This document shows, piece by piece, positions 1 through 64,000 of a stretch of DNA of 64,000 nucleotides (positions are counted from its first letter, which is position 1; every line of letters starts with the position of its first letter). The translations under genes and the position numbers were made by a program. Origin of the DNA: Streptomyces nigrescens (GTDB taxonomy: Bacteria; Actinomycetota; Actinomycetes; Streptomycetales; Streptomycetaceae); contig AP026073.1 in the NCBI GenBank assembly GCA_024349765.1, positions 2,356,001 to 2,420,000 on the forward strand, in the 5' to 3' direction. The notes beneath the pieces were generated by a model. That model had not been told where the DNA came from and ran no database searches. It saw only the letters and a program-made list of their open reading frames with translations.

Positions 1-1
1 G

Positions 2-757
2 ATGGGCATGGCCGGTGTGAGCGCCGCGGGCGCCACCCTGTTCTTCTCGTACATCGGCTTCGACGCCGCCTCCACGGCCGGCGAGGAGGCCAAGAACCCG
101 CAGCGCGACCTGCCCCGCGCGATCATGCTCTCGCTGGTGATCGTCACCGCGCTGTACTGCCTGGTCGCGGCGATCGCCGTGGGCGCCATGCCGTGGCAGA
201 AGTTCAAGGGCTCCGAGGCCGCGCTGGCCGGGATCATGAAGGCGGTCACCGGGCAGAGCTGGTGGGCCGTGCTGCTCGCGTTCGGCGCGGTCATCGCCAT
301 CGCCAGCGTCGTGCTGACCGTGCTCTACGGCCAGACCCGCATCCTGTTCGCGATGTCCCGCGACGGCCTGGTGCCGAAGGCGTTCGCCAAGGTGCACGCC
401 AAGACCGGGGTGCCGCGGGTCAACACCGTGATCGTCTCGCTGTTCTGCGGCGTGCTCGCCGCCGCGGTGCCGCTGGGCCAGCTGGCCGACGCCACCAGCA
501 TCGGCACGCTGTTCGCCTTCGCGCTGGTCAACGTGGCGGTGATCGTGCTGCGCCGGACCCGCCCGGAGATGAAGCGCACCTTCCGTACGCCGCTCTCCCC
601 GCTGTTCCCGGCGATCGGCTTCCTGCTCTGCCTCTGGATGATGTACAGCCTGGAGCCGGTGACCTGGGTGGTCTTCGGTGTCTGGATGGTCGTGGGCCTT
701 GTGGTCTACTTCGGTTACGGCTTGCGCCGCTCCCGATTGGCCACGTCAGAGAAGTGA
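2..757 (+). CDS. APC-family amino acid permease (5'-truncated by window edge)
   Basis: This is the C-terminal 251 residues of a polytopic inner-membrane transporter. The frame is open to the left edge, so the N-terminal half lies outside the window. The stretch IGFDAASTAGEEAKNP near the start is typical of the cationic/APC amino-acid permease family, and about six hydrophobic segments follow, ending in a short basic tail. APC permeases exchange or import amino acids by secondary transport. The stop is 10 nt before the GTG of an AsnC/Lrp regulator, so the two are probably co-transcribed and the regulator may control this permease. The substrate cannot be read from the sequence. Confidence 0.85.
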   Translation: MGMAGVSAAGATLFFSYIGFDAASTAGEEAKNPQRDLPRAIMLSLVIVTALYCLVAAIAVGAMPWQKFKGSEAALAGIMKAVTGQSWWAVLLAFGAVIAIASVVLTVLYGQTRILFAMSRDGLVPKAFAKVHAKTGVPRVNTVIVSLFCGVLAAAVPLGQLADATSIGTLFAFALVNVAVIVLRRTRPEMKRTFRTPLSPLFPAIGFLLCLWMMYSLEPVTWVVFGVWMVVGLVVYFGYGLRRSRLATSEK

Positions 758-767
758 TCCACCCGCA

Positions 768-1223
768 GTGCGACTGAACGATCTCGACGAACGCATCGTC
801 CACGCCCTCGCCGAGGACGCCCGCCGCAGCTTTGCCGACATCGGCCAGGAGGTCGGGCTGTCCGCCCCGGCCGTCAAGCGCCGGGTGGACCGGCTGCGGG
901 CCGACGGCGCGATCACCGGCTTCACCGTACGGGTGGACCCGGCCGCGCTCGGCTGGGAGACCGAGGGGTTCATCGAGATCTACTGCCGCCGGAACACCTC
1001 GCCCGAGGCGATCCACCGCGGTCTGTCGCGCTACCCGGAAGTGGCGTCCGCCTCCACCGTCACCGGTGAGGCGGACGCCTTGGTCCAGGTCTTCGCCTCC
1101 GACATGCGCCACTTCGAGCGGGTGCTGGAGCGGATCGCCGGCGAGCCGTTCGTGGAACGGACCAAGTCCGTCCTGGTGCTCTCCCCGCTGCTCCGCCGGT
1201 ACGGCTCGGGCGCACCCCGCTAG
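768..1223 (+). CDS. Lrp/AsnC family transcriptional regulator
   Basis: A 151-residue protein, the usual length of the family. The N-terminal winged helix-turn-helix (about residues 3-55, starting RLNDLDERIVHALAEDARRS and running through the SAPAVKRRVDRL recognition helix) is followed by a RAM/ACT-like ligand-binding domain (about 65-140). The GTG at 768 was chosen because the family begins directly before the LNDLDERI segment; an in-frame start at 678 would lie inside the permease. Lrp/AsnC proteins bind DNA as dimers to octamers and respond to amino acids. The position behind an amino-acid permease and near amino-acid-oxidising enzymes supports a role in local amino-acid catabolism. Its stop overlaps the stop of a decayed gene on the other strand. 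Confidence 0.88.
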   Translation: MRLNDLDERIVHALAEDARRSFADIGQEVGLSAPAVKRRVDRLRADGAITGFTVRVDPAALGWETEGFIEIYCRRNTSPEAIHRGLSRYPEVASASTVTGEADALVQVFASDMRHFERVLERIAGEPFVERTKSVLVLSPLLRRYGSGAPR

Positions 1224-1450
1224 CGCCGGTCCGACGGATCGGGGTCGGGACGGCCCTGGCCCTCCCGGACCGCTGCGCCCGGGTCCGCCGGCACCCGCGG
1301 CGGGGTGCCGCGGGTCCGGACGATCCGCTGTGCCGAGGCGGCGATCCGCCAGCCGTCCGCGGTCCGCACCAGGGTGCTGTCGGTGTGACCCGCGGAGACG
1401 AACACCTCCTTGAAGCCGTCGGCGAGGACGTGGGTGCTCAGCCGAGCCTG
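1220..1450 (-). pseudogene. SnoaL/NTF2-like protein, C-terminal remnant
   Basis: The minus strand encodes a short stretch (LSTHVLADGFKEVFVSAG, then GHTDSTLVRTADGWRIA) that looks like the last strands of a SnoaL/NTF2-fold polyketide-cyclase-like domain. Going upstream, the frame meets a TAG at 1451-1453, and beyond it lies only the tail of the neighbouring MFS gene. The first half or more of a normal 120-150 residue domain is therefore missing. A GTG within the segment could start a 61-residue product, but this would not fold as the family does. It is best read as a deletion remnant. Assignment to the fold rests on recognising the C-terminal signature by eye. Confidence 0.6.
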
Positions 1451-1471
1451 CTACCTCTGGCGGACTTGAGG

Positions 1472-2929
1472 TCAAGCGCCGGGGTGAGCGGAGCGCGCCC
1501 GGGTCCGCAGACCGGCCACCGCGGCGATCCCCGCCACCAGCACCACGCCCGCCGCGATCCGGTACCCCAGCGCGGTGGCCTCGGTGAACGCGGTGGTCAC
1601 CGCCGCGCCGTGCCCGGTGCCCGCGGCGAACCGCACCGACAGCACGGTCCCGACCACGGCGATCCCCAGCGCCGCCCCCAACTCCCGTGCCGCGCCCTGG
1701 AGTCCGGAGCCCATCCCCGACCGGTGGGCCGGCACCGACGCCACGATCGCATGCGACAGCGTCGGCATCGCCAGCCCCGCACCCACCGACATCACCAGCA
1801 GGAACACCAGGTACAGCGGATACGGGGTGCCGGCGCCCGCGGTGGACAGCAGCAGCAGGCCCACCACGATCAGGCCCAGCCCCGTACCCACCGCCGTGGC
1901 CTCACCGGCCCGTTGCGCCCAGCGCATGCCGTACCGCGTCACCGCCATCATCCCGAAGGCCAGCGGCACGATCGCGAACCCGGTCTGCAGCGGCGAGTAG
2001 CCCTTCACGTACTGCAGGAACTGGGCGTTGACGTAGAACAGCGCGAACATCCCGAAGAACGTCACCGCGATGCCGAGGGTGCCGGCCCGCAGCCGGGGCA
2101 GCCGGAACAGCCGGGGGTCCAGCACCGGGTGCGCGGCCCGCAGACCGTGCCGGACGAACACCGCGAACACCACCAGCGCCAGGGCGAAGGCCCCCGTCAC
2201 CGCGGCCGAACCCCAGCCCAGCCCCGGGCCCTCGATGATGCCGAAGAGCAGCGCGGCCGCCCCGAGGACCAGCAGCACCGAGCCCGGCAGGTCCAGCGCG
2301 GCGGTCTGCCTCGGGACCCGCGGCGCGGCCGCGGCGACCCAGACCAGCAGGCCCAGCCCGAGCGGCACATACGCCCAGAACAGCCCCTGCCAGGGCAGGT
2401 ACTCGAGGATCAGCGCGCCGCCCGCGTTGCCCGCCATGCCGCCGATGCCGAGCGCCGCGCTCCAGGCGGCGACCGCCCCGGACCGGCGGTCCGGCGGTGT
2501 CGCGTGCAGCAGGACGGACATGGTCGCCGGGACCAGCAGCGCGGCGCCCGCACCCGAGACGGCCCGGCCGGCCAGCAGCACCGGCAGGGAGCCCGCCAGC
2601 GCGCTGAGCAGCGCGCCCGTCGCGAAGACACCGAGCCCGGTCAGCAGCACGCCCTTGCGGCCGTAGCGGTCGCCCAGCGCCCCGGCGGGGATCAGCAGCC
2701 CCGCGAAGACCAGCACGTAGGTGTCGACGATCCACAGCAGCTGGGCGGCGGACGGATGCAGTCCGCTCGCCGCGATCCGGGGGATCGCGAGGTTCATCGC
2801 GGCCACCAGCGACTGCGCGACCAGCACGCAGACGCACATCGCGGCCGTCACCGACCGCCGCCGGGAGGACCTGCCGGGCGGCGTGCGAAGGGAATCGGAC
2901 GGCGGGGACGGAGACAGGGTCGAGGTCAT
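1472..2929 (-). CDS. MFS transporter, DHA2/EmrB-QacA type (14 TM)
   Basis: A 485-residue inner-membrane drug:H+ antiporter-type protein. A basic N-terminus (SRRRSVTAA) precedes about 14 hydrophobic segments. The MFS motif between TM2 and TM3 is visible as GALGDRYGRKGVLL, and the motif around LWIVDTYVLVFAGLLIPAG is typical of the QacA/EmrB subfamily. The start is the ATG complementary to 2927-2929; it gives MTSTLS and leaves 54 bp to the divergent LysR gene. The divergent pairing suggests that the LysR protein controls this exporter. The substrate is unknown. Nothing suggests damage. Confidence 0.9.
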   Translation of the reverse strand: MTSTLSPSPPSDSLRTPPGRSSRRRSVTAAMCVCVLVAQSLVAAMNLAIPRIAASGLHPSAAQLLWIVDTYVLVFAGLLIPAGALGDRYGRKGVLLTGLGVFATGALLSALAGSLPVLLAGRAVSGAGAALLVPATMSVLLHATPPDRRSGAVAAWSAALGIGGMAGNAGGALILEYLPWQGLFWAYVPLGLGLLVWVAAAAPRVPRQTAALDLPGSVLLVLGAAALLFGIIEGPGLGWGSAAVTGAFALALVVFAVFVRHGLRAAHPVLDPRLFRLPRLRAGTLGIAVTFFGMFALFYVNAQFLQYVKGYSPLQTGFAIVPLAFGMMAVTRYGMRWAQRAGEATAVGTGLGLIVVGLLLLSTAGAGTPYPLYLVFLLVMSVGAGLAMPTLSHAIVASVPAHRSGMGSGLQGAARELGAALGIAVVGTVLSVRFAAGTGHGAAVTTAFTEATALGYRIAAGVVLVAGIAAVAGLRTRARSAHPGA

Positions 2930-2983
2930 GGGCGGGACGCTAGGGTCCCCGTGGATTAACCTCAACTGCAAGGTGTGCACTCC

Positions 2984-3922
2984 ATGATTGCGCGAAACGC
3001 AAACGTCGACCTCAACCTGCTGACGGCCCTCGACGCGCTGCTCGAGGAGGAGAGCGTGACCGCGGCCGCCGACCGCCTCGGGCTCTCCGGACCGGCCATG
3101 AGCCGCGCCCTCGGCCGGATCCGCCGCACCCTCGGCGACCCGGTCCTGGTCCGCGCCGGCCGCCACATGGTCCCCACCCCGCGCGCCCTGGAGATCAGGG
3201 CCGAGGTGCGCCGGCTGGTGGAGGGCGCCCACGGCGTGCTCACCCCGGCCACCCCCGCCGACCCGGCGCAGCTGGCCCGGGCCTTCACCATCAGCGCCAA
3301 CGACCTCTTCGTGACCGCCGTCGGCCCGCGCCTCGTCGCCCGGGTCGCCGAGGAGGCCCCGCAGGTCGTGCTGCGCTTCCTCGGGGAGAGCCACGTGGAC
3401 CTGCCGCTGCTCCGGGACGGCGCCGTGGACCTGGAACTCGGGGTGATCGACAGCACCGAACCGGAGATCCGTACCGAGGAGCTGTTCACCGACCGCGGGA
3501 TGGCGGTGGTCCGCGACGGCCACCCGCTCACCGAGGGCCGGCTCACCGCCCGCCGCTACGCCGACGCCCCGCACCTCAACTTCACCCGCCGCGGCCGGCT
3601 CACCGGCCCCATCGACACCGCGCTGGCCGCCCTCGGGCTGCGCCGCAAGGTGATCGCCACCGTCCCCACCTTCGCCGCCTCGCTGATGATGGTCCGCGAC
3701 ACCGACGCGGTCGGCTTCGCCAACGAGGTGATCGCCGCCTCGACGGTCCGCGCCCTGGGCCTGCGCACCCTCCCCATCCCGCTGGACCTCCCCGACATGA
3801 CCATGGAAATGGCCTGGCACCCCCGCCAGGAGGCGGACGCCGGCCACGTCTGGCTGCGCGGACTCGTCCGCCGGGTGGTCAGGGAAACCATCGCCGCCGG
3901 GCCCCCGCCGGAGGCCCGGTGA
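2984..3922 (+). CDS. LysR family transcriptional regulator
   Basis: A 312-residue LysR-type regulator. The N-terminal winged HTH (VDLNLLTALDALL, then SVTAAADRLGLSGPAMSRAL) covers about residues 7-65, and a periplasmic-binding-protein-like effector domain fills the rest. The ATG at 2984 is preferred over the GTG at 2975 because the family starts a few residues before the LNLL segment; the difference is three residues. The gene is divergent to a DHA2 exporter 54 bp away, the classical layout for a LysR protein controlling its neighbour. An inverted repeat overlaps the start region (see separate entry). The effector is unknown. Confidence 0.88.
   Translation: MIARNANVDLNLLTALDALLEEESVTAAADRLGLSGPAMSRALGRIRRTLGDPVLVRAGRHMVPTPRALEIRAEVRRLVEGAHGVLTPATPADPAQLARAFTISANDLFVTAVGPRLVARVAEEAPQVVLRFLGESHVDLPLLRDGAVDLELGVIDSTEPEIRTEELFTDRGMAVVRDGHPLTEGRLTARRYADAPHLNFTRRGRLTGPIDTALAALGLRRKVIATVPTFAASLMMVRDTDAVGFANEVIAASTVRALGLRTLPIPLDLPDMTMEMAWHPRQEADAGHVWLRGLVRRVVRETIAAGPPPEAR
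2988..3002. promoter_or_regulatory. Inverted repeat with LysR-box geometry at the lysR start
   Basis: TTGCG, five bases, then CGCAA form a perfect dyad. It fits the T-N11-A pattern of LysR boxes (T at 2989, A at 3001). It lies in the first codons of the LysR gene, within 75 bp of the divergent exporter start, so it could serve autorepression. It may also be chance, because it lies inside coding sequence. Confidence 0.3.
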
Positions 3923-3928
3923 CCTCCG

Positions 3929-3972
3929 GCGCAATGAATCGCCGCGGAGGCGCTTGAACGCGCAATGAATCG
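3929..3972. repeat. 13-bp direct repeat upstream of the nitrilase gene
   Basis: GCGCAATGAATCG occurs at 3929-3941 and again at 3960-3972, exactly 31 bp apart, about three helical turns. The pair lies in the 142-bp gap between the LysR gene and the nitrilase gene. Same-face spacing and perfect identity suggest a regulator-binding site for the nitrilase/oxidase genes. The local AsnC or LysR protein is a candidate, but this is inference. Confidence 0.4.
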
Positions 3973-4064
3973 TCCGGCCGCACGCAACGGTGGCGCCTTG
4001 TCCGGAATCGTCACCGCCCCGTACCGTCAATGCGTCCCGCCCGAACCGTCCGCCGAGGGGTCCC

Positions 4065-4862
4065 ATGACATCGCTGCACACCGCCCTGCTCCAGAGTTCG
4101 GGCCGGCCCGGCGATGTCGCCCACAATCTGCAGGTGCTGGCGGACGCGGCCCGCGCGGCCGCCGCGCAGGGCGCCGGGCTGCTCGCCGCGCCCGAGATGT
4201 TCCTCACCGGCTACGCCATCGGCGCCGACGTGCCCAAGCTCGCCGAGCCCGCCGACGGCCCGTCCGCTGAGGCCGTCGCCCGGATCGCCGCCGACCACGG
4301 TCTGGCGATCGCCTACGGCTTCCCCGAGCGGGACGGCGACACGGTCTACAACGCGGTCCAGCTGATCGACGCCGGGGGCGAGCGCCTCGCCACGTACCGC
4401 AAGACCCACCTCTTCGGCTGCTTCGAGCGCGAGTGGTTCACGCCGGGCGACCGGCCGGTCGTCCAGGCCGAGCTCGGCGGCCTCCGCGTCGGCCTGATGA
4501 TCTGCTACGACGTGGAGTTCCCGGAGAACGTCCGGGCGCACGCGCTGGCCGGCACCGATCTGCTGCTGGTGCCCACCGCGCAGATGCACCCGTTCCAGTT
4601 CGTCGCGGAATCGCTGGTCCCGGTCCGCGCCTTCGAGAACCAGATGTACATCGCGTACGTCAACCGCACCGGTCCGGAAGGGGAGTTCGAGTTCGTCGGG
4701 CTCTCCACGCTCGCCGGCCCGGACGGCGTCGCCCGGGCCCGCGCCGGCCGCGGCGAGGAGCTGGTCTCCGCCGACGTCGACCCGGCGTTCCTCGCCGCCT
4801 CCCGCGAGACCAACCCCTACCTGCGCGACCGCCGCCCGGAGCTGTACGCGTCCCTGGTCTGA
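4065..4862 (+). CDS. Carbon-nitrogen hydrolase (nitrilase superfamily amidase)
   Basis: A 265-residue cytoplasmic enzyme of the nitrilase superfamily, which hydrolyses amides, carbamoyl compounds or nitriles through a Glu-Lys-Cys triad. All three residues are present: E44 in AAPEMFLTGY, K113 in YRKTHLFG and C147 in LMICYDVEFPE. The ATG at 4065 has GAGGGG about 6 nt upstream; a longer in-frame start at 3990 has no ribosome-binding site. It lies 64 bp before a flavin amine/amino-acid oxidase. That pairing suggests the oxidase makes an amide which this enzyme converts to the acid plus ammonia, as in tryptophan monooxygenase/indoleacetamide hydrolase pathways. This assignment is inferred from context. 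Confidence 0.85.
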   Translation: MTSLHTALLQSSGRPGDVAHNLQVLADAARAAAAQGAGLLAAPEMFLTGYAIGADVPKLAEPADGPSAEAVARIAADHGLAIAYGFPERDGDTVYNAVQLIDAGGERLATYRKTHLFGCFEREWFTPGDRPVVQAELGGLRVGLMICYDVEFPENVRAHALAGTDLLLVPTAQMHPFQFVAESLVPVRAFENQMYIAYVNRTGPEGEFEFVGLSTLAGPDGVARARAGRGEELVSADVDPAFLAASRETNPYLRDRRPELYASLV

Positions 4863-4926
4863 CCCTCCCCCCACCGCCCCGCCCACGCCGCATCGTCAGC
4901 TTTTCCCTGCAAGGAGTCCGTACCCC

Positions 4927-6618
4927 ATGACGTCCACGGTGCCCCCCGCCGTCCCGCACACCGAAGCGCAGCCGCCGATCACCATGTTCGGCCCGGACTT
5001 CCCGTACGCGTACGACGACTTCCTCGCCCACCCGGCGGGCCTCGGCCAGATACCGGCGACCGAGCACGGCACCGAGGTCGCGATCATCGGCGGCGGCCTC
5101 TCCGGCATCGTCACCGCCTACGAGCTGATGAAGATGGGCCTCAAGCCCGTCGTCTACGAGGCGGACCAGATCGGCGGCCGGCTGCGGACCGTCGGCTTCG
5201 ACGGTTGCGACGAGAGCCTGAACTGCGAGCTGGGCGCGATGCGGTTCCCGCCGTCCTCGACGGCGCTGCAGCACTACATCGACCTGGTGGGCCTGACCAC
5301 CAAGCCGTTCCCCAACCCGCTGGCCGAGTCGACCCCGTCGACCGTCGTCGACCTCAAGGGCGAGTCGCACTACGCCGAGACCCTGGACGACCTGCCCCCG
5401 GTCTACCGCCAGGTCGCCGAGGCGTGGAACGCCTGCCTGGACGAGGGCGCCGACTTCTCCGACATGAACCAGGCCATGCGCGAGCGCGACGTGCCGCGCA
5501 TCCGCGAGATCTGGGCGAAGCTCGTCGAGAAGCTCGACAACCAGACCTTCTACGGCTTCCTCTGCGACTCCGACGCCTTCAAGTCCTTCCGCCACCGCGA
5601 GATCTTCGGTCAGGTCGGCTTCGGCACCGGCGGCTGGGACACCGACTTCCCGAACTCCATCCTGGAGATCCTGCGCGTCGTCTACACCGAGGCCGACGAC
5701 CACCACCGCGGCATCGTCGGCGGCTCCCAGCAGCTGCCGCTGCGCCTCTGGGAGCGCGAGCCGGCCAAGATCGTGCACTGGGCGCCGGGCACCTCGCTGT
5801 CCACCCTGCACGACGGCACGCCGCGCCCGGCCGTGACCCGGCTGCACCGCACCGCCGGCAACCGCGTCACCGTCACCGACGCCTCCGGCGACATCCGCTC
5901 CTACAAGGCGGTCGTCTTCACCGCCCAGTCGTGGATGCTGCTCTCCAAGATCGCCTGTGACGACGAGCTGTTCCCGATCGACCACTGGACGGCGATCGAG
6001 CGCACCCACTACATGGAGTCGTCCAAGCTCTTCGTCCCCGTCGACCGGCCGTTCTGGCTGGACAAGGACGAGGACACCGGCCGCGACGTGATGTCCATGA
6101 CGCTGACCGACCGGATGACCCGCGGGACCTACCTGCTGGACAACGGCCCGGACCAGCCGGCCGTCATCTGCCTCTCGTACACCTGGTGCGACGACAGCCT
6201 CAAGTGGCTGCCGCTGGACGCCAACGAGCGGATGGAGGTCATGCTGAAGTCGCTCGGCGAGATCTACCCGAAGGTCGACATCCGCAAGCACATCATCGGC
6301 AACCCGGTCACCGTCTCCTGGGAGAACGAGCCCTACTTCATGGGCGCGTTCAAGGCCAACCTGCCCGGCCACTACCGCTACCAGCGGCGGCTGTTCACCC
6401 ACTTCATGCAGGACCGCCTCCCCGAGGACAAGCGCGGCATCTTCCTCGCCGGCGACGACATCTCCTGGACCGCCGGCTGGGCCGAGGGCGCGATCCAGAC
6501 CGCGCTGAACGCGGTGTGGGGCGTGATGCACCACCTCGGCGGCACGACCGACGCCACCAACCCGGGCCCGGGCGACGTCTACGACGAGATCGCCCCGGTC
6601 GAACTGCCGGAGGACTGA
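4927..6618 (+). CDS. Flavin monoamine oxidase / L-amino-acid oxidase family protein
   Basis: A 563-residue FAD enzyme. The dinucleotide-binding Rossmann motif is VAIIGGGLSGIVTAYELMKM (about residues 57-76), followed by the GGRLRT motif that contacts FAD. The C-terminal FAD-binding signature GDDISWTAGWAEGAIQTAL is intact near residue 505. The length and the N-terminal extension before the Rossmann fold resemble tryptophan 2-monooxygenase and bacterial L-amino-acid oxidases more than short monoamine oxidases. It would oxidise an amine or amino acid with O2, possibly with oxidative decarboxylation to an amide. The upstream nitrilase-like gene fits that reading. The start is supported by AAGGAG about 8 nt upstream of the ATG. 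Confidence 0.85.
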   Translation: MTSTVPPAVPHTEAQPPITMFGPDFPYAYDDFLAHPAGLGQIPATEHGTEVAIIGGGLSGIVTAYELMKMGLKPVVYEADQIGGRLRTVGFDGCDESLNCELGAMRFPPSSTALQHYIDLVGLTTKPFPNPLAESTPSTVVDLKGESHYAETLDDLPPVYRQVAEAWNACLDEGADFSDMNQAMRERDVPRIREIWAKLVEKLDNQTFYGFLCDSDAFKSFRHREIFGQVGFGTGGWDTDFPNSILEILRVVYTEADDHHRGIVGGSQQLPLRLWEREPAKIVHWAPGTSLSTLHDGTPRPAVTRLHRTAGNRVTVTDASGDIRSYKAVVFTAQSWMLLSKIACDDELFPIDHWTAIERTHYMESSKLFVPVDRPFWLDKDEDTGRDVMSMTLTDRMTRGTYLLDNGPDQPAVICLSYTWCDDSLKWLPLDANERMEVMLKSLGEIYPKVDIRKHIIGNPVTVSWENEPYFMGAFKANLPGHYRYQRRLFTHFMQDRLPEDKRGIFLAGDDISWTAGWAEGAIQTALNAVWGVMHHLGGTTDATNPGPGDVYDEIAPVELPED

Positions 6619-6640
6619 CCCCCGGTTCCTCCCCCGGGGG
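6619..6640. terminator. Candidate bidirectional terminator hairpin
   Basis: CCCCCGG at 6619-6625 can pair with CCGGGGG at 6634-6640 around an 8-nt loop. It lies in the short gap between two convergent genes, the oxidase (+) and the LLM oxidoreductase (-), where a shared terminator is expected. There is no clear T-run, as is common in Streptomyces. Confidence 0.4.
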
Positions 6641-6673
6641 CTTCCCCCGCCACGAGCCCGCGCGGGCGGCCGG

Positions 6674-7603
6674 TCAGACCCCGGCCGCCCGCGCAGCCGC
6701 GTAGACCTCCGCCGCGAGGTCCTTGAGCTCCTCGGCGTCCCGGGCGTGGCCCTGCAGATCGATCAGGATCTCCTCCACGCCCACCGCGGCGTGCGCGGCC
6801 AGGTCCTCCACGATCTGCGCCACGCTGCCCTGGAACGGCCTGCGGTCCGGGCCCTCGTACGGAGCGCCGGTGTGCGTGGTGTTCACCCGCAGCACGCTCT
6901 GCACCGGCTCCTTGCGGCCCCGTTCGGCGGCCACCTCCTGCAGCCGCTTCCACTGCCCGGCGAGCTGCTCCGCGCCCATGCCGACCGGCATCCAGCCGTC
7001 CGCCCGGTCCACCAGCCGGCGCAGCGCCCGCGGGCTGTTGGCGGGCAGCAGGATCGGCAGCGGCCCCTTCGGCTTGGGCCCGACCTCGGACGGGGCGATG
7101 GTGGTCAGCTCGCCGTCGTACGCCACCGGGTCCGGGCCCCACACCGCGCGGCAGACGTCGATCAGCTCGTCGAGGACCTTTCCGCGCTTCTCGAACGGGG
7201 CGACCGCGGCGGCCGCGTACTCGTCCAGCGACCAGCCGGTCCCCAGGCCCGCGACCACCCGGCCGCCGCTCGCCGCGTCCAGCGAGGCCAGCCCGCGGGC
7301 CAGCTGGAACGGCACGTGCAGCGGGGCGATCAGCACGCTCGTGCCCAGCCGGGCCCGCCGGGTGGCGCCCGCGGCCAGGGCCAGCGTCACCAGCGGGTCG
7401 GCGACCGAGCGGTACTGCTCGGGCCAGGGCAGCCCCGGGATGTTGTACAGGCCCTGGGTGGCGGGCTCCGGGAACAGGATCCGCTCGAAGACCCACAGGC
7501 TCTCGTAGCCGGTCTCCTCCGCGGCCCGGGCCACGTCGGGCACGTCCCGTCCGATGTCGTACTGCCGCATCTGCGGAAGGCTCAGACCGAGTCGGATGGC
7601 CAT
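6674..7603 (-). CDS. LLM-class F420/flavin-dependent oxidoreductase
   Basis: A 309-residue TIM-barrel protein of the luciferase-like monooxygenase superfamily. Features of the F420-dependent branch include an N-terminal IRLGLSLPQ strand, AGATRRARLGTSVLIAPL, and GRVVAGLGTGWSLDEY, the conserved glycine-rich flavin or F420 site. The ATG at 7603 was chosen over an upstream in-frame start because GAAGGAG sits 8 nt before it. It is convergent with the amine oxidase, so it is not in that operon. The family reduces or oxidises diverse small molecules; the substrate here is not predictable. Confidence 0.85.
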   Translation of the reverse strand: MAIRLGLSLPQMRQYDIGRDVPDVARAAEETGYESLWVFERILFPEPATQGLYNIPGLPWPEQYRSVADPLVTLALAAGATRRARLGTSVLIAPLHVPFQLARGLASLDAASGGRVVAGLGTGWSLDEYAAAAVAPFEKRGKVLDELIDVCRAVWGPDPVAYDGELTTIAPSEVGPKPKGPLPILLPANSPRALRRLVDRADGWMPVGMGAEQLAGQWKRLQEVAAERGRKEPVQSVLRVNTTHTGAPYEGPDRRPFQGSVAQIVEDLAAHAAVGVEEILIDLQGHARDAEELKDLAAEVYAAARAAGV

Positions 7604-7728
7604 GCAGCGCACTCCTTCGTGGGGGTGTCAGGTGTCGCGTCGTTCCGTTCCGCTGTCCCTCTGCACCGTCAACCTACCTTCCAGGCAAGGGAGTTCACAG
7701 GCGTTGACCAGGGGGACGGCGGGCGGGG

Positions 7729-8460
7729 TCAGCCGGGCAGCGGGGTCAGCAGCATCCGGCCCACCAGGCCGACGCCGGCGTCCAGCCGCTCGGTGAACTC
7801 CTCCGCCACCTCCGGCAGCCGGCGCACGCCCCACAGGGCCCGGGCCGCCACCCAGGCGCCGTCCCGGGCCTTGTCCAGGCTCCAGGATCCGATCAGATGG
7901 GTCAGCGGATCGGCGATGTCGAGCAGGTCGGGGCCGGGCATCAGCTGCTCGCGGATCCGCTCCTCCAGGCTCGTCAGCACCCCGCCCACCCGGTCGAAGT
8001 CGCCCTCCAGCGCCGCCGGTTCGCACTCCAGCGCCCGGCAGGTGTCCAGCACGGCGAGCGCGAGGTCGTGGCCGATGTGCGCATTGATCCCGGCCAGGGC
8101 GAACTGCAGCGGGTGGACATCGGGGTGGCGGCGCAGCTGGAGGAGCGGACGCCAGCAGGCCGGTGGCCGCAGCCCGGCGGCCGCGGCGTCCACCGCGGCG
8201 AAGTAGCGCCGGGCGAACCGGACGTCGAGCTCCCCGGCGGCCGCCGGGTCCCGGAAACCGCCGTCACCGAGGCGCCGCGCCACCGCCTCGGTGACGGTCA
8301 GGTACACACCGTTGAAGACGGCCACCCCGTCCCCGTCGGGCAGCGCCGCGTCCAGCGCCCGCATCCGCGCCAGCACCCCGGCCACGTCGCCGGGCGGCGC
8401 CTGGCGGGGCGCCGCGGAGCCGATCCGACCCGGTTCGCCGGATTCCTGAATCGTCGTCAT
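7729..8460 (-). CDS. DUF5995-type conserved actinobacterial protein
   Basis: A 243-residue soluble, largely helical protein. The segments DGVAVFNGVYLTVTEAV, ELDVRFARRYFAAVDAA, HPLQFALAGINAHIGHDLAL and DPLTHLIGSWSLDKAR match what I recall of the DUF5995 family, common in Streptomyces. The conserved His and Asp in NAHIGHDLALAVLDTC suggest a metal or catalytic site, but no reaction is established. The ATG at 8460 is supported by the start of the conserved region; frames extending further upstream would cross a 30-bp palindrome. It is divergent to the phospholipase gene. No function is claimed. Confidence 0.75.
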   Translation of the reverse strand: MTTIQESGEPGRIGSAAPRQAPPGDVAGVLARMRALDAALPDGDGVAVFNGVYLTVTEAVARRLGDGGFRDPAAAGELDVRFARRYFAAVDAAAAGLRPPACWRPLLQLRRHPDVHPLQFALAGINAHIGHDLALAVLDTCRALECEPAALEGDFDRVGGVLTSLEERIREQLMPGPDLLDIADPLTHLIGSWSLDKARDGAWVAARALWGVRRLPEVAEEFTERLDAGVGLVGRMLLTPLPG

Positions 8461-8541
8461 CCGCCCAGCGTGGCAGCTGCCTTGCGGATATCCGCGTTTC
8501 CCGGGCGGCGTTGACCGGAACGGGGTAATAATCGGCGCGCC

Positions 8542-8571
8542 CTCTTGTGGCTCTCCGGAGAGCCACAAGAG
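8542..8571. repeat. Perfect 30-bp palindrome between divergent genes
   Basis: Two 15-bp arms meet with no spacer: CTCTTGTGGCTCTCC at 8542-8556 and its exact reverse complement at 8557-8571. It sits 81 bp upstream of the DUF5995 gene and 85 bp upstream of the phospholipase gene, so it is in a promoter region for both. A terminator function is unlikely between divergent starts, so a dimeric repressor operator or a cruciform-forming site is more plausible. No other palindrome I noticed in the window is perfect over this length. Confidence 0.6.
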
Positions 8572-8656
8572 CGGCAACGGCCTTTGAGAAACCCATATCT
8601 TTCGCGATCCAGGAAGCGCCGCGGTGAACGTGGTGCAGAATTCCGGAGGTTGGCGC

Positions 8657-9121
8657 ATGTCCCGAAGACGTTCCGCAGTACTCACCGCCCCGCTCCTGGC
8701 GATAGCGGCGCTGCTGACCGCAGCCGCCCCCGCCCCGGCCGCGCCGGCCGTGCCCGCCGACAAGTCCCGGGTACTGGCGAACTGGACCCAGACCAGCGCG
8801 GCCAGCTACACGCAGTGGTCCGCCGCCCGGGACCACCGGTCGAAATGGTCCGCCTACCGCTTCGACTGGAACACGGATTACTGCTCCAAGTCGCCCGACA
8901 ACCCCCTCGGCTTTCCCTTCCACCTCCGCTGTGCGCGCCATGACTTCGGCTATCGCAACTACAAGCGGATGGGCACCTTCAAGGCGAACAAGGCGCGACT
9001 GGACAAGGCGCTCTACGAGGACCTGAAGCGGGTCTGCGGGGGCTACTCGGGCGCCCGCAAGGCCTCCTGCAAGGCGCTGGCCTGGACCTACTACCAGGCG
9101 GTCAAGAAGTACGGCCGCTGA
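8657..9121 (+). CDS. Secreted prokaryotic phospholipase A2
   Basis: A 154-residue preprotein. The Sec signal peptide is clear: a basic MSRRRSAVL start, a hydrophobic core, then APAAPAVPA as cleavage region at about residue 35. The mature part carries the bacterial PLA2 signature CARHDFGYRNY with the catalytic His-Asp pair, plus four cysteines expected to form two disulfides. These enzymes hydrolyse the sn-2 ester of phospholipids outside the cell with Ca2+. The ATG at 8657 has GGAGG 7 nt upstream, which decides it over the in-frame GTG at 8624. A structured region that may terminate transcription follows the gene. Confidence 0.9.
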   Translation: MSRRRSAVLTAPLLAIAALLTAAAPAPAAPAVPADKSRVLANWTQTSAASYTQWSAARDHRSKWSAYRFDWNTDYCSKSPDNPLGFPFHLRCARHDFGYRNYKRMGTFKANKARLDKALYEDLKRVCGGYSGARKASCKALAWTYYQAVKKYGR

Positions 9122-9135
9122 GGCCCGGGGTGCCC

Positions 9136-9212
9136 GGGGACCTCGTGGTACGGCGCAGCGCGGCTCCCGGGGGCGTTCTTCCCCCCGGTCCTCGCCGTGC
9201 GGCGAGGTCCCC
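9136..9212 (+). terminator. Nested hairpins downstream of the phospholipase gene
   Basis: GGGGACCTCG (9136-9145) can pair with CGAGGTCCCC (9203-9212). Inside this span, CCGGGGG/CCCCCGG (9167-9188) and CCTCGCC/GGCGAGG (9190-9207) form smaller stems, the last competing with the outer one. The position directly after the phospholipase stop suggests a terminator. The mutually exclusive stems could alternatively make it a leader of the following permease gene. Confidence 0.45.
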
Positions 9213-9326
9213 TCGCCCGGCAGCGGTGGCCCGGTCGGCAGACGCGGTTTGTCCTGACGCAGCCGTTCGACTATGAATCACCTCGGCTCTGTGACGTGCA
9301 GGGCGTCGCGGAAGTGGAGAGTGATC

Positions 9327-10724
9327 ATGGCCGGCTTCGGGTGGAAGCTTCACGGGGACGGGCGGCACCTGAAGCCGGGGGAGGTGGTCCGGCCCGACGA
9401 GCGCCTGACCTGGGGCCGCACCATCGCGCTCGGCGCCCAGCACGTCGTCTCGATGATCGGCGCGTGTTTCGTCGCACCCGTGCTCATGGGGCTGGACCCC
9501 GGCCTCGCCCTCATGGCGTCGGGCGTGGCCACGGTGCTCTTCCTGGTGATGACCCGCGGACGCATTCCGAGCTACCTGGGTTCGTCGCTCTCCTTCGTCG
9601 GGGTGTCCGCCGTGATCGCCGGTCAGGGCGGAAACGCCGGCACGCTGACGGGCGCGATGCTCGTGGTGGGTGCCTGTCTGGCGGGCTGCGGAATCGTCAT
9701 TCACCTCCTCGGCGCCCGGGTGATCCACGCGGTGCTGCCGCCCGTGGTGACCGGCGCGGTCGTGATGCTCATCGGCTTCAATCTCGCCCCGGTGACGGCG
9801 TCCACGTATTGGCCGCAGGATCAATGGACGGCTCTGGCGACCATGCTGTTCACTGGTCTCGCCCTCGTCGTCCTGCGGGGGTTCTGGTCGCGCATTGCCA
9901 TTTTCCTGGGCCTGGTTTTCGGATACGTCCTGTCCTGGGTTCTCGACCGCACCGCGGGAATGATTCATTCCGCGAACGGCGCGGGGAAGGTGACCGATCA
10001 CTGGCGCATTGATTTCTCCGGTGTGCAGAAGGCCGACTGGATCGGCCTCCCGACCTTCCACGCCCCGAATTTCTCGGCCTCCGCAATTCTCGTGGCGCTG
10101 CCCGTCCTGGTGGCACTGGTCGCGGAGAATGCCGGACACGTCAAGGCGGTCGGGGAAATGACCGGCGACCCCCTCGAGGACAAGATGGGCATGGCCATCG
10201 TCGCCGACGGCACGGCCACCGTTCTCTCCACCGCGGTCGGCGGCCCCGCCACCACGACGTACGCCGAGAACATCGGCGTGATGGCGGCCACCCGGGTCTA
10301 TTCCACCGCGGCCTATTCCGCGGCCGCGGCCTTCGCGGTGCTGTTCGGCCTCTGCCCGAAGTTCGGCGCCGTGGTGGTCGCGATCCCCGGCGGGGTGCTG
10401 GGCGGCATCACGGTCATCCTCTACGGCATGATCGGCCTGCTGGGCGCCCAGATCTGGATCCGGAACGGGGTGGACTTCACGGTGCCGCTGAACCTCATCC
10501 CCGCGGCAACCGGCGTCATCATCGCCATCGGCGGCGTCTCGCTGAAGTTCACCGAGCACTTCGAACTCGGCGGCATCGCCCTCGGGACGCTCATCGTGCT
10601 GACCGGCTACCACTCCCTGCGCTGGCTCTCCCGGGCCGCCGGTCAGGGCCGCATGCCGCTCCTCGACGCGGGGACCAGCGGCTACGACGGGTCCGCCGAC
10701 CGGAACGACGGACAGGCGCCCTGA
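9327..10724 (+). CDS. NCS2 family uracil/xanthine permease
   Basis: A 465-residue inner-membrane protein with about 12-14 hydrophobic segments, of the nucleobase:cation symporter-2 family (UraA/PyrP type). Characteristic pieces are LGAQHVVSMIGACFVAPVLM near the N-terminus, VVGACLAGCGIVIHLLG, LVALVAENAGHVKAVGEMTG in TM8 (the Glu that binds the base), and GGPATTTYAENIGVMAATRV in TM10. It imports uracil, xanthine or a related base with protons. The ATG at 9327 follows GGAGA and removes 18 non-conserved residues of the longer frame. Several AT-ending codons (ATT, TTT, TAT, AAT) make it slightly less GC-biased than its neighbours. Confidence 0.92.
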   Translation: MAGFGWKLHGDGRHLKPGEVVRPDERLTWGRTIALGAQHVVSMIGACFVAPVLMGLDPGLALMASGVATVLFLVMTRGRIPSYLGSSLSFVGVSAVIAGQGGNAGTLTGAMLVVGACLAGCGIVIHLLGARVIHAVLPPVVTGAVVMLIGFNLAPVTASTYWPQDQWTALATMLFTGLALVVLRGFWSRIAIFLGLVFGYVLSWVLDRTAGMIHSANGAGKVTDHWRIDFSGVQKADWIGLPTFHAPNFSASAILVALPVLVALVAENAGHVKAVGEMTGDPLEDKMGMAIVADGTATVLSTAVGGPATTTYAENIGVMAATRVYSTAAYSAAAAFAVLFGLCPKFGAVVVAIPGGVLGGITVILYGMIGLLGAQIWIRNGVDFTVPLNLIPAATGVIIAIGGVSLKFTEHFELGGIALGTLIVLTGYHSLRWLSRAAGQGRMPLLDAGTSGYDGSADRNDGQAP

Positions 10725-10766
10725 CCGTCCGGGGGCCGGCCGGCGTCGAACGGAGATCCGGAAGCG

Positions 10767-10812
10767 TAAGAGGTGCCGGAAGAGGTGCCGAAAGAGGGGA
10801 GTTAGCTCCCCT
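10767..10812 (+). promoter_or_regulatory. Tandem 12-bp repeats and hairpin upstream of the histidine kinase
   Basis: TAAGAGGTGCCG (10767-10778) and GAAGAGGTGCCG (10779-10790) are back-to-back 12-bp units, followed by the start of a third (AAAGAGG). Directly after, AGGGGAG (10795-10801) and CTCCCCT (10806-10812) form a 7-bp stem with a 4-nt loop. The site lies between the NCS2 stop and the kinase start. It could terminate the permease transcript or bind a regulator of the kinase gene. Confidence 0.4.
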
Positions 10813-10875
10813 GTGTCCGCGGTGTGCCTCAGGGGATGCTTGATCCTCCTACCGCTGACAGGAAACGAGGCGACG

Positions 10876-12186
10876 ATGAACGAGCTTGCTGCCGAGGCGG
10901 GACCGCGGCCCGGATGGGGCGGGTCCGCCGCCCTGTTAGGGCGAGGCGTGGTGCTGACCGGACTGGCGCTGACCGAGGCCCTGCTCCTGGTCTGGGTCAC
11001 CCTCGTGGTCTGTCTGGCCTGCGTCGGCGTCGGGATCCCGCTGCTGCCGGGGGCGTTGGACACCGTGCGCGCCGACGCGCGGCTCCAGCGCAGGCTCGCG
11101 CTGGGGTGGACGGGGGTGCGGGTGCCCGAGCCGTACGCGCCCGAACCGCCGGTTCAGGCCCGGCTGTCGGGCCTGCGCCGGGTGCACCGGATGATCGGCG
11201 ATCCGGCCACCTGGCGTGATCTGCTCTGGCTGCTGATCAACCCCTGCATCGGGCCGGTGCTGGCGCTGCTGCCCGCGGTGGCCCTGGCGCACGGACTGTT
11301 CGGGCTGATCCTGCCGTTCATCTGGCAGCCGGTGGTGGCGAGTTGGGACAACACCTGGTTCCTCTTCCTGCCGGTCGCGAGCCTGCCCGCGGCGATCGGG
11401 GCGGCCGCCCTGGGCGTGGTGGAGATCGTGGTCTCGCTGCGGTACCTGCCCCGGCTGATGCTGCCGCTGCACGGCCGCTGGGTGCGTGCCGTACTCGGCA
11501 CCTCCCGGACGGTGTTATCGGCCCGCGTCGACCACCTGACGCACTCACGGTCGGACGCGATGCGCATGCAGGCCGGGGAGATCCGCCGCATCGAACGGGA
11601 CCTGCACGACGGGGCGCAGGTGCGGCTGGTCGCCCTCGGCATGACGCTCTCGGCGGCCGAGTCCCTGCTGGAGGAGAACCCGCAGGCGGCGCGCGCCCTG
11701 CTCCTGGCGGCCAAGCAGGATTCCACCAAGACGCTCAACGAGATCAGGGACCTGGTCAACGGCGTCCACCCGCCGGTGCTCGCCGACCGCGGGCTGGTCG
11801 ACGCGGTGCGCACCCTCGCCCTCGGCATCCCGCTGAAGATCCAGGTCGCCGGTTCCCTGCCGGGACGGCTGCCGGAACCGGTCGAGTCCGCCGCGTACTT
11901 CTCCATCGCCGAACTCCTCGCCAACGTCACCAAGCACGCGGGGGCCCGTGAGGCGCACGTCGACATCCGGCACGCCGACGGTGCGCTGCGCGTCGCGGTG
12001 CACGACAACGGCGGGGGCGGGGCCGACCTGAGGAAGGGCAACGGTCTGAAGGGGGTCGAGCGCCGGCTGGCGGTCTTCGACGGCCCCCTCGCGATCACCA
12101 GCCCCGACGGCGGACCCACCACGGTGGCCTTCGAGATCCCCTGCGACATCGCCGACCCGACCGACGACCGAGCGGCGACGATGTGA
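10876..12186 (+). CDS. Membrane sensor histidine kinase (HisKA_3/NarL-partner type)
   Basis: A 436-residue kinase. The N-terminal half has about four to six membrane segments with a short sensor region; the C-terminal half has the HisKA_3 dimerisation motif RIERDLHDGAQVRLVALG with phospho-acceptor H244, then a HATPase domain (ELLANVTKHAG and a glycine-rich GNGLKGVERRL box). Such kinases phosphorylate NarL/LuxR-type regulators. None is adjacent; the only candidate in the window is at 23965-24612. Two leucines are encoded by TTA (10936-10938 and 11515-11517), so translation should depend on the bldA tRNA, typical for cluster-associated regulators. The ATG follows GGAAACGAGG. Confidence 0.88.
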   Translation: MNELAAEAGPRPGWGGSAALLGRGVVLTGLALTEALLLVWVTLVVCLACVGVGIPLLPGALDTVRADARLQRRLALGWTGVRVPEPYAPEPPVQARLSGLRRVHRMIGDPATWRDLLWLLINPCIGPVLALLPAVALAHGLFGLILPFIWQPVVASWDNTWFLFLPVASLPAAIGAAALGVVEIVVSLRYLPRLMLPLHGRWVRAVLGTSRTVLSARVDHLTHSRSDAMRMQAGEIRRIERDLHDGAQVRLVALGMTLSAAESLLEENPQAARALLLAAKQDSTKTLNEIRDLVNGVHPPVLADRGLVDAVRTLALGIPLKIQVAGSLPGRLPEPVESAAYFSIAELLANVTKHAGAREAHVDIRHADGALRVAVHDNGGGGADLRKGNGLKGVERRLAVFDGPLAITSPDGGPTTVAFEIPCDIADPTDDRAATM

Positions 12187-12257
12187 CGGTCGCGCCCCGG
12201 GGAGCGGCCCCTGCGTACCGCGGGGGGTGCTCCCCGCCGGCCCGAGGGAAGGATGGC

Positions 12258-13718
12258 ATGCACATGGCGTTACCTTGGCGGGGATCCGTCCGTGCGGCGC
12301 GGTGGGCCGCGGGCGATCCGGCACGGGCGGTCCGCGGCTGGCTGGTCGTCATCGGTCTCGCGGTCTCCTTCGGCACCCTGGTCCGGCCGTTCGGGGTGGC
12401 CGGCCGGTTCGGGCCCCCGGTGGCGCTGCTGGCCCTGGTCACCGGTGCCCTCGCCACCGCCGGCGGTGCGCGCCCGCGGCACCTGGCGACGCTCGGCTGG
12501 GGCGGGGGACTGGCGGCGCTCGGCTGTCTGGTGACGCCGGGCGGCGCCCCGGCCGCCGCGGTGGTGGCCCTGGTCGGCCTGGTGCTGGGCCTGGACCTGG
12601 TCCCCGCCCACGTACGCCGGTACCGGGAGGAGACCGCCCGCGGATACCGTCCCACCGCGGCGCTCACCATCGCGGCCGGCACCTCCGGGCGGGCCGTGGT
12701 GCGCTGCGCCGCACTGGTGCTGCTGACCGCGGCCGGGCTCGCGGTGACCGGGGCGCCGGTGCCGCCCGGCGTCGCGGTCGGGACGGCGGTGGTGGCCGTG
12801 GTGGCGACGGTGACGGTGACCGTCGCGGTGCCCGCCGTCGTCGTGCTCGGCGAACAGTCCCGCCGTGCCGCCCCGCGCCGCCCGTCCCGCCGGGCCGGGT
12901 CCTCCCGGGTGTCCCGGCTGCGCCGCGCGGTGATCGGCCGGGTGACGGACCGCGCGCCGGCCGCCCTCGGCCTCACCGCCGGTGTGTTCGCCGTCCTCGC
13001 CGGGGCGTTGCCCCACGCGGCCGCCGGGCCGCCGTGGCCCTGGTCGGCCGGGGGAGCGGCCCTGCTGGCCCTCACCGCGGCCGGCGCCGCGCTCGCCCTG
13101 CGCTCCTGGGTTCTCGGTCCGCTGGTCGTCCTCTCCCAGGCCCTGCTGTTCTCCGTGACGTGGGCGGTGCTCGGCGAGTCGGCGCCCGCGCTCGTCGCAC
13201 CGGTCGGTCAGGGCGCACCGGCGGACCGGTGGGCACCGGTGGCCGGTTGGCTGGTGCTGTCGGCGCTCGCCCTGCCCCGGTACGTCCGGGCGGCGGGACG
13301 GATCCGGGAGAACCGGCGCCTGGGCATGCCGGCCGGCGCCGCCGCCCAGGACGGCTGCTGCCGCGCCGGGTTCCCCCTCGCCCCGGTGGCCGCCGTCCTG
13401 GTGGCGGCCGGGTGCCTCCCGGGTGACGGGCCGATGGCCCCGATGCGGTCGGCGGCCGTGGTGGCCGCGGTCTCCGCCGTCGCCGTCGAACTGCTCGTCG
13501 GCATGGTCGCCCTGCCCGCCTGGTGCGCCTGGCGCGGGGAGTACGGCGATTGCGGGGAGTCGGGCGGCGGCCCGGCGGGCTTCCTCGGACGGATCACGGG
13601 CCGGCCCACCGCGACGCGCCCCGACCGGCTGTTCTCCGGGCGGACCCGGCCCGCGTACCCGGTGAGCGGACCGACGGCCGTGCTCAGCCGTTCGTCAGTC
13701 CCGCGTCAGCGCGCTTGA
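12258..13718 (+). CDS. Compact MMPL-like multi-pass membrane protein
   Basis: A 486-residue protein with about ten to twelve hydrophobic segments. Two related halves can be seen. Each has a segment resembling the transmembrane block of MMPL lipid/peptide exporters: GLVLGLDLVPAHVRRYREETARG followed by TSGRAVV in the first half, and LPRYVRAAGRIRENRRLG followed by a hydrophobic pair in the second. In real MMPL proteins these are separated by large extracytoplasmic porter domains, which are absent here, and full MMPL transporters exceed 700 residues. Codon 5 is TTA. It follows the histidine kinase by 71 bp and precedes mbtH. It may help export or sense the cluster product; the assignment is tentative. 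Confidence 0.55.
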   Translation: MHMALPWRGSVRAARWAAGDPARAVRGWLVVIGLAVSFGTLVRPFGVAGRFGPPVALLALVTGALATAGGARPRHLATLGWGGGLAALGCLVTPGGAPAAAVVALVGLVLGLDLVPAHVRRYREETARGYRPTAALTIAAGTSGRAVVRCAALVLLTAAGLAVTGAPVPPGVAVGTAVVAVVATVTVTVAVPAVVVLGEQSRRAAPRRPSRRAGSSRVSRLRRAVIGRVTDRAPAALGLTAGVFAVLAGALPHAAAGPPWPWSAGGAALLALTAAGAALALRSWVLGPLVVLSQALLFSVTWAVLGESAPALVAPVGQGAPADRWAPVAGWLVLSALALPRYVRAAGRIRENRRLGMPAGAAAQDGCCRAGFPLAPVAAVLVAAGCLPGDGPMAPMRSAAVVAAVSAVAVELLVGMVALPAWCAWRGEYGDCGESGGGPAGFLGRITGRPTATRPDRLFSGRTRPAYPVSGPTAVLSRSSVPRQRA

Positions 13719-13725
13719 GCATAGT
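13680..13725 (+). promoter_or_regulatory. SARP-type operator and promoter of mbtH operon
   Basis: Three heptamers occur at exact 11-bp periodicity: GTGCTCA (13680-13686), TTCGTCA (13691-13697) and CGCGTCA (13702-13708). A candidate -10 hexamer CATAGT follows at 13720-13725. The 4-bp gaps between heptamers and the TCA ends fit the direct-repeat sites bound by SARP regulators. The mbtH start is 42 bp downstream. The same arrangement recurs at 17285 and 24713. Confidence 0.75.
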
Positions 13726-13767
13726 GAGGAGGACCACGCCGGCAGGCGAGAGAACGAGGGGCGGCTC

Positions 13768-13974
13768 ATGAGTAACCCGTTCGACGACGCAGAAGGCACC
13801 TTCCACGTGCTGGTCAACGACGAGAACCAGCACAGCTTCTGGCCGGCGTTCGCCGAGGTCCCGGAGGGCTGGCGGCCGGTGCTCTCCTCGGTGACCCGGC
13901 AGGAGGCCGCCGGTTACGTGGAGGAGCACTGGACGGACCTGGACCCCGCCCGCCTCGGTTCCCGGGGAGCCTGA
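13768..13974 (+). CDS. MbtH-like protein
   Basis: A 68-residue MbtH family protein. The signature NDENQHSFWPAFAEVPEGW and the C-terminal AGYVEEHWTDLDP are both present. MbtH proteins bind adenylation domains of nonribosomal peptide synthetases and aid folding and activity, so this one should serve the A domains of the two NRPS genes in the cluster. GAGG lies upstream of the ATG. Its stop is 4 nt before the ABC transporter GTG, so the first three genes (mbtH, ABC ATPase, PPTase) form one operon under the SARP-type promoter at 13680. Confidence 0.95.
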   Translation: MSNPFDDAEGTFHVLVNDENQHSFWPAFAEVPEGWRPVLSSVTRQEAAGYVEEHWTDLDPARLGSRGA

Positions 13975-13978
13975 CGAC

Positions 13979-14941
13979 GTGCCGGACACGACGGCGGCCA
14001 TCGAGGTCGAGGGGCTGCGCAAGAGCTACAAGGACGTCGAGGTGCTGCGCGGGGTGGACCTGCGGGTGCCGGCCGGCACCGTACTGGGGCTCCTCGGTCC
14101 CAACGGCGCGGGGAAGACCACCACCGTGCGCGTGCTCAGCACTCTCGTGCGGCACGACGCCGGCACCGTCCGGGTCGCCGGGTACGACGTGGCGGGCGAG
14201 GCCCGGCAGGTGCGGCGCCGGATCGGGCTGTCCGGCCAATACGCCGCGGTGGACGAGCAGTTGACCGGCTGGGAGAACCTGACGCTGCTCGGGCGGCTGC
14301 TCGGGATGGGCCGCCGGGACGCCCGGGCCCGGGCCGGGGAACTGCTGGAACGCTTCGGCCTCGGCGCCGCGGCCGGGCGGGCGCTCGGCACCTACTCCGG
14401 CGGTATGCGCCGGCGCCTGGACCTGGCCAGCACCCTGGTGGGCCACCCGGAGGTCATCTTCCTCGACGAACCCAGCACCGGCCTCGACCCGGCCAGCCGG
14501 ATCGCCCTGTGGGAGGTGGTCAGGGAACTCGTGGCGCAGGGCGTCACCGTCCTGCTGACCACGCAGTACCTGGAGGAGGCCGACCAACTGGCCGACCACA
14601 TCTCGGTGATCGCGGACGGCGTGGTGGTGGCCGAGGGCACCGCCGACGCGCTCAAGCGCAAGGTCGGCCAGGAGCGGCTGGAGATCACCCTCGCCGACGC
14701 GGCGGGCCTGGCCGCGGCCCGCCGGACCCTGCGCACGGTGGTGACCGGCGAACTGACACAGGACGCGCAGCGCGGCGTGCTCGGGTGGCAGCTCGACGAC
14801 GGGCTCGCCGGCATCGCCGCCGCCGCGTCGGCGCTCCACGAGGCCGGGATCGAGGTGGTCGACTTCGCGCGGCGGCGCCCGTCGCTGGACGACGTGTTCC
14901 TCGGCCTGACCGGCCGGCAGGCCGTCGACCGGCAGGGGTGA
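13979..14941 (+). CDS. ABC transporter ATP-binding protein, DrrA-like
   Basis: A 320-residue ATPase subunit. Walker A is LLGPNGAGKTTTVRVL, the signature motif is TYSGGMRRRLDLA, Walker B is VIFLDEPSTGLDP, and the switch region TTQYLEEADQLAD is typical of the daunorubicin-resistance (DrrA) subfamily, as is the extra C-terminal domain. It should power export of the peptide product as self-resistance. Its natural partner, an ABC-2 permease, is encoded about 25 kb away at 39537-40361, at the other end of the cluster. The GTG start overlaps nothing; the stop overlaps the start of the PPTase gene (GTGA). Confidence 0.93.
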   Translation: MPDTTAAIEVEGLRKSYKDVEVLRGVDLRVPAGTVLGLLGPNGAGKTTTVRVLSTLVRHDAGTVRVAGYDVAGEARQVRRRIGLSGQYAAVDEQLTGWENLTLLGRLLGMGRRDARARAGELLERFGLGAAAGRALGTYSGGMRRRLDLASTLVGHPEVIFLDEPSTGLDPASRIALWEVVRELVAQGVTVLLTTQYLEEADQLADHISVIADGVVVAEGTADALKRKVGQERLEITLADAAGLAAARRTLRTVVTGELTQDAQRGVLGWQLDDGLAGIAAAASALHEAGIEVVDFARRRPSLDDVFLGLTGRQAVDRQG

Positions 14942-15654
14942 ACCGGGCCGTGGCCGAAGCCCCCGTGTGCCGGGTGTGGTGGTCCCCGGCGGTCGACGAT
15001 CCGGCGACCCGGGCCCTGCTCGACGCGGACGAGCGGGCCCGCCGCGAACGGCTGCACCAGGCGGCGGACCGGGCCCGTCTGACGACCGGACGGGCGCTGA
15101 TCAGGACGGTGATCGGCCGGATCACCGGGACGCCGCCGCGGCGGGTGCCGTTGCACCGCCGGTGCCGGCACTGCGGCGGCCCGCACGGCAAGCCGTTCGT
15201 GCCCGGTGCCGGGGTGCGCTTCTCGCTCGCCCACGCCGGTGGCCGGGTGGTACTCGCCGTCACCGAGGGCCCGGAGCCCGGGGTGGACGTCGAGCCGGTC
15301 CCCGGCCGGTCCGTGCGGCGGCTGGCCCCGCGGGTGCTGGCCGAGGACGAGTACCGCGCCTTCCAGGCGCTCCCCGACCATCGGCGGGACCGGGCCTACG
15401 CGGTGTACTGGACGCGGAAGGAGGCGCTGCTGAAGGCGGTCGGCCTGGGCATCGTCGTGCCCAAACGCGACATCACGGTGTCCGGCCCGGGCCGTTCGGC
15501 GGCGCTCGTGGAGTGGCGGGGACCGTACGCGGCCGGGCCGTTCGCCCTGTTCGACCTGGAGCCGGGACCCGGCTACGCCGGGGCGCTGGCGGTGTGCGGC
15601 CGCTCGGCGCGGGTCGAGCAGCGGTTCCTGGAGCACCCTCTCGACGACGGCTGA
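14938..15654 (+). CDS. 4'-phosphopantetheinyl transferase, Sfp type
   Basis: A 238-residue enzyme that transfers phosphopantetheine from CoA to the serine of carrier proteins. The two diagnostic motifs are GVDVEPVPGR, with the Mg-binding Asp/Glu, and WTRKEALLKAVGLG. The Sfp-type length is full. The GTG start was chosen because it overlaps the preceding stop as GTGA and sits just before the conserved region; longer frames run into the ABC gene. It would activate the four NRPS T domains and the free ACP of this cluster. Its presence inside the SARP-regulated operon suggests dedicated activation. Confidence 0.93.
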   Translation: MNRAVAEAPVCRVWWSPAVDDPATRALLDADERARRERLHQAADRARLTTGRALIRTVIGRITGTPPRRVPLHRRCRHCGGPHGKPFVPGAGVRFSLAHAGGRVVLAVTEGPEPGVDVEPVPGRSVRRLAPRVLAEDEYRAFQALPDHRRDRAYAVYWTRKEALLKAVGLGIVVPKRDITVSGPGRSAALVEWRGPYAAGPFALFDLEPGPGYAGALAVCGRSARVEQRFLEHPLDDG

Positions 15655-15744
15655 GAGGCGGTCGGGCGACGCCGGCCGCCCCCCTGACGACGCCGCGTCA
15701 TCCGCCGGCCAAGTCCCTTGTAGTGAAGACAGTTTGACGGTACG

Positions 15745-16572
15745 TCACGTGACCGATGTCTGGGGCAGGCGCGCGTCGATGGCCACGTCCTGGGTGAGGA
15801 TCGCCCGCTGCAGGCTCCGCAGCTTCCGGCCCGGTTCCACGCCGAGTTCGTCCTGCAGCCAGGAGCGGACCCGCTGGAAGGTGGCGAGGGCCTCCTGCTG
15901 CCGCCCGGAACGGTAGAGCGCGACCATCAGCAGCTCCGTCAGGCGCTCGCGTTCGGGGTGTTCCAGGGCGAGCTGCTCCAGCCCGTTCACCACGCGGTAG
16001 CCGCCGCTGAGCAGCTTGGCCTCGTAGAGGTCCTCAAGGGTGCTCAGGCGCTGACTGGCCAGCCGGCTCATCTGGTTCTGACAGCGCAGGCCGCCCAGCA
16101 CGTCGAGCAGCGCGTCCCCGCGCCACAGGGCGAGCGCCTCCTCCAGTACGGCGACGGCCTCGTCGGGCGCGTGCGGGAGCAGGGCCGCACCCTGGGCGGC
16201 GAGCGTGTCGAAGCGGTGGGTGTCGACCCGGGCCGGCGGGACGTCCAGCAGGTAGCCGTTGGCCGAGGTGCGCACCATCAGGGTGCCCGGCGTCCCGGTG
16301 ATCCGTTCCAGGGCGTCGCGCAGGCGGTGGACCCCGGCCTGCAGCGCGTTCTTCGGGTTCTTCCAGGGCCGGTCGGTGAGGAGTTCGTCGATGAGGAAGT
16401 CGATGGAGACGACCTCTCCGGCGGAGAGGGCGAGCACGGCGAGCAGGGCCCGGGCGCGGTTCGGCCCGACGCCGTAGGGCCTCCCCCGATGGGCGACCTG
16501 TAAGGGGCCCAGTAATCCGACCGACACCTCGCCCGTGTCCATGTTGTCCCCGTTCAGGATGTGCGGAGCCAT
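15745..16572 (-). CDS. SARP family pathway-specific regulator (BTAD)
   Basis: A 275-residue Streptomyces antibiotic regulatory protein. The N-terminal OmpR-type DNA-binding domain (about residues 15-105, VSVGLLGPLQVAHRG through VRTSANGYLLDV) is followed by the bacterial transcriptional activation domain (about 110-260) with TPR-like helices such as ERERLTELLMVALYRSGRQQEAL. There is no ATPase extension. Two leucine codons near the start, 20 and 24, are TTA (complement of 16513-16515 and 16501-16503), implying bldA dependence. An ATG at 16542 is an alternative start. It probably binds the three heptamer arrays at 13680, 17285 and 24713 and is the likely activator of the cluster. Confidence 0.92.
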   Translation of the reverse strand: MAPHILNGDNMDTGEVSVGLLGPLQVAHRGRPYGVGPNRARALLAVLALSAGEVVSIDFLIDELLTDRPWKNPKNALQAGVHRLRDALERITGTPGTLMVRTSANGYLLDVPPARVDTHRFDTLAAQGAALLPHAPDEAVAVLEEALALWRGDALLDVLGGLRCQNQMSRLASQRLSTLEDLYEAKLLSGGYRVVNGLEQLALEHPERERLTELLMVALYRSGRQQEALATFQRVRSWLQDELGVEPGRKLRSLQRAILTQDVAIDARLPQTSVT

Positions 16573-17389
16573 CTGTCTTCCATTCTTCTTCTCCCGGTGG
16601 TCAGCGTTCGGCGCCTACTCCCTGTACTCGGCATGCGGCGTCTTCCCCCTGTACTCACTTCGGTGTCGCCGGACGGGCGCAAACGCGTGTTCTCGCCTGG
16701 TCGTTGCGGGTGCAGAACGGCGCATGCGCGGGGCATGCGACCAAGAACCACTACTTCCCCCGGAAAAACGGACGGGAGAATTCCGTGCGAGGGGCGATGA
16801 GGTCAGGCTCGCGAACGAGCGAGCCTCCGGGAGATTCCCCACTGGACAACGGTCCGGCATTGCTGCATGAGCTGGTCCCCCCTGGGCCTGAGCTGCTGAC
16901 CATCACCGTGCGCGTACTACGTGCTGAGCGTGGGTCCATGCTTTTCGGCCACGCCAAGCTAACACACGCCGTACTGGTCAGTGATATCGCGAGAGAGGTG
17001 CTTTTGCCTTCCCCTTACGGAAAATCCCGGGGCGGCCGCCGCCGGGGGTGACGGGACGGACCGGTCCGTCCGGGGCCGGGGAAGGCGGGGGCGACGGACC
17101 TGGGCGGGGCCCGGGCGGGAGCGCCGGCGCCCCGCACGGCGGGGAGGTTGCGGAAGGATGGATTCTCCTTGGCCGCGGCCTTTCCCCGTCCCACGGAGGG
17201 AAAAGGCGCGGGGTGGCTCGAAATGGGTCCGGCACGGCAGGGGTGCCGGACGATCACCCGGAATACCACCGGCCGTTGATCGGCGTGGTCAGTGCTCAGT
17301 CAGTGCCTCGTCAATCGGCGCGATTACTTTGGGCGCCGTTCCCCGCACCCAATTCGGGGACAGTCGGGCTCGAAAGGAGTCGGCGGGCT
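16573..17389. other. 817-bp intergenic region between SARP and KASIII genes
   Basis: No convincing gene lies here. Short open frames have third-position GC much lower than neighbouring genes. Visible structures are GGCTCGC/GCGAGCC (about 16806-16825), a perfect 18-bp palindrome centred on ACCGGT (17054-17071), a 9-bp repeat CCTGTACTC at 16621 and 16648, and the SARP-type heptamers near the right end. It must hold the promoter of the SARP gene and that of the KASIII operon. The length is unusual for such a compact cluster. Confidence 0.5.
17285..17330 (+). promoter_or_regulatory. SARP-type operator and promoter of the KASIII-ACP operon
   Basis: Heptamers GTGGTCA (17285-17291), TCAGTCA (17296-17302) and CTCGTCA (17307-17313) repeat at exactly 11 bp. 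A possible -10 hexamer TACTTT lies at 17325-17330, the same 11-nt offset as in the other two sites. The KASIII GTG is 59 bp further on, preceded by AAAGGAG. Confidence 0.75.
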
Positions 17390-18319
17390 GTGACCTCAAT
17401 AGCCGAGGTATCCACGCACTGGCCGTCACCGGTTTCCCTCGCGGAGCGCCAGCACGACCTGGGACTGACGGACGCGGAACTGCGCCGCTACATCCGGGGG
17501 TTCGGACTTTCCCGGATCTGCTGGGACGAGGAGGTCACGGAGAAGGAGTTGCTCCTCTCCGCCCTGGAGAAACTGCCGTCGCTGCGGGGCGCGGAAGAGC
17601 GGGTGCGTTTCCTGATACGCGCCAGGACCTTGCGCGCGCCGTCGCCGTATCCGCACAGCGTGCTCCAGGAGATCCGGCGCGAGGCCGGCCTGCGGCACGC
17701 CCGCACCTTCGCGCTGACCGAGCACGCCTGCGCCTCCGGCCTGCTGGCGGTGGAGGTCGCGGGGATGCTGCTGGAGGAGGAGGGCGACCCCGAGGCGCTG
17801 GCGCTGATCCTGACCGGGGAGAAGGCGCTGACCCGGGAGACCCAGTTCGTGCCCGGGGTGGGCACCACCGGCGAGGCGACCGCCGCGGTACTGGTGGCGG
17901 CGTCCGGGACCAGGGACCGGGTCCGCGGCTTCGCCACCCGGACCGTGTCCACCGGCCACCCGAAGATGGTGATGACGCCGGAGGCCGCCCGGGCCTTCCG
18001 CGGGATGTACGCCGACGTCCTCACCGAGGTCATCGGCGAGGCGGTCGACGCCGCCGGGCGGACCATGGACGAGATCGCCCTGGTGCTGCCGCACAACGTG
18101 AACCGGGTCGCGTGGACGAAGCTCGCGGACCGGCTGGGCACCCGCACCGAACGGGTGCTCCTGGACAACGTCCCGCGCACCGGGCACTGCTTCGGGGCCG
18201 ACCCGTTCGTCAACTACGTCACGGCCTGCGAGCTGGGCAGACTCCGCCCCGGTGACCACTACCTGATGGTGGCCGTCGGGCTCGGGGCGTGCTTCGCCGC
18301 GATGGTCGTGGAGCACTGA
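17390..18319 (+). CDS. 3-oxoacyl-ACP synthase III (KASIII) family protein
   Basis: A 309-residue thiolase-fold enzyme. The nucleophile region is TEHACASGLLAVEVAG with C114; the histidine is H235 in LVLPHNVNRVAW. The usual third residue, Asn in a GNTSAAS loop, is replaced in GHCFGADPF, so the family position is shifted away from true FabH. Such variants act as acyltransferases or condense unusual acyl units. The GTG at 17390 follows AAAGGAG and gives a start just before conserved sequence; the frame is open further upstream but crosses the SARP boxes. First gene of an apparent seven-gene operon. It may extend or transfer the ACP-bound unit made by the next genes. Confidence 0.8.
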   Translation: MTSIAEVSTHWPSPVSLAERQHDLGLTDAELRRYIRGFGLSRICWDEEVTEKELLLSALEKLPSLRGAEERVRFLIRARTLRAPSPYPHSVLQEIRREAGLRHARTFALTEHACASGLLAVEVAGMLLEEEGDPEALALILTGEKALTRETQFVPGVGTTGEATAAVLVAASGTRDRVRGFATRTVSTGHPKMVMTPEAARAFRGMYADVLTEVIGEAVDAAGRTMDEIALVLPHNVNRVAWTKLADRLGTRTERVLLDNVPRTGHCFGADPFVNYVTACELGRLRPGDHYLMVAVGLGACFAAMVVEH

Positions 18320-18352
18320 GCACCCCGGGTGTACGGGGAGGACGGAGAAGCG

Positions 18353-19723
18353 GTGGAGGAGAACTTCAGCCGGCGGCTGAAGACCGCGGTGGCCGGTGAC
18401 CCGGGCGCGTCCCTGGTGTTCCTGGGCAACTTCGAGGTCGAGGAGGAGTGGGCCCGCGGCGAGACCGGACTGCCCCGGCTCTCGTCGGCGGGGAACAGCG
18501 CCGTGGTCAACCGCATGGAGGAGTTCGCGCTGCTGCTGGGCGGCGCCGACGACCACGTCGTCCTCAAGACCCGGCCCGACGAGGACTACCTCGACCACCT
18601 GCGCCGACTGGGGCTGGCCCTGCCCACCGTGCACGTGGTGGCCGGCCAGCGGCCCGACCACATGGTCACCCGGGACGCCCTGGCGGACGACGCGCTGATC
18701 GCCGCCCTCGGCGAACTGGCGGACCGGGGCGCGCTGCTGGCCCCGCACGGCGTCTCCGCCCTGGAGGAGGAACTCGCCGCCCGGTCCCGGCTCCCGCTGG
18801 CCGCCCCGCCGGCGCCGCTGTGCAAGGCGGTCAACAGCAAGGTCTACAGCCGGCGCGCCGCGGACGCGGCCGGGCTGCGGCAGCCGCGCGGCTGGGCCTG
18901 CGAGACCCTCGACGCACTCGACGCGGCGATGGCGCACGCCGCCGAACTGTGCGAGCAGGGCGTCACCTTGATGGTCAAGGAGGCGTTCGGCGTCTCCGGC
19001 AAGGGCATCGCGGTCGTCGACAGCCGGCGTCGGCTCGACCGCCTGCACACCATGATCACCCGGGCCGCCCGCGCCGCCGGCTCCGACCGCGCCGCCTTCG
19101 TGATCGAGGAGAGGGTGGCCAAGGACCGGGACCTCAACTACCAGATCACCGTGGGCCGGGACGGCGCCGTGCGGCTGGACTTCGTCAAGGAGGCCCTCAC
19201 CGAGGGCGGGGTGCACAAGGGCCACCGCTTCCCACCCGACCTGACGACACGTCAGCTCGATGACATCCGGCATGCCGCCCGGCTGCTCGGCAAGCAGCTG
19301 GCGTCCGACGGCTTCTTCGGCGTGGCCGGCATCGACGCGATCGTGGACACCGACGGCGGCGTCTTCCCGGTGATCGAGATCAACGCCCGCAACAACATGT
19401 CGACCTACCAGGTCCGGCTCCAGGAACGGGTGCTCGCCCCGGGACAGTCGGCACTCGCCCGCCACTACCCCCTCCGGCTGCGCCGGGAGCTGCCGTTCGC
19501 CGCCGTGCGCCGGCTGCTGGACGGCCTGCTGCTGCGGTCGCCGGGCGAGGAGGGCCTGGTCGTCAACAACTTCGCCACCGTCAACGCCGGCGCCGGCTCC
19601 GGGCCCTACCAGGGGCGGCTGTACGGACTGCTGGTCGGCGCCCCCGAACGGCTCCCCGCGCTGGACGAGGCCGTCTCGGAGCAACTGGCCACCCTTACCG
19701 AGGAGCCCGCCGATGCCCGCTGA
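18353..19723 (+). CDS. ATP-grasp amino acid:ACP ligase (BtrJ-like)
   Basis: A 456-residue ATP-grasp enzyme. The nucleotide-binding core spans about residues 160-370: LMVKEAFGVSGKGIAVV (phosphate-binding loop), AAFVIEERVAKDRDLNYQ, and the metal-binding end VFPVIEINARNNMSTYQVRL. The overall order matches BtrJ of butirosin biosynthesis, which ligates L-glutamate to the ACP BtrI through an acyl phosphate. The next genes encode a BtrK-like decarboxylase and an ACP, which strengthens that reading. The GTG at 18353 with GGAGAA upstream is preferred over 18329. Its end overlaps the decarboxylase start by 11 nt. Which amino acid is activated is not visible; glutamate is the default guess. Confidence 0.78.
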   Translation: MEENFSRRLKTAVAGDPGASLVFLGNFEVEEEWARGETGLPRLSSAGNSAVVNRMEEFALLLGGADDHVVLKTRPDEDYLDHLRRLGLALPTVHVVAGQRPDHMVTRDALADDALIAALGELADRGALLAPHGVSALEEELAARSRLPLAAPPAPLCKAVNSKVYSRRAADAAGLRQPRGWACETLDALDAAMAHAAELCEQGVTLMVKEAFGVSGKGIAVVDSRRRLDRLHTMITRAARAAGSDRAAFVIEERVAKDRDLNYQITVGRDGAVRLDFVKEALTEGGVHKGHRFPPDLTTRQLDDIRHAARLLGKQLASDGFFGVAGIDAIVDTDGGVFPVIEINARNNMSTYQVRLQERVLAPGQSALARHYPLRLRRELPFAAVRRLLDGLLLRSPGEEGLVVNNFATVNAGAGSGPYQGRLYGLLVGAPERLPALDEAVSEQLATLTEEPADAR

Positions 19724-21023
19724 GTTCACCGTGCAGAACCTGGGGATCACCTCCCTCGCCGAGCGGTTCGGCACCCCGCTGTACCTCTACGACGGCGACC
19801 GCCTGACCGGCCGCATGGACGCCCTCCGCGAGCTGCTCCACCCCCGGCTGGAGATCTTCTACTCGCTCAAGGCCAACCCGAACGTCTCCGTCTGCGCCCT
19901 GCTGCACGCGCACGGCGCCCGGGCCGAGGTCTCCTCGCTGACCGAGCTGCTCACCGCGCGGGCGGCCGGGGTGGCCGCCCGCGACATCGTCTTCCTCGGC
20001 CCCGGGAAGAGCCGCGAGGAACTCGGCGCCTGCCTCCGCCAGGGCGTGTACGCGGTCATCTGCGAGTCCTTCCAGGAACTGGCGGCGATCGAGGAGCTGG
20101 CCGGCGAACTCGGCCTGACCGCTCCGGTCGCGCTGCGCGTCAACCCGAGCTTCACCGTGAAGGGTTCGGGGCTCACCATGGGCGGCAAACCCCGCCAGTT
20201 CGGCATCGACGAGGAACAGCTGCTGGGGTCCGAACCGCTGGGCAAGGGACTGGCACACGTGCGGCTGATGGGCGTGCAGGTGTACATGGGCACCCGCATC
20301 CTCAGCGAGGAGGCCGTCGTGCTCAACACCGAGCGCATCCTCGACCTCGCCGAACGCGTCGCGGCGCACCACGGCTTCCCCCTGGAGACGGTCGACGTCG
20401 GCGGCGGCCTCGGCGTCGCCTACTTCGACGGCGAGCGCGACCTGGACCTGGCGCGCCTGGCCGCCGGCGTCAACCCGGTCCTGGACGCCTTCGCCGAGGC
20501 CCACCCCGACACCCGGCTGATCATGGAACTCGGGCGCTACCTGGTGGCCGAGAGCGGGACGTACGTGGTCCGGGTCGGCTACACCAAGACCTCGGCCGGG
20601 GAGAACTTCGCGGTCGCCGACGGCGGCACCAACCACCACATGGCCGCCGTGGGCATCGGGTCGTTCGTCAAGCGGAACTTCCCCATCGAACTGCTCAACC
20701 GGCCCGGCACCGGCGCCACCGAACCGTGGAACATCACCGGACCACTGTGCACGCCCAACGACACCCTCGGCAAGAAGGTGCCGCTGCCGCCGCTGCGGAC
20801 CGGTGACCTCCTCGGCGTGCGGCGGTCCGGCGCGTACGGCCCGAGCGCCTCACCGGTGTTCTTCCTCTCCCACGGCCACCCCGCCGAGGTGCTGGTCCAC
20901 CGCGGGCGGGCGCACCTCGTCCGGGACGCCGACACCCCCAGGGACCTGCTGGCCCGCCAGCACCTGTACGACCCCGCCTCGTCCGCCGTGCGCTCCCCGC
21001 TCGACTCGCTCCCCACCGCCTAG
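19713..21023 (+). CDS. Group IV PLP decarboxylase (BtrK-like, acting on aminoacyl-ACP)
   Basis: A 436-residue enzyme of the diaminopimelate/ornithine decarboxylase fold: an alanine-racemase-like PLP barrel plus a C-terminal beta domain. The PLP lysine is in EIFYSLKANPN (about residue 54), the phosphate loop is TVDVGGGLGVAYFDGE, and MELGRYLV plus the cysteine in GPLCTPNDTLG complete the active site. Segments such as SGLTMGGKPRQFGID and GGTNHHMAAVGIGSFVKRNFP resemble BtrK, which decarboxylates glutamyl-S-ACP to 4-aminobutyryl-S-ACP. Coupling to an ATP-grasp ligase upstream and an ACP downstream supports an ACP-bound substrate. Confidence 0.8.
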   Translation: MPAEFTVQNLGITSLAERFGTPLYLYDGDRLTGRMDALRELLHPRLEIFYSLKANPNVSVCALLHAHGARAEVSSLTELLTARAAGVAARDIVFLGPGKSREELGACLRQGVYAVICESFQELAAIEELAGELGLTAPVALRVNPSFTVKGSGLTMGGKPRQFGIDEEQLLGSEPLGKGLAHVRLMGVQVYMGTRILSEEAVVLNTERILDLAERVAAHHGFPLETVDVGGGLGVAYFDGERDLDLARLAAGVNPVLDAFAEAHPDTRLIMELGRYLVAESGTYVVRVGYTKTSAGENFAVADGGTNHHMAAVGIGSFVKRNFPIELLNRPGTGATEPWNITGPLCTPNDTLGKKVPLPPLRTGDLLGVRRSGAYGPSASPVFFLSHGHPAEVLVHRGRAHLVRDADTPRDLLARQHLYDPASSAVRSPLDSLPTA

Positions 21024-21063
21024 GCCCGGCACCCGGGCCGGCCCCCTACCGAAGGACACGGAC

Positions 21064-21351
21064 ATGACCGAAGCGACCATCCAGCAGCCCACGACCGAGC
21101 AGGACCGGGTCACCGCCGCCGTCACCGAAGCCCTCGGCGACGTCCTCCAGCGCGAGCTGACCGGCCTGGAGCCCGGCACCAGGCTCTTCGACGAACTCGG
21201 CCTCGACTCCACCGGCGTGCTCGACCTGCTGCTCGCCCTGGAGGAGCTGCTGGACTGCGAGTTCGACACGGAGAACCTGGAGATGAGCCACTTCGCCACC
21301 GTCGGCTCGCTGGCCGACCACCTCACGGGCGAGCTGAGAGCGCAGCGGTGA
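21064..21351 (+). CDS. Free-standing acyl carrier protein (BtrI-like)
   Basis: A 95-residue carrier protein with the phosphopantetheine serine in DELGLDSTGVLDLLLALEE (about residue 50). It has the acidic helix II typical of ACPs. It should carry the amino acid loaded by the ATP-grasp ligase, its decarboxylated form, and possibly later oxidised or condensed forms. Its final position could be docking to the N-terminal condensation domain of NRPS1. AAGGACACGG lies before the ATG, and its stop overlaps the next GTG. Confidence 0.92.
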   Translation: MTEATIQQPTTEQDRVTAAVTEALGDVLQRELTGLEPGTRLFDELGLDSTGVLDLLLALEELLDCEFDTENLEMSHFATVGSLADHLTGELRAQR

Positions 21352-22187
21352 CGCTCGCCCTGACGGTGTCCGCGATGGCACACCGCCGCTTCCCGGCCGG
21401 GGCCACCCGCCCCGGCGCCGCCGACGACGACCGGTACCACGCCGAGGTCGCCGCGGCGGCCGGTGTGCCCCTGCGGGACGGCATCCGGCCGACCGTCACC
21501 GGGTCCACCTTCGAGGAGATGGCGGTCGCCCTGCTGGACCCGCTCGGTGCCCAGGACCACCCCGTCGACCTGCTGTTGCTGGCCTACGCGACGCCCGACC
21601 TCACGCCCCTGACGCTCACCGGGCCCACGCTGGCCGCCCGCCTGCCCGGCCGGCCCCGGCTCTTCGGGATCACCGACACCGGCGTCTCGGCGCCCTTCAC
21701 CATGCTGGCGCTGGCCCGCTCCAGCGTGCTCCGCCACCGCCTCCGGCGGGTGCTGGCGTTCGCCTTCGACCAGTCGGACCTGCCGTACGACGTTCCGCTG
21801 CCACCGGACCGGCGGGTGGCGGGCGACGCCGCGGTGGCGCTGGTCGTCGAGCCGGCGCCGGACGGCGCCCCGGACGCGCTCCGGGTGCGCCAGCGGTCGG
21901 GCGTCCCCGCGAAGGAGGTGCCGCGCACCCTCGACGCCCTCGCGGCGGAACTCGCGGCCGACGGCGCCTCCACGATCCTGGTCGGCGCCGGGGTGGGGGA
22001 GCGGTGGCAGCCGCGGATCCCGCACTCCGTGCTCCGGCACACCCCGCGGGGATGGCCGTGCACCGCGTTGTTCGGCGCGCTGGCCCGCCTGCGCCCGGCC
22101 CCGGACGACGCCCCGGTGCTGCTCGCCGAGTACGACCGGTCCCTCGGTGACCTGTCGGTCTGCCGCGTCGGCCCGGTGGCCGCATGA
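21348..22187 (+). CDS. KASIII-fold protein lacking the catalytic cysteine
   Basis: A 279-residue protein with the thiolase-type N-terminal half (DLLLLAYATPDLTPLTLTGPTLA, then the strand-loop LFGITDTGVSAPFTMLALAR where FabH-like enzymes have their Cys). No cysteine occurs in that nucleophile loop. The segment RRVLAFAFDQSDLPYDVPLPP and the following GDAAVALVVE strand are as in KASIII homologues. It is about 30 residues shorter than FabH. It may be a non-catalytic partner of the KASIII at 17390, as PqsB is for PqsC, or an acyltransferase with altered chemistry. It overlaps both neighbours by 4 nt, so coupled translation is likely. Confidence 0.6.
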   Translation: MTLALTVSAMAHRRFPAGATRPGAADDDRYHAEVAAAAGVPLRDGIRPTVTGSTFEEMAVALLDPLGAQDHPVDLLLLAYATPDLTPLTLTGPTLAARLPGRPRLFGITDTGVSAPFTMLALARSSVLRHRLRRVLAFAFDQSDLPYDVPLPPDRRVAGDAAVALVVEPAPDGAPDALRVRQRSGVPAKEVPRTLDALAAELAADGASTILVGAGVGERWQPRIPHSVLRHTPRGWPCTALFGALARLRPAPDDAPVLLAEYDRSLGDLSVCRVGPVAA

Positions 22188-22810
22188 GCGCCGCGACCGG
22201 CGTGAGCGCCCCGCCCGGCCACCGGCGGCTGTACGCCGCGGCCCGGGACGAGGGACCCGCGGCGGCCCTGCGCGCCCTGCTGGCCCGGCACGGCCCGCAC
22301 GCCCTGGACGGCGGCGCCGCCGGCCACGCCGTCCTGCCGGAGCCCGCGGGCCCGGTGGACGGCCGGGTGCTGCGCCACTACCCGCCGCCCGCCGGACCCG
22401 TGATCCTGGTACGGCGGGTACCGGACGCCGCCCCGCCCGCCCCGCCCGATCCGCCGGCCCTGCTCTGGATCCGGCTCGGACTCACCGCCGGACTCCGCAC
22501 CGCCACTCTGGACCGGCTGGGCGAACGCGCCAGCGGGGACGGCACGATCCTCATGCACCAACTGGTCAAGGCCCAGGCCGCGGAGGCGTACGCCGGGGAG
22601 CTGGAGCTGACGGCACACGCCGCCTCGCTCGCCCCGGCCGGCGCGACGACCGCGCGGCTGCGGCACCTGCACTCCCAGATCACCCGCACCGACCGGGCGT
22701 GGCTGCGGCTGCTGGGTGCCCACGGATTCCTGCGCACGGGCCCCGGCGGCGTCGCCGAGGTCTCGGAACTGCTGGCCGATGTCTACCTTCCGGCGGAGGA
22801 GGAACGGTGA
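22184..22810 (+). CDS. Acyl-CoA dehydrogenase C-terminal-domain-like protein
   Basis: A 208-residue protein. After a proline/alanine-rich N-terminal third without clear homology, the rest reads like the C-terminal four-helix bundle of acyl-CoA dehydrogenases: LWIRLGLTAGLRTATLDRLGERA, then LVKAQAAEAYAGELELTAHAA and VAEVSELLADVYLP. The N-terminal helical and middle beta domains that bind flavin are missing or unrecognisable. Together with the complete dehydrogenase encoded next (4-nt overlap) it could form a heteromeric enzyme in which this subunit completes the active site. The alternative is a degenerate duplicate kept for structure. Confidence 0.55.
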   Translation: MSAATGVSAPPGHRRLYAAARDEGPAAALRALLARHGPHALDGGAAGHAVLPEPAGPVDGRVLRHYPPPAGPVILVRRVPDAAPPAPPDPPALLWIRLGLTAGLRTATLDRLGERASGDGTILMHQLVKAQAAEAYAGELELTAHAASLAPAGATTARLRHLHSQITRTDRAWLRLLGAHGFLRTGPGGVAEVSELLADVYLPAEEER

Positions 22811-23955
22811 ACGGTGACGCACGGCTGGCCGCGCTGCGCGACCGGGCCCGCGAGTGGGGCGACCAGTTCCGCGCCGCCGCACCGGAGCTCGACCGGGACC
22901 CGGACGCCGTCCACCGCTACCTTGACCTGCCCGGGGTCCGCCACCTCAGCACCTACGGCACACCGCGCGAGTACGGCGGCCGGCCGCTGCGGGTGGGCCC
23001 GTGCGCCTTCGAGGGCACCGGCGCGGTGGAACACGTCGTGGTGCTGGAGGAACTGGCGCGCGGCGACGCGGGGCTGACCCTCGCCGCGCCCGGGCCGTCG
23101 ATGTCGGGCGTGCTGGTGGACAAGCTGGCCGACCCGGCGCAGCGCGCGGAGTACTACACCCGGATCGTGGGCGAACCCACCTGGACCTGCTTCGCGTTGA
23201 CCGAGCCCGGCCACGGTTCCGACGCCTCGGCGATGGAGACCATGCTGCGCCCCGGCGCCGACGGCCGGCTCGTCCTGAGCGGCCGCAAACGCTATGTGGG
23301 CAACGCCGCCCGTGCCCAGCTCGCCGTGGTCTTCGCCCGCACCGGCAGCGGGCCGCTCGGCGTGACCGCCGTCCTGGTGGACACCGGGTGCGCCGGCTAC
23401 CGGGCCGAGCCGCTGGACACGCTCGGACTGCGCGGCGCGCAACTGGGCGCGGTCACCCTCGACGACCTCCCCGTCGAGCCCGAGCGGGTGCTCGGCCGGC
23501 ACCTGTCGCCGGTCCGCCGCGGCATGTGGGCCTGCGTCCAGGTGTTCAACCGGCTGCGCCCCGGGGTGGCGGCGCTGGCCCTCGGCATCGCCGGCGCGGC
23601 CCACGCCTACGTCGTCGAGCAGCGGCCGGCCGCCCGGGGTGCCGCCCGGGACCGCATCGAGGAGCTGGGCCACCGGATCGAGGCCACCCGGTCCCTGGTG
23701 CTCCGGGCCGCCGCGGAGGTGGACGCCACCGGCGACGGGCACCTCGCCTCGGCCGCCAAGGCGCGGGCCTGCGCCCTGGCAGAGGAGGTGACGCTGGCCG
23801 GCTGCGAGCTGCTGGCGCCGGCCGCCCGGGCGAGCCATCCGCTGCTGGACAAACTGGCGCGGGACGCACGGGGCGTCGAGTTCATGGAAGGCACCCGCAA
23901 CATCCAGCACCTCAACCTCTTCCCGGGGCTGCGCGCCGGTCGGGCCACGGGGTGA
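22807..23955 (+). CDS. Acyl-CoA dehydrogenase family protein
   Basis: A 382-residue flavoenzyme with the standard domain order. The N-terminal helical part is followed by the flavin-contact segment TWTCFALTEPGHGSDASAMET, the middle beta domain (LSGRKRYVGNAARAQLAVVF) and the C-terminal bundle ending VEFMEGTRNIQHLNLFPGL. The family introduces an alpha,beta double bond in acyl thioesters; some members accept carrier-protein substrates in natural-product pathways. In this operon the likely substrate is an ACP-bound aminoacyl unit. The GTG overlaps the preceding stop. It is the last gene of the operon and ends 9 nt before the converging response regulator gene. Confidence 0.88.
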   Translation: MNGDARLAALRDRAREWGDQFRAAAPELDRDPDAVHRYLDLPGVRHLSTYGTPREYGGRPLRVGPCAFEGTGAVEHVVVLEELARGDAGLTLAAPGPSMSGVLVDKLADPAQRAEYYTRIVGEPTWTCFALTEPGHGSDASAMETMLRPGADGRLVLSGRKRYVGNAARAQLAVVFARTGSGPLGVTAVLVDTGCAGYRAEPLDTLGLRGAQLGAVTLDDLPVEPERVLGRHLSPVRRGMWACVQVFNRLRPGVAALALGIAGAAHAYVVEQRPAARGAARDRIEELGHRIEATRSLVLRAAAEVDATGDGHLASAAKARACALAEEVTLAGCELLAPAARASHPLLDKLARDARGVEFMEGTRNIQHLNLFPGLRAGRATG

Positions 23956-23964
23956 CCGCCGCGG

Positions 23965-24612
23965 TCAGGAATGGTTGAGATAGGTCAGGACGGCCAGCAC
24001 CCGGCGGTTGTCGTCCTTGGACGGCGGCAGATCCAGTTTCTGCATGATGTTGCCGATGTGTTTGGTGACCGCCTTCTCCGTGATGACGAGCAGGGCGGCG
24101 ATCGCGGCATTGGACCGGCCCTCGGCCATGCCGTGCAGGACGTCGCGTTCCCGGTCGGTCAGGCGCGTGACCTTCTCGTCCCGCCCGCTGCCGGACATCA
24201 TCGCGGTGACCACGTCCGGGTCCATCACCGTGCCCCCGCCGGCCACCTGGCGCAGCGCCGAGACGAACTGCGTGGCGTCGAAGACCCGGTCCTTGAGCAG
24301 ATAGCCCACGCCGCCCTCGCCGTCCGCGAGCAACTCCCGCGCGTAGAGCTGGTCGACGTACTGCGACAGCAGCAGTGACGGCTGGCCGATGTGGCGGCGG
24401 CGGGCCTCCAGCACCGCGCGCAGCCCCTCGTCGGTGTGGGTCGGCGGCATCCGGATGTCCGCGAGGACCAGGTCGGGGCGTTCCACGTCCAGCGCCCGGA
24501 CCAGCTCCGGGCCGCTGCCGACGACCGAGACGACCTCGAAACCGTGCGGTTCCAGCAGCCGGATCAGACCCTCGCGCAACAAGAACTGGTCCTCGGCGAG
24601 CACGATGCGCAT
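23965..24612 (-). CDS. NarL/LuxR-family response regulator
   Basis: A 215-residue two-component regulator. The receiver domain (1-120) has the acidic pocket in LAEDQ, phospho-acceptor D52 in LADIRMPP, and the conserved Lys in GYLLKDRV. The LuxR-type HTH (about 150-205, LTDRERDVLHGMAEGRSNAAIA) is at the C-terminus. No kinase is adjacent; the HisKA_3 kinase at 10876, at the left side of the cluster, is the obvious partner candidate. It is transcribed against the surrounding operons, with its start 129 bp from the SbnA/NRPS promoter region, so divergent regulation there is possible. Confidence 0.92.
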   Translation of the reverse strand: MRIVLAEDQFLLREGLIRLLEPHGFEVVSVVGSGPELVRALDVERPDLVLADIRMPPTHTDEGLRAVLEARRRHIGQPSLLLSQYVDQLYARELLADGEGGVGYLLKDRVFDATQFVSALRQVAGGGTVMDPDVVTAMMSGSGRDEKVTRLTDRERDVLHGMAEGRSNAAIAALLVITEKAVTKHIGNIMQKLDLPPSKDDNRRVLAVLTYLNHS

Positions 24613-24712
24613 GGCTGCCTTCCCCCCATTCGGCCACCACCCGGACCACGGCGTCCGGCCGGGCCGCCCAGAACCTAGCAACGGCCTTGCAAGAGCGGCA
24701 AGTTGGCAAATT

Positions 24713-24758
24713 CCGGTCAGCGGGCGGTCAACCGGTAGTCAGTGCGATTTGGCAGGAT
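24713..24758 (+). promoter_or_regulatory. SARP-type operator and promoter of the SbnA-NRPS operon
   Basis: Heptamers CCGGTCA (24713-24719), GCGGTCA (24724-24730) and GTAGTCA (24735-24741) repeat at exactly 11 bp. A candidate -10 hexamer CAGGAT sits at 24753-24758, at the same offset as in the two other sites. The array ends directly before an in-frame GTG (24742). If this promoter is correct, that GTG lies upstream of the transcription start and cannot be the initiation codon of the following gene. Confidence 0.75.
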
Positions 24759-24807
24759 CGCGCACGCATCTGAAGAAGCCCATTCCCATCAAGGCGGCAG
24801 GTGTCCC

Positions 24808-25788
24808 ATTCACATCATCACCGCTCCCCACGAATTCAATGCCGACGACCTCTTCGTCGATCTGGAACCCCTCGTCGGTGAACCGTTGATGCTGAAATGC
24901 GAGGGATTCAATTTCGCCGGTTCCATCAAGCTCAAGGCCGCGCGCGCGATGGTGGACGCCGCCGAACGCCGGGGGCGCCTACGTCCCGGCTCCACCCTGG
25001 TGGAGAGCTCCTCGGGGAACCTCGGCGTGGCACTGAGCCTGCTGGCCGCCGCCCGGGGCTACCGCTTCCTGTGCGTGACCGACTCCCGCTGCACCCTCGG
25101 CGCCCGTCAGCTCATGCAGGCGCTGGGCAGCGAGGTGCACGTCATCACCACTCCGGACCCGGTGGACGGGCTGCTCGGCGCGCGCCTCGCGCACGTCCGC
25201 GAACTGTGCGCCGGCAACGAGGACTTCCTCTGGCTCAACCAGTACGCCAACCCGGACAACGGGCAGGCCCACTACGACAGCACCGGCCCGGAGATCCTCA
25301 AGGCCTTCCCCGACCTGTCGGTCCTCTTCGTCGGGGCCGGGACCACCGGCACCCTGATGGGCTGCGCCCGCTACCTGCGCGACCACAAGCCGTCGGTCCG
25401 GGTGGTCGCGGTGGACGCGGAGGGGTCGGTCACCTTCGGCGGCCCCGCCCGGACCCGCATGATCCCGGGGCTGGGCACCGGCGTCCGACCGCCGCTGCTG
25501 GACGAGTCGCTCGTCGACGACGTGGTGCTGGTCGCCGAGCCCGACACCATCCGCAGCTGCCGCCGGCTGGCCCGCCGCGGCTTCCTCTTCGGCGGGTCCA
25601 CCGGCACCGTCGTCAGCGGCGCCCTCGCGTGGCTCGCGCGGCATCCGCTGCCGCCCGGCGGCCGGGCCGTCGCCATCGCCCCCGACCTCGGCGAGCGCTA
25701 CCTGGACACCGTGTACCAGGAGCAGTGGGTCCTCGACCTCTACGGCCCGCGGGCCCTGGACGACGACGTGCCCGCCCGGGTCGGCTGA
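24808..25788 (+). CDS. PLP-dependent cysteine synthase/SbnA-like enzyme
   Basis: A fold-type II PLP enzyme of about 326 residues. The PLP lysine lies in CEGFNFAGSIKLKAARAM, the phosphate/substrate loop is VESSSGNLGVAL, and FVGAGTTGTLMGCARYL is the glycine-rich PLP-phosphate site. It resembles enzymes that make 2,3-diaminopropionate precursors (SbnA, VioB types) by beta-replacement on an activated serine. The first A domain pocket downstream also suggests a small diamino acid. No SbnB-like oxidase is in the window. The conserved protein begins at IHIITAPHEFN. The only standard start (GTG, 24742) abuts the SARP boxes, so an ATT start at 24808 is proposed. Confidence 0.75.
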   Translation: MHIITAPHEFNADDLFVDLEPLVGEPLMLKCEGFNFAGSIKLKAARAMVDAAERRGRLRPGSTLVESSSGNLGVALSLLAAARGYRFLCVTDSRCTLGARQLMQALGSEVHVITTPDPVDGLLGARLAHVRELCAGNEDFLWLNQYANPDNGQAHYDSTGPEILKAFPDLSVLFVGAGTTGTLMGCARYLRDHKPSVRVVAVDAEGSVTFGGPARTRMIPGLGTGVRPPLLDESLVDDVVLVAEPDTIRSCRRLARRGFLFGGSTGTVVSGALAWLARHPLPPGGRAVAIAPDLGERYLDTVYQEQWVLDLYGPRALDDDVPARVG

Positions 25789-25888
25789 GCCGCCCGCCGC
25801 CCAGGCTCCCGCCGCCCCGCTCCCACCCTCGCCGGCGCCCCCGTAGCAGCGGCCCCGCCCTTCCACCGTGACGCGTGCAGGAGACACC

Positions 25889-28800
25889 ATGACCCCACCC
25901 GCCGACACCGCCCTGCCGTTGACGGGCGCCCAGTCCGGCATCTGGTTCGACGAGCGGCTCTCGCAGGGGCGACTGGCCTACAACATGGCCGACTACCTCG
26001 ACATCTCCGGGCCGCTCGACGCGGCCCTGCTGCGCCGGGCGCTGGAGACGGTGCTGGACGAGGCCGAGTGCACCAGGGCGCGGTTCTCCGAGACGGACGG
26101 CGTCCCCGTCCAGCACGTCCGGCCGCTCGGGGAACTGCCGCTGCGGCACCTGGACCTCAGCGGCGCCGCCGATCCGGTCGCCGAGGCCCTGCGGCTCTTC
26201 GACGAGGATCTGCACCGGCCCTTCCGGCTCACCGGGAGCCTGCTGTTCCGGTTGACGCTGGTGCGGGTCGCCGCCGACCGCCACCTGCTCCACCTGGCCA
26301 TGCACCACCTGCTCGCCGACGGATACAGCCGGCTCGCGGTCTACCGCAGGCTCAGCGAGGTCTACGGCGGCCCGGCCGCCGACGGGAGCGGACTGCCGGG
26401 GACGCCGCTGCCCCCGCTGCGGGTGCTGCTGGACGCCGAGACGGCGTACCTGGCCTCGCCCGCCGTCGAGCGCGACCGGCTCTTCTGGGAGCGCCACCTG
26501 CCGCGGGACGCCGAACCGACCGGCCTGGCCACCGGGGACCCCGCACCCGGCACCGCGTTCCTGCGGGTCACCCGCACCGTCGACGCCGCCGCCGCGGCCA
26601 CCCTGCGCGCCGCCGCGGCGGACGCCGGGGTGACCTGGCCGACCTTCGCCATCGCCGCCACGGCCGCCTACGTCGCCAAGGCCACCGGCAACCCCGAGGT
26701 GCTGCTGACCCTCCCGGTGACCGCGCGGCAGTCCGCGCTCGCCCGCACCGTGCCCGGAATGGTCGCCAACTACCTCCCGTTCCCGGCCCGGCTCCCCGCC
26801 TCCACGACGGTGGCCGAGCTGCTCACCGTGACCTCCCGGACCCTCGCCCGGTCGCTGCGGCACCAGCGCTACCCGGCCGAGCGGCTGCGCCGGGCGATGG
26901 GCCTGACGGCGGGCGACCGGCGGCCGTTCGGGCCGTTCGTCAACGTCCTGCCGCAGAACCCGGAGATCCGCCTCGGCCCCTGCCGGGCGACGCTGCACAA
27001 CCTCTCCACCGGCATCGTCGACGACCTGATGATCACCGTCCTGGACGCCGCCGGCGGCGGCCTGGAACTCCACATGAACGGCAACCCCGCGCTCTACCGG
27101 CCCGAGGAGATCCGCGGCCACCTGAGCCGGTTCGAGGCGTTCCTGCGCCGGCTGGCGTCGGCCCCGGCCCACACCCCGCTCGGCCGGCTGGAGACGGTCA
27201 CCGAGGACGAACGCGCCGAGCTGCTCGCCGCCGGCACCGGACCCACCGGCCCGGTGCGCGGCGGCGTGGTGGAGCGGATACGGGAGCGCGCCGAGCGGGA
27301 CCCGGCGGCCACCGCCCTGGCGGAGGGCGAACTGGCGGTCTCCTACGGGCAGTTGGTGACCTGGGCCGACGCGATGGCGCGGCGGCTGACCGAGGCCGGT
27401 GTGGGACCCGGCTCACTGGTGGGCGTGCTGGCCGAACCCGGCGCGGTCTTCCTCGGCACGGTGCTGGCCGTCCTGCAGGCCGGCGGCGCCTGGGTCCCTC
27501 TGGACGTGCGGGCCCCGGCGGCCCGGGCCGCCGGGCTGCTCACCGACGCCCGCGTCGGCCACCTGGTCGTCGGCCCCGGATGCGCCGCGCCCGCCGACGA
27601 GGTGACCGCGCTGACCGGCCACCCGGTCCGGCGGCTGGCCGCGGACCTGGACTTCACCGCGGCGGCCGCGCCCATCGCGCTGTCCGCCCCGGCGGGCGCG
27701 GAGCGGGACCCCGCCTACGTGATCTTCACCTCGGGATCGACCGGCCGGCCGAAGGGCGCGATCGTCGAACGCCGCGGGATGCTCAACCACCTCCTCGCCA
27801 AGATCGAGGACCTCGGCCTCGGGACCGGCGACACGGTGGTGTGGAACGCGCCGGTGACCTTCGACGTGTCGGTGTGGCAGATGCTGGGCCCGCTGCTGGC
27901 CGGCGGCGTCGTGCAGATCGTCCCGCACGACGTCGCGGCCGACCCCGAGGCGCTGTTCGGCACCGTCGCGGACCACGCGGTGACGGTGCTGGAGGTCGTC
28001 CCGTCGCTGCTGCGCGCCGCGCTGGACCTCTGGCAGGTCTCGGACACCGGCCCCGACACCGGCTCCCTCCGGTGGCTGATGGTCACCGGTGAGGCGCTCC
28101 CGGCGGACCTGTGCGCACGCTGGTGGCGGATCGCCGGGGTGCCGATGGTCAACGCCTATGGACCCACCGAGTGTTCGGACGACGTGACCCACGCCGTGCT
28201 GCGGCCGGGGCAGGAGCTGGGCGCCCGGGTCCCCATCGGCCGCCCGGTGCGCAACACCGTCCTGCACGTGCTCGGCGGCGATCTGCGCCCGGTCCCGGTG
28301 GGTCAGGTGGGCGAACTCTTCGTGGGCGGCGCCGGGGTGGGCCGCGGGTACCTCTCCGACCCGGTCAAGACCGCCGCCTCGTTCGTCGCCGACCCCTTCG
28401 CCGGGGGCGGGGCACGGATGTACCGCACCGGCGACCGCGTGGTGCGCCGCCCGGACGGCCAGCTGGAGTTCGTCGAGCGCCTGGACCACCAGGTCAAGGT
28501 GCGCGGACACCGGATCGAACTGGGCGAGGTGGAGGCCGCGCTGCGCGAGGTCGAGGGGGTGGCCGACGCGGCGGTGCGGGCGGTCGCCGGCCCGTCCGGC
28601 GCCACCCGTCTGATCGCCTACGTCGTCGCGCCGGACCTGCCCACGGACGCGGTGCGCGACGCGGTCGCCGCGGCGCTGCCGGAGTACATGGTGCCGTCGG
28701 GCTGGGTCGCGCTGGAACGGATGCCGCTGACCGCGCACGGCAAGGTGGACCGCCGGGCGCTGCCCGACCCCGCCCGCGTCCCCGCCCCGGCCACCCGGCG

Positions 28801-31800
28801 GCGCCGCGGACCGCGGCCGGGGGCCGAGACGGTGCTCTGCGAGACCTTCGCCGAGGTGCTGCACCTGCCCGAGGTCCGGGCCGACGACAGCTTCTTCGCC
28901 CTCGGCGGCGACTCCATCACCGCGATCCAGGTGGTGAGCCGGGCGCGGACCCGCGGGGTGACGCTCACCCCCCGGGCGATCTTCGACCACCGCACCCCCG
29001 CCGCCCTCGCCGCGCACCACCCCGTGCGAGGGGACCAGGACACCCCCGAAGGCTCAACGCCCCGCACCACGGCGGCCGACGACGGCGTGGGGGACGTCGA
29101 GCCCACCCCGATCATCGCCCAGCTCTGCGAGGACCTGACCACGCTCGACGGGCCGGCCGCGCAGTACAGCCAGTACGTGGTCCTCCGCACACCCCCCGGA
29201 CTGACCGCCGAACGCCTGGCCCCCGCGCTGCAGGCCCTCGTCGACCGGCACGACGTGCTCCGGCTGCGGCTGCACGAACCGGTGCCCGGCGTCTGGACGC
29301 TGCGCACCGGGGAGCCCGGCACGGTCGACGCCACCACCCTGGTCCACACCGCGCACGGCGCCCCGACCCACCCGGCCGCCCTCGAACGGGCCGTGGCCGC
29401 GCAAGGAGAGGCGGCCCGCGCCCGGCTCGACCCGCGCGGCGGTGTGATGCTCCAGGCGGTGCTGCTCGGCCGCGGCCCGGACGGCACGGGCCGCCTGCTG
29501 CTGCTGGCGCACCACACGGTCGTCGACGGCGTCTCCTGGCGCATCCTCCTGGCCGACCTGCGCGCCGCCTGCGAGGCGGTCGAGGCCGGGGAGCCCCCGG
29601 AGCCGGCGCGGGTGCCCACCTCCTACCGGCGCTGGGCGTCCCTGCTGGCCCGCGAGTCCCGCTCCGGCCGGCGGATCGCCGAACTCGACCACTGGCGGCG
29701 GCAGACCGGCGACCCGGCCGCCGGTCTCGGCCGGCGCCCCCTCGACCCGGCCCGTGACACCTACGGCCGGGCCGGCCGGCTGCGGCTGCACCTGCCCGAG
29801 GACACCACCGCCGCCCTGCTCACCTCCGCCGTCACCGCCTTCCACGGCGAGATCAACGACCTCCTGCTGGCCGCGCTCGCCCTGGCCGTCGGCCGCTGGC
29901 GGTCCCGGCACGACCCGGACGCGGGCCCGCGGGTCCTGGTCGAACTCGAAGGCCACGGACGCGAGGAGCTCGACGCGCCGGCCGACCTGTCCCGCACGGT
30001 CGGCTGGTTCACCTCCGTCTTCCCCGCCCTGCTCGACCCCGGGGAGTTCGACGCCGCCGAGGCCTGGGGCGCCGGGCCGGCCCTGGCCACCGTCGTCAAG
30101 CGGACCAAGGAGCAACTGCGCGCGGTGCCCGACCGCGGCCTCGGCCACGGCCTGCTGCGCCACCTCAACCCGCAGACCGCCCGGCTGCTGGCGGCCGGCG
30201 GCACCCCGGAGATCGGCTTCAACTACCTCGGGCGGTTCACCGCGGACGGCGCGGCCGGCCCGTGGACCATGGACGGCACGCACGCGGTCGTCGGCACCGG
30301 CGTCCACCCCGGCATGCCGCTGCGCCACCCGCTGGCGGTCACCGCCGTCACCGAGGACCTCGGGACCGGACCGCGGCTGGCCGCGGACTGGCTGTGGGCC
30401 GACGGCGTGCTGACCGCCGCGGACGTCGAGGAGATCGCCCGGGGCTGGTTCGAGGCGCTGCGGGCCGTGGTGCGCCACCTCGCGCTGCCGGACGCCGGCG
30501 GACCCTCCCCGTCGGACTTCCCGCTGGTCACCCTGACGCAGGAGGAGACCGACGCGCTGGCACGGGAGAGCGCCGGCGCCCTGACGGACGTGCTGCCGCT
30601 GACCGCGTTCCAGCGCGGCCTGCTCTTCCAGGCCCAGCTGCGCGGCGAGGGACCCGACCTCTACACCCTCCAGATCACCGCCGACCTGACCGGCCCCCTC
30701 GACACCGCGGCACTGGAGCGGTCGATGGCCGCCCTGCTGCACCGGCACCCCCAGCTGGCGGCGGGCTTCCGCTACCGCGACGCCGGCGACCCGGTCGCCG
30801 TACTGCGCGAGGGCGTCACCGTGCCGCTCACCCGGGTCGACTGCCGCACCCTGTCCGCCGGGGAGCGCGAGGCGGAACTGTCCCGCCTCGCCGCGGCCGA
30901 CCGGGAGCGCCACTTCGACCTCGCCCACCCGCCGCTGATGCGCTGGACGCTGGTCCGCCTCGACGACCGGCGGCACCGGCTGATCTGGACCCTGCACCAC
31001 ATCCTCGTCGACGGCTGGTCCATGCCGGTCCTCGTCCGGGAACTGCTGACCTGCTACGCGGACGGCGGCGACGCCCGGGACCTGCCCGCCCCGGTGCCGT
31101 TCCGCGCCTACCTCTCCTGGCTCGCCGCACAGGACCGGGAAGCGGCCCGGGCCGTCTGGCGGTCGGCGCTGGAGGGCGCCACCGGACCGGTGTACCTCTG
31201 CGCGGCCGAACCGGGCCGGGAACCGGTCGAGCCCGCGTCGGTGCCGCTGCTGCTGACCGGGGCCGAAACGGCCGCGCTCACCGGCTTCGCGGCGGCGCAG
31301 GGGCTCACCGTCAACACCCTCCTGCTGGGCGCCTGGGCGGCGCTGCTGAGCCGCACGACCGGACGCGACGACGTGCTGTTCGGCTCGATCGTCTCCACCC
31401 GTCCCGGCGCGCTGCCCGGTGTGGAGTCCATCGTCGGACCGTTCCTCAACACCCTCCCGGTGCGTGCCGTGCTGCGTCCCGACGAGCCGGCGACCGACTT
31501 CCTGCACCGGTTGCAGAAGGAGCAGTCGGCACTGCGCGACGCCGACCACCTGGGGCTCGGCGAGATGCTCGGGGGCAACCCCGCGCTCGCCGCGGCCGGT
31601 GAACCCTTCGACACGGTCCTGGTCTTCGAGAACTTCCCGACCGTGACCACCGACGACCTGCCCGCCGGGGCCGGTCTGCGGGTGGCCGGCGCGGGCGCCC
31701 GCGACGCCCGCCACCACCCCCTCAGCCTCGTGGTGCGGACCGGCGCCCGCATGGAGATCCGCTTCGACCACGCGCCCGACGTCCTGGACCGGGCCGCCGT

Positions 31801-32323
31801 CGAGGCGCTCGCCACGGCCTTCCACCGGCTGCTCCTGGGGCTGGTGGAGCACCCCGGCCGGCCCGTCGCCGGACCGGGGGCCCCGGTCCCCGACGAGGAC
31901 GTGCCGCGGCGCGGCGGTGTCCCGGCACCCGCCGGCGGGACGGACCGGGCCGACACCGGACCGGCCCCGGGCGCGACGGCCGCCGAGGTGGCGCTGCTGT
32001 GCGGACTGTTCGCGGAGGTCCTGGGGCTCGAACAGGTCGGCCCGCAGGACAACTTCTTCCTGCTGGGCGGGGATTCGATCAGCGCGATCCAGGTCGTCGG
32101 GCGGGCCCGCGCGAAGGGGCTGCCGCTGACCGCCGGGCAGGTCTTCCGGCTGCGCACCCCCGCCGCCCTCGCCGCCGCACGGCAACCCGCCGGGGAACCC
32201 GCCCCCGGGGCCGGCACCACCGCGGACCCGGCGGACCCGGCGGACCTCCTCGACCTGGACGGCGACGAACTCGCCGCACTCGAAGGCGAGTTGGCGGAAC
32301 TCGACACCGAGCTGGAGTCATGA
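25889..32323 (+). CDS. Nonribosomal peptide synthetase, C-A-T-E-C-T
   Basis: A 2144-residue NRPS. Domains in order: C1 (about 5-440; HHLLADG, EntF-like N-terminus [13 protein letters not shown]), A1 (460-960), T1 (980-1045, GGDSITAIQ), epimerase E (1070-1540; [24 protein letters not shown]), C2 (1564-2000; HHILVDGWS), T2 (2030-2100, GGDSISAIQ), then an acidic tail probably docking to NRPS2. The A1 pocket residues read DVWEMTADDK; E278 and D331 resemble ornithine/diaminobutyrate pockets and W239 would shorten it, so diaminopropionate is suggested. The residue is epimerised to D. Module 2 has no A domain, so T2 must be charged in trans. C1 probably takes the ACP-borne starter. ATG 25889 follows GGAG. 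Confidence 0.93.
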
Positions 32324-35300
32324 TGGCGACCACTTCCACGACCCGGCCGGGCAGTGATTTCCTGCCGCTGTCGCCGCTGCAGCGCGCCTTCCTCTTCCAC
32401 GCCGACCTGGTGCAGGACGGCCCCGACATCCACGTCCTGCAGTTCACGGCCGACCTCGCCGGCCCCCTCGACGAGGACCGGCTGCGCGCCGCGGTGCGCA
32501 CCCAGTTCGTACGCCACCCCAACCTGCGGGCCTGCTTCCGCACCCGCCGGTCGGGCGAACCGGTCCAGGTGCTGCCCGCCGCCGTGCCGCTGCGCTGGAC
32601 CTCGCTCGACCTCGGCCACCTGCCCCCCGACGGGCAGGCCGCCGCACTGGAACGGATCACCGAGGCCGACCGGACCGAACGCTTCGACCTCACCCGCCCG
32701 CCGCTGCTGCGGTGCACCCTCGTCCGCCGCGCCGACGGTCTGTACCGCTTCCTGCTCACCGCGCACCACATCGTGGTGGACGGCTGGTCCATGCCGCTGC
32801 TGCTGTCCGGCCTCTTCGAGGACTACGCCGCCGCGTCCGGCACCGCCGCCCCCGCCGTACGCCCGGGGACCGGCTACCGGGACCACCTGGCCTGGCTGGC
32901 CCGCCAGGACGGCCGGGCGGCACGCCGGGCGTGGCGCGAGGCGCTGTCGGGGCTGTCCGAACCGTCCCTGGTCGCGCCGGACGACCCGGGCCGCACCGCG
33001 GTCGTCCCGCACACCGTGCGCGGCCACCTGTCCCCACCGGCCGCCGGACGGCTGGCCGGCTGGGCGCGCGGCCACCAGCTGACCACCGGCACGGTGGTCC
33101 AGGGCGGATGGGGACTCCTCGTCGGCCAGCTCACCGGCCGCAACGACGTCACCTTCGGGGTGGTGGACTCCGGCCGGCCGGCCGAACTGCCCGGTGTCGA
33201 CTCGCTGGTCGGGATGTTCGCCAACACCCTGCCCGCCCGGCTGCGGATCGACCCGGCCCGCTCCCTGACGGAGGTGTTCACCGCCTTCATGGACCGGCAG
33301 GCGGACCTGCTCCCGCACCGGCACCTCGGCCTCGTCGACATCCAGCAACTCGTCGGCGGCGCGACCCTCCTGGACACCGCGGTCCTGTTCCAGAACTACC
33401 CGCGGACCGGCGAGGACGCCTTCACCGAACTGACCGGCCTGCGCCTGCTCGCCTCCGACATCCGCAACGACACCGAGTTCCCGCTCAGCCTGGTCGTCCT
33501 GCCCGGCGACGGCCTCGAACTGCGCCTCCAGCACCACCCCGGACTCTTCACCGAGCAGGCCGCCCGCCGGCTGCTCGGCCGGGCCACCCGGCTGCTGGAA
33601 CGCCTCCCCGACGTCGCCGACGAACCGGCCGGCCGCCTCGACCTCCTCGTACCCGAGGAACGGGAGCGCGTACTGGCCGGGTACAACGACACCGCCCGGC
33701 CCGCCCCCGGCCGGCTCCTGCCGGACGCCCTCGCCCGGCGGGCCGCCCAGGACCCGGACCGGGTCGCCGTGGAGAGCGACCACCGGAAGCTGACCGCGGG
33801 CGCGCTGGAAAGCCGCGCCAACCGGCTCGCCCGGCACCTGCTCGACCACGGCGCCGGGCCCGGGTCCGTCGTCGCCGTGGCGCTGCCCCGCACCGGCGAC
33901 CTGCTGGTCGCCGTGCTCGCCGTCCTCAAGACCGGCGGCGCGTTCCTCGCGGTCGACCCCGACCACCCGCGCACCCGCATCCGGTACATGCTGGACGACG
34001 CCCGCCCCGCCGTGCTGCTGAGCGCCACCGCCGAGGCCGCCGCCATCGGCTGGCCGGGCCCCACCGTCCTGATGGACCGGCCCGCCGTCGGCGACCTGCC
34101 GGACACCCTCGCCGACGGCGACCTCACCGACGCCGAGCGGGGCGGCCCGCTCCACCCCGCCCTGCCCGCCTACATCCTGTACACCTCGGGCTCGACCGGC
34201 CGGCCGAAGGGCGTCGTGGTCCCGCACGGCGCCCTCGCCAACTTCCTCGACGACCTGCCGCGCAGAGTGCCCCTGACCAGGGACGACCGCACCCTGGCGA
34301 CCACCACCTTCGGGTTCGACATCGCCCTGCTGGAGCTCTTCCTGCCGCTGCTGACCGGCACCGGGCTGGTCCTCGCCGACCGCGCCACCACCCGCGACCC
34401 GGCGGCCCTCGCGGCGGCGGTACGGGCCCACGGCGCGACCGTCCTGCAGGCCACCCCCAGCCAGTTGCAGGCGCTGCTGACCGCGCAGCCCGGCTGCCTG
34501 GCCGGACTGCGCCTGCTGTCCGGGGGAGAGGCGCTGAGCGCGGCGCTCGCCGAGGGGCTGCTCCGGCACGCCGGATCCCTCGTCAACTTCTACGGGCCCA
34601 CCGAGGCCACCGTCTACGTCACCGCGCACGAGGTCCGGGCCCCGGTCGACCGCACCCCGCCCATCGGCACCCCGCTGGCCAACACCCGCGGATACGTCCT
34701 GGACGCGGCGCTGCGACCGGTGCCGCCCGGCGTCGTGGGCGAGCTCTACCTGGCCGGGGCCCAACTGGCCGACGGCTACCTCGGCCGCCCCGCGCTGACC
34801 GCCGAGCGCTTCGTCGCCGACCCGCACGGCGCTCCGGGCACCCGCATGTACCGCACCGGCGACCTGGCCCGCTGGGACGCCGACGGACGGCTGGAGTACC
34901 TCGGCCGGACCGACCACCAGATCAAGGTGCGCGGCCACCGCATCGAACCCGGCGAGATCGAGGCGGCCCTCGTCGCCCAGCCCGGCGTGACCCACGCCGT
35001 GGTGGTGCCCCGCACGTACGGGGCGGACGACGTACGGCTGGTCGCCTACCTCGTCACCCCGGACCCGGACCCGGACACCGCGCGGATCCGCGAAGGGGTG
35101 GCCGCCGCGCTGCCCTCCTACATGGTTCCGGCGGCCTTCGTCCGCCTGGACGCGCTGCCGCTCGGCACCAGCGGCAAGGTCGACCGCACCCGGCTCCCGG
35201 AGCCGCCGGCCGCCACCCCGGCCCGGCCGCTGCCGGCCTCCGGCACCCCCGCGCTGGACATCCTGCGCGGCCTGTTCGCCGATGCCCTGGGCTGCGCCGA

Positions 35301-38300
35301 CGTCGGCCCGGACGACGACTTCTTCGTCCTGGGCGGCCACTCCCTCCTGGCGACCCGGCTGGTCAGCCGGGTCCGGGCCGCACTCGGGGCCGAACTGTCG
35401 GTCCGCGCCCTCTTCGACCACCGCACGCCGGCCGCCCTCGCCGGCCACCTCACCGCCGCCCCGGCCGCCCGGGAACCGCTGCGCCCGCAGGAACGGCCGT
35501 CCTTCGTGCCGCTGTCGCACATGCAGCAGCGGCTGTGGTTCCTCAACCGCCTCGCCCCCGGCGGCGGCGCCTACCACGTGGCGTCGGCGGTCCGCCTCAC
35601 CGGCGAGCCGGACACCGGGGCGCTGCGCGCCGCGCTGGGCGACCTCACCGACCGCCACGAGGTGCTCCGCACCGTCTACCCCGAACTGGCCGGCGTCCCC
35701 GGCCAGGTGGTGGTGGACGCCGCCGAGGCCCGGCCGGACCTGCCGCGGTACGAGGTGACCGGGGGCGAGCGGGAGCTGACCGCCCGCCTGGCGGCCGAGT
35801 GCGCCGCCGACTTCGACCTGGCCACGGAACTCCCGCTGCGCGCCCGGCTGTTCCGGCTCGGGCCGACGGAGCACGTACTGCTGCTGGTGATGCACCACAT
35901 CGCCGTCGACGGCTGGTCGCTGGAGGTCCTGGCCGGTGAACTCTCCGCGGCGTACCGGGCACGGGCCGCCGGCCGCGCCCCCGAGCTCCCCGAACTGCCG
36001 GTGAGCTACGCCGACTTCACGCTGTGGCAGCGGCGCCTGCTCGGCACCGAGGACGACCCCGGGAGCCTCCAGAACCGGCAACTCGACTACTGGACCACCA
36101 CCCTGCGCGGCATGCCCGAGGAACTGGAGCTGCCCACCGACCACCGGCGGCCGCAGATGGCCGGGTACGCCGGTGACGCGGTCGGCTTCACCGTGCCCGC
36201 CGAGATCCACCGCCGGCTGGCCGCGCTGGCGGTCTCCGCCGGGGTCAGCCCCTTCATGGTGCTCCAGGCCGCCCTCGCCGTCACGCTCACCAAGCTGGGC
36301 GCCGGCACCGACATCCCCCTCGGCACCCCCGTGGCGGGCCGCACCGACGCCGCCCTGCACGACCTGGTCGGCTTCTTCGTCAACACCCTCGTACTGCGCA
36401 CCGACACCGGCGGCGACCCGGCCTTCGTCGAACTGCTGCACCGGGTCAGGGAGGCGGACCTCGGTGCCTACGCGCACCAGGAGCTGCCGTTCGAGCGCCT
36501 GGTGGAGGCGCTCAATCCCACCCGCTCCCTGGCGCGCCAGTCCCTGTTCCAGGTCATGCTCATCCTCCAGAACACCGAGCGCTCCCGGTTCTCCCTGGAC
36601 GGGCTGGAGTGCGCCCCGGTGGAGGTGGGCCTGGGCGTCAAGTTCGACCTCGCCTTCGAGATCGCCGAGGAGCACGACGCCGACGGACCGGCGGGCCTCA
36701 CCGGCCGGCTGGAGTTCGCCACCGATCTGTACACCCGCCCCACCGCCGAGCGGCTCGCGGAGCGCTTCGTCCGCCTGCTGACCGCCGCGGTCACCCGGCC
36801 CACGGAACGGCTGAGCTCCCTAGAGGTCCTGGCGCCCGGGGAGCGCCGGCAGATCCTGGAGCGGTGGAGCGCCGACCGGCAGTGGACCGCGCCCCCGCCC
36901 GTCACCCTGCCGGACCTGTTCGAGCAGTGGGCGCGGCAGCGGCCCGGCCATCCCGCGTTCGTCTCCGACCGGGACCGGCTGACCTACCGCGAACTGGACG
37001 AGCGGGCCGGCCGGTTCGCCCGCCATCTGCGGGACCTCGGCGCCGGCCCGGGCACCCTGGTCGCCCTGGCGCTGCCCCGCTCGGCCGACCTGGTGGTCGC
37101 GCTGCTCGCGGTGCTCAAGACCGGCGCGGCCTACCTCCCGGTCGACCCCGGCTACCCCACCGCGCGGATCACGCAGATGCTGACCGACGCCCGGCCCGCG
37201 CTCCTGGTGACCCGCACCGCGGTGCGGGCGTCGGGCGCGCTGCCCGGCGACGTGGTGGCGGAGGACCGGACCGTGGTGCTCGACGACGCCGCGACCGCGG
37301 AGTCCGTCGCCGCGCGCCCCTCGCGGCCGCTGACCGACGACGAGCGGACCCGGCCCCTGACCCCCGCGGACCTCGCGTACGTGATCTACACCTCCGGGTC
37401 CACCGGGCGGCCCAAGGGCGTCGCCGTCAGCCACGCCACGGCCGCCGACCTCGCCCGCGACCACCGGGCCCGCCTCGGGCTCGGCCCGCACACCAGGGCC
37501 CTGCAGTTCGCGTCCTTCGGCTTCGACGCGGCCGTGTGGGAACTGTGCGTGTCGCTGTTCAGCGGCGGCACCCTGGTCCAGGCCGACGACGACCGGCGGG
37601 CCGGGGAGCCGCTGGCCGACACGATCGGCCGGCACGCGGTCAACCTCGCGGTGCTGCCGCCGGTCGTGGTGGCCTCCCTCCCGCCGGACGCCCGGCTGCC
37701 CAAGGACATGCTGCTGGCGGTCGCCGGCTCGGCCTGCCCACCGGAACTCGTCGACCGCTGGGCCGGGGCCACCCGGATGGTCAACGCCTTCGGCCCGACC
37801 GAGACCACCGTCTGCTGCACCCTCGGCGACCGGCTCCAAGGAGGCCGCCCACCCATCGGCCGCCCCGTCGCCGGGCACCGCACCTACGTCCTCGACGACG
37901 CGCTGTCCCCGGTTCCGGCCGGCGTCACCGGAGAGCTCTACGTGGGCGGCACCGGCCTCGCGGTGGGCTACCTCAACCGCCCGGAGCTCACCGCGGAACG
38001 CTTCGTCGCCGACCCCTTCGGCGCCCCCGGCTCCCGCATGTACCGCACCGGAGACCTGGTGCGGTGGCTCCCCGACGGCAACCTGGACTACGTGGGCCGG
38101 GCCGACCAGCAGGTCAAGATCCGCGGCTTCCGGGTCGAACCCGGCGAGATCGAGAGCGCGTTGACCGACGAGCCCGGGGTGGCCCAGGCGGCCGTCGTCG
38201 CGCGCGAGGACCGCCCCGGCGACCTGCGGCTCGTCGGCTACCTGGTGCCCGAGGCCGGGACCGAGCCCGATGTCGCGGCGCTGCGTGCCGCGCTGGCCCG

Positions 38301-39540
38301 CAGGCTGCCCGGCCACCTGGTGCCCGCGGCCCTCCTGGCCCTGCCGGAGCTGCCGCTGACCGCGCACGGCAAGCTGGACGTCGCCGCGCTGCCGGCGCCC
38401 GAGCGGCGCGGCACGCCGTCCCGGCCGCCCGCGCACGGGACCGAACGGCTGGTCGCCGACGCCTTCGCCGAGGTGCTCGGGGTGGCCGGGGTCGGCGCCG
38501 AGGACGACTTCTTCGCCCTCGGCGGCAACAGCATCGGCAGCGTCCAACTGGTCTCCCGGCTGGCCAAGGACGGCCTGCGGCTCGCCGTCGCGGAGGTCTT
38601 CACCGCGCGCACCGTCGCCGCCCTGGCCGCGCTGGCCCGCCGCGGCCCGACGGCCCCGGGCCAGGCCACGGTCCGGCACCTGGAGGAGCAGTGGACGGCC
38701 GGCGGGCTCGACGCGGGCACGCTCGACCCGTTCGCCCCCCTGCTGCCCATCCGCCCCACGGGTGAACTGCCGCCCTTGTGGTGCCTCCACGGCGGGCTGG
38801 GCCTCAGCCTCCCGTACCTCGGCCTGGCCGCCCACATCGATCCGGCCCGCCCCCTGTACGGCCTCCAGGCGCCGCAGGCGAGCGGCGGCGCACCGCCGGC
38901 CACCCTGGAGGCGCAGGCCGACGCCTGCCTCCGGCTGATCCGGCGGATCCAGCCCGAGGGCCCCTACCACCTGATGGGCTGGTCCTACGGCGGACTGCTC
39001 GCCCACCAACTGGCCGTCCGGCTCCGGCACGCCGGGGACCGGGTGGCGTACCTGGCCAACCTCGACGCCTATCCGCACGACCCCGCCCACGACGGGCCGC
39101 TGGCGGGCGAGCGGGAACTCCTGGTGCGGTTCCTCGCGTACCTCGGGCACGAGGACGCGGCCGGGGCGGCCGACGGCGGCGCCGAGTCCGTCGCGCGCAC
39201 GCTCCGCCGGCACGGGGGGACGTTCGCCCGGCTCGCCACCGAGGACGTCGAGCGGCTGATGGCCACCATGCGGCACCACGCCGACCTGGCGACCCGCTTC
39301 CGGCCCGGCAGTCACGAGGGCGCGATGACCCTGGTGGTCGCCGCCGCCGAGCGCTCCGCGGAGGCCACCGCGCACTCCGTCCGGCGCTGGCGGCCGCACG
39401 TGACCGGCGCGGTGCACCGGCACGACGTACCGCACGAGCACGAGTACCTGATGCACCCCGGACCGCAAGCGGCCATCGGGAAGATCATCGACGACGACCT
39501 GCGCCGCCTCGCGTCGCGGCGCCCCGGAAGGCAGGCATGA
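32320..39540 (+). CDS. Nonribosomal peptide synthetase, C-A-T-C-A-T-TE
   Basis: A 2406-residue NRPS whose ATG overlaps the NRPS1 stop (ATGATG). Domains: C3 (about 11-445; HHIVVDGWS), A2 (466-965), T3 (974-1047, GGHSLLA), C4 (1060-1510; HHIAVDGWS), A3 (1530-2027), T4 (2040-2107, GGNSIGS), thioesterase (2127-2400; GWSYGG with Ser about 2221). The A2 pocket reads DILQLGFVYK, near the recalled glycine code DILQLGLIWK. The A3 pocket reads DAWVAAAVCK, near phenylalanine-type codes such as DAWTIAAVCK. These are eye alignments to GrsA. The C-terminal TE should release the peptide by hydrolysis or cyclisation. The ABC-2 permease start overlaps its stop. Confidence 0.94.
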
Positions 39541-40361
39541 GCACCCTCACCGTCGACACCCCCGCCGGACCGTCCGCCGCAGCCGGTGTCGTCAGGGAGA
39601 CCCTCGCCCTGGCCGGCCGGCGGCTGCGCCATCTCCGCCGGGCCCCCGGACGCACGGTGGGGCTCGTGATGAACCCGCTGGTGATGCTGCTCGCCGTGGG
39701 CTACCTGTTCAAGAACGCCATCGTGTCCCCGCACGGCGGTGCCTACCAGGAGTACCTGATGGCCGGCATCACCGCGCAGGTAGGTCTGGCCGGGGTGGGA
39801 CCCACGGCGGTCAGCGTCGCCCTGGACCGGCGCGCCGGTCTCATGGACCGCTTCCGGTCGCTGCCCATCTCCCGGGCGGCGGTGCTGACCGCGCACGCGC
39901 TGGGTGACCTGCTGATCGGGCTCGGGGTCCTGGTGGTGATCAGCCTCGTCGGCCTGGGCATCGGATGGCGGGTCCACGGTGACCCGCTGTCGGTCCTCGC
40001 CGGGTTCGGCGTCGCCGCCCTGTTCATCCTCGCCACCGTGTGGGTGGGCATCGCGCTGGGGATGACCGTGAGCAACATCGAGTCCGTCGACTCGATCGCG
40101 GCCCTCGGCCTGGTCGTCTGCACCTTCCTCTCGGACGCGGTCTTCTCGGCGTCCGCCATGCCCGCCTGGCTCCGCCCGGTGGTGGAGTGGAACCCGGTCA
40201 CCGCGGTGGCCGACGCCATCCGCCACCTGTGGGGCAACCCGGTCCAGCCCGGCTCGGGCTTCCCCGGCCAGCACCCCTTCCTGGTCGCCGGCTGCTGGCT
40301 CGCGCTGCTGCTCGCCGGGGCGATGGCAGCCGCCCTGACCAGCTTCCGGTCGCGGGAGTGA
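39537..40361 (+). CDS. ABC-2 type transporter permease, DrrB-like
   Basis: A 274-residue inner-membrane protein with about six hydrophobic segments. The N-terminal amphipathic stretch [23 protein letters not shown] and the central [23 protein letters not shown] are hallmarks of daunorubicin-resistance (DrrB) type permeases, which pair with DrrA-like ATPases. The matching ATPase is at 13979-14941, so the two halves of one exporter bracket the biosynthetic genes. ATGA overlap with NRPS2 makes it the last gene of the SbnA-NRPS operon and ties export to synthesis. It probably exports the peptide and gives resistance. Confidence 0.9.
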
Positions 40362-40443
40362 GCCACGTCGTGCGGTGCGGTCACCGGGCCCCGGGGCACC
40401 CGGCGGGCGAAGCGTACTGAGCAGTCGCTTACGATGGGTCGGC

Positions 40444-40962
40444 ATGTCCGCAACAGCACCAGGAGCCCCGTCCGTGACCGTCGAAACCCTGCCGGCCGCC
40501 GCCGTCCCGTACGGCCGGCTCGTCCCCGTCACCGTCCACTTCGACGACCTCGACGCCCTGGGCATGCTGCACAACTCCCGCTACCCGTTGCTGGTCGAAC
40601 GCGCCTGGGCGGAGTACTGGCACGGCCAGGGCTTCGGCTTCGACGGCGACTGGGCCGCGGCCGGCGACATGTGCAACGTCATCAAGGAGATGCGGGTCTC
40701 CTACGAGCGCCCGGTCACCCGCCCCGGCCACTACGCCGCCCACCTCTGGATCGAACGCCTCGGCCGCACCGGCCTCACCTACGGCTTCCGGCTCTGCTCG
40801 GCCGACGGCAGCGAGACCTATGCCCACGGCCACCGCGTCCTGGTCCGGGTCGACTCCGCCACGCTGCGGCCCACGCCGTGGTCGGACCGGGCCCGCGCGG
40901 TGGCCGGTGAACTGATCCGGCCGGAGACGGACGAGCGGGAGACGGCGGCGGACGCGGCCTGA
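40444..40962 (+). CDS. Hotdog-fold acyl-CoA thioesterase (4HBT family)
   Basis: A 172-residue single hotdog-domain protein. The 4-hydroxybenzoyl-CoA-thioesterase-type motif DDLDALGMLHNSRYPLLVERA contains the catalytic Asp at the start of the long helix. The family hydrolyses acyl thioesters in the cytoplasm. It lies 82 bp after the cluster permease; the sequence GCTTACGAT just before could be a -10 region of its own promoter, so the transcript may be nearly leaderless. It could be a type II editing thioesterase for the cluster, but an independent housekeeping gene is equally likely. Start ATG 40444 was chosen over 40375 because the extra residues are not conserved-looking. Confidence 0.82.
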   Translation: MSATAPGAPSVTVETLPAAAVPYGRLVPVTVHFDDLDALGMLHNSRYPLLVERAWAEYWHGQGFGFDGDWAAAGDMCNVIKEMRVSYERPVTRPGHYAAHLWIERLGRTGLTYGFRLCSADGSETYAHGHRVLVRVDSATLRPTPWSDRARAVAGELIRPETDERETAADAA

Positions 40963-41020
40963 TCCGCCGGAGCGCGAGCGGGCCCCGGCCGGGACCGCTC
41001 CCGCTCAGGACCGCTCCCGC

Positions 41021-42262
41021 TCAGGACCGTTCCAGGTCGTCCGCCACCGCGGGCGCGCCGCCCGAGGCCCTGCGGGCCGGGACCCGCAGTACCCGGGCGC
41101 CCACGACCAGACCGCAGGCCAGCGCCGTGACCAGCCCGAACGACACCGTCAGCGAACTCGCCTGGGCGATCCCGCCGATCGCGGACGGGGCGATCAGCCC
41201 GGACGTGTAGGTGATCGTGGCGACCCCCGCGATCGCCTGGCTCGGCGCCGGACCGCTGCGCCCGGCGGCCGCGAAGGCCAGCGGGACCACCACCGCGATG
41301 CCCAGGCCGATCAGCCCGAACCCGGCCATCGCCGTCACCGGGTGGCGGGCCGCGACGATCAGCAGCCCGCCGGCCGCCGCCAGCACGCCCCCGGCCCGCA
41401 CCGTGCGCACCGCGCCGAAGCGGGCCACCACCTTGTCGCCGGCCAGTCGCGCGGCCGCCATGGTGCAGGAGAAGGCGGTGGTCGAGGCGGCCGCCAGGCC
41501 GGCGTCCGTGCCCAGCCGGTCGCGGAGGTAGACCGCCGACCAGTCCAGCCCGGCGCCCTCCGCGAACACCGCACAGAATCCGATGGCCCCGATGATCACG
41601 GCCGACCTCGGCGGCAGCGCGAAGCGCGGCGGCGGATGCTCCTCGGGGGCGCTGCGCAGGTCCAGTACGCCCTGGCAGGCGGCCGCGCCCAGCAGGGTCA
41701 ACACCAGTGCGGCAGCGGCGAGATGGAGCCGGGCGTCCCATCCGTCGTGGGCGGCGAGGGTGCCGGCCGCCGAGCCGAGCAGGGCGCCCGCGCTCCACAT
41801 CCCGTGCAGCCCCGACATGATGGGCCGTCCGAGCCGGTCCTCGGTCTCCACGCCGAGGGCGTTCATCGCGACGTCCGACATTCCGGAGGCCGCGCCGTAC
41901 ACCAGCAGCGCCGGGCAGAGCGCGTACAGGCCGGGGGAGAGGGCGGGCAGGACCAGCGAGAGGGTCCACAGCGCGAGCAGGGCGCGCAGCGCCGTCCGGG
42001 CGCCGAAGCGGTGACTGATCCGGCCGGCCAGCGGCATGGCCAGCGACGCGCCGATCGCCGGGAAGGCGAGGGCCAGGCCGAGTTGGCCGGGGGAGATGCC
42101 GGTGTGGTCCTGGATCCAGGGGATGCGGGTGGCGAAGTTGCCGGTGACCGCGCCGTGGACGAGGAAGACCAGCGCGACGGACCGACGGGCGCGGCGCAGC
42201 CGGTCCCGGGGGAGCGGGGGGACGAGGGGGAGGGAGCCGTCGGGGGTACCGGTGCCAGCCAT
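41021..42262 (-). CDS. MFS transporter (FucP/YbjJ-like)
   Basis: A 413-residue inner-membrane protein with about 12 hydrophobic segments. The segments GAVTGNFATRIPWIQDHTGISPGQLGLAL and PLAGRISHRFGARTAL resemble the YbjJ/fucose-permease-like MFS branch. It is divergent to a ROK-family regulator 70 bp away, with a perfect inverted repeat between them. That arrangement points to a sugar or sugar-derivative transporter repressed by the ROK protein. The start ATG (complement 42260-42262) was chosen because upstream frame residues would overlap that operator and the ROK gene. Confidence 0.85.
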   Translation of the reverse strand: MAGTGTPDGSLPLVPPLPRDRLRRARRSVALVFLVHGAVTGNFATRIPWIQDHTGISPGQLGLALAFPAIGASLAMPLAGRISHRFGARTALRALLALWTLSLVLPALSPGLYALCPALLVYGAASGMSDVAMNALGVETEDRLGRPIMSGLHGMWSAGALLGSAAGTLAAHDGWDARLHLAAAALVLTLLGAAACQGVLDLRSAPEEHPPPRFALPPRSAVIIGAIGFCAVFAEGAGLDWSAVYLRDRLGTDAGLAAASTTAFSCTMAAARLAGDKVVARFGAVRTVRAGGVLAAAGGLLIVAARHPVTAMAGFGLIGLGIAVVVPLAFAAAGRSGPAPSQAIAGVATITYTSGLIAPSAIGGIAQASSLTVSFGLVTALACGLVVGARVLRVPARRASGGAPAVADDLERS

Positions 42263-42271
42263 GGGCGGTAA

Positions 42272-42296
42272 ATTATCAGGAACCCTGCCTGATAAT
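42272..42296. promoter_or_regulatory. Inverted-repeat operator between MFS and ROK genes
   Basis: ATTATCAGG (42272-42280) and CCTGATAAT (42288-42296) are perfect 9-bp arms separated by 7 nt. The site is strikingly AT-rich for this genome and sits 9 bp before the MFS start and 36 bp before the ROK start. It is the expected operator of the ROK regulator for both genes. Confidence 0.65.
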
Positions 42297-42332
42297 AAGG
42301 GCGTCGGCCCGACCGGATGGAAGAATCCCGCC

Positions 42333-43580
42333 ATGCATCCACCGCGCGCGGCAGCCGCCGGCCGCACCGCCTCGCCGGCCACCGCCCGGCTGATCAACGA
42401 CCGACTGGCCCTCCAACTCCTGCAGTCCGACGGGCCGTTGACGGCCGGTCAGCTCAAGACGCTGACCGGACTGTCCCGGCCGACCGTGGCCGACCTCGTC
42501 GAACGCCTCCAGCAGGCCGGGCTGATCGCCGTCGTGGGGCAGAGCGGCGCACAGCGGCGCGGACCCAACGCCCGCCTCTACGGCATCGTCGCCGACCGGG
42601 CCCACCTCGTCGGCCTCGACCTGCGCACCCACAGCGTCACGGTCGCGGTCGCCGACCTCCTGGGGCGGGTGCGCGCCGAACGCACCGCCCCCGTCGGCGC
42701 GGACGACACCCACGACGCGGCCGTCGCCACCGCCCTCGCCGTGGTCGACAAGGCGCTCGCCGCGGCCGGCGCCGACCGGCCGCACACCCTCGCGGTCGGC
42801 GCGCCCGGCCTGGTCGACCCCGCCACCGGCCGGCTCGGCGGCACCGACCGGATCCCGTCCTGGCACGCCACCCTGGTCGGCGAACTGCGCACCCGGACGG
42901 CCGCCCCGGTCCTGCTGGAGAACGAGGTCAACCTCGCCGCCCTCGCCGAACAGCGCGAGGGCGCGGCCCACGACCACGACACCTTCGTCCTGCTCTGGCT
43001 CGGCCACGGCACCGGCGCCGCGGTCGTCCTGGACGGCGCGCTGCGACGCGGCGCCTCGGGCGGCACCGGCGAGATCGGTTTCCTCCCCGTCCCCGGCACC
43101 GGCGCACTGCCCTCCGCCACCGGCTGCGACGGCGGCTTCCACTCCCTCGCCGGCTCCGCGGCGCTCTGCGCCCTCGCGGCCGAGCACGGCCTCGCCGCCC
43201 CGCCCGGCGACGGGCCCGGCCGGCCCGGCCCCACCGACGCCCCGCCCGCCGAGGCCCTGGTCCGCGCCGCCGTCACCGCCGAGGAACGCGGCGCCGACCC
43301 GGCGGGCGCCGCCTTCCTCGACGCCGTGGCCGACCGGGTCGCCCTGGGTGCGGCGGCCGTCTGCGCGGTCCTCGACCCCGGCTGCGTGGTCCTCGGCGGC
43401 GAGATCGGCCTGGCCGGCGGCGCCGCGCTCGCCGACCGGGTCGCCGGCCGGCTCGCCCGGCTCTCCCCGCTGCGCACCGACGTACGGGCCGGCGCGGTCG
43501 GCGGCCGGGCGGTACTGCGCGGCGCGGTCCTCGCCGCACGGGACGCGGCGCAGGACGAGCTGTTCGCCCCGGCGGGCTGA
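42333..43580 (+). CDS. ROK family transcriptional regulator
   Basis: A 415-residue repressor. An N-terminal winged HTH (about 15-75; LTAGQLKTLTGLSRPTVADLVERLQQAGL) is followed by a ROK sugar-kinase-like domain (LVGLDLRTHSVTVAVADL; LAVGAPGLVDPATG; a GHGTGAAVVLDGALRRG phosphate loop; CVVLGGEIGLAGG). The zinc-binding cysteine cluster of true ROK kinases is reduced to TGCDGGFHS, which fits a regulator rather than an enzyme. It is divergent to an MFS transporter and probably binds the inverted repeat at 42272-42296, released by a sugar ligand. Confidence 0.88.
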   Translation: MHPPRAAAAGRTASPATARLINDRLALQLLQSDGPLTAGQLKTLTGLSRPTVADLVERLQQAGLIAVVGQSGAQRRGPNARLYGIVADRAHLVGLDLRTHSVTVAVADLLGRVRAERTAPVGADDTHDAAVATALAVVDKALAAAGADRPHTLAVGAPGLVDPATGRLGGTDRIPSWHATLVGELRTRTAAPVLLENEVNLAALAEQREGAAHDHDTFVLLWLGHGTGAAVVLDGALRRGASGGTGEIGFLPVPGTGALPSATGCDGGFHSLAGSAALCALAAEHGLAAPPGDGPGRPGPTDAPPAEALVRAAVTAEERGADPAGAAFLDAVADRVALGAAAVCAVLDPGCVVLGGEIGLAGGAALADRVAGRLARLSPLRTDVRAGAVGGRAVLRGAVLAARDAAQDELFAPAG

Positions 43581-43634
43581 ACCCGCTCCGGACGGACCCG
43601 GGCCGCACCCGGCTCCGGGCCGCCCGGCCCCGGC

Positions 43635-44414
43635 TCAGTGCGACGCCCCGCCGCCCGCCCGTTCCGCCAGGAACTCCGCGTAGGTCCGCTCCCCGACGGC
43701 GTGCTCCGGAGTGAGGTTCTCGCCCCGGCGCAGCGCCGCGCCCACCTTGCCCGGCACCCGCACCGGCACCAGCAGCCGGCGCCGCCCGCCCGCGTCGAGC
43801 GTCGCCCGCACCAGCTCCCGCGCCTGGAGTACCTCGGGCCCGCCCATGTCCGCGACCCGCCCGGCGGGCTCCCGGGCCGCCAACCCGGCCAGCCGCGCGG
43901 CCACTTCGCGGACCTCCACCGGCTGGATCCGGATCCCGGTCGGCACCGGCACCACCGGCGACCGGGCCCCCGCCTTGACCATCTGGAGCACCAGATCGTG
44001 GAACTGCGTCGTCCGCAGCACCGTCCAGCCGATGCCGGAGTCCTCGATCAGCCGCTCCACCGCGTGCTTGGTCCGGTAGTAGCCGAGCGGCACCCGGTCC
44101 ACCCCGACGATCGAGATGTAGACCAGATGCGGCACCCCCGCCGCCGCCACCGCGTCGAGCAGCGGCCGGGCCGCCTCCAGGTCACCACCGGACGGCGCCG
44201 AGGCGCAGTGCACCACGGCGTCCACGTCCGCGAGCGCCACGTCCAGGCCGGTGCCCTCGCGCAGATCGACCGCGTACGACCGCAGCCGCGGCCGTTCGGT
44301 GCCGGTGTGCGGCCGCCGGCTCACCGAGCGGACCTCGTGCCCGTCGCCGAGCAGCCGCTCGATCAACGGCCGGCCGAGCGTGCCGGTACCGCCGGTCACC
44401 AGAATTCTCGCCAT
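43635..44414 (-). CDS. NAD(P)-binding SDR, NmrA-like
   Basis: A 259-residue atypical short-chain dehydrogenase. The N-terminal dinucleotide motif ILVTGGTGTLGRPLIERLLGDG is complete. The YYRTK segment (YISIVGVDRVPLGYYRTKHAVE) keeps a Tyr-x-x-x-Lys-like arrangement. Members of this group act as redox sensors or small-molecule reductases; the substrate is unknown. It is transcribed divergently from the riboflavin operon, whose riboswitch begins about 190 bp away. Confidence 0.85.
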   Translation of the reverse strand: MARILVTGGTGTLGRPLIERLLGDGHEVRSVSRRPHTGTERPRLRSYAVDLREGTGLDVALADVDAVVHCASAPSGGDLEAARPLLDAVAAAGVPHLVYISIVGVDRVPLGYYRTKHAVERLIEDSGIGWTVLRTTQFHDLVLQMVKAGARSPVVPVPTGIRIQPVEVREVAARLAGLAAREPAGRVADMGGPEVLQARELVRATLDAGGRRRLLVPVRVPGKVGAALRRGENLTPEHAVGERTYAEFLAERAGGGASH

Positions 44415-44604
44415 CGTCGTTCAGTCCTTGCGTGCGGGGGGACAACCGCGTCCCCGGGTGCGTACCGTCCCCTCATGACGGAGCAGCCGCCCCCGTTCGT
44501 GACACCGCGGCGCGCCGGACGCTGTGAGACAGCCCACAGCGGTTCGCCCGCATGGGCGACGATCGGCCGTGGCAGACTGAAGCTGTACTGACATAAGAGC
44601 AGCA

Positions 44605-44731
44605 GCGCACTCCGGGGTCGGTGTAATTCCGAACCGGCGGTAACAGTCCGCGACCCGTCCGCATCCAGCGGCCGGTTGAGCAGGTGGAATTCCTGCACCG
44701 ACGGTGAAAGTCCGGATGGGAGGCAGTGCGC
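44605..44731 (+). ncRNA. FMN riboswitch (RFN element)
   Basis: The closing stem P1 is GCGCACT (44605-44611) with AGTGCGC (44725-44731). In between are the conserved RFN parts: CCGGGGTCGGTGTAATTCC, GAACCGGCGGTAACAGTCCG, CGACCC, the AGCAGGTGGAATTCCTGCACC region, GACGGTGAAAGTCCGGATGGGAGG split over 44700-44723. It precedes ribD by about 150 nt and should shut down the riboflavin operon when FMN is high. It is a classical, complete example. Confidence 0.96.
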
Positions 44732-44761
44732 GGCGGGCGAGCTTCGGTACACCGCCGTCGG

Positions 44762-44798
44762 CGGCGCGTCCGGTCGTATCCGGACGGGCGCTTCCTTT
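44762..44798 (+). terminator. Intrinsic terminator of the FMN riboswitch expression platform
   Basis: CGTCCGG (44765-44771) pairs with CCGGACG (44778-44784) around a 6-nt loop; outer GCG/CGC bases can extend the stem with a bulge, and CTTCCTTTT follows. It lies between the RFN aptamer and ribD, so FMN binding would favour this terminator. Confidence 0.6.
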
Positions 44799-44884
44799 TC
44801 CGGCGCGGTGCTCCCGTTGTGTCGTTCCGCTTCCTGTCGTCCAGACAGCCCCGGAGTCCGTGCCCGAAGAGGCAGGAGGACCCG

Positions 44885-46012
44885 GTGGCCACCGCAGCCC
44901 CCGTCGAGACCGCGGCGATGCGCCGAGCCATCGAGCTCGCCGCCCGCGGCCTCGGGCACACCAGCCCCAACCCCGTGGTCGGCTGTGTCGTCCTGGACTC
45001 CCACGGCCGCACCGTCGGCGAGGGCTGGCACCAGCGGGCCGGCGGCCCGCACGCCGAGATCCACGCACTGCGCGCCGCGGGCGAACAGGCCCGCGGGGGC
45101 ACCGCCCTGGTCACCCTCGAACCCTGCAACCACACCGGCCGCACCGGCCCCTGCGCCCAGGCACTGATCGACGCCGGGATCGCCCGGGTCGTCTACGCGG
45201 TCTCCGACCCCACCCCGACCGCCACCGGCGGCGCCCTCACCCTGGCCGAGGCCGGCATCGACGTCGAGGGCGGACTGCTCGCCGACGAGGCCGCGGCCGG
45301 CAACGAGGCGTGGCTGACCGCCGTCCTGCGCGGCCGCCCCTTCGTGCTGTGGAAGTACGCCGCCACCCTCGACGGCCGGATCGCCGCCGCCGACGGCACC
45401 AGCCGCTGGATCTCCTCGCCCGAATCGCGCGCCGACGTGCACCGGCTGCGGGCCGCCGCGGACGCGGTGATCGTCGGCTCGGGCACCGCCCGCGCCGACG
45501 ACCCGCAGCTCGGCGCCCGGATCAGCGGGCTCACCGACGACGAGATCAGCCAGCCGCTGCGGGTCGTCGTCGACTCCGGCGCCACCGCCGTCAAGCCCGG
45601 CGCCCGCGTCCTGGACGGCACCGCGCCCACCCTGATCGCGGTCGCCGAGGACGCCGACGCCGCCCACCTCGAAGGACTCGCCCCGCTCGTCCGGCTGCCG
45701 CGCGCCGCCGGCGGGCCCGGCCTGTCCATCCCCGCCCTGATGAAGGCCCTGTACGAGCGGGACGTCCGCTCCGTCCTTCTCGAAGGCGGGCCCACGCTCG
45801 CCGGGGCCTTCCTCGCCGCCCGGGCCGTCGACAAGGTCGTCGGCTATCTCGCACCGGTGCTGCTCGGCGCCGGCCCGGCCGCCGTCGGCGACGCCGGAAT
45901 CACCACCCTCGCCCAGGCGTTGCGGCTCGACGTGACCGACACCCGACGGCTCGGCCCCGATCTGCGCATCACCGCCACGCCCCTTAGCCCCGCCCTCCCC
46001 GAGGAGAACTGA
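44885..46012 (+). CDS. ribD: Bifunctional riboflavin biosynthesis deaminase/reductase RibD
   Basis: A 375-residue bifunctional enzyme. The N-terminal deaminase (about 1-145) has the zinc motif HAEIHAL and PCNHTGRTGPC; the C-terminal reductase (about 150-370) begins PFVLWKYAATLDGRIAA and ends with EGGPTLAGAFL. It converts the pyrimidine product of GTP cyclohydrolase II to 5-amino-6-ribitylaminouracil phosphate. The GTG at 44885 follows AGGAGGAC; longer frames run into the riboswitch terminator. First gene of ribD-ribE-ribM-ribBA-ribH. Confidence 0.95.
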   Translation: MATAAPVETAAMRRAIELAARGLGHTSPNPVVGCVVLDSHGRTVGEGWHQRAGGPHAEIHALRAAGEQARGGTALVTLEPCNHTGRTGPCAQALIDAGIARVVYAVSDPTPTATGGALTLAEAGIDVEGGLLADEAAAGNEAWLTAVLRGRPFVLWKYAATLDGRIAAADGTSRWISSPESRADVHRLRAAADAVIVGSGTARADDPQLGARISGLTDDEISQPLRVVVDSGATAVKPGARVLDGTAPTLIAVAEDADAAHLEGLAPLVRLPRAAGGPGLSIPALMKALYERDVRSVLLEGGPTLAGAFLAARAVDKVVGYLAPVLLGAGPAAVGDAGITTLAQALRLDVTDTRRLGPDLRITATPLSPALPEEN

Positions 46013-46013
46013 A

Positions 46014-46658
46014 GTGTTCACCGGAATCGTCGAAGAACTGGGAGAGGTCGTCGCCGTCGAGGACCTCGGCGACGCCTCCCGGTTCCGTCTTCGCGGCCCC
46101 GTCGTCACCGAAGACGCCAAGCACGGCGACTCGATCGCGGTCAACGGTGTCTGTCTGACGGTCGTGGACACCGCCGACGGTGCGTTCACCGCCGACGTGA
46201 TGGCCGAGACGCTGAACCGCTCCAGCCTCGGCGCGCTGGCCCCCGGCTCCCGGGTCAACCTGGAGCGCCCCATGGCGCTCGGCGGACGGCTCGGCGGACA
46301 CCTCGTCCAGGGCCACGTCGACGGCACCGGCACCATCGTCGGGCGCACCCCCGCAGAACACTGGGAGATCGTCAAGATCGCGCTGCCGGCCGCGCTGTCC
46401 CGCTACGTCGTCGAGAAGGGCTCCATCACCGTCGACGGCGTCAGCCTCACCGTCGTCGAGGCCGCCGACGACTACTTCACCATCAGCCTCATCCCGACCA
46501 CCCTCGCGCTGACCACCCTGGGTATCAAGCAGGCCGGCGACCCGGTGAACCTCGAGGTCGACGTCCTCGCCAAGTACGTCGAGCGGCTGCTCGGCCGGGG
46601 CTCCGCGGACGCCGCGGACCTCCACGACATCGATGAGATCAAGGAGATGGACCGGTGA
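46014..46658 (+). CDS. ribE: Riboflavin synthase alpha chain
   Basis: A 214-residue enzyme with two repeated lumazine-binding barrels. MFTGIVEELGEV opens the first and a related block (GHLVQGHVDGTGTIV) opens the second, each with the conserved VNGVCLTV / VDGVSLTV pattern. It dismutates two 6,7-dimethyl-8-ribityllumazine to riboflavin. One nucleotide separates it from ribD, and its stop overlaps the ribM start, so the operon is tightly coupled. GTG start, preceded by GAGGAGAAC. Confidence 0.96.
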   Translation: MFTGIVEELGEVVAVEDLGDASRFRLRGPVVTEDAKHGDSIAVNGVCLTVVDTADGAFTADVMAETLNRSSLGALAPGSRVNLERPMALGGRLGGHLVQGHVDGTGTIVGRTPAEHWEIVKIALPAALSRYVVEKGSITVDGVSLTVVEAADDYFTISLIPTTLALTTLGIKQAGDPVNLEVDVLAKYVERLLGRGSADAADLHDIDEIKEMDR

Positions 46659-47307
46659 GCGTCCTCGACCCGCTGAACGGTGTGGCGTTCACGGCCTTCG
46701 GCCAGCACGTCATCTGGTCGGACATGATCGGCAACACCATCGGCCTGGCCGCGCTGGCGCTCGGCTGGCGGCGCTCCATATGGACCTGGCCGGCCCAGTT
46801 CCTCTCCGGTCTCATCCTCGTCGCCGCCTACGCCTCGGCCCACCTCAGCGGCGGCGTCGGCAAGCAACTCCTCGTCATCGGCGTGGCGTTGTGGGGCTGG
46901 CGGCAGTGGCAGCGCGGCCGCCGGCAGGCGCAGGACGGCTCCATCGCCGTACGCTTCGCCGGCTGGCGCGAGCGCGGACTGCTGCTCGCCGGCACCGCCC
47001 TGGGCACCGCCGCCGTCGGCGGCCTGTTCACCCTCCTCCCGCAACTGTCCTGGAACCCCTGGCCGGACGCCTACATCTTCGTCGGCACGCTCGCCGCGAT
47101 GGTCGCCCAGGCCCGCGGCCTGGTCGAGTTCTGGTTCGCCTGGCTGCTGGTCGACGTGGTCGGCGTCCCGCTCGCCTTCAGCAGCGGCCTCGCCTTCTCC
47201 GGCCTCGTCTACGTCGTCTACCTCGCCCTCGTCGTGTGGGGCATGCGCGACTGGTGGCTGCGCTCGCGCGTCACCACTGATCGCCCCGTCCTGGAAGGAG
47301 CAGCGGC

Positions 47308-47311
<4 letters not shown>
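46655..47311 (+). CDS. ribM: PnuC-family riboflavin transporter (RibM)
   Basis: A 218-residue membrane protein with about seven hydrophobic segments. It belongs to the PnuC family of vitamin uptake carriers ([20 protein letters not shown], then WGWRQWQRG and the C-terminal [10 protein letters not shown]). In actinobacteria the copy within riboflavin operons under an FMN riboswitch imports riboflavin rather than nicotinamide riboside, and that is the most likely role here. It overlaps ribE by 4 nt and ribBA by 4 nt. Confidence 0.88.
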
Positions 47312-48591
<1,280 letters not shown>

Positions 48592-48650
48592 TTCCCCCCA
48601 CACCTGTTACGTCACCACCAACCGGCACCACCACCCGTACGAGGAGAACC

Positions 48651-49136
48651 GTGAGCGGCAAGGGCGCACCCGAACTGACCGTGAAGAACTGTGGCGACCT
48701 GCGGGTGGCCGTCATCGCCGCGCAGTGGCACGAAAAGGTGATGGACGGCCTGGTCGACGGCGCGCTGCGGGCGCTGACCGAACTCGGCATCGACGAGCCC
48801 ACCCTGCTGCGGGTCCCCGGCACCTTCGAGCTGCCGGTCGTCGCCAAGGTCCTGGCCGGCCGCGGCTACGACGCGGTGGTCGCGCTCGGCGTGGTCATCC
48901 GGGGCGGCACCCCGCACTTCGACTACGTCTGCCAGGGCGTCACCCAGGGCCTGACCCAGGTCTCGGTGGACACCGGCGTACCGGTCGGCTTCGGCGTGCT
49001 GACCTGCGACACCGAGGAGCAGGCGCTGGACCGCGCGGGCCTGGAGGGCTCCGCCGAGGACAAGGGGCACGAAGCGGTCACCGCCGCGGTCGCCACCGCC
49101 GCCACCCTGCGCACCGTGTCGGAGCCCTGGCGCTGA
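48651..49136 (+). CDS. ribH: 6,7-dimethyl-8-ribityllumazine synthase
   Basis: A 161-residue lumazine synthase, which assembles into an icosahedral shell or pentamers and condenses the ribityl-uracil with DHBP. Typical segments are [36 protein letters not shown], and [22 protein letters not shown] with the catalytic His in the family position. The GTG follows GAGGAG. Last rib gene of the operon. Confidence 0.96.
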
Positions 49137-49219
49137 GGAGGCCGCCCGTCTCCCGCCACCACCCTTCGGCCGAGGCGCTGCGCGCCGCTGTGACATCACC
49201 GCGTAGGGTAGTCACCATC

Positions 49220-49492
49220 ATGTCCAAGAAGACGTTCGAGGAGCTGTTCGCAGAGCTCCAGCAGAAGGCCGCCACCGGCGACCCCGCCACCTCCCGTACC
49301 GCCGAGCTGGTGCAGGCCGGTGTCCACACGATCGGCAAGAAGGTCGTCGAGGAGGCCGCCGAGGTCTGGATGGCCGCCGAGTACGAATCCCACGAGGCCG
49401 CCGCCGAGGAGATCTCCCAGCTCCTCTACCACCTCCAGGTCATGATGGTCGCCAAGGGCATCTCCCTCGACGACGTCTACGCCCACCTCTGA
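49220..49492 (+). CDS. hisE: Phosphoribosyl-ATP pyrophosphatase
   Basis: A 90-residue MazG-fold enzyme, second step of histidine biosynthesis (PR-ATP to PR-AMP). The motifs [14 protein letters not shown] and [14 protein letters not shown] carry the Mg-binding acidic residues. The ATG at 49220 matches the normal N-terminus; the open frame upstream is not conserved sequence. It is followed 52 bp later by hisG, the usual hisE-hisG pair of Streptomyces, separate from the main his operon. Confidence 0.95.
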
Positions 49493-49544
49493 ACCACCCC
49501 AGGCACCCAGCCCAACTCCGCTAGCTGCAAAGGAAATCGCTCTC

Positions 49545-50393
49545 ATGCTGCGCATCGCTGTCCCCAACAAGGGTTCACTGTCCGAGCCTGCGTCGGCGAT
49601 GCTGCATGAGGCCGGCTACCGCCAGCGCAAGGACCGCAGGGAACTGGTCCTGGTCGACGCCGAGAACGAGGTCGAGTTCTTCTTCCTGCGTCCTCGCGAC
49701 ATCGCGGTCTACGTCGGCTCCGGCAAGCTCGACATCGGCATCACCGGCCGCGACCTGCTGCTGGACTCCGGCTCGCCGGCCGAGGAGATCCTCCAGCTCG
49801 GCTTCGCCGGCTCGACCTTCCGCTACGCCACCCGCCCCGGCACCGCCAAGGACGTCAGCGAGTTCGGCGGCATGACGGTCGCGACCTCCTTCGCGGGCCT
49901 GGTCAAGCAGCACCTCGCCGAGAACGACGTGGACGCCTCGGTCGTCCGTCTCGACGGCGCGGTGGAGACCGCCATCCAGCTCGGTGTGGCGGAGATCATC
50001 GCGGACGTGGTGGAGACCGGCACCACCCTGCGCAACGCCGGCCTGGAGATCATCGGCGAGCCGATCCTGAAGTCCGAGGCCGTGGTCATCCGCGGCACCG
50101 GAGCCCCGGACGACGACCCGAAGGTGCGCCAGTTCCTCCGCCGCATGCAGGGCGTCCTGGTGGCCCGCCGGTACGTGATGATGGACTACGACATCCGGGT
50201 CGAGCACGTCGAGAAGGCCGTCGCCCTGACCCCCGGTCTGGAGTCGCCGACCGTCTCCCCGCTGCACCACGAGGGCTGGGTCGCGGTCCGCTCCATGGTC
50301 CCGTCCAAGGACGCCCAGCGCATCATGGACGAGCTCTACGACCTCGGCGCCCGGGCGATCCTGACCACCGGCATCCACGCCTGCCGGCTCTGA
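49545..50393 (+). CDS. hisG: ATP phosphoribosyltransferase (long form)
   Basis: A 282-residue HisG-long enzyme, the first and feedback-inhibited step of histidine synthesis. The catalytic part starts LRIAVPNKGSLSEPA and includes the PRPP loop ADVVETGTTLRNAGLEI; the C-terminal ACT-like domain (about 210-282) is complete, consistent with histidine inhibition and no need for HisZ. AAAGGA precedes the ATG. Confidence 0.96.
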   Translation: MLRIAVPNKGSLSEPASAMLHEAGYRQRKDRRELVLVDAENEVEFFFLRPRDIAVYVGSGKLDIGITGRDLLLDSGSPAEEILQLGFAGSTFRYATRPGTAKDVSEFGGMTVATSFAGLVKQHLAENDVDASVVRLDGAVETAIQLGVAEIIADVVETGTTLRNAGLEIIGEPILKSEAVVIRGTGAPDDDPKVRQFLRRMQGVLVARRYVMMDYDIRVEHVEKAVALTPGLESPTVSPLHHEGWVAVRSMVPSKDAQRIMDELYDLGARAILTTGIHACRL

Positions 50394-50435
50394 CCGGCCC
50401 GTACCGCCTCACCCCGCCGACGAAAGACCGACGAC

Positions 50436-50888
50436 GTGTCCGCGCCCCTGCCCAGCCTCCCGGTGACGTTCCGCCCGACCCGCACCCGGGTCGTGCTGTA
50501 CGCGGTCGGCACCGCCCAGCTCGCCGCCCTCACGGCGATCGCGCTGGCGCTGCCGAAGCTGACCGGCGGCGAGCGGATCAGCTTCGTCGTCACCGGACTG
50601 CTGGTGGGTGCCGTCCTCCTGCTGCTCGGCCGCCCCAAGGTGGTCGCGCGGCAGGAGGGCGTCACGGTCGTCAACCTCACCACCCGCCGCGAACTGGCCT
50701 GGGCCCAGATCGTCCGGGTCAACCTCCGGCAGGGTGATCCCTGGGTCCACCTCGACCTGGCCGACGGCACCAGCCTGCCCGCCATGGGCATCCAGCCCGG
50801 TATCGCCAGAAATCAGGCAATTCGGGACGCCCGTGCGCTGCGTGACCTCACCGAGAAGCACGGTGCGCTCGACCACACGGCCGGGTGA
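50436..50888 (+). CDS. PH-domain membrane protein
   Basis: A 150-residue protein with two N-terminal hydrophobic segments (VVLYAVGTAQLAALTAIALAL split from FVVTGLLVGAVLLLL) followed by a bacterial PH-like domain (about 70-130; VARQEGVTVVNLTTRRELAWAQIV, then VHLDLADGTSLPAMG). Function is unknown. It follows hisG by 42 bp and may be co-transcribed. The segment composition matches the actinobacterial PH family, usually found next to hisG in Streptomyces. Confidence 0.82.
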   Translation: MSAPLPSLPVTFRPTRTRVVLYAVGTAQLAALTAIALALPKLTGGERISFVVTGLLVGAVLLLLGRPKVVARQEGVTVVNLTTRRELAWAQIVRVNLRQGDPWVHLDLADGTSLPAMGIQPGIARNQAIRDARALRDLTEKHGALDHTAG

Positions 50889-51053
50889 GCCTGCCCTAAC
50901 ACGGGCCCCGCTGTTTACTCTGTTCTCCGGGACGCACCCCGCGCCCCGCCCCTTCGTGGGCCCAACCCGACCCGAGGAGTGACTCCCTCCGGCAATGGAC
51001 GGATCGTCCTGTAGTACCTGCGCCGCCCCTCCGCATACCACGGGGGCGGCGGC

Positions 51054-52412
51054 ATGACCGGCCCCCTGCTGCTGCTCGCCGCGGCCCTCGTCCTGATCCT
51101 CGCCAACGGATTCTTCGTCGCCGCCGAGTTCGGCCTCGTCACCGTCGAGAAGGCGGACGCCGAACGGGCCGCGGCCGACGGCGACCGCCGCGCCGGCACC
51201 GTCGTCTCCGCACTGCGCGAACTCTCCTTCCAGCTCTCCGGCACCCAACTGGGCATCACCATCACCTCCTTGGTGGTCGGTATGCTCGCCGAGCCCGCGC
51301 TGGCCGACGTCCTGTCCGGCCCGCTGCTCGCCACCGGGCTGCCCAAGGGCGCGGTCCCCGGCATCGCCGTCGTCCTCGGCATGCTGCTGGCCTCCGCCGT
51401 CCAGATGGTCGTCGGCGAGCTCGTGCCCAAGAACTGGGCGGTCTCCAAGCCGCTGCCGGTGGCCCGCTTCGTGGCCGGCCCGCAGCGGCGCTTCTCCCGG
51501 TTCTTCCGGCCGGTGATCACCCTGCTGAACACCGTCGCCAACCGGCTCGTCCGCGCCCTGGGAGTGGAGCCGACCGACGAACTGGCCTCCGCCCGCACCC
51601 CCGGCGAACTGGTCTCGCTGGCCCGGCACTCCGCCCGGGCCGGCGCCATCGAGCAGGACACCGCGGACCTCTTCGTCCGCACCCTCTCGCTGGCCGACCT
51701 GACCGCGGAGAACGTGATGACCCCGCGGGTGAGGGTCAGCGCCCTGCAGGCGTCCGCGACCGCCGAGGACGTGGTGAACCTCACCCGCGCCACCGGCCTG
51801 TCCCGCTTCCCCGTCTACCGCACCCGGCTCGACGAGGTCGTCGGCATGGTCCACCTCAAGGACGCGCTGGCCGTCCCGGCCGACGAGCGGCTGCGCACCC
51901 CGGCGGCCCGGATCGCGGTGCCGCCGCTGCTGGTGCCCGAGACGCTGCCGGTGCAGCCGCTGCTGGAGCGGCTGCGCAGCGAACAGCCGATAGCCGTCGT
52001 CGTCGACGAGTACGGCGGCACGGCCGGCGTGGTCACCCTTGAGGACATCATCGAGGAACTGGTCGGCGAGGTCCGTGACGAGCACGACCGGGTGGACCTG
52101 CCCGAACTCGGGCAGGCAGCGCCCGAGGAGGGCCGCCCCGCCTGGGACGCCGACGGCGGCTGCCGGGTGGACACCCTGCGGCGGATCGGCCTGGAGGCCC
52201 CCGAGGGGCCGTACGAAACGGTGGCGGGACTGGTGGCACACATACTCGGGCGGATCCCGGCACCCGGCGACACCGCCGAACTGGAGGGCTGGCGGCTGCG
52301 GGTGCGGCTGGTCGCGCACCACCGCGCCGAGCGGATAAGGATCGTCCGGACCGTGCCCGTCGCCCCGGTCACCCGTGAGCCCGTCGCGGCCGGTGCGGAG
52401 GTGGCCCGATGA
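51054..52412 (+). CDS. CNNM/CorC (HlyC) family membrane protein
   Basis: A 452-residue protein: DUF21 transmembrane domain (about 1-200; LANGFFVAAEFGLVTVEKADAER), a CBS pair (about 215-335; VMTPRVRVSALQASATAEDV and IAVVVDEYGGTAGVVTLEDIIEELVGE) and a CorC_HlyC domain (350-435). CNNM/CorC proteins are implicated in Mg2+ or Co2+ export and homeostasis. The stop overlaps the ATG of a shorter paralogue, so they are probably co-expressed as a pair. Confidence 0.9.
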   Translation: MTGPLLLLAAALVLILANGFFVAAEFGLVTVEKADAERAAADGDRRAGTVVSALRELSFQLSGTQLGITITSLVVGMLAEPALADVLSGPLLATGLPKGAVPGIAVVLGMLLASAVQMVVGELVPKNWAVSKPLPVARFVAGPQRRFSRFFRPVITLLNTVANRLVRALGVEPTDELASARTPGELVSLARHSARAGAIEQDTADLFVRTLSLADLTAENVMTPRVRVSALQASATAEDVVNLTRATGLSRFPVYRTRLDEVVGMVHLKDALAVPADERLRTPAARIAVPPLLVPETLPVQPLLERLRSEQPIAVVVDEYGGTAGVVTLEDIIEELVGEVRDEHDRVDLPELGQAAPEEGRPAWDADGGCRVDTLRRIGLEAPEGPYETVAGLVAHILGRIPAPGDTAELEGWRLRVRLVAHHRAERIRIVRTVPVAPVTREPVAAGAEVAR

Positions 52413-53527
52413 CCCTGGCCCAGCTGCTGTTCGCGGTGCTGCTCGTGCTCGCCAACGGCTTCTTCGTCGGCGCCGAGTTCGCCCTGGTCTCGGTGCGGCG
52501 CTCCCAGATCGAACCGCTGGCCAACGAGGGCTCCAAGCAGGCCCGCCGGGTGCTGCACGGTCTGGAGAACCTCCCGCAGATGATGGCCGCCGCACAGTTC
52601 GGCATCACCGTCTGCTCCCTGACGCTCGGCGCGGTCGCCGAACCGACCGTCGCCCGGCTCCTGGAACCCCTGTTCGAGGCGGTCCGGATGCCCGCCGCCC
52701 TGATCCATCCGCTCGGCTACGTCATCGCCCTGGCACTGGTGGTCTTCCTGCACCTGGTCATCGGCGAGATGGTCCCGAAGAACCTGGCCATGGCGGCGCC
52801 CGAGAAGACCGCCCTGTGGTTCAGCCCCGGCCTGGTGGCCTTCGCCCGGCTGTGCCGTCCGGTGACCGCCCTGCTCGGCGCCTGCGCCCACGGGGTGCTG
52901 CGGCTCTTCCGGGTCGAGCCGAAGGACGAGGTCGAGGCGGCCTTCACCAGCGAGCAGCTGACCCATCTGGTCGAGGACTCCGGCCAGGCCGGCCTGCTGG
53001 AACCGGCCGAGCAGGAGCGCCTCTCCGACGCCCTGGAGCTGGGCAGCCGCCCGGTCACGGACGTCCTGCTGGACCGGGCGGCGCTGATCACCGTCGAGCC
53101 GACGGTGACGCCCCGCCAGGTCGAGGAGCTGACCGTACGCACCGGCTACTCCCGCTTCCCGGTGTGCGCCCCCGGCGGCGCCTACATGGGCTATCTGCAC
53201 GTCAAGGACGTCCTGGACCTGGAGGAGCGGGACCGTGCGGTGCCGCAGCGGATCTGGCACGCGATGACCACGCTGCGCGCCGAGCTGCCCCTGGACGACG
53301 CCCTGACGGCGATGCGGCGGGCCGCCTCCCACCTGGCGGCGGTCGCCGACCCCAGCGGCCGGGTGCTCGGCCTGGTCGCCCTGGAGGACGTGCTGGAAAT
53401 GCTGGTCGGCGAGGTCCGCGACCCGGCCCACCGCCGGACCCCGGCCTCCCGCACCCCGCACGACCGGCTCGCGGAACCCCGCGACGAGACGTCCCTGCCC
53501 GCGGAGGACCGGGCGATGGCGCGCTAG
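52409..53527 (+). CDS. CNNM family protein lacking the CorC_HlyC domain
   Basis: A 372-residue paralogue of the previous gene. The DUF21 part (LANGFFVGAEFALVSVRRSQIEP) and CBS pair (PVTDVLLDRAALITVEPTV; LVALEDVLEMLVGEVRD) are present, but the C-terminal CorC_HlyC domain is absent: the protein stops about 30 residues after the second CBS. The 4-nt ATGA overlap with its larger neighbour suggests a hetero-oligomeric metal transporter. Confidence 0.88.
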   Translation: MTLAQLLFAVLLVLANGFFVGAEFALVSVRRSQIEPLANEGSKQARRVLHGLENLPQMMAAAQFGITVCSLTLGAVAEPTVARLLEPLFEAVRMPAALIHPLGYVIALALVVFLHLVIGEMVPKNLAMAAPEKTALWFSPGLVAFARLCRPVTALLGACAHGVLRLFRVEPKDEVEAAFTSEQLTHLVEDSGQAGLLEPAEQERLSDALELGSRPVTDVLLDRAALITVEPTVTPRQVEELTVRTGYSRFPVCAPGGAYMGYLHVKDVLDLEERDRAVPQRIWHAMTTLRAELPLDDALTAMRRAASHLAAVADPSGRVLGLVALEDVLEMLVGEVRDPAHRRTPASRTPHDRLAEPRDETSLPAEDRAMAR

Positions 53528-53548
53528 GGGAGGAGACTCCCGGCCGCG

Positions 53549-55438
53549 TCAGAAGCCCGGTGACTCCGGCCCCCGCCCCGACAGCACCTCGCCGTACGCC
53601 TGCATCAGGTCCGGCAGCCGCAGGGTCGCGAGGTCGTCGCGGGTGGGGGTGCCCTGCCAGGTGGACAGCCGCAGGTCGCGGTAGGCGCAGCTCTTCTCGT
53701 AGAGGGTGCGCAGGAAGCGGCCGTTGCCGAGCTCGTCGATCCAGCCCTGGTCGACGACGTGGCCGCTGATGCTGCACAGCTCGTCGCGGGCCTCCGCGTC
53801 CCAGTGGTCGCCGTTCTCCGCGGCCAGGACCTCCCCGATGGCGGTCAGCTCCAGCGGCCGGTAGCTGGGGAAGTCGACCCGGGTGGTGAACCGCGAGGAC
53901 AGCCCCGGGTTGGCGGCCAGCAGCCGGTCCATGCCCTCCGGGTAGCCGGCGAGGATGACCACCAGCCGGTCCCGGTTGTCCTCGGCCCGCTTGAGCAGCA
54001 CCTGCAGCGCCTCGTCGCCGTAGGCGTCGCCCTTGCTGTAGCCGGAGTTGGACAGGCTGTACGCCTCGTCGACGAAGAGCACACCGCCCAGCGCGGAGTC
54101 GATCAGTTCATTGGCCTTGACGGCGGTCTGCCCGAGGAACTCGCCCACCAGATCGGCGCGTTGGGCCTCCACGAGATGGTCGCCGCCGAGCAGCCCCAGC
54201 GCGTAGAAGACCCGCCCGAGTATCCGGGCAACGGTGGTCTTGCCGGTGCCCGAGGGCCCGGAGAAGACGAAGTGCCGCTTCGGCGGCTGCACCGGCAGGC
54301 CCTGGCCCGCCCGCAGCCGGGCCATCCGCAGCTGGGCCGACAGCGCCCGCACCTGCCGCTTGACCGGCTCCATGCCGACCATCCGCTCCAGCTCCGCCAG
54401 CGCCTTCTCCAGCAGCACCGGATCGGCCGGCCCGGCGGGCAGCCGCTCGGTGCCGCGCGGTCCCGGCACCGCGGCCTTGGCCCGGGCCGCGGAGAGATCG
54501 CCGCCGGCCGGGGCGGCGCCGAGCGGATCGCCGTCCGGCCCGTCCGCCTCGCCGGTCGCCAGCAGCTCCCGGCCGTCGACGGGATCGAGCGGCGCCAGCG
54601 GGTCCGGGTCGCCGCCGGCCTCCTGGCCGAACCCGGACGCGGAGACCGCCGCCAGGTCGGAGCCCTCGTCCAGCCCGTCCACCTCGGCGATCGCGGCGAG
54701 CCGGGCCGCGGTGTCCATGAATGCCGGGTCCACCCGGTGCACCGCACGGTAGAGGGGGAGCGCCGCGGCGCTGCGGCCGGTGCCCTCGTGGGCGCGGGCG
54801 AGCCAGTAGCGCAGCTCCTTGCGCTGCGGCTGCTCGCTGCGGCACCGCATCAGCGCGGCCGACAGCAGCGGCTCGGCCTGCCCGTACATCTCCAGCCGCA
54901 CCCGCGCCATCCCGCCGAACAGCCCGGCCTCGATGCCCAGCACCGGGTCGCCCAGCAGCGGGTCGGTGTGCCGGACGAGCTGGTCCCAGTCCTTGACGAG
55001 ATAGGACCGGCAGGCGTGCAGGAAGCGCACCTGCGGATCGGTGTCGACCGGCGGGCAGCCGGCCAGCGCCTGGTCGAGCTCGGCGACGTGCCGCCCGTCG
55101 AGCCAGTGGGAGGCGTGCGCCAGCAGCAGGTCGCGGCCGGTCTCCAGCACCGGCTGCACCCACCAGCCCAGCCAGTACCAGGAGTTGAGGGTGCGTCGGT
55201 GCCGGCTGCGCATCTCGCCGAAGCGGTCGCGGTGGCGGTGCATCCGCAGCAGGGCGATGGAGGTGTCGGCGCGCAGCGCGTGCAGTCCCAGCCAGGCGTC
55301 GGCCATCGACGGATCGAGCCGTACCGCGGCCCGGAACTCCTCCTCCGCCTGCGGATAGGCGCCCACGGTGTAGGCGTCGACCGCGCGCAGCCAGGCGAGC
55401 TCGGCCGGGGCGGGCGAACCCTGAGTTCCGAAATCCAT
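53549..55438 (-). CDS. CbxX/EccA-like AAA+ ATPase with TPR-like N-terminus
   Basis: A 629-residue ATPase. The N-terminal half (about 10-290) is made of TPR-like helical repeats; a linker rich in Asp, Gly and Pro follows; the C-terminal AAA+ domain (about 370-620) has Walker A FSGPSGTGKTTVARIL, Walker B GGVLFVDEAYSLS and sensor VVILAGYPEGM. This order is that of type VII secretion EccA and CbxX/CfqX proteins. No ESX substrates are adjacent. The start is the ATG complementary to 55436-55438, where the TPR region begins. Convergent with the CNNM pair. Confidence 0.85.
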   Translation of the reverse strand: MDFGTQGSPAPAELAWLRAVDAYTVGAYPQAEEEFRAAVRLDPSMADAWLGLHALRADTSIALLRMHRHRDRFGEMRSRHRRTLNSWYWLGWWVQPVLETGRDLLLAHASHWLDGRHVAELDQALAGCPPVDTDPQVRFLHACRSYLVKDWDQLVRHTDPLLGDPVLGIEAGLFGGMARVRLEMYGQAEPLLSAALMRCRSEQPQRKELRYWLARAHEGTGRSAAALPLYRAVHRVDPAFMDTAARLAAIAEVDGLDEGSDLAAVSASGFGQEAGGDPDPLAPLDPVDGRELLATGEADGPDGDPLGAAPAGGDLSAARAKAAVPGPRGTERLPAGPADPVLLEKALAELERMVGMEPVKRQVRALSAQLRMARLRAGQGLPVQPPKRHFVFSGPSGTGKTTVARILGRVFYALGLLGGDHLVEAQRADLVGEFLGQTAVKANELIDSALGGVLFVDEAYSLSNSGYSKGDAYGDEALQVLLKRAEDNRDRLVVILAGYPEGMDRLLAANPGLSSRFTTRVDFPSYRPLELTAIGEVLAAENGDHWDAEARDELCSISGHVVDQGWIDELGNGRFLRTLYEKSCAYRDLRLSTWQGTPTRDDLATLRLPDLMQAYGEVLSGRGPESPGF

Positions 55439-55724
55439 CCGTCCCCCCACAAAGCGTCCCCCGTGTGTGCCGCCGGGCCGGTGCCCGCCGCGGGGGCCCG
55501 TCCGAACCGGCGTGCGGCGTACGGGAGTTGACCCTCGCCGCGGCGGCTTCCGGTGCGTGGCCTGCGGTGGCACAGACCCGCATGGTACCTGCGGGAACGG
55601 CATGGGCCGTAGAGGGCGGTACGGGGCAAGAGCGGACGAGCGGTACGGCGCGGCGGCGCGAAGAATGCGATGACCCAGAGTGACGGGAGAAGGCGGCGCA
55701 CGCCGGGGGCGCGAGGTGGTTTTA

Positions 55725-55776
55725 CGCAGAACGAAGCCCCCGATCACGGGGGAACAACCGGGGGCTTCGCATCTGC
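55725..55776 (-). terminator. Very stable hairpin with an alternative stem (terminator or small RNA)
   Basis: CGAAGCCCCCG (55732-55742) pairs with CGGGGGCTTCG (55759-55769), and CGCAGA/TCTGCG extends the stem to 55725-55776. Within the loop, CCCCCG (55737-55742) can instead pair with CGGGGG (55747-55752), so two folds exclude each other. It lies in the 482-bp gap between two minus-strand genes. On the minus strand it could terminate the kinase transcript, or end a short RNA whose promoter (TTGACC, 17 nt, TTACGT) lies at about 55795-55835. No tRNA or other gene is visible in the gap. Confidence 0.5.
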
Positions 55777-55920
55777 GGGCGGTCCGTTGAACCGCACATT
55801 GAGAACGTAAGTCCTGTACGCCCCCCAGGTCAAGCCGAGTTGGGGCACTCGGCAAGACCCTGTCGTCGGCGCGCCCCCTGCCGGCCGCGGTCTGCTACGC
55901 AGAGTGAAACACGGGGCCGA

Positions 55921-56505
55921 TCAAGGTGCCGATGTGGGCCCCATCCGTACCTCGTACCCCAACTTCCCCTGGTGCACCAGAAAATCGGCATAGGGGCGCG
56001 AAGGATCCGCCGCGAAGTGCGCGCGCTCCGCCGGAATCCAGCCACTCCAGAACGCCGAGAGGCCCGGCCCGTCCCGGAGTTGCCCCCTTTCCCAGGAATG
56101 TTCGCGCGCCAGTTCCATCCACAGCAGACAGCTCAGGTACGGCCGCAGCGTCCGCCGTCCGGTGCCGACCCCCTCGACCAGGACGACCGGCGCGGGCGCC
56201 AGCGCACGCTCCTCGGTGAACTCCCCGCGCACCCAGTCGTAGACCCCGTACCGCGCCGTCCCGCCCCGGGACAGCGGCTCCACCACCTGGCTCCGGAACC
56301 GCTCGTCCCACGCGAACAGCTCCTCATGGGTGGCGAGGTCGTCGGTGTGCACCACCGGGGCATCTCCCAGCGCCCCGGCGAGCCGCTCGGCGAAGGTCGT
56401 CTTCCCCGAGCCGGCGTGGCCGTCCACCGCGATCAGCCGCACCGGTCCGCAGGCGGGCGGCAACGTGCGCAGCCGGGCGGCGAGCGGGGCCAGATCGTGA
56501 ACCAT
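55921..56505 (-). CDS. Uridine/cytidine kinase-like P-loop protein
   Basis: A 194-residue P-loop kinase-like protein. Walker A is IAVDGHAGSGKTTFAERLAGAL (first third), followed by VVHTDDLATHEELF, where the Asp pair resembles nucleoside or pantothenate kinases, and APVVLVEGVGTGRRTLRPYL as strand with Glu. It probably phosphorylates a nucleoside or related small molecule; family naming in databases is usually uridine kinase. The start ATG (complement 56503-56505) was chosen because upstream residues lack conservation. Confidence 0.78.
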   Translation of the reverse strand: MVHDLAPLAARLRTLPPACGPVRLIAVDGHAGSGKTTFAERLAGALGDAPVVHTDDLATHEELFAWDERFRSQVVEPLSRGGTARYGVYDWVRGEFTEERALAPAPVVLVEGVGTGRRTLRPYLSCLLWMELAREHSWERGQLRDGPGLSAFWSGWIPAERAHFAADPSRPYADFLVHQGKLGYEVRMGPTSAP

Positions 56506-56707
56506 CGCGCCAGCGTACGCCCCGGTCCGGCGCCCTCCCGCATGCCACTGGTGTGGACCAATATTCCCCGGGCGACGCGCGCCGCAGCGCCTTCCGAAGC
56601 AGGTCCGGAACAGCAATAGTTGAGCCACTGCCGTCCACCGCGGCCCGCCCGCCGCCCCGGCCCGGCCCGCCCACCCGATCGCACGCATCCGACTGGGGGA
56701 CCTCCAC

Positions 56708-58123
56708 ATGACCAGCTCCGCGCCCCGGCGCACCGTCCTGGCCGCCGCGCTCGCCGCCGCGGCCGGCGCCGCCACCCCCTTGGCCCTTGCGCACGCCGCC
56801 GACGAACCCCGCAGAACCGTCGCCGGCGCCGCCGGTACGGCGGCCCGGGACGCCACCGCCGACACCACCGCGCGCCGATCGAAGAGCCTCGTGGACTATC
56901 ACGCCTGGACCACCGCCGCCGACTGGGGCCGGGGCCACGCCGACGGCACCGCCGTCGCGCACGGCCCCCGCCCCGGCGTCCGCATCGCCCGCCCGGCCGG
57001 CACCGCCGACTACAAGGACCCGCACACCGGCCGGACCGCCGCCTGGGAGTACGCCACCTGGACCTCCCCGGTGCACGCCCTCGACGTCCCCGCCACCGAG
57101 GTCGTCGCCTCCTGGAACGCGCACACCCCGCCCGGCACCTGGATCACCGTCGAACTGCGGGGCACGTACAGCGACGGCACCGCGACGCCCTGGTACGTCA
57201 TGGGCCACTGGACGGCCGGGGACGGCGACGCGGACATCCGGCGGACCTCCGTCGACGGCCAGAAGGACGGCAAGAGCAGCATCTCCACCGACACCTTCGC
57301 CGTCGACGACCCCGCCGGCGGCCTCCGCCTCGCCTCGTACCGCCTCCGCCTCACCCTCCACCGCAAGCCCGGCACCCCGCTCACCCCCACGGTCTGGCGG
57401 CTCGGCGCGATGGGCTCGGACCTCCCCGACCGCTTCGAGGTACCGGCGTCCACGCCCGCCCGGGCCGGCCGCGAGCTGGTCGTCCCGCGCTACTCGCAGG
57501 AGATCCACAAGGGTCAGTACCCGCAGTACGACAACGGCGGCGAGGCCTGGTGCAGCCCCACCTCGTCCCAGATGATCATCGAGTACTGGGGCCGCCGGCC
57601 CACCCGGCAGCAGCTCTCCTGGGTCAACCCCGACTACGCCGACCCCCAGGTCTGCCATGCCGCCCGCTACACCTTCGACTACCAGTACGACGGCTGTGGC
57701 AACTGGCCCTTCAACGCCGCCTACGCCGCCACTTACCACGACCTCCAGGCCGTCGTCACCCGCCTCTCCTCCCTCAACGACGCCGAACGCCTGGTCCACG
57801 CCGGCATCCCGGTCATCACCTCCCAGTCCTTCCTGAAGACCGAACTCGACGGCGCGGGCTACGGCACCGCCGGCCATCTGATGACCGTCATCGGCTTCAC
57901 CAAGGACGGCGACGTCATCGCCAACGACCCGGCCTCCCCCGACGACCAGGCCGTCCGCCACATCTACCGCCGCCGGCAGTTCGAGAACATCTGGCTGCGG
58001 ACCAAGCGGAAGAACGCCGACGGCAAGACCGTCGGCGGTAGCGGCGGGGTCTGTTACCTCTACTTCCCGGCGCGGCCCAGTGCCGTGCAGCGCAGGGCGC
58101 TGCGCGCGGTCGGGGTCGTCTGA
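56708..58123 (+). CDS. Secreted C39-family peptidase-like protein (Tat signal)
   Basis: A 471-residue exported protein. The signal peptide starts SSAPRRTVLAAALAAAAGA with a twin arginine and ends near ALAHA. The middle region (about 55-245) is a beta-sandwich-like extension of unknown role. The C-terminal C39-like papain fold has the cysteine in NGGEAWCSPTSSQMII, the histidine in GTAGHLMTVIGF and Asn/Asp in VIANDPAS. It is not next to a bacteriocin transporter, so it is more likely an independent extracellular peptidase. A hairpin follows the gene. Confidence 0.85.
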   Translation: MTSSAPRRTVLAAALAAAAGAATPLALAHAADEPRRTVAGAAGTAARDATADTTARRSKSLVDYHAWTTAADWGRGHADGTAVAHGPRPGVRIARPAGTADYKDPHTGRTAAWEYATWTSPVHALDVPATEVVASWNAHTPPGTWITVELRGTYSDGTATPWYVMGHWTAGDGDADIRRTSVDGQKDGKSSISTDTFAVDDPAGGLRLASYRLRLTLHRKPGTPLTPTVWRLGAMGSDLPDRFEVPASTPARAGRELVVPRYSQEIHKGQYPQYDNGGEAWCSPTSSQMIIEYWGRRPTRQQLSWVNPDYADPQVCHAARYTFDYQYDGCGNWPFNAAYAATYHDLQAVVTRLSSLNDAERLVHAGIPVITSQSFLKTELDGAGYGTAGHLMTVIGFTKDGDVIANDPASPDDQAVRHIYRRRQFENIWLRTKRKNADGKTVGGSGGVCYLYFPARPSAVQRRALRAVGVV

Positions 58124-58158
58124 CGGCGGCCCGACGGGAAAGCCCCGAAAGCGCAAGG

Positions 58159-58196
58159 GCACGGCCAACTCCCGTTTCCCGGGGCGTTGGTCGTGC
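58159..58196 (+). terminator. Terminator after the C39 peptidase gene
   Basis: GCACGGCCAAC (58159-58169) pairs with GTTGGTCGTGC (58186-58196) with one G-U pair, and CTCCTTCTGCGTTTCC follows. Position 36 bp after the peptidase stop supports a factor-independent terminator. The remaining 175 bp before the next gene hold only its promoter region. Confidence 0.6.
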
Positions 58197-58371
58197 TCCT
58201 TCTGCGTTTCCGGAGGAATACCAGAGCCCGTAATGGGTGGCAAGGCAGGAGTTTTGGACAAGATGTGAACGAGCCTTGCCCCGGCCGGCGGTCGGCGCGT
58301 TCAATCGATCTTGATCACGGCAGTCAGGTACCTGGCTGCCGTGCGCCATGAGATCGAGGAGCGATTGCGTG

Positions 58372-62746
<4,375 letters not shown>

Positions 62747-62829
62747 CCCGGCCACCCCGGGCCCCACGGCCCGTCCCGCCCCGGCCGGCATCGCGCCCGG
62801 CCGGGGCGGCGCCGTAGAGGAGCAGGGGG

Positions 62830-63003
62830 ACCCCCACCCTCGTCGAGGCCGCCGCCGGCCCCCCGTTCGCCTGGGTGGACGACGGGATCGGCCCGCCCGA
62901 CCTCATCTGGATCGCCCGCCACCACCCGGGCCCCGCCCTCCCGCACCGCGCCGATCCGGCCAAGGGGCTCCTTCCGGACGACTTCGCCACGCTCGGGAAT
63001 TCG
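62830..63003 (+). pseudogene. HAD-domain protein, C-terminal remnant
   Basis: The stretch PFAWVDDGIG, PPDLIWIARHHPGPAL and DPAKGLLPDDFATLGN reads like the last third of a small actinobacterial HAD-domain protein of about 160-180 residues, with the DD pair of motif IV. Nothing before it belongs to that family: the sequence goes directly back to the icd downstream region, and no start codon fits. It is a 5'-deleted fragment. The rest of the 434-bp gap between icd and the VOC gene shows no other gene. Confidence 0.55.
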
Positions 63004-63180
63004 CCACGCTCCGGACACGGGCCGCCGACCGCGCCCCCGGAACGGGTGGTGGCCAGGGGAGGTGCCCCGACCGCACGGCGGCCCCCGGCGCGGTAGCGTC
63101 ACCCCGTCGGCACCGCCGCCCACGACCGCGCACACCGGTCACGGCGGCTCGGTCAGCACTTCTCACGGGGGAACACACGG

Positions 63181-63579
63181 ATGGAACTCGCCCAGGTCCG
63201 CCTGCTCGTCACGGACTTCCGCGGCTGCTACCGCTTCTACCGGGACGTGCTGGGTCTCACCCCGCAGTTCGAGGCCGAGGACGGCCCGTACGCCAAGTTC
63301 ACCTGCGACCGGGGCTCCGCGGGCATCGCCCTCCAGGACCGCGCGCAGCTGGCCCAGGTCCTCGCCGACCTGGCGGCACCCCCGGCCGGACACCGCGCCC
63401 TCGTCGCGTTGCGCGTCGACGACCTCGACGGCTACTGCGCCGAGCTCACCGGGCGCGGCGCGGTCCTGGACCACGGCCCGGCCCCGATGACCGACCGGAT
63501 GCGGGTGGCCCACCTCAGGGACCCCGAGGGCAACCTCCTCGAACTCCAGCAGTGGCTGGCGCCGCGCACCGCCGGCTGA
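63181..63579 (+). CDS. VOC family (glyoxalase/bleomycin-resistance fold) protein
   Basis: A 132-residue protein with two beta-alpha-beta-beta-beta modules of the vicinal-oxygen-chelate fold. The first begins AQVRLLVTDFRGCYRFYRDVLGL and the second includes HLRDPEGNLLELQQWL, the usual metal-binding Glu end. The fold covers glyoxalases, dioxygenases and antibiotic-binding resistance proteins; the role here is unknown. The ATG follows ACGGGGG. It is convergent with the HAD gene. Confidence 0.87.
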   Translation: MELAQVRLLVTDFRGCYRFYRDVLGLTPQFEAEDGPYAKFTCDRGSAGIALQDRAQLAQVLADLAAPPAGHRALVALRVDDLDGYCAELTGRGAVLDHGPAPMTDRMRVAHLRDPEGNLLELQQWLAPRTAG

Positions 63580-63601
63580 CCCGGCCCGGGCCGGGTGCCG
63601 C

Positions 63602-64000
63602 TCACCCCACCAGGTCCAGCACCGGGCGCAGCCCGTCCGGCCGGCGCTCCACCGGCAGATGGTCCACCGGCAGGTAGGCGCAGCCGAGCGCGGTCGCCCC
63701 GCCGTCCGCCGTACGGTCGTCGCCCACCATCAGCACGGTCGACGGGTCCAGGCCCAGCTCCCGGCAGGCCACCGCGAACAGCCGCGGATCCGGCTTCTGC
63801 AGGCCGTGCTCGAACGACAGCACACAGCTGTCCAGATAACGGGCCAGGCCGTGCGCGCGCAGCACCGGCCGCAGGTCCCAGCCGATGTTGCTCAGCACGC
63901 CGGTCCGGACGCCCCGCCGGCGCAGCTCCGCCAGCACCTCGGCGGCGTCCGGGTAGGGCCGCCAGGCCGCCGCCGTCATATGACGTGCGTAGAGCGCGTC
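63602..64000 (-). CDS. HAD-superfamily hydrolase (N-terminus beyond window)
   Basis: The C-terminal part of a haloacid-dehalogenase-like hydrolase. Motif II is visible as GVLSNIGWD, the motif III Lys as GLQKPDPRLFAVA, and motif IV as VLMVGDDRTADGGATALG. The nucleophile motif DxD must lie to the right of the window; the frame is open to base 64000 (DALYARHM reads upstream of the apparent ATG at 63979), so that ATG is internal. It probably removes phosphate from a small metabolite. Confidence 0.85.
   Translation of the reverse strand, partial: DALYARHMTAAAWRPYPDAAEVLAELRRRGVRTGVLSNIGWDLRPVLRAHGLARYLDSCVLSFEHGLQKPDPRLFAVACRELGLDPSTVLMVGDDRTADGGATALGCAYLPVDHLPVERRPDGLRPVLDLVG

Follow-up and report, generated by a model that had tools for sequence, protein, structure and literature searches.

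What is the role of a ligase, a decarboxylase and a free acyl carrier protein (ACP) encoded beside an NRPS? This question is raised by a stretch of Streptomyces nigrescens DNA, 64,000 nucleotides in length and referred to here as the window. In butirosin biosynthesis, BtrI, BtrJ and BtrK exemplify a logic in which a ligase, a decarboxylase and an ACP act together, and vicenistatin is reportedly a precedent for beta-amino acid starters among macrolactams. A sequence-only reading of the window had proposed that a carrier-bound, decarboxylated and further modified amino acid is the starter of the peptide. This outline is very probably correct. With high confidence, we assign the region to the lipopeptide clusters of the enamidonin/autucedine type, in which the flagged genes would build the acyl starter on a carrier protein.

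The genes concerned form one operon of seven members.

17390..18319, + strand: KASIII with Cys-His-His, proposed N-acyltransferase (fatty acyl to beta-alanyl-ACP); ACP_syn_III_C, start set by homologue
18353..19723, + strand: ATP-grasp ligase, proposed to load aspartate (beta-carboxyl) on the ACP; PF18604 PreAtp-grasp, 67 bits
19713..21023, + strand: BtrK-family PLP decarboxylase, proposed to act on an aminoacyl-ACP; PF02784, 142 bits, and PF00278, 61 bits
21064..21351, + strand: free-standing ACP; PF00550 (PP-binding)
21348..22187, + strand: KASIII-fold protein without nucleophile, proposed non-catalytic KASIII partner; model pLDDT 92.4
22184..22810, + strand: degenerate acyl-CoA-dehydrogenase-fold protein (208 aa), proposed partner of the dehydrogenase; model pLDDT 91.3
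22807..23955, + strand: acyl-CoA dehydrogenase (ACAD), proposed desaturase forming the enamide (dehydro-beta-alanine); Pfam PF02770/PF00441

Profile matches and coordinates confirm the order and strand of the ligase, decarboxylase and ACP genes. The overlapping starts ascribed to all three are found for the ligase and decarboxylase genes, which share 11 nt, but a gap of 40 nt separates the decarboxylase gene from that of the ACP. The ACP gene in turn overlaps the next gene by 4 nt. This neighbor had been called KASIII-type, and its product is predicted to have the KASIII fold, but the stretch that would hold the nucleophile shows no conserved Cys, and the Cys-bearing KASIII is encoded upstream of the trio. 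The dehydrogenase-type gene reported further along the operon is a true ACAD by its Pfam match. The 208-aa gene that lies between the Cys-less KASIII-fold gene and the ACAD gene gave no Pfam or NCBIfam match.

Of 295 genomes sampled from the genus, 22 carry relatives of the ligase, its own genome counted, and relatives also occur in 241 stretches of a public collection. Among 95 distinct loci, where genes were called with a crude gene caller, 61 keep all seven genes in order and 34 do not show the full arrangement. Its retention in 61 related loci indicates that the grouping is more than chance. In some loci no NRPS was seen in the flanks, of about 10 kb.

The ligase has an ATP-grasp fold according to its PF18604 match and to weaker Pfam matches with other ATP-grasp families, and its matches in the PDB are weak, PGM1 being among them. 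A quick tree with long branches, in which 42 of 96 rows are unlabelled, places the SbnA-class ligases, including that of the window, on one side of a single branch relative to the other labelled classes.

The decarboxylase is more easily placed. Its best PDB matches are two BtrK sequences (321 bits, residues 8-416), and no other among the 20 solved relatives listed, diaminopimelate and ornithine decarboxylases included, exceeds 166 bits. Conservation was counted in rows built from best-domain pieces for the KASIII and the ACP, and from whole open frames for the decarboxylase, the ACAD, the 208-aa protein and the Cys-less protein. The Lys of the decarboxylase SLKANPN motif is conserved in 85/85 rows, and the D-S motif of the ACP in 91/91. 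Because the Pfam families of the decarboxylase are shared with diaminopimelate decarboxylase, it might be imagined to act on a free amino acid, in the manner of diaminopimelate- or ornithine-type enzymes, with its place beside the ligase and ACP being incidental. This is extremely improbable. The BtrK score is about twice that of any diaminopimelate decarboxylase listed, the KASIII, ligase, decarboxylase and ACP genes are adjacent in 74 of the 95 loci, and the genome already has five other PF02784 members. An ACP-bound substrate is the preferred reading.

All 84 rows of the KASIII alignment, the window included, conserve the Cys, His and His residues. One His occupies, in 84/84 rows, the position of the FabH Asn, a replacement that would suit an enzyme not catalyzing decarboxylative condensation. 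Family membership and the conserved Cys and His would also be compatible with formation of a carbon-carbon bond, whereby malonyl-ACP extends beta-alanyl-ACP or 4-aminobutyryl-ACP to a short amino-polyketide starter that is desaturated by the ACAD. We judge this very unlikely in view of the missing Asn. In addition, no ketoreductase or dehydratase was found among the 20 cluster-region proteins scanned, and enamidonin-type products are without such an extension (PMC11204786). Transfer of an acyl group to nitrogen is the role that we favor for this KASIII.

The presumed partner of the KASIII resembles KASIII-type entries in Foldseek (best E 1.8e-10, TMq 0.58). An invariant or near-invariant Cys was looked for in 40 sequences and none was found. 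In the stretch that matches the KASIII nucleophile by eye, Cys occurs in at most 11 of 80 rows in any of eight columns. Outside this stretch, the most Cys-rich column has the residue in 52 of 80 rows.

A similar pairing may exist for the dehydrogenase. The Glu of the ACAD EGT motif is present in 66/67 rows. As judged by eye, the 208-aa protein stops before the catalytic Glu. The best 50 of its 294 Foldseek matches are almost all of the ACAD fold, although the likeness is modest, with a best E of 1.1e-3 (TMq 0.41) and no match at E <= 0.001. Neither an ACAD nor a 208-aa gene was found in the flanks of a Streptomyces rimosus Dap (diaminopropionate) cluster or of a relative, locus L087. Since no ACAD was seen in either, desaturation is apparently not a feature of every Dap-class cluster.

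The genes that would use the starter follow in a second operon.

24742..25788, + strand: SbnA-type 2,3-diaminopropionate synthase, start uncertain (homology from 24814); TIGR03945, 377.7 bits, cut-off 349.95
25889..32323, + strand: NRPS 1, C-A(Dap)-T-E-C-T; Pfam, motifs and alignment
32320..39540, + strand: NRPS 2, C-A(Gly)-T-C-A(Phe-like)-T-TE; Pfam, motifs and alignment

As had been stated, the first NRPS domain is a C domain, which is supported by Pfam and by motifs. The A-domain codes are DVWEMTADD, DILQLGFVY and DAWVAAAVC, and they are identical in another genome (G194). When read against what we take to be the reference codes for Dab/Dap, Gly and Phe, they fit Dap, Dap, Gly and Phe, with module 2 having no A domain of its own and the fourth position being less clear (DAWVAAAVC in the window, DAAVIACVC in S. 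rimosus). The S. rimosus WC-3904 homologue carries DIWEVTADD in both modules 1 and 2, so that its second module resembles one for Dap, and then DITQFGLIW. The sequence thus predicts a D-Dap/Dap/Gly/Phe core. A profile search of the window did not find SbnB, the usual partner of SbnA. The only SbnB (TIGR03944) above cut-off in the genome is on a second contig, where it adjoins another SbnA. There was also no SbnB match in the loci of the closest relatives (L048-L051), one of which (L050) has a more distant gene of the ornithine-cyclodeaminase family.

The predicted peptide bears on which amino acid is loaded. Butirosin provides the model of glutamate, decarboxylated to 4-aminobutyryl-ACP. In such a route, glutamate would be attached via its gamma-carboxyl, and the 4-aminobutyryl-ACP would be N-acylated or otherwise modified to start the peptide. 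The two systems do share a decarboxylase family, whose closest solved member, BtrK, acts on glutamyl-ACP, and, as it is generally understood, the ligase-decarboxylase-ACP logic. Unlike in butirosin, this logic is combined in the window with an NRPS and with genes for N-acylation and desaturation. Its predicted core is that of the enamidonin, autucedine and olenamidonin lipopeptides, and because these are acylated on the three-carbon residue dehydro-beta-alanine, conversion of aspartate to beta-alanyl-ACP fits better than the glutamate route, which we regard as unlikely. Formation of a pyrroline or pyrrole from the 4-aminobutyryl-ACP was a further idea that we set aside. BolN, likewise BtrK-like, is placed on isoaspartyl-ACP in the bolagladin paper (PMC7756342). 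Aspartate is probably the substrate of the ligase and ACP.

The bolagladin paper describes closely related chemistry. In that work (PMC7756342), aspartate is converted to isoaspartyl-ACP and then, by a BtrK homologue, to beta-alanyl-ACP, N-acylation is proposed for a KASIII homologue, and an ACAD desaturates the product. Deletion of bolN abolished the bolagladins, which were not restored by feeding beta-alanine, and deletion of bolQ, encoding the ACAD, led to dihydro-bolagladins, in which beta-alanine replaces dehydro-beta-alanine. The Bol system of Burkholderia gladioli supplies its NRPS with an N-acyl-dehydro-beta-alanyl starter by means of protein types that the window encodes too, namely a BtrK-like decarboxylase, an ACAD and KASIII homologues together with a free ACP. 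It differs in its loading enzyme, since BolO is a VinN-like, ANL-type adenylating enzyme where the window has an ATP-grasp ligase. Both of its KASIII homologues, as described there, have Ser or Thr instead of the Cys that the window-type enzyme keeps throughout its 84 rows, and the peptide is different from that predicted here.

The closer match is with the enamidonins, autucedines and olenamidonins, which, as described in PMC11204786, carry acyl-dehydro-beta-alanine. The aut and ole clusters are from Streptomyces olivaceus (aut proteins WP_194276129.1-WP_194276149.1), and linkage of acyl-CoA with the unit on the ACP has been tentatively ascribed to a KASIII (OleH/AutS). By description, the likeness extends to the predicted D-Dap/Dap/Gly/Phe core, the module 1 E domain, the acyl-dehydro-beta-alanine expected here and the proposed acyl transfer by KASIII. 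The window has the KASIII, decarboxylase, ACP and ACAD for such a starter, SbnA, and a four-module NRPS with a module 1 E domain (assigned by motif) and a terminal TE. It may depart from this type in that module 2 is without an A domain and no SbnB was found beside SbnA in the window. The view that no described cluster has this combination consequently needs revision. The bolagladin system follows the same logic, and the aut and ole clusters make the predicted peptide, insofar as the accessible descriptions allow them to be likened. The window most likely holds a new example of known chemistry, not a new system. Autucedines A-C are recorded (PMC12837651), kutzneridine A from Kutzneria is a lipopeptide that likewise gives an acetonide artefact (PMC12843350), and solanimycin contains dehydro-alpha-alanine, which has no bearing on the starter considered here (PMC10204066).

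We infer every substrate, transfer and partnership, as well as the product, in the following scheme. The ligase would activate the beta-carboxyl of L-aspartate and load it on the ACP, and the BtrK-like decarboxylase would remove the alpha-carboxyl to leave beta-alanyl-ACP. The KASIII, with the Cys-less protein as its partner, would pick up a fatty acyl group on its Cys for transfer to the beta-amine. The ACAD and its degenerate partner would then desaturate N-acyl-beta-alanyl-ACP, giving N-acyl-dehydro-beta-alanyl-ACP as the starter that the first C domain of NRPS 1 may join to diaminopropionate made by SbnA. The assembly line would add D-Dap, Dap, Gly and a Phe-like residue before cyclization by the TE. 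Lacking an A domain, module 2 would have to receive its Dap in trans.

Regulatory, transport and accessory features surround the two operons.

13683..13708, + strand: SARP-type triple direct repeat, one mismatch, upstream of the MbtH/ABC/PPTase genes
13768..13974, + strand: MbtH-like protein; PF03621, 87 bits
13979..14941, + strand: ABC transporter ATPase (DrrA-like); PF00005
14938..15654, + strand: 4'-phosphopantetheinyl transferase; PF01648
15745..16572, - strand: SARP-family regulator (BTAD + Trans_reg_C); PF03704, 133.5 bits
17288..17313, + strand: SARP-type triple direct repeat, exact, upstream of the starter operon
23965..24612, - strand: LuxR/NarL-type response regulator
24716..24741, + strand: SARP-type triple direct repeat, exact, upstream of the SbnA-NRPS operon
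39537..40361, + strand: ABC-2 type exporter permease

The starter and NRPS operons do share SARP-type sites, as had been noticed, in the form of exact GTCA-N7-GTCA-N7-GTCA arrays at 17288-17313 and 24716-24741. A one-mismatch array at 24705-24730 overlaps the latter. With up to one mismatch there are four matches where 0.18 are expected, and 0/100 shuffles reach four. An MMPL-type gene is also present in the window, and it gave only partial matches to its homologue.

The gene set is found in other contexts as well. In 22 of the 95 loci a fatty acyl-AMP ligase is encoded in the flank, and 17 of these 22 have the ACAD pair. For one member of this class (G158), no NRPS A-domain match was obtained in the surrounding 47 kb at the thresholds used, and the gene set is followed there by a MATE exporter, a stand-alone condensation protein and a PPTase. 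The context classes derive from flanks of about 10 kb, so that absence of an NRPS is established for the 47 kb around G158, at those thresholds. This arrangement would predict NRPS-free N-acyl-dehydro-beta-alanyl amides, of which no description was found in the literature searched. The same literature, to which the autucedine cluster paper does not belong, yielded no description of loci without an NRPS in the flanks or of the two degenerate partners. No paper was found in which an enamide, an ATP-grasp enzyme and a decarboxylase are mentioned with a biosynthetic gene cluster, nor one in which BtrK and BtrJ appear alongside a decarboxylase and an acyl carrier protein.

The seven genes might constitute a general actinobacterial acyl-enamide module, with two degenerate partners and an amide-forming Cys-His-His KASIII, that supplies assembly systems of several kinds, Dap lipopeptides being only one; we put this slightly short of an even chance. 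A cluster that could not be placed before now has a likely product type. The rare residue dehydro-beta-alanine is tied to a recognizable actinobacterial gene set, which facilitates the mining of enamide natural products. Two questions are raised for enzymology: whether a Cys-His-His KASIII is capable of amide formation with an amine carried on an ACP, and whether the two degenerate proteins are obligatory subunits. A search of a plasmid collection gave one match, on a plasmid of Streptomyces decoyicus.

The biosynthetic cluster spans approximately 13.7-40.4 kb of the window, in a genome of 9.33 Mb and two contigs. The sequence-only reading had flagged genes for an ATP-grasp ligase, a PLP decarboxylase and a free ACP, and this observation is sound: by Pfam the ligase is an ATP-grasp protein that includes a PreAtp-grasp domain, and the other two are a PLP decarboxylase and an ACP as described. 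The overlapping starts ascribed to them are real for the ligase and decarboxylase genes, which share 11 nt, but the decarboxylase and ACP genes are separated by a 40-nt gap. The operon begins with a KASIII gene, and three more genes come after the ACP. The decarboxylase matches the butirosin enzyme BtrK with 321 bits over residues 8-416, versus at most 166 bits for every other solved relative listed, and its lysine motif is retained in 85 of 85 aligned sequences.

Features of the window cluster
13683-13708, triple repeat with one mismatch, upstream of MbtH
15745-16572, SARP gene (Pfam)
17288-17313, exact GTCA-N7-GTCA-N7-GTCA, upstream of KASIII
17390-18319, KASIII
21348-22187, Cys-less KASIII-fold protein, directly after the ACP
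22184-22810, 208-aa degenerate ACAD-fold protein
22807-23955, true ACAD
24705-24730, triple repeat with one mismatch, overlapping the next array
24716-24741, exact GTCA-N7-GTCA-N7-GTCA, upstream of SbnA-NRPS
24742-25788, SbnA (Dap synthase)

The proposal of SARP-type control sites is borne out by the SARP gene and by the exact repeats before both operons. Four matches to the triple repeat were found where 0.18 were expected, a number reached in none of 100 shuffles.

Ligase relatives occur in 22 of 295 genomes of the genus, counting S. nigrescens itself, and the match in one genome (G211) is only 32% identical. A public genome collection yielded 241 stretches encoding a ligase relative at a loose cut-off (E <= 1e-3). 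The best 80 of these 241, 19 neighbourhoods from the first search (one of them, L039, a 7-kb contig) and one plasmid locus make up 100 loci, of which 95 were analysed after removal of five duplicates; the genome's own locus, L027 (from the genome of L049) and the G211 match were excluded before this count. KASIII, ligase, decarboxylase and ACP genes are adjacent in 74 of the 95 loci. The complete order KASIII, ligase, decarboxylase, ACP, KASIII-like, 208-aa protein and ACAD is found in 61. Nine Amycolatopsis loci have flanks without the decarboxylase and KASIII; all nine genomes carry these two genes elsewhere, side by side by coordinates. Several other incomplete loci are truncated by the end of a contig, have lost genes or are rearranged.

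A precedent for this chemistry is the bolagladin cluster of Burkholderia gladioli. The authors propose that BolO loads aspartate on BolC, that the BtrK-like BolN decarboxylates it, and that a KASIII homologue then acylates and the ACAD BolQ desaturates the product (PMC7756342). Deletion of bolN abolished production and feeding of beta-alanine gave no rescue, while deletion of bolQ led to dihydro compounds (PMC7756342). For the Streptomyces olivaceus clusters, another paper suggests that the KASIII OleH/AutS may couple acyl-CoA to ACP-bound dehydro-beta-alanine (PMC11204786). Desaturation would therefore precede acylation there, the opposite of the bolagladin proposal. The window data do not favour either published order. 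The general idea that a carrier-bound decarboxylated amino acid is modified and starts the peptide was a good one.

The window KASIII has the usual cysteine and histidine, and the asparagine of FabH is replaced by histidine, with G-H aligned opposite the G-N of solved KASIII enzymes. This Cys, His, His set is invariant in 84 of 84 aligned sequences, the window counted. Such residues would fit an acyl transfer, itself a predicted step, that proceeds without decarboxylation.

Two cassette proteins are degenerate and are proposed partners of the KASIII and the ACAD. The one encoded directly after the ACP matches no Pfam family above cut-off, and its predicted model (pLDDT 92.4) has the fold of KASIII enzymes (Foldseek: best E 1.8e-10, TMq 0.58). 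No invariant or near-invariant cysteine exists across 40 aligned sequences, and within the stretch taken as the nucleophile equivalent no column has cysteine in more than 11 of 80 rows. This protein is present in 79 of 83 KASIII-bearing loci; in the other four (L077, L115, L116 and L120) the contig stops within or just past the decarboxylase gene. The 208-aa protein has no Pfam or NCBIfam family match. Foldseek matches listed for its predicted model (pLDDT 91.3; 50 of 294 listed) are nearly all ACAD-fold (best E 1.1e-3, TMq 0.41) and include the two-gene steroid ACAD 6wy8. Judged by eye, its sequence stops short of the ACAD catalytic glutamate, which the true ACAD family carries in 66 of 67 rows. 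The 208-aa family occurs in 65 of 66 loci having a same-strand ACAD and in six further loci, where the ACAD lies on the opposite strand (L047, L054, L064 and L079) or was missed by the counting script (L121 and L123).

Pfam domains, with E assigned by motif, give the window NRPS order C-A-T-E-C-T followed by C-A-T-C-A-T-TE. Its three A domains carry the codes DVWEMTADD, DILQLGFVY and DAWVAAAVC, which look like those for Dab/Dap, Gly and Phe. With 377.7 bits, SbnA passes its curated cut-off (349.95), so diaminopropionate supply is possible. Module 2 is without an A domain here and in G194, a sampled genome of the genus. Streptomyces rimosus WC-3904 has a homologous cluster (G048; L029, L059 and L136) whose module 2 does contain an A domain; its code, DIWEVTADD, equals that of module 1, and the codes DITQFGLIW and DAAVIACVC follow. 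The predicted window peptide is therefore most likely D-Dap, Dap, Gly and a Phe-like residue, with module 2 loaded in trans. Enamidonin-type compounds read as a ring of D-Dpr, L-Dpr, Gly and L-Phe (PMC11204786), the same residue order as in the predicted peptide. The claim that no described cluster has exactly this combination is not supported. The likely chemistry and peptide are already known, but the open-access literature, with the original autucedine paper outside it, yielded no description of the two degenerate partners, of the ATP-grasp ligase in this role or of cassette clusters without an NRPS.

Two Dap-class loci count against a simple picture. The S. rimosus cluster (L029) and its relative L087 have KASIII, ligase, decarboxylase, ACP and the Cys-less partner, and neither the ACAD nor the 208-aa gene was found in their flanks; their products may retain plain beta-alanine. 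In cassette clusters L135 and L047, modules differ after the first Dap. SbnB was not found in the window cluster, though SbnA is present, and an SbnA-SbnB pair on the second contig (1.07 Mb; L131:8094-10066) might supply its function. No ornithine-cyclodeaminase-family gene was seen between SARP and KASIII in the window; the near relative L050 has one at this place (7521-8564; Pfam on L050), and L051, another near relative of the window locus, has a gene matching it in length and place.

Flanks of the 95 loci contain SbnA (28), fatty acyl-AMP ligase (22), type II KAS (16), a MATE exporter (15), AurF-type oxygenase (3) or type I PKS (2), and 17 loci show no feature that defines one of these classes. 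A quick tree was made from 96 ligase rows, 42 of them unlabelled and some of these positioned within labelled groups. On it the SbnA class, including the window, requires a single change and the acyl-AMP-ligase class requires two, versus approximately 17-18 in shuffles. Cluster type and cassette lineage thus mostly coincide.

In the cluster of another sampled genome, G158, the seven-gene set shares its strand with an acyl-AMP ligase and two ACADs, and also with a MATE protein, a stand-alone condensation protein and a PPTase, which follow the set. No NRPS A-domain matches were obtained in G158:C1:736000-782900 (L138, L139 and L028) at the thresholds used. By protein starts, riboflavin- and histidine-like genes and CBS-domain-type membrane proteins lie near the window cluster (44819-53527), and the same neighbours lie near the G158 cluster (L139:11843-19899). 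It looks as if one chromosomal spot took in two cluster versions.

Type II KAS loci L055 and L075, judged from protein starts, also have a ketoreductase-like and a second KAS-like gene, perhaps for making their own acyl chain; none was seen in the window cluster. In L040 and L041 the cassette adjoins a type I PKS protein with KS, KR and DH domains (Pfam on L040 only). In L043, L044 and L046 it adjoins an AurF-type oxygenase (Pfam on L043); by their protein starts, genes resembling a small ACP and a methyltransferase are there too, and L043 further has a protein with weak likeness to tRNA synthetases beside the cassette.
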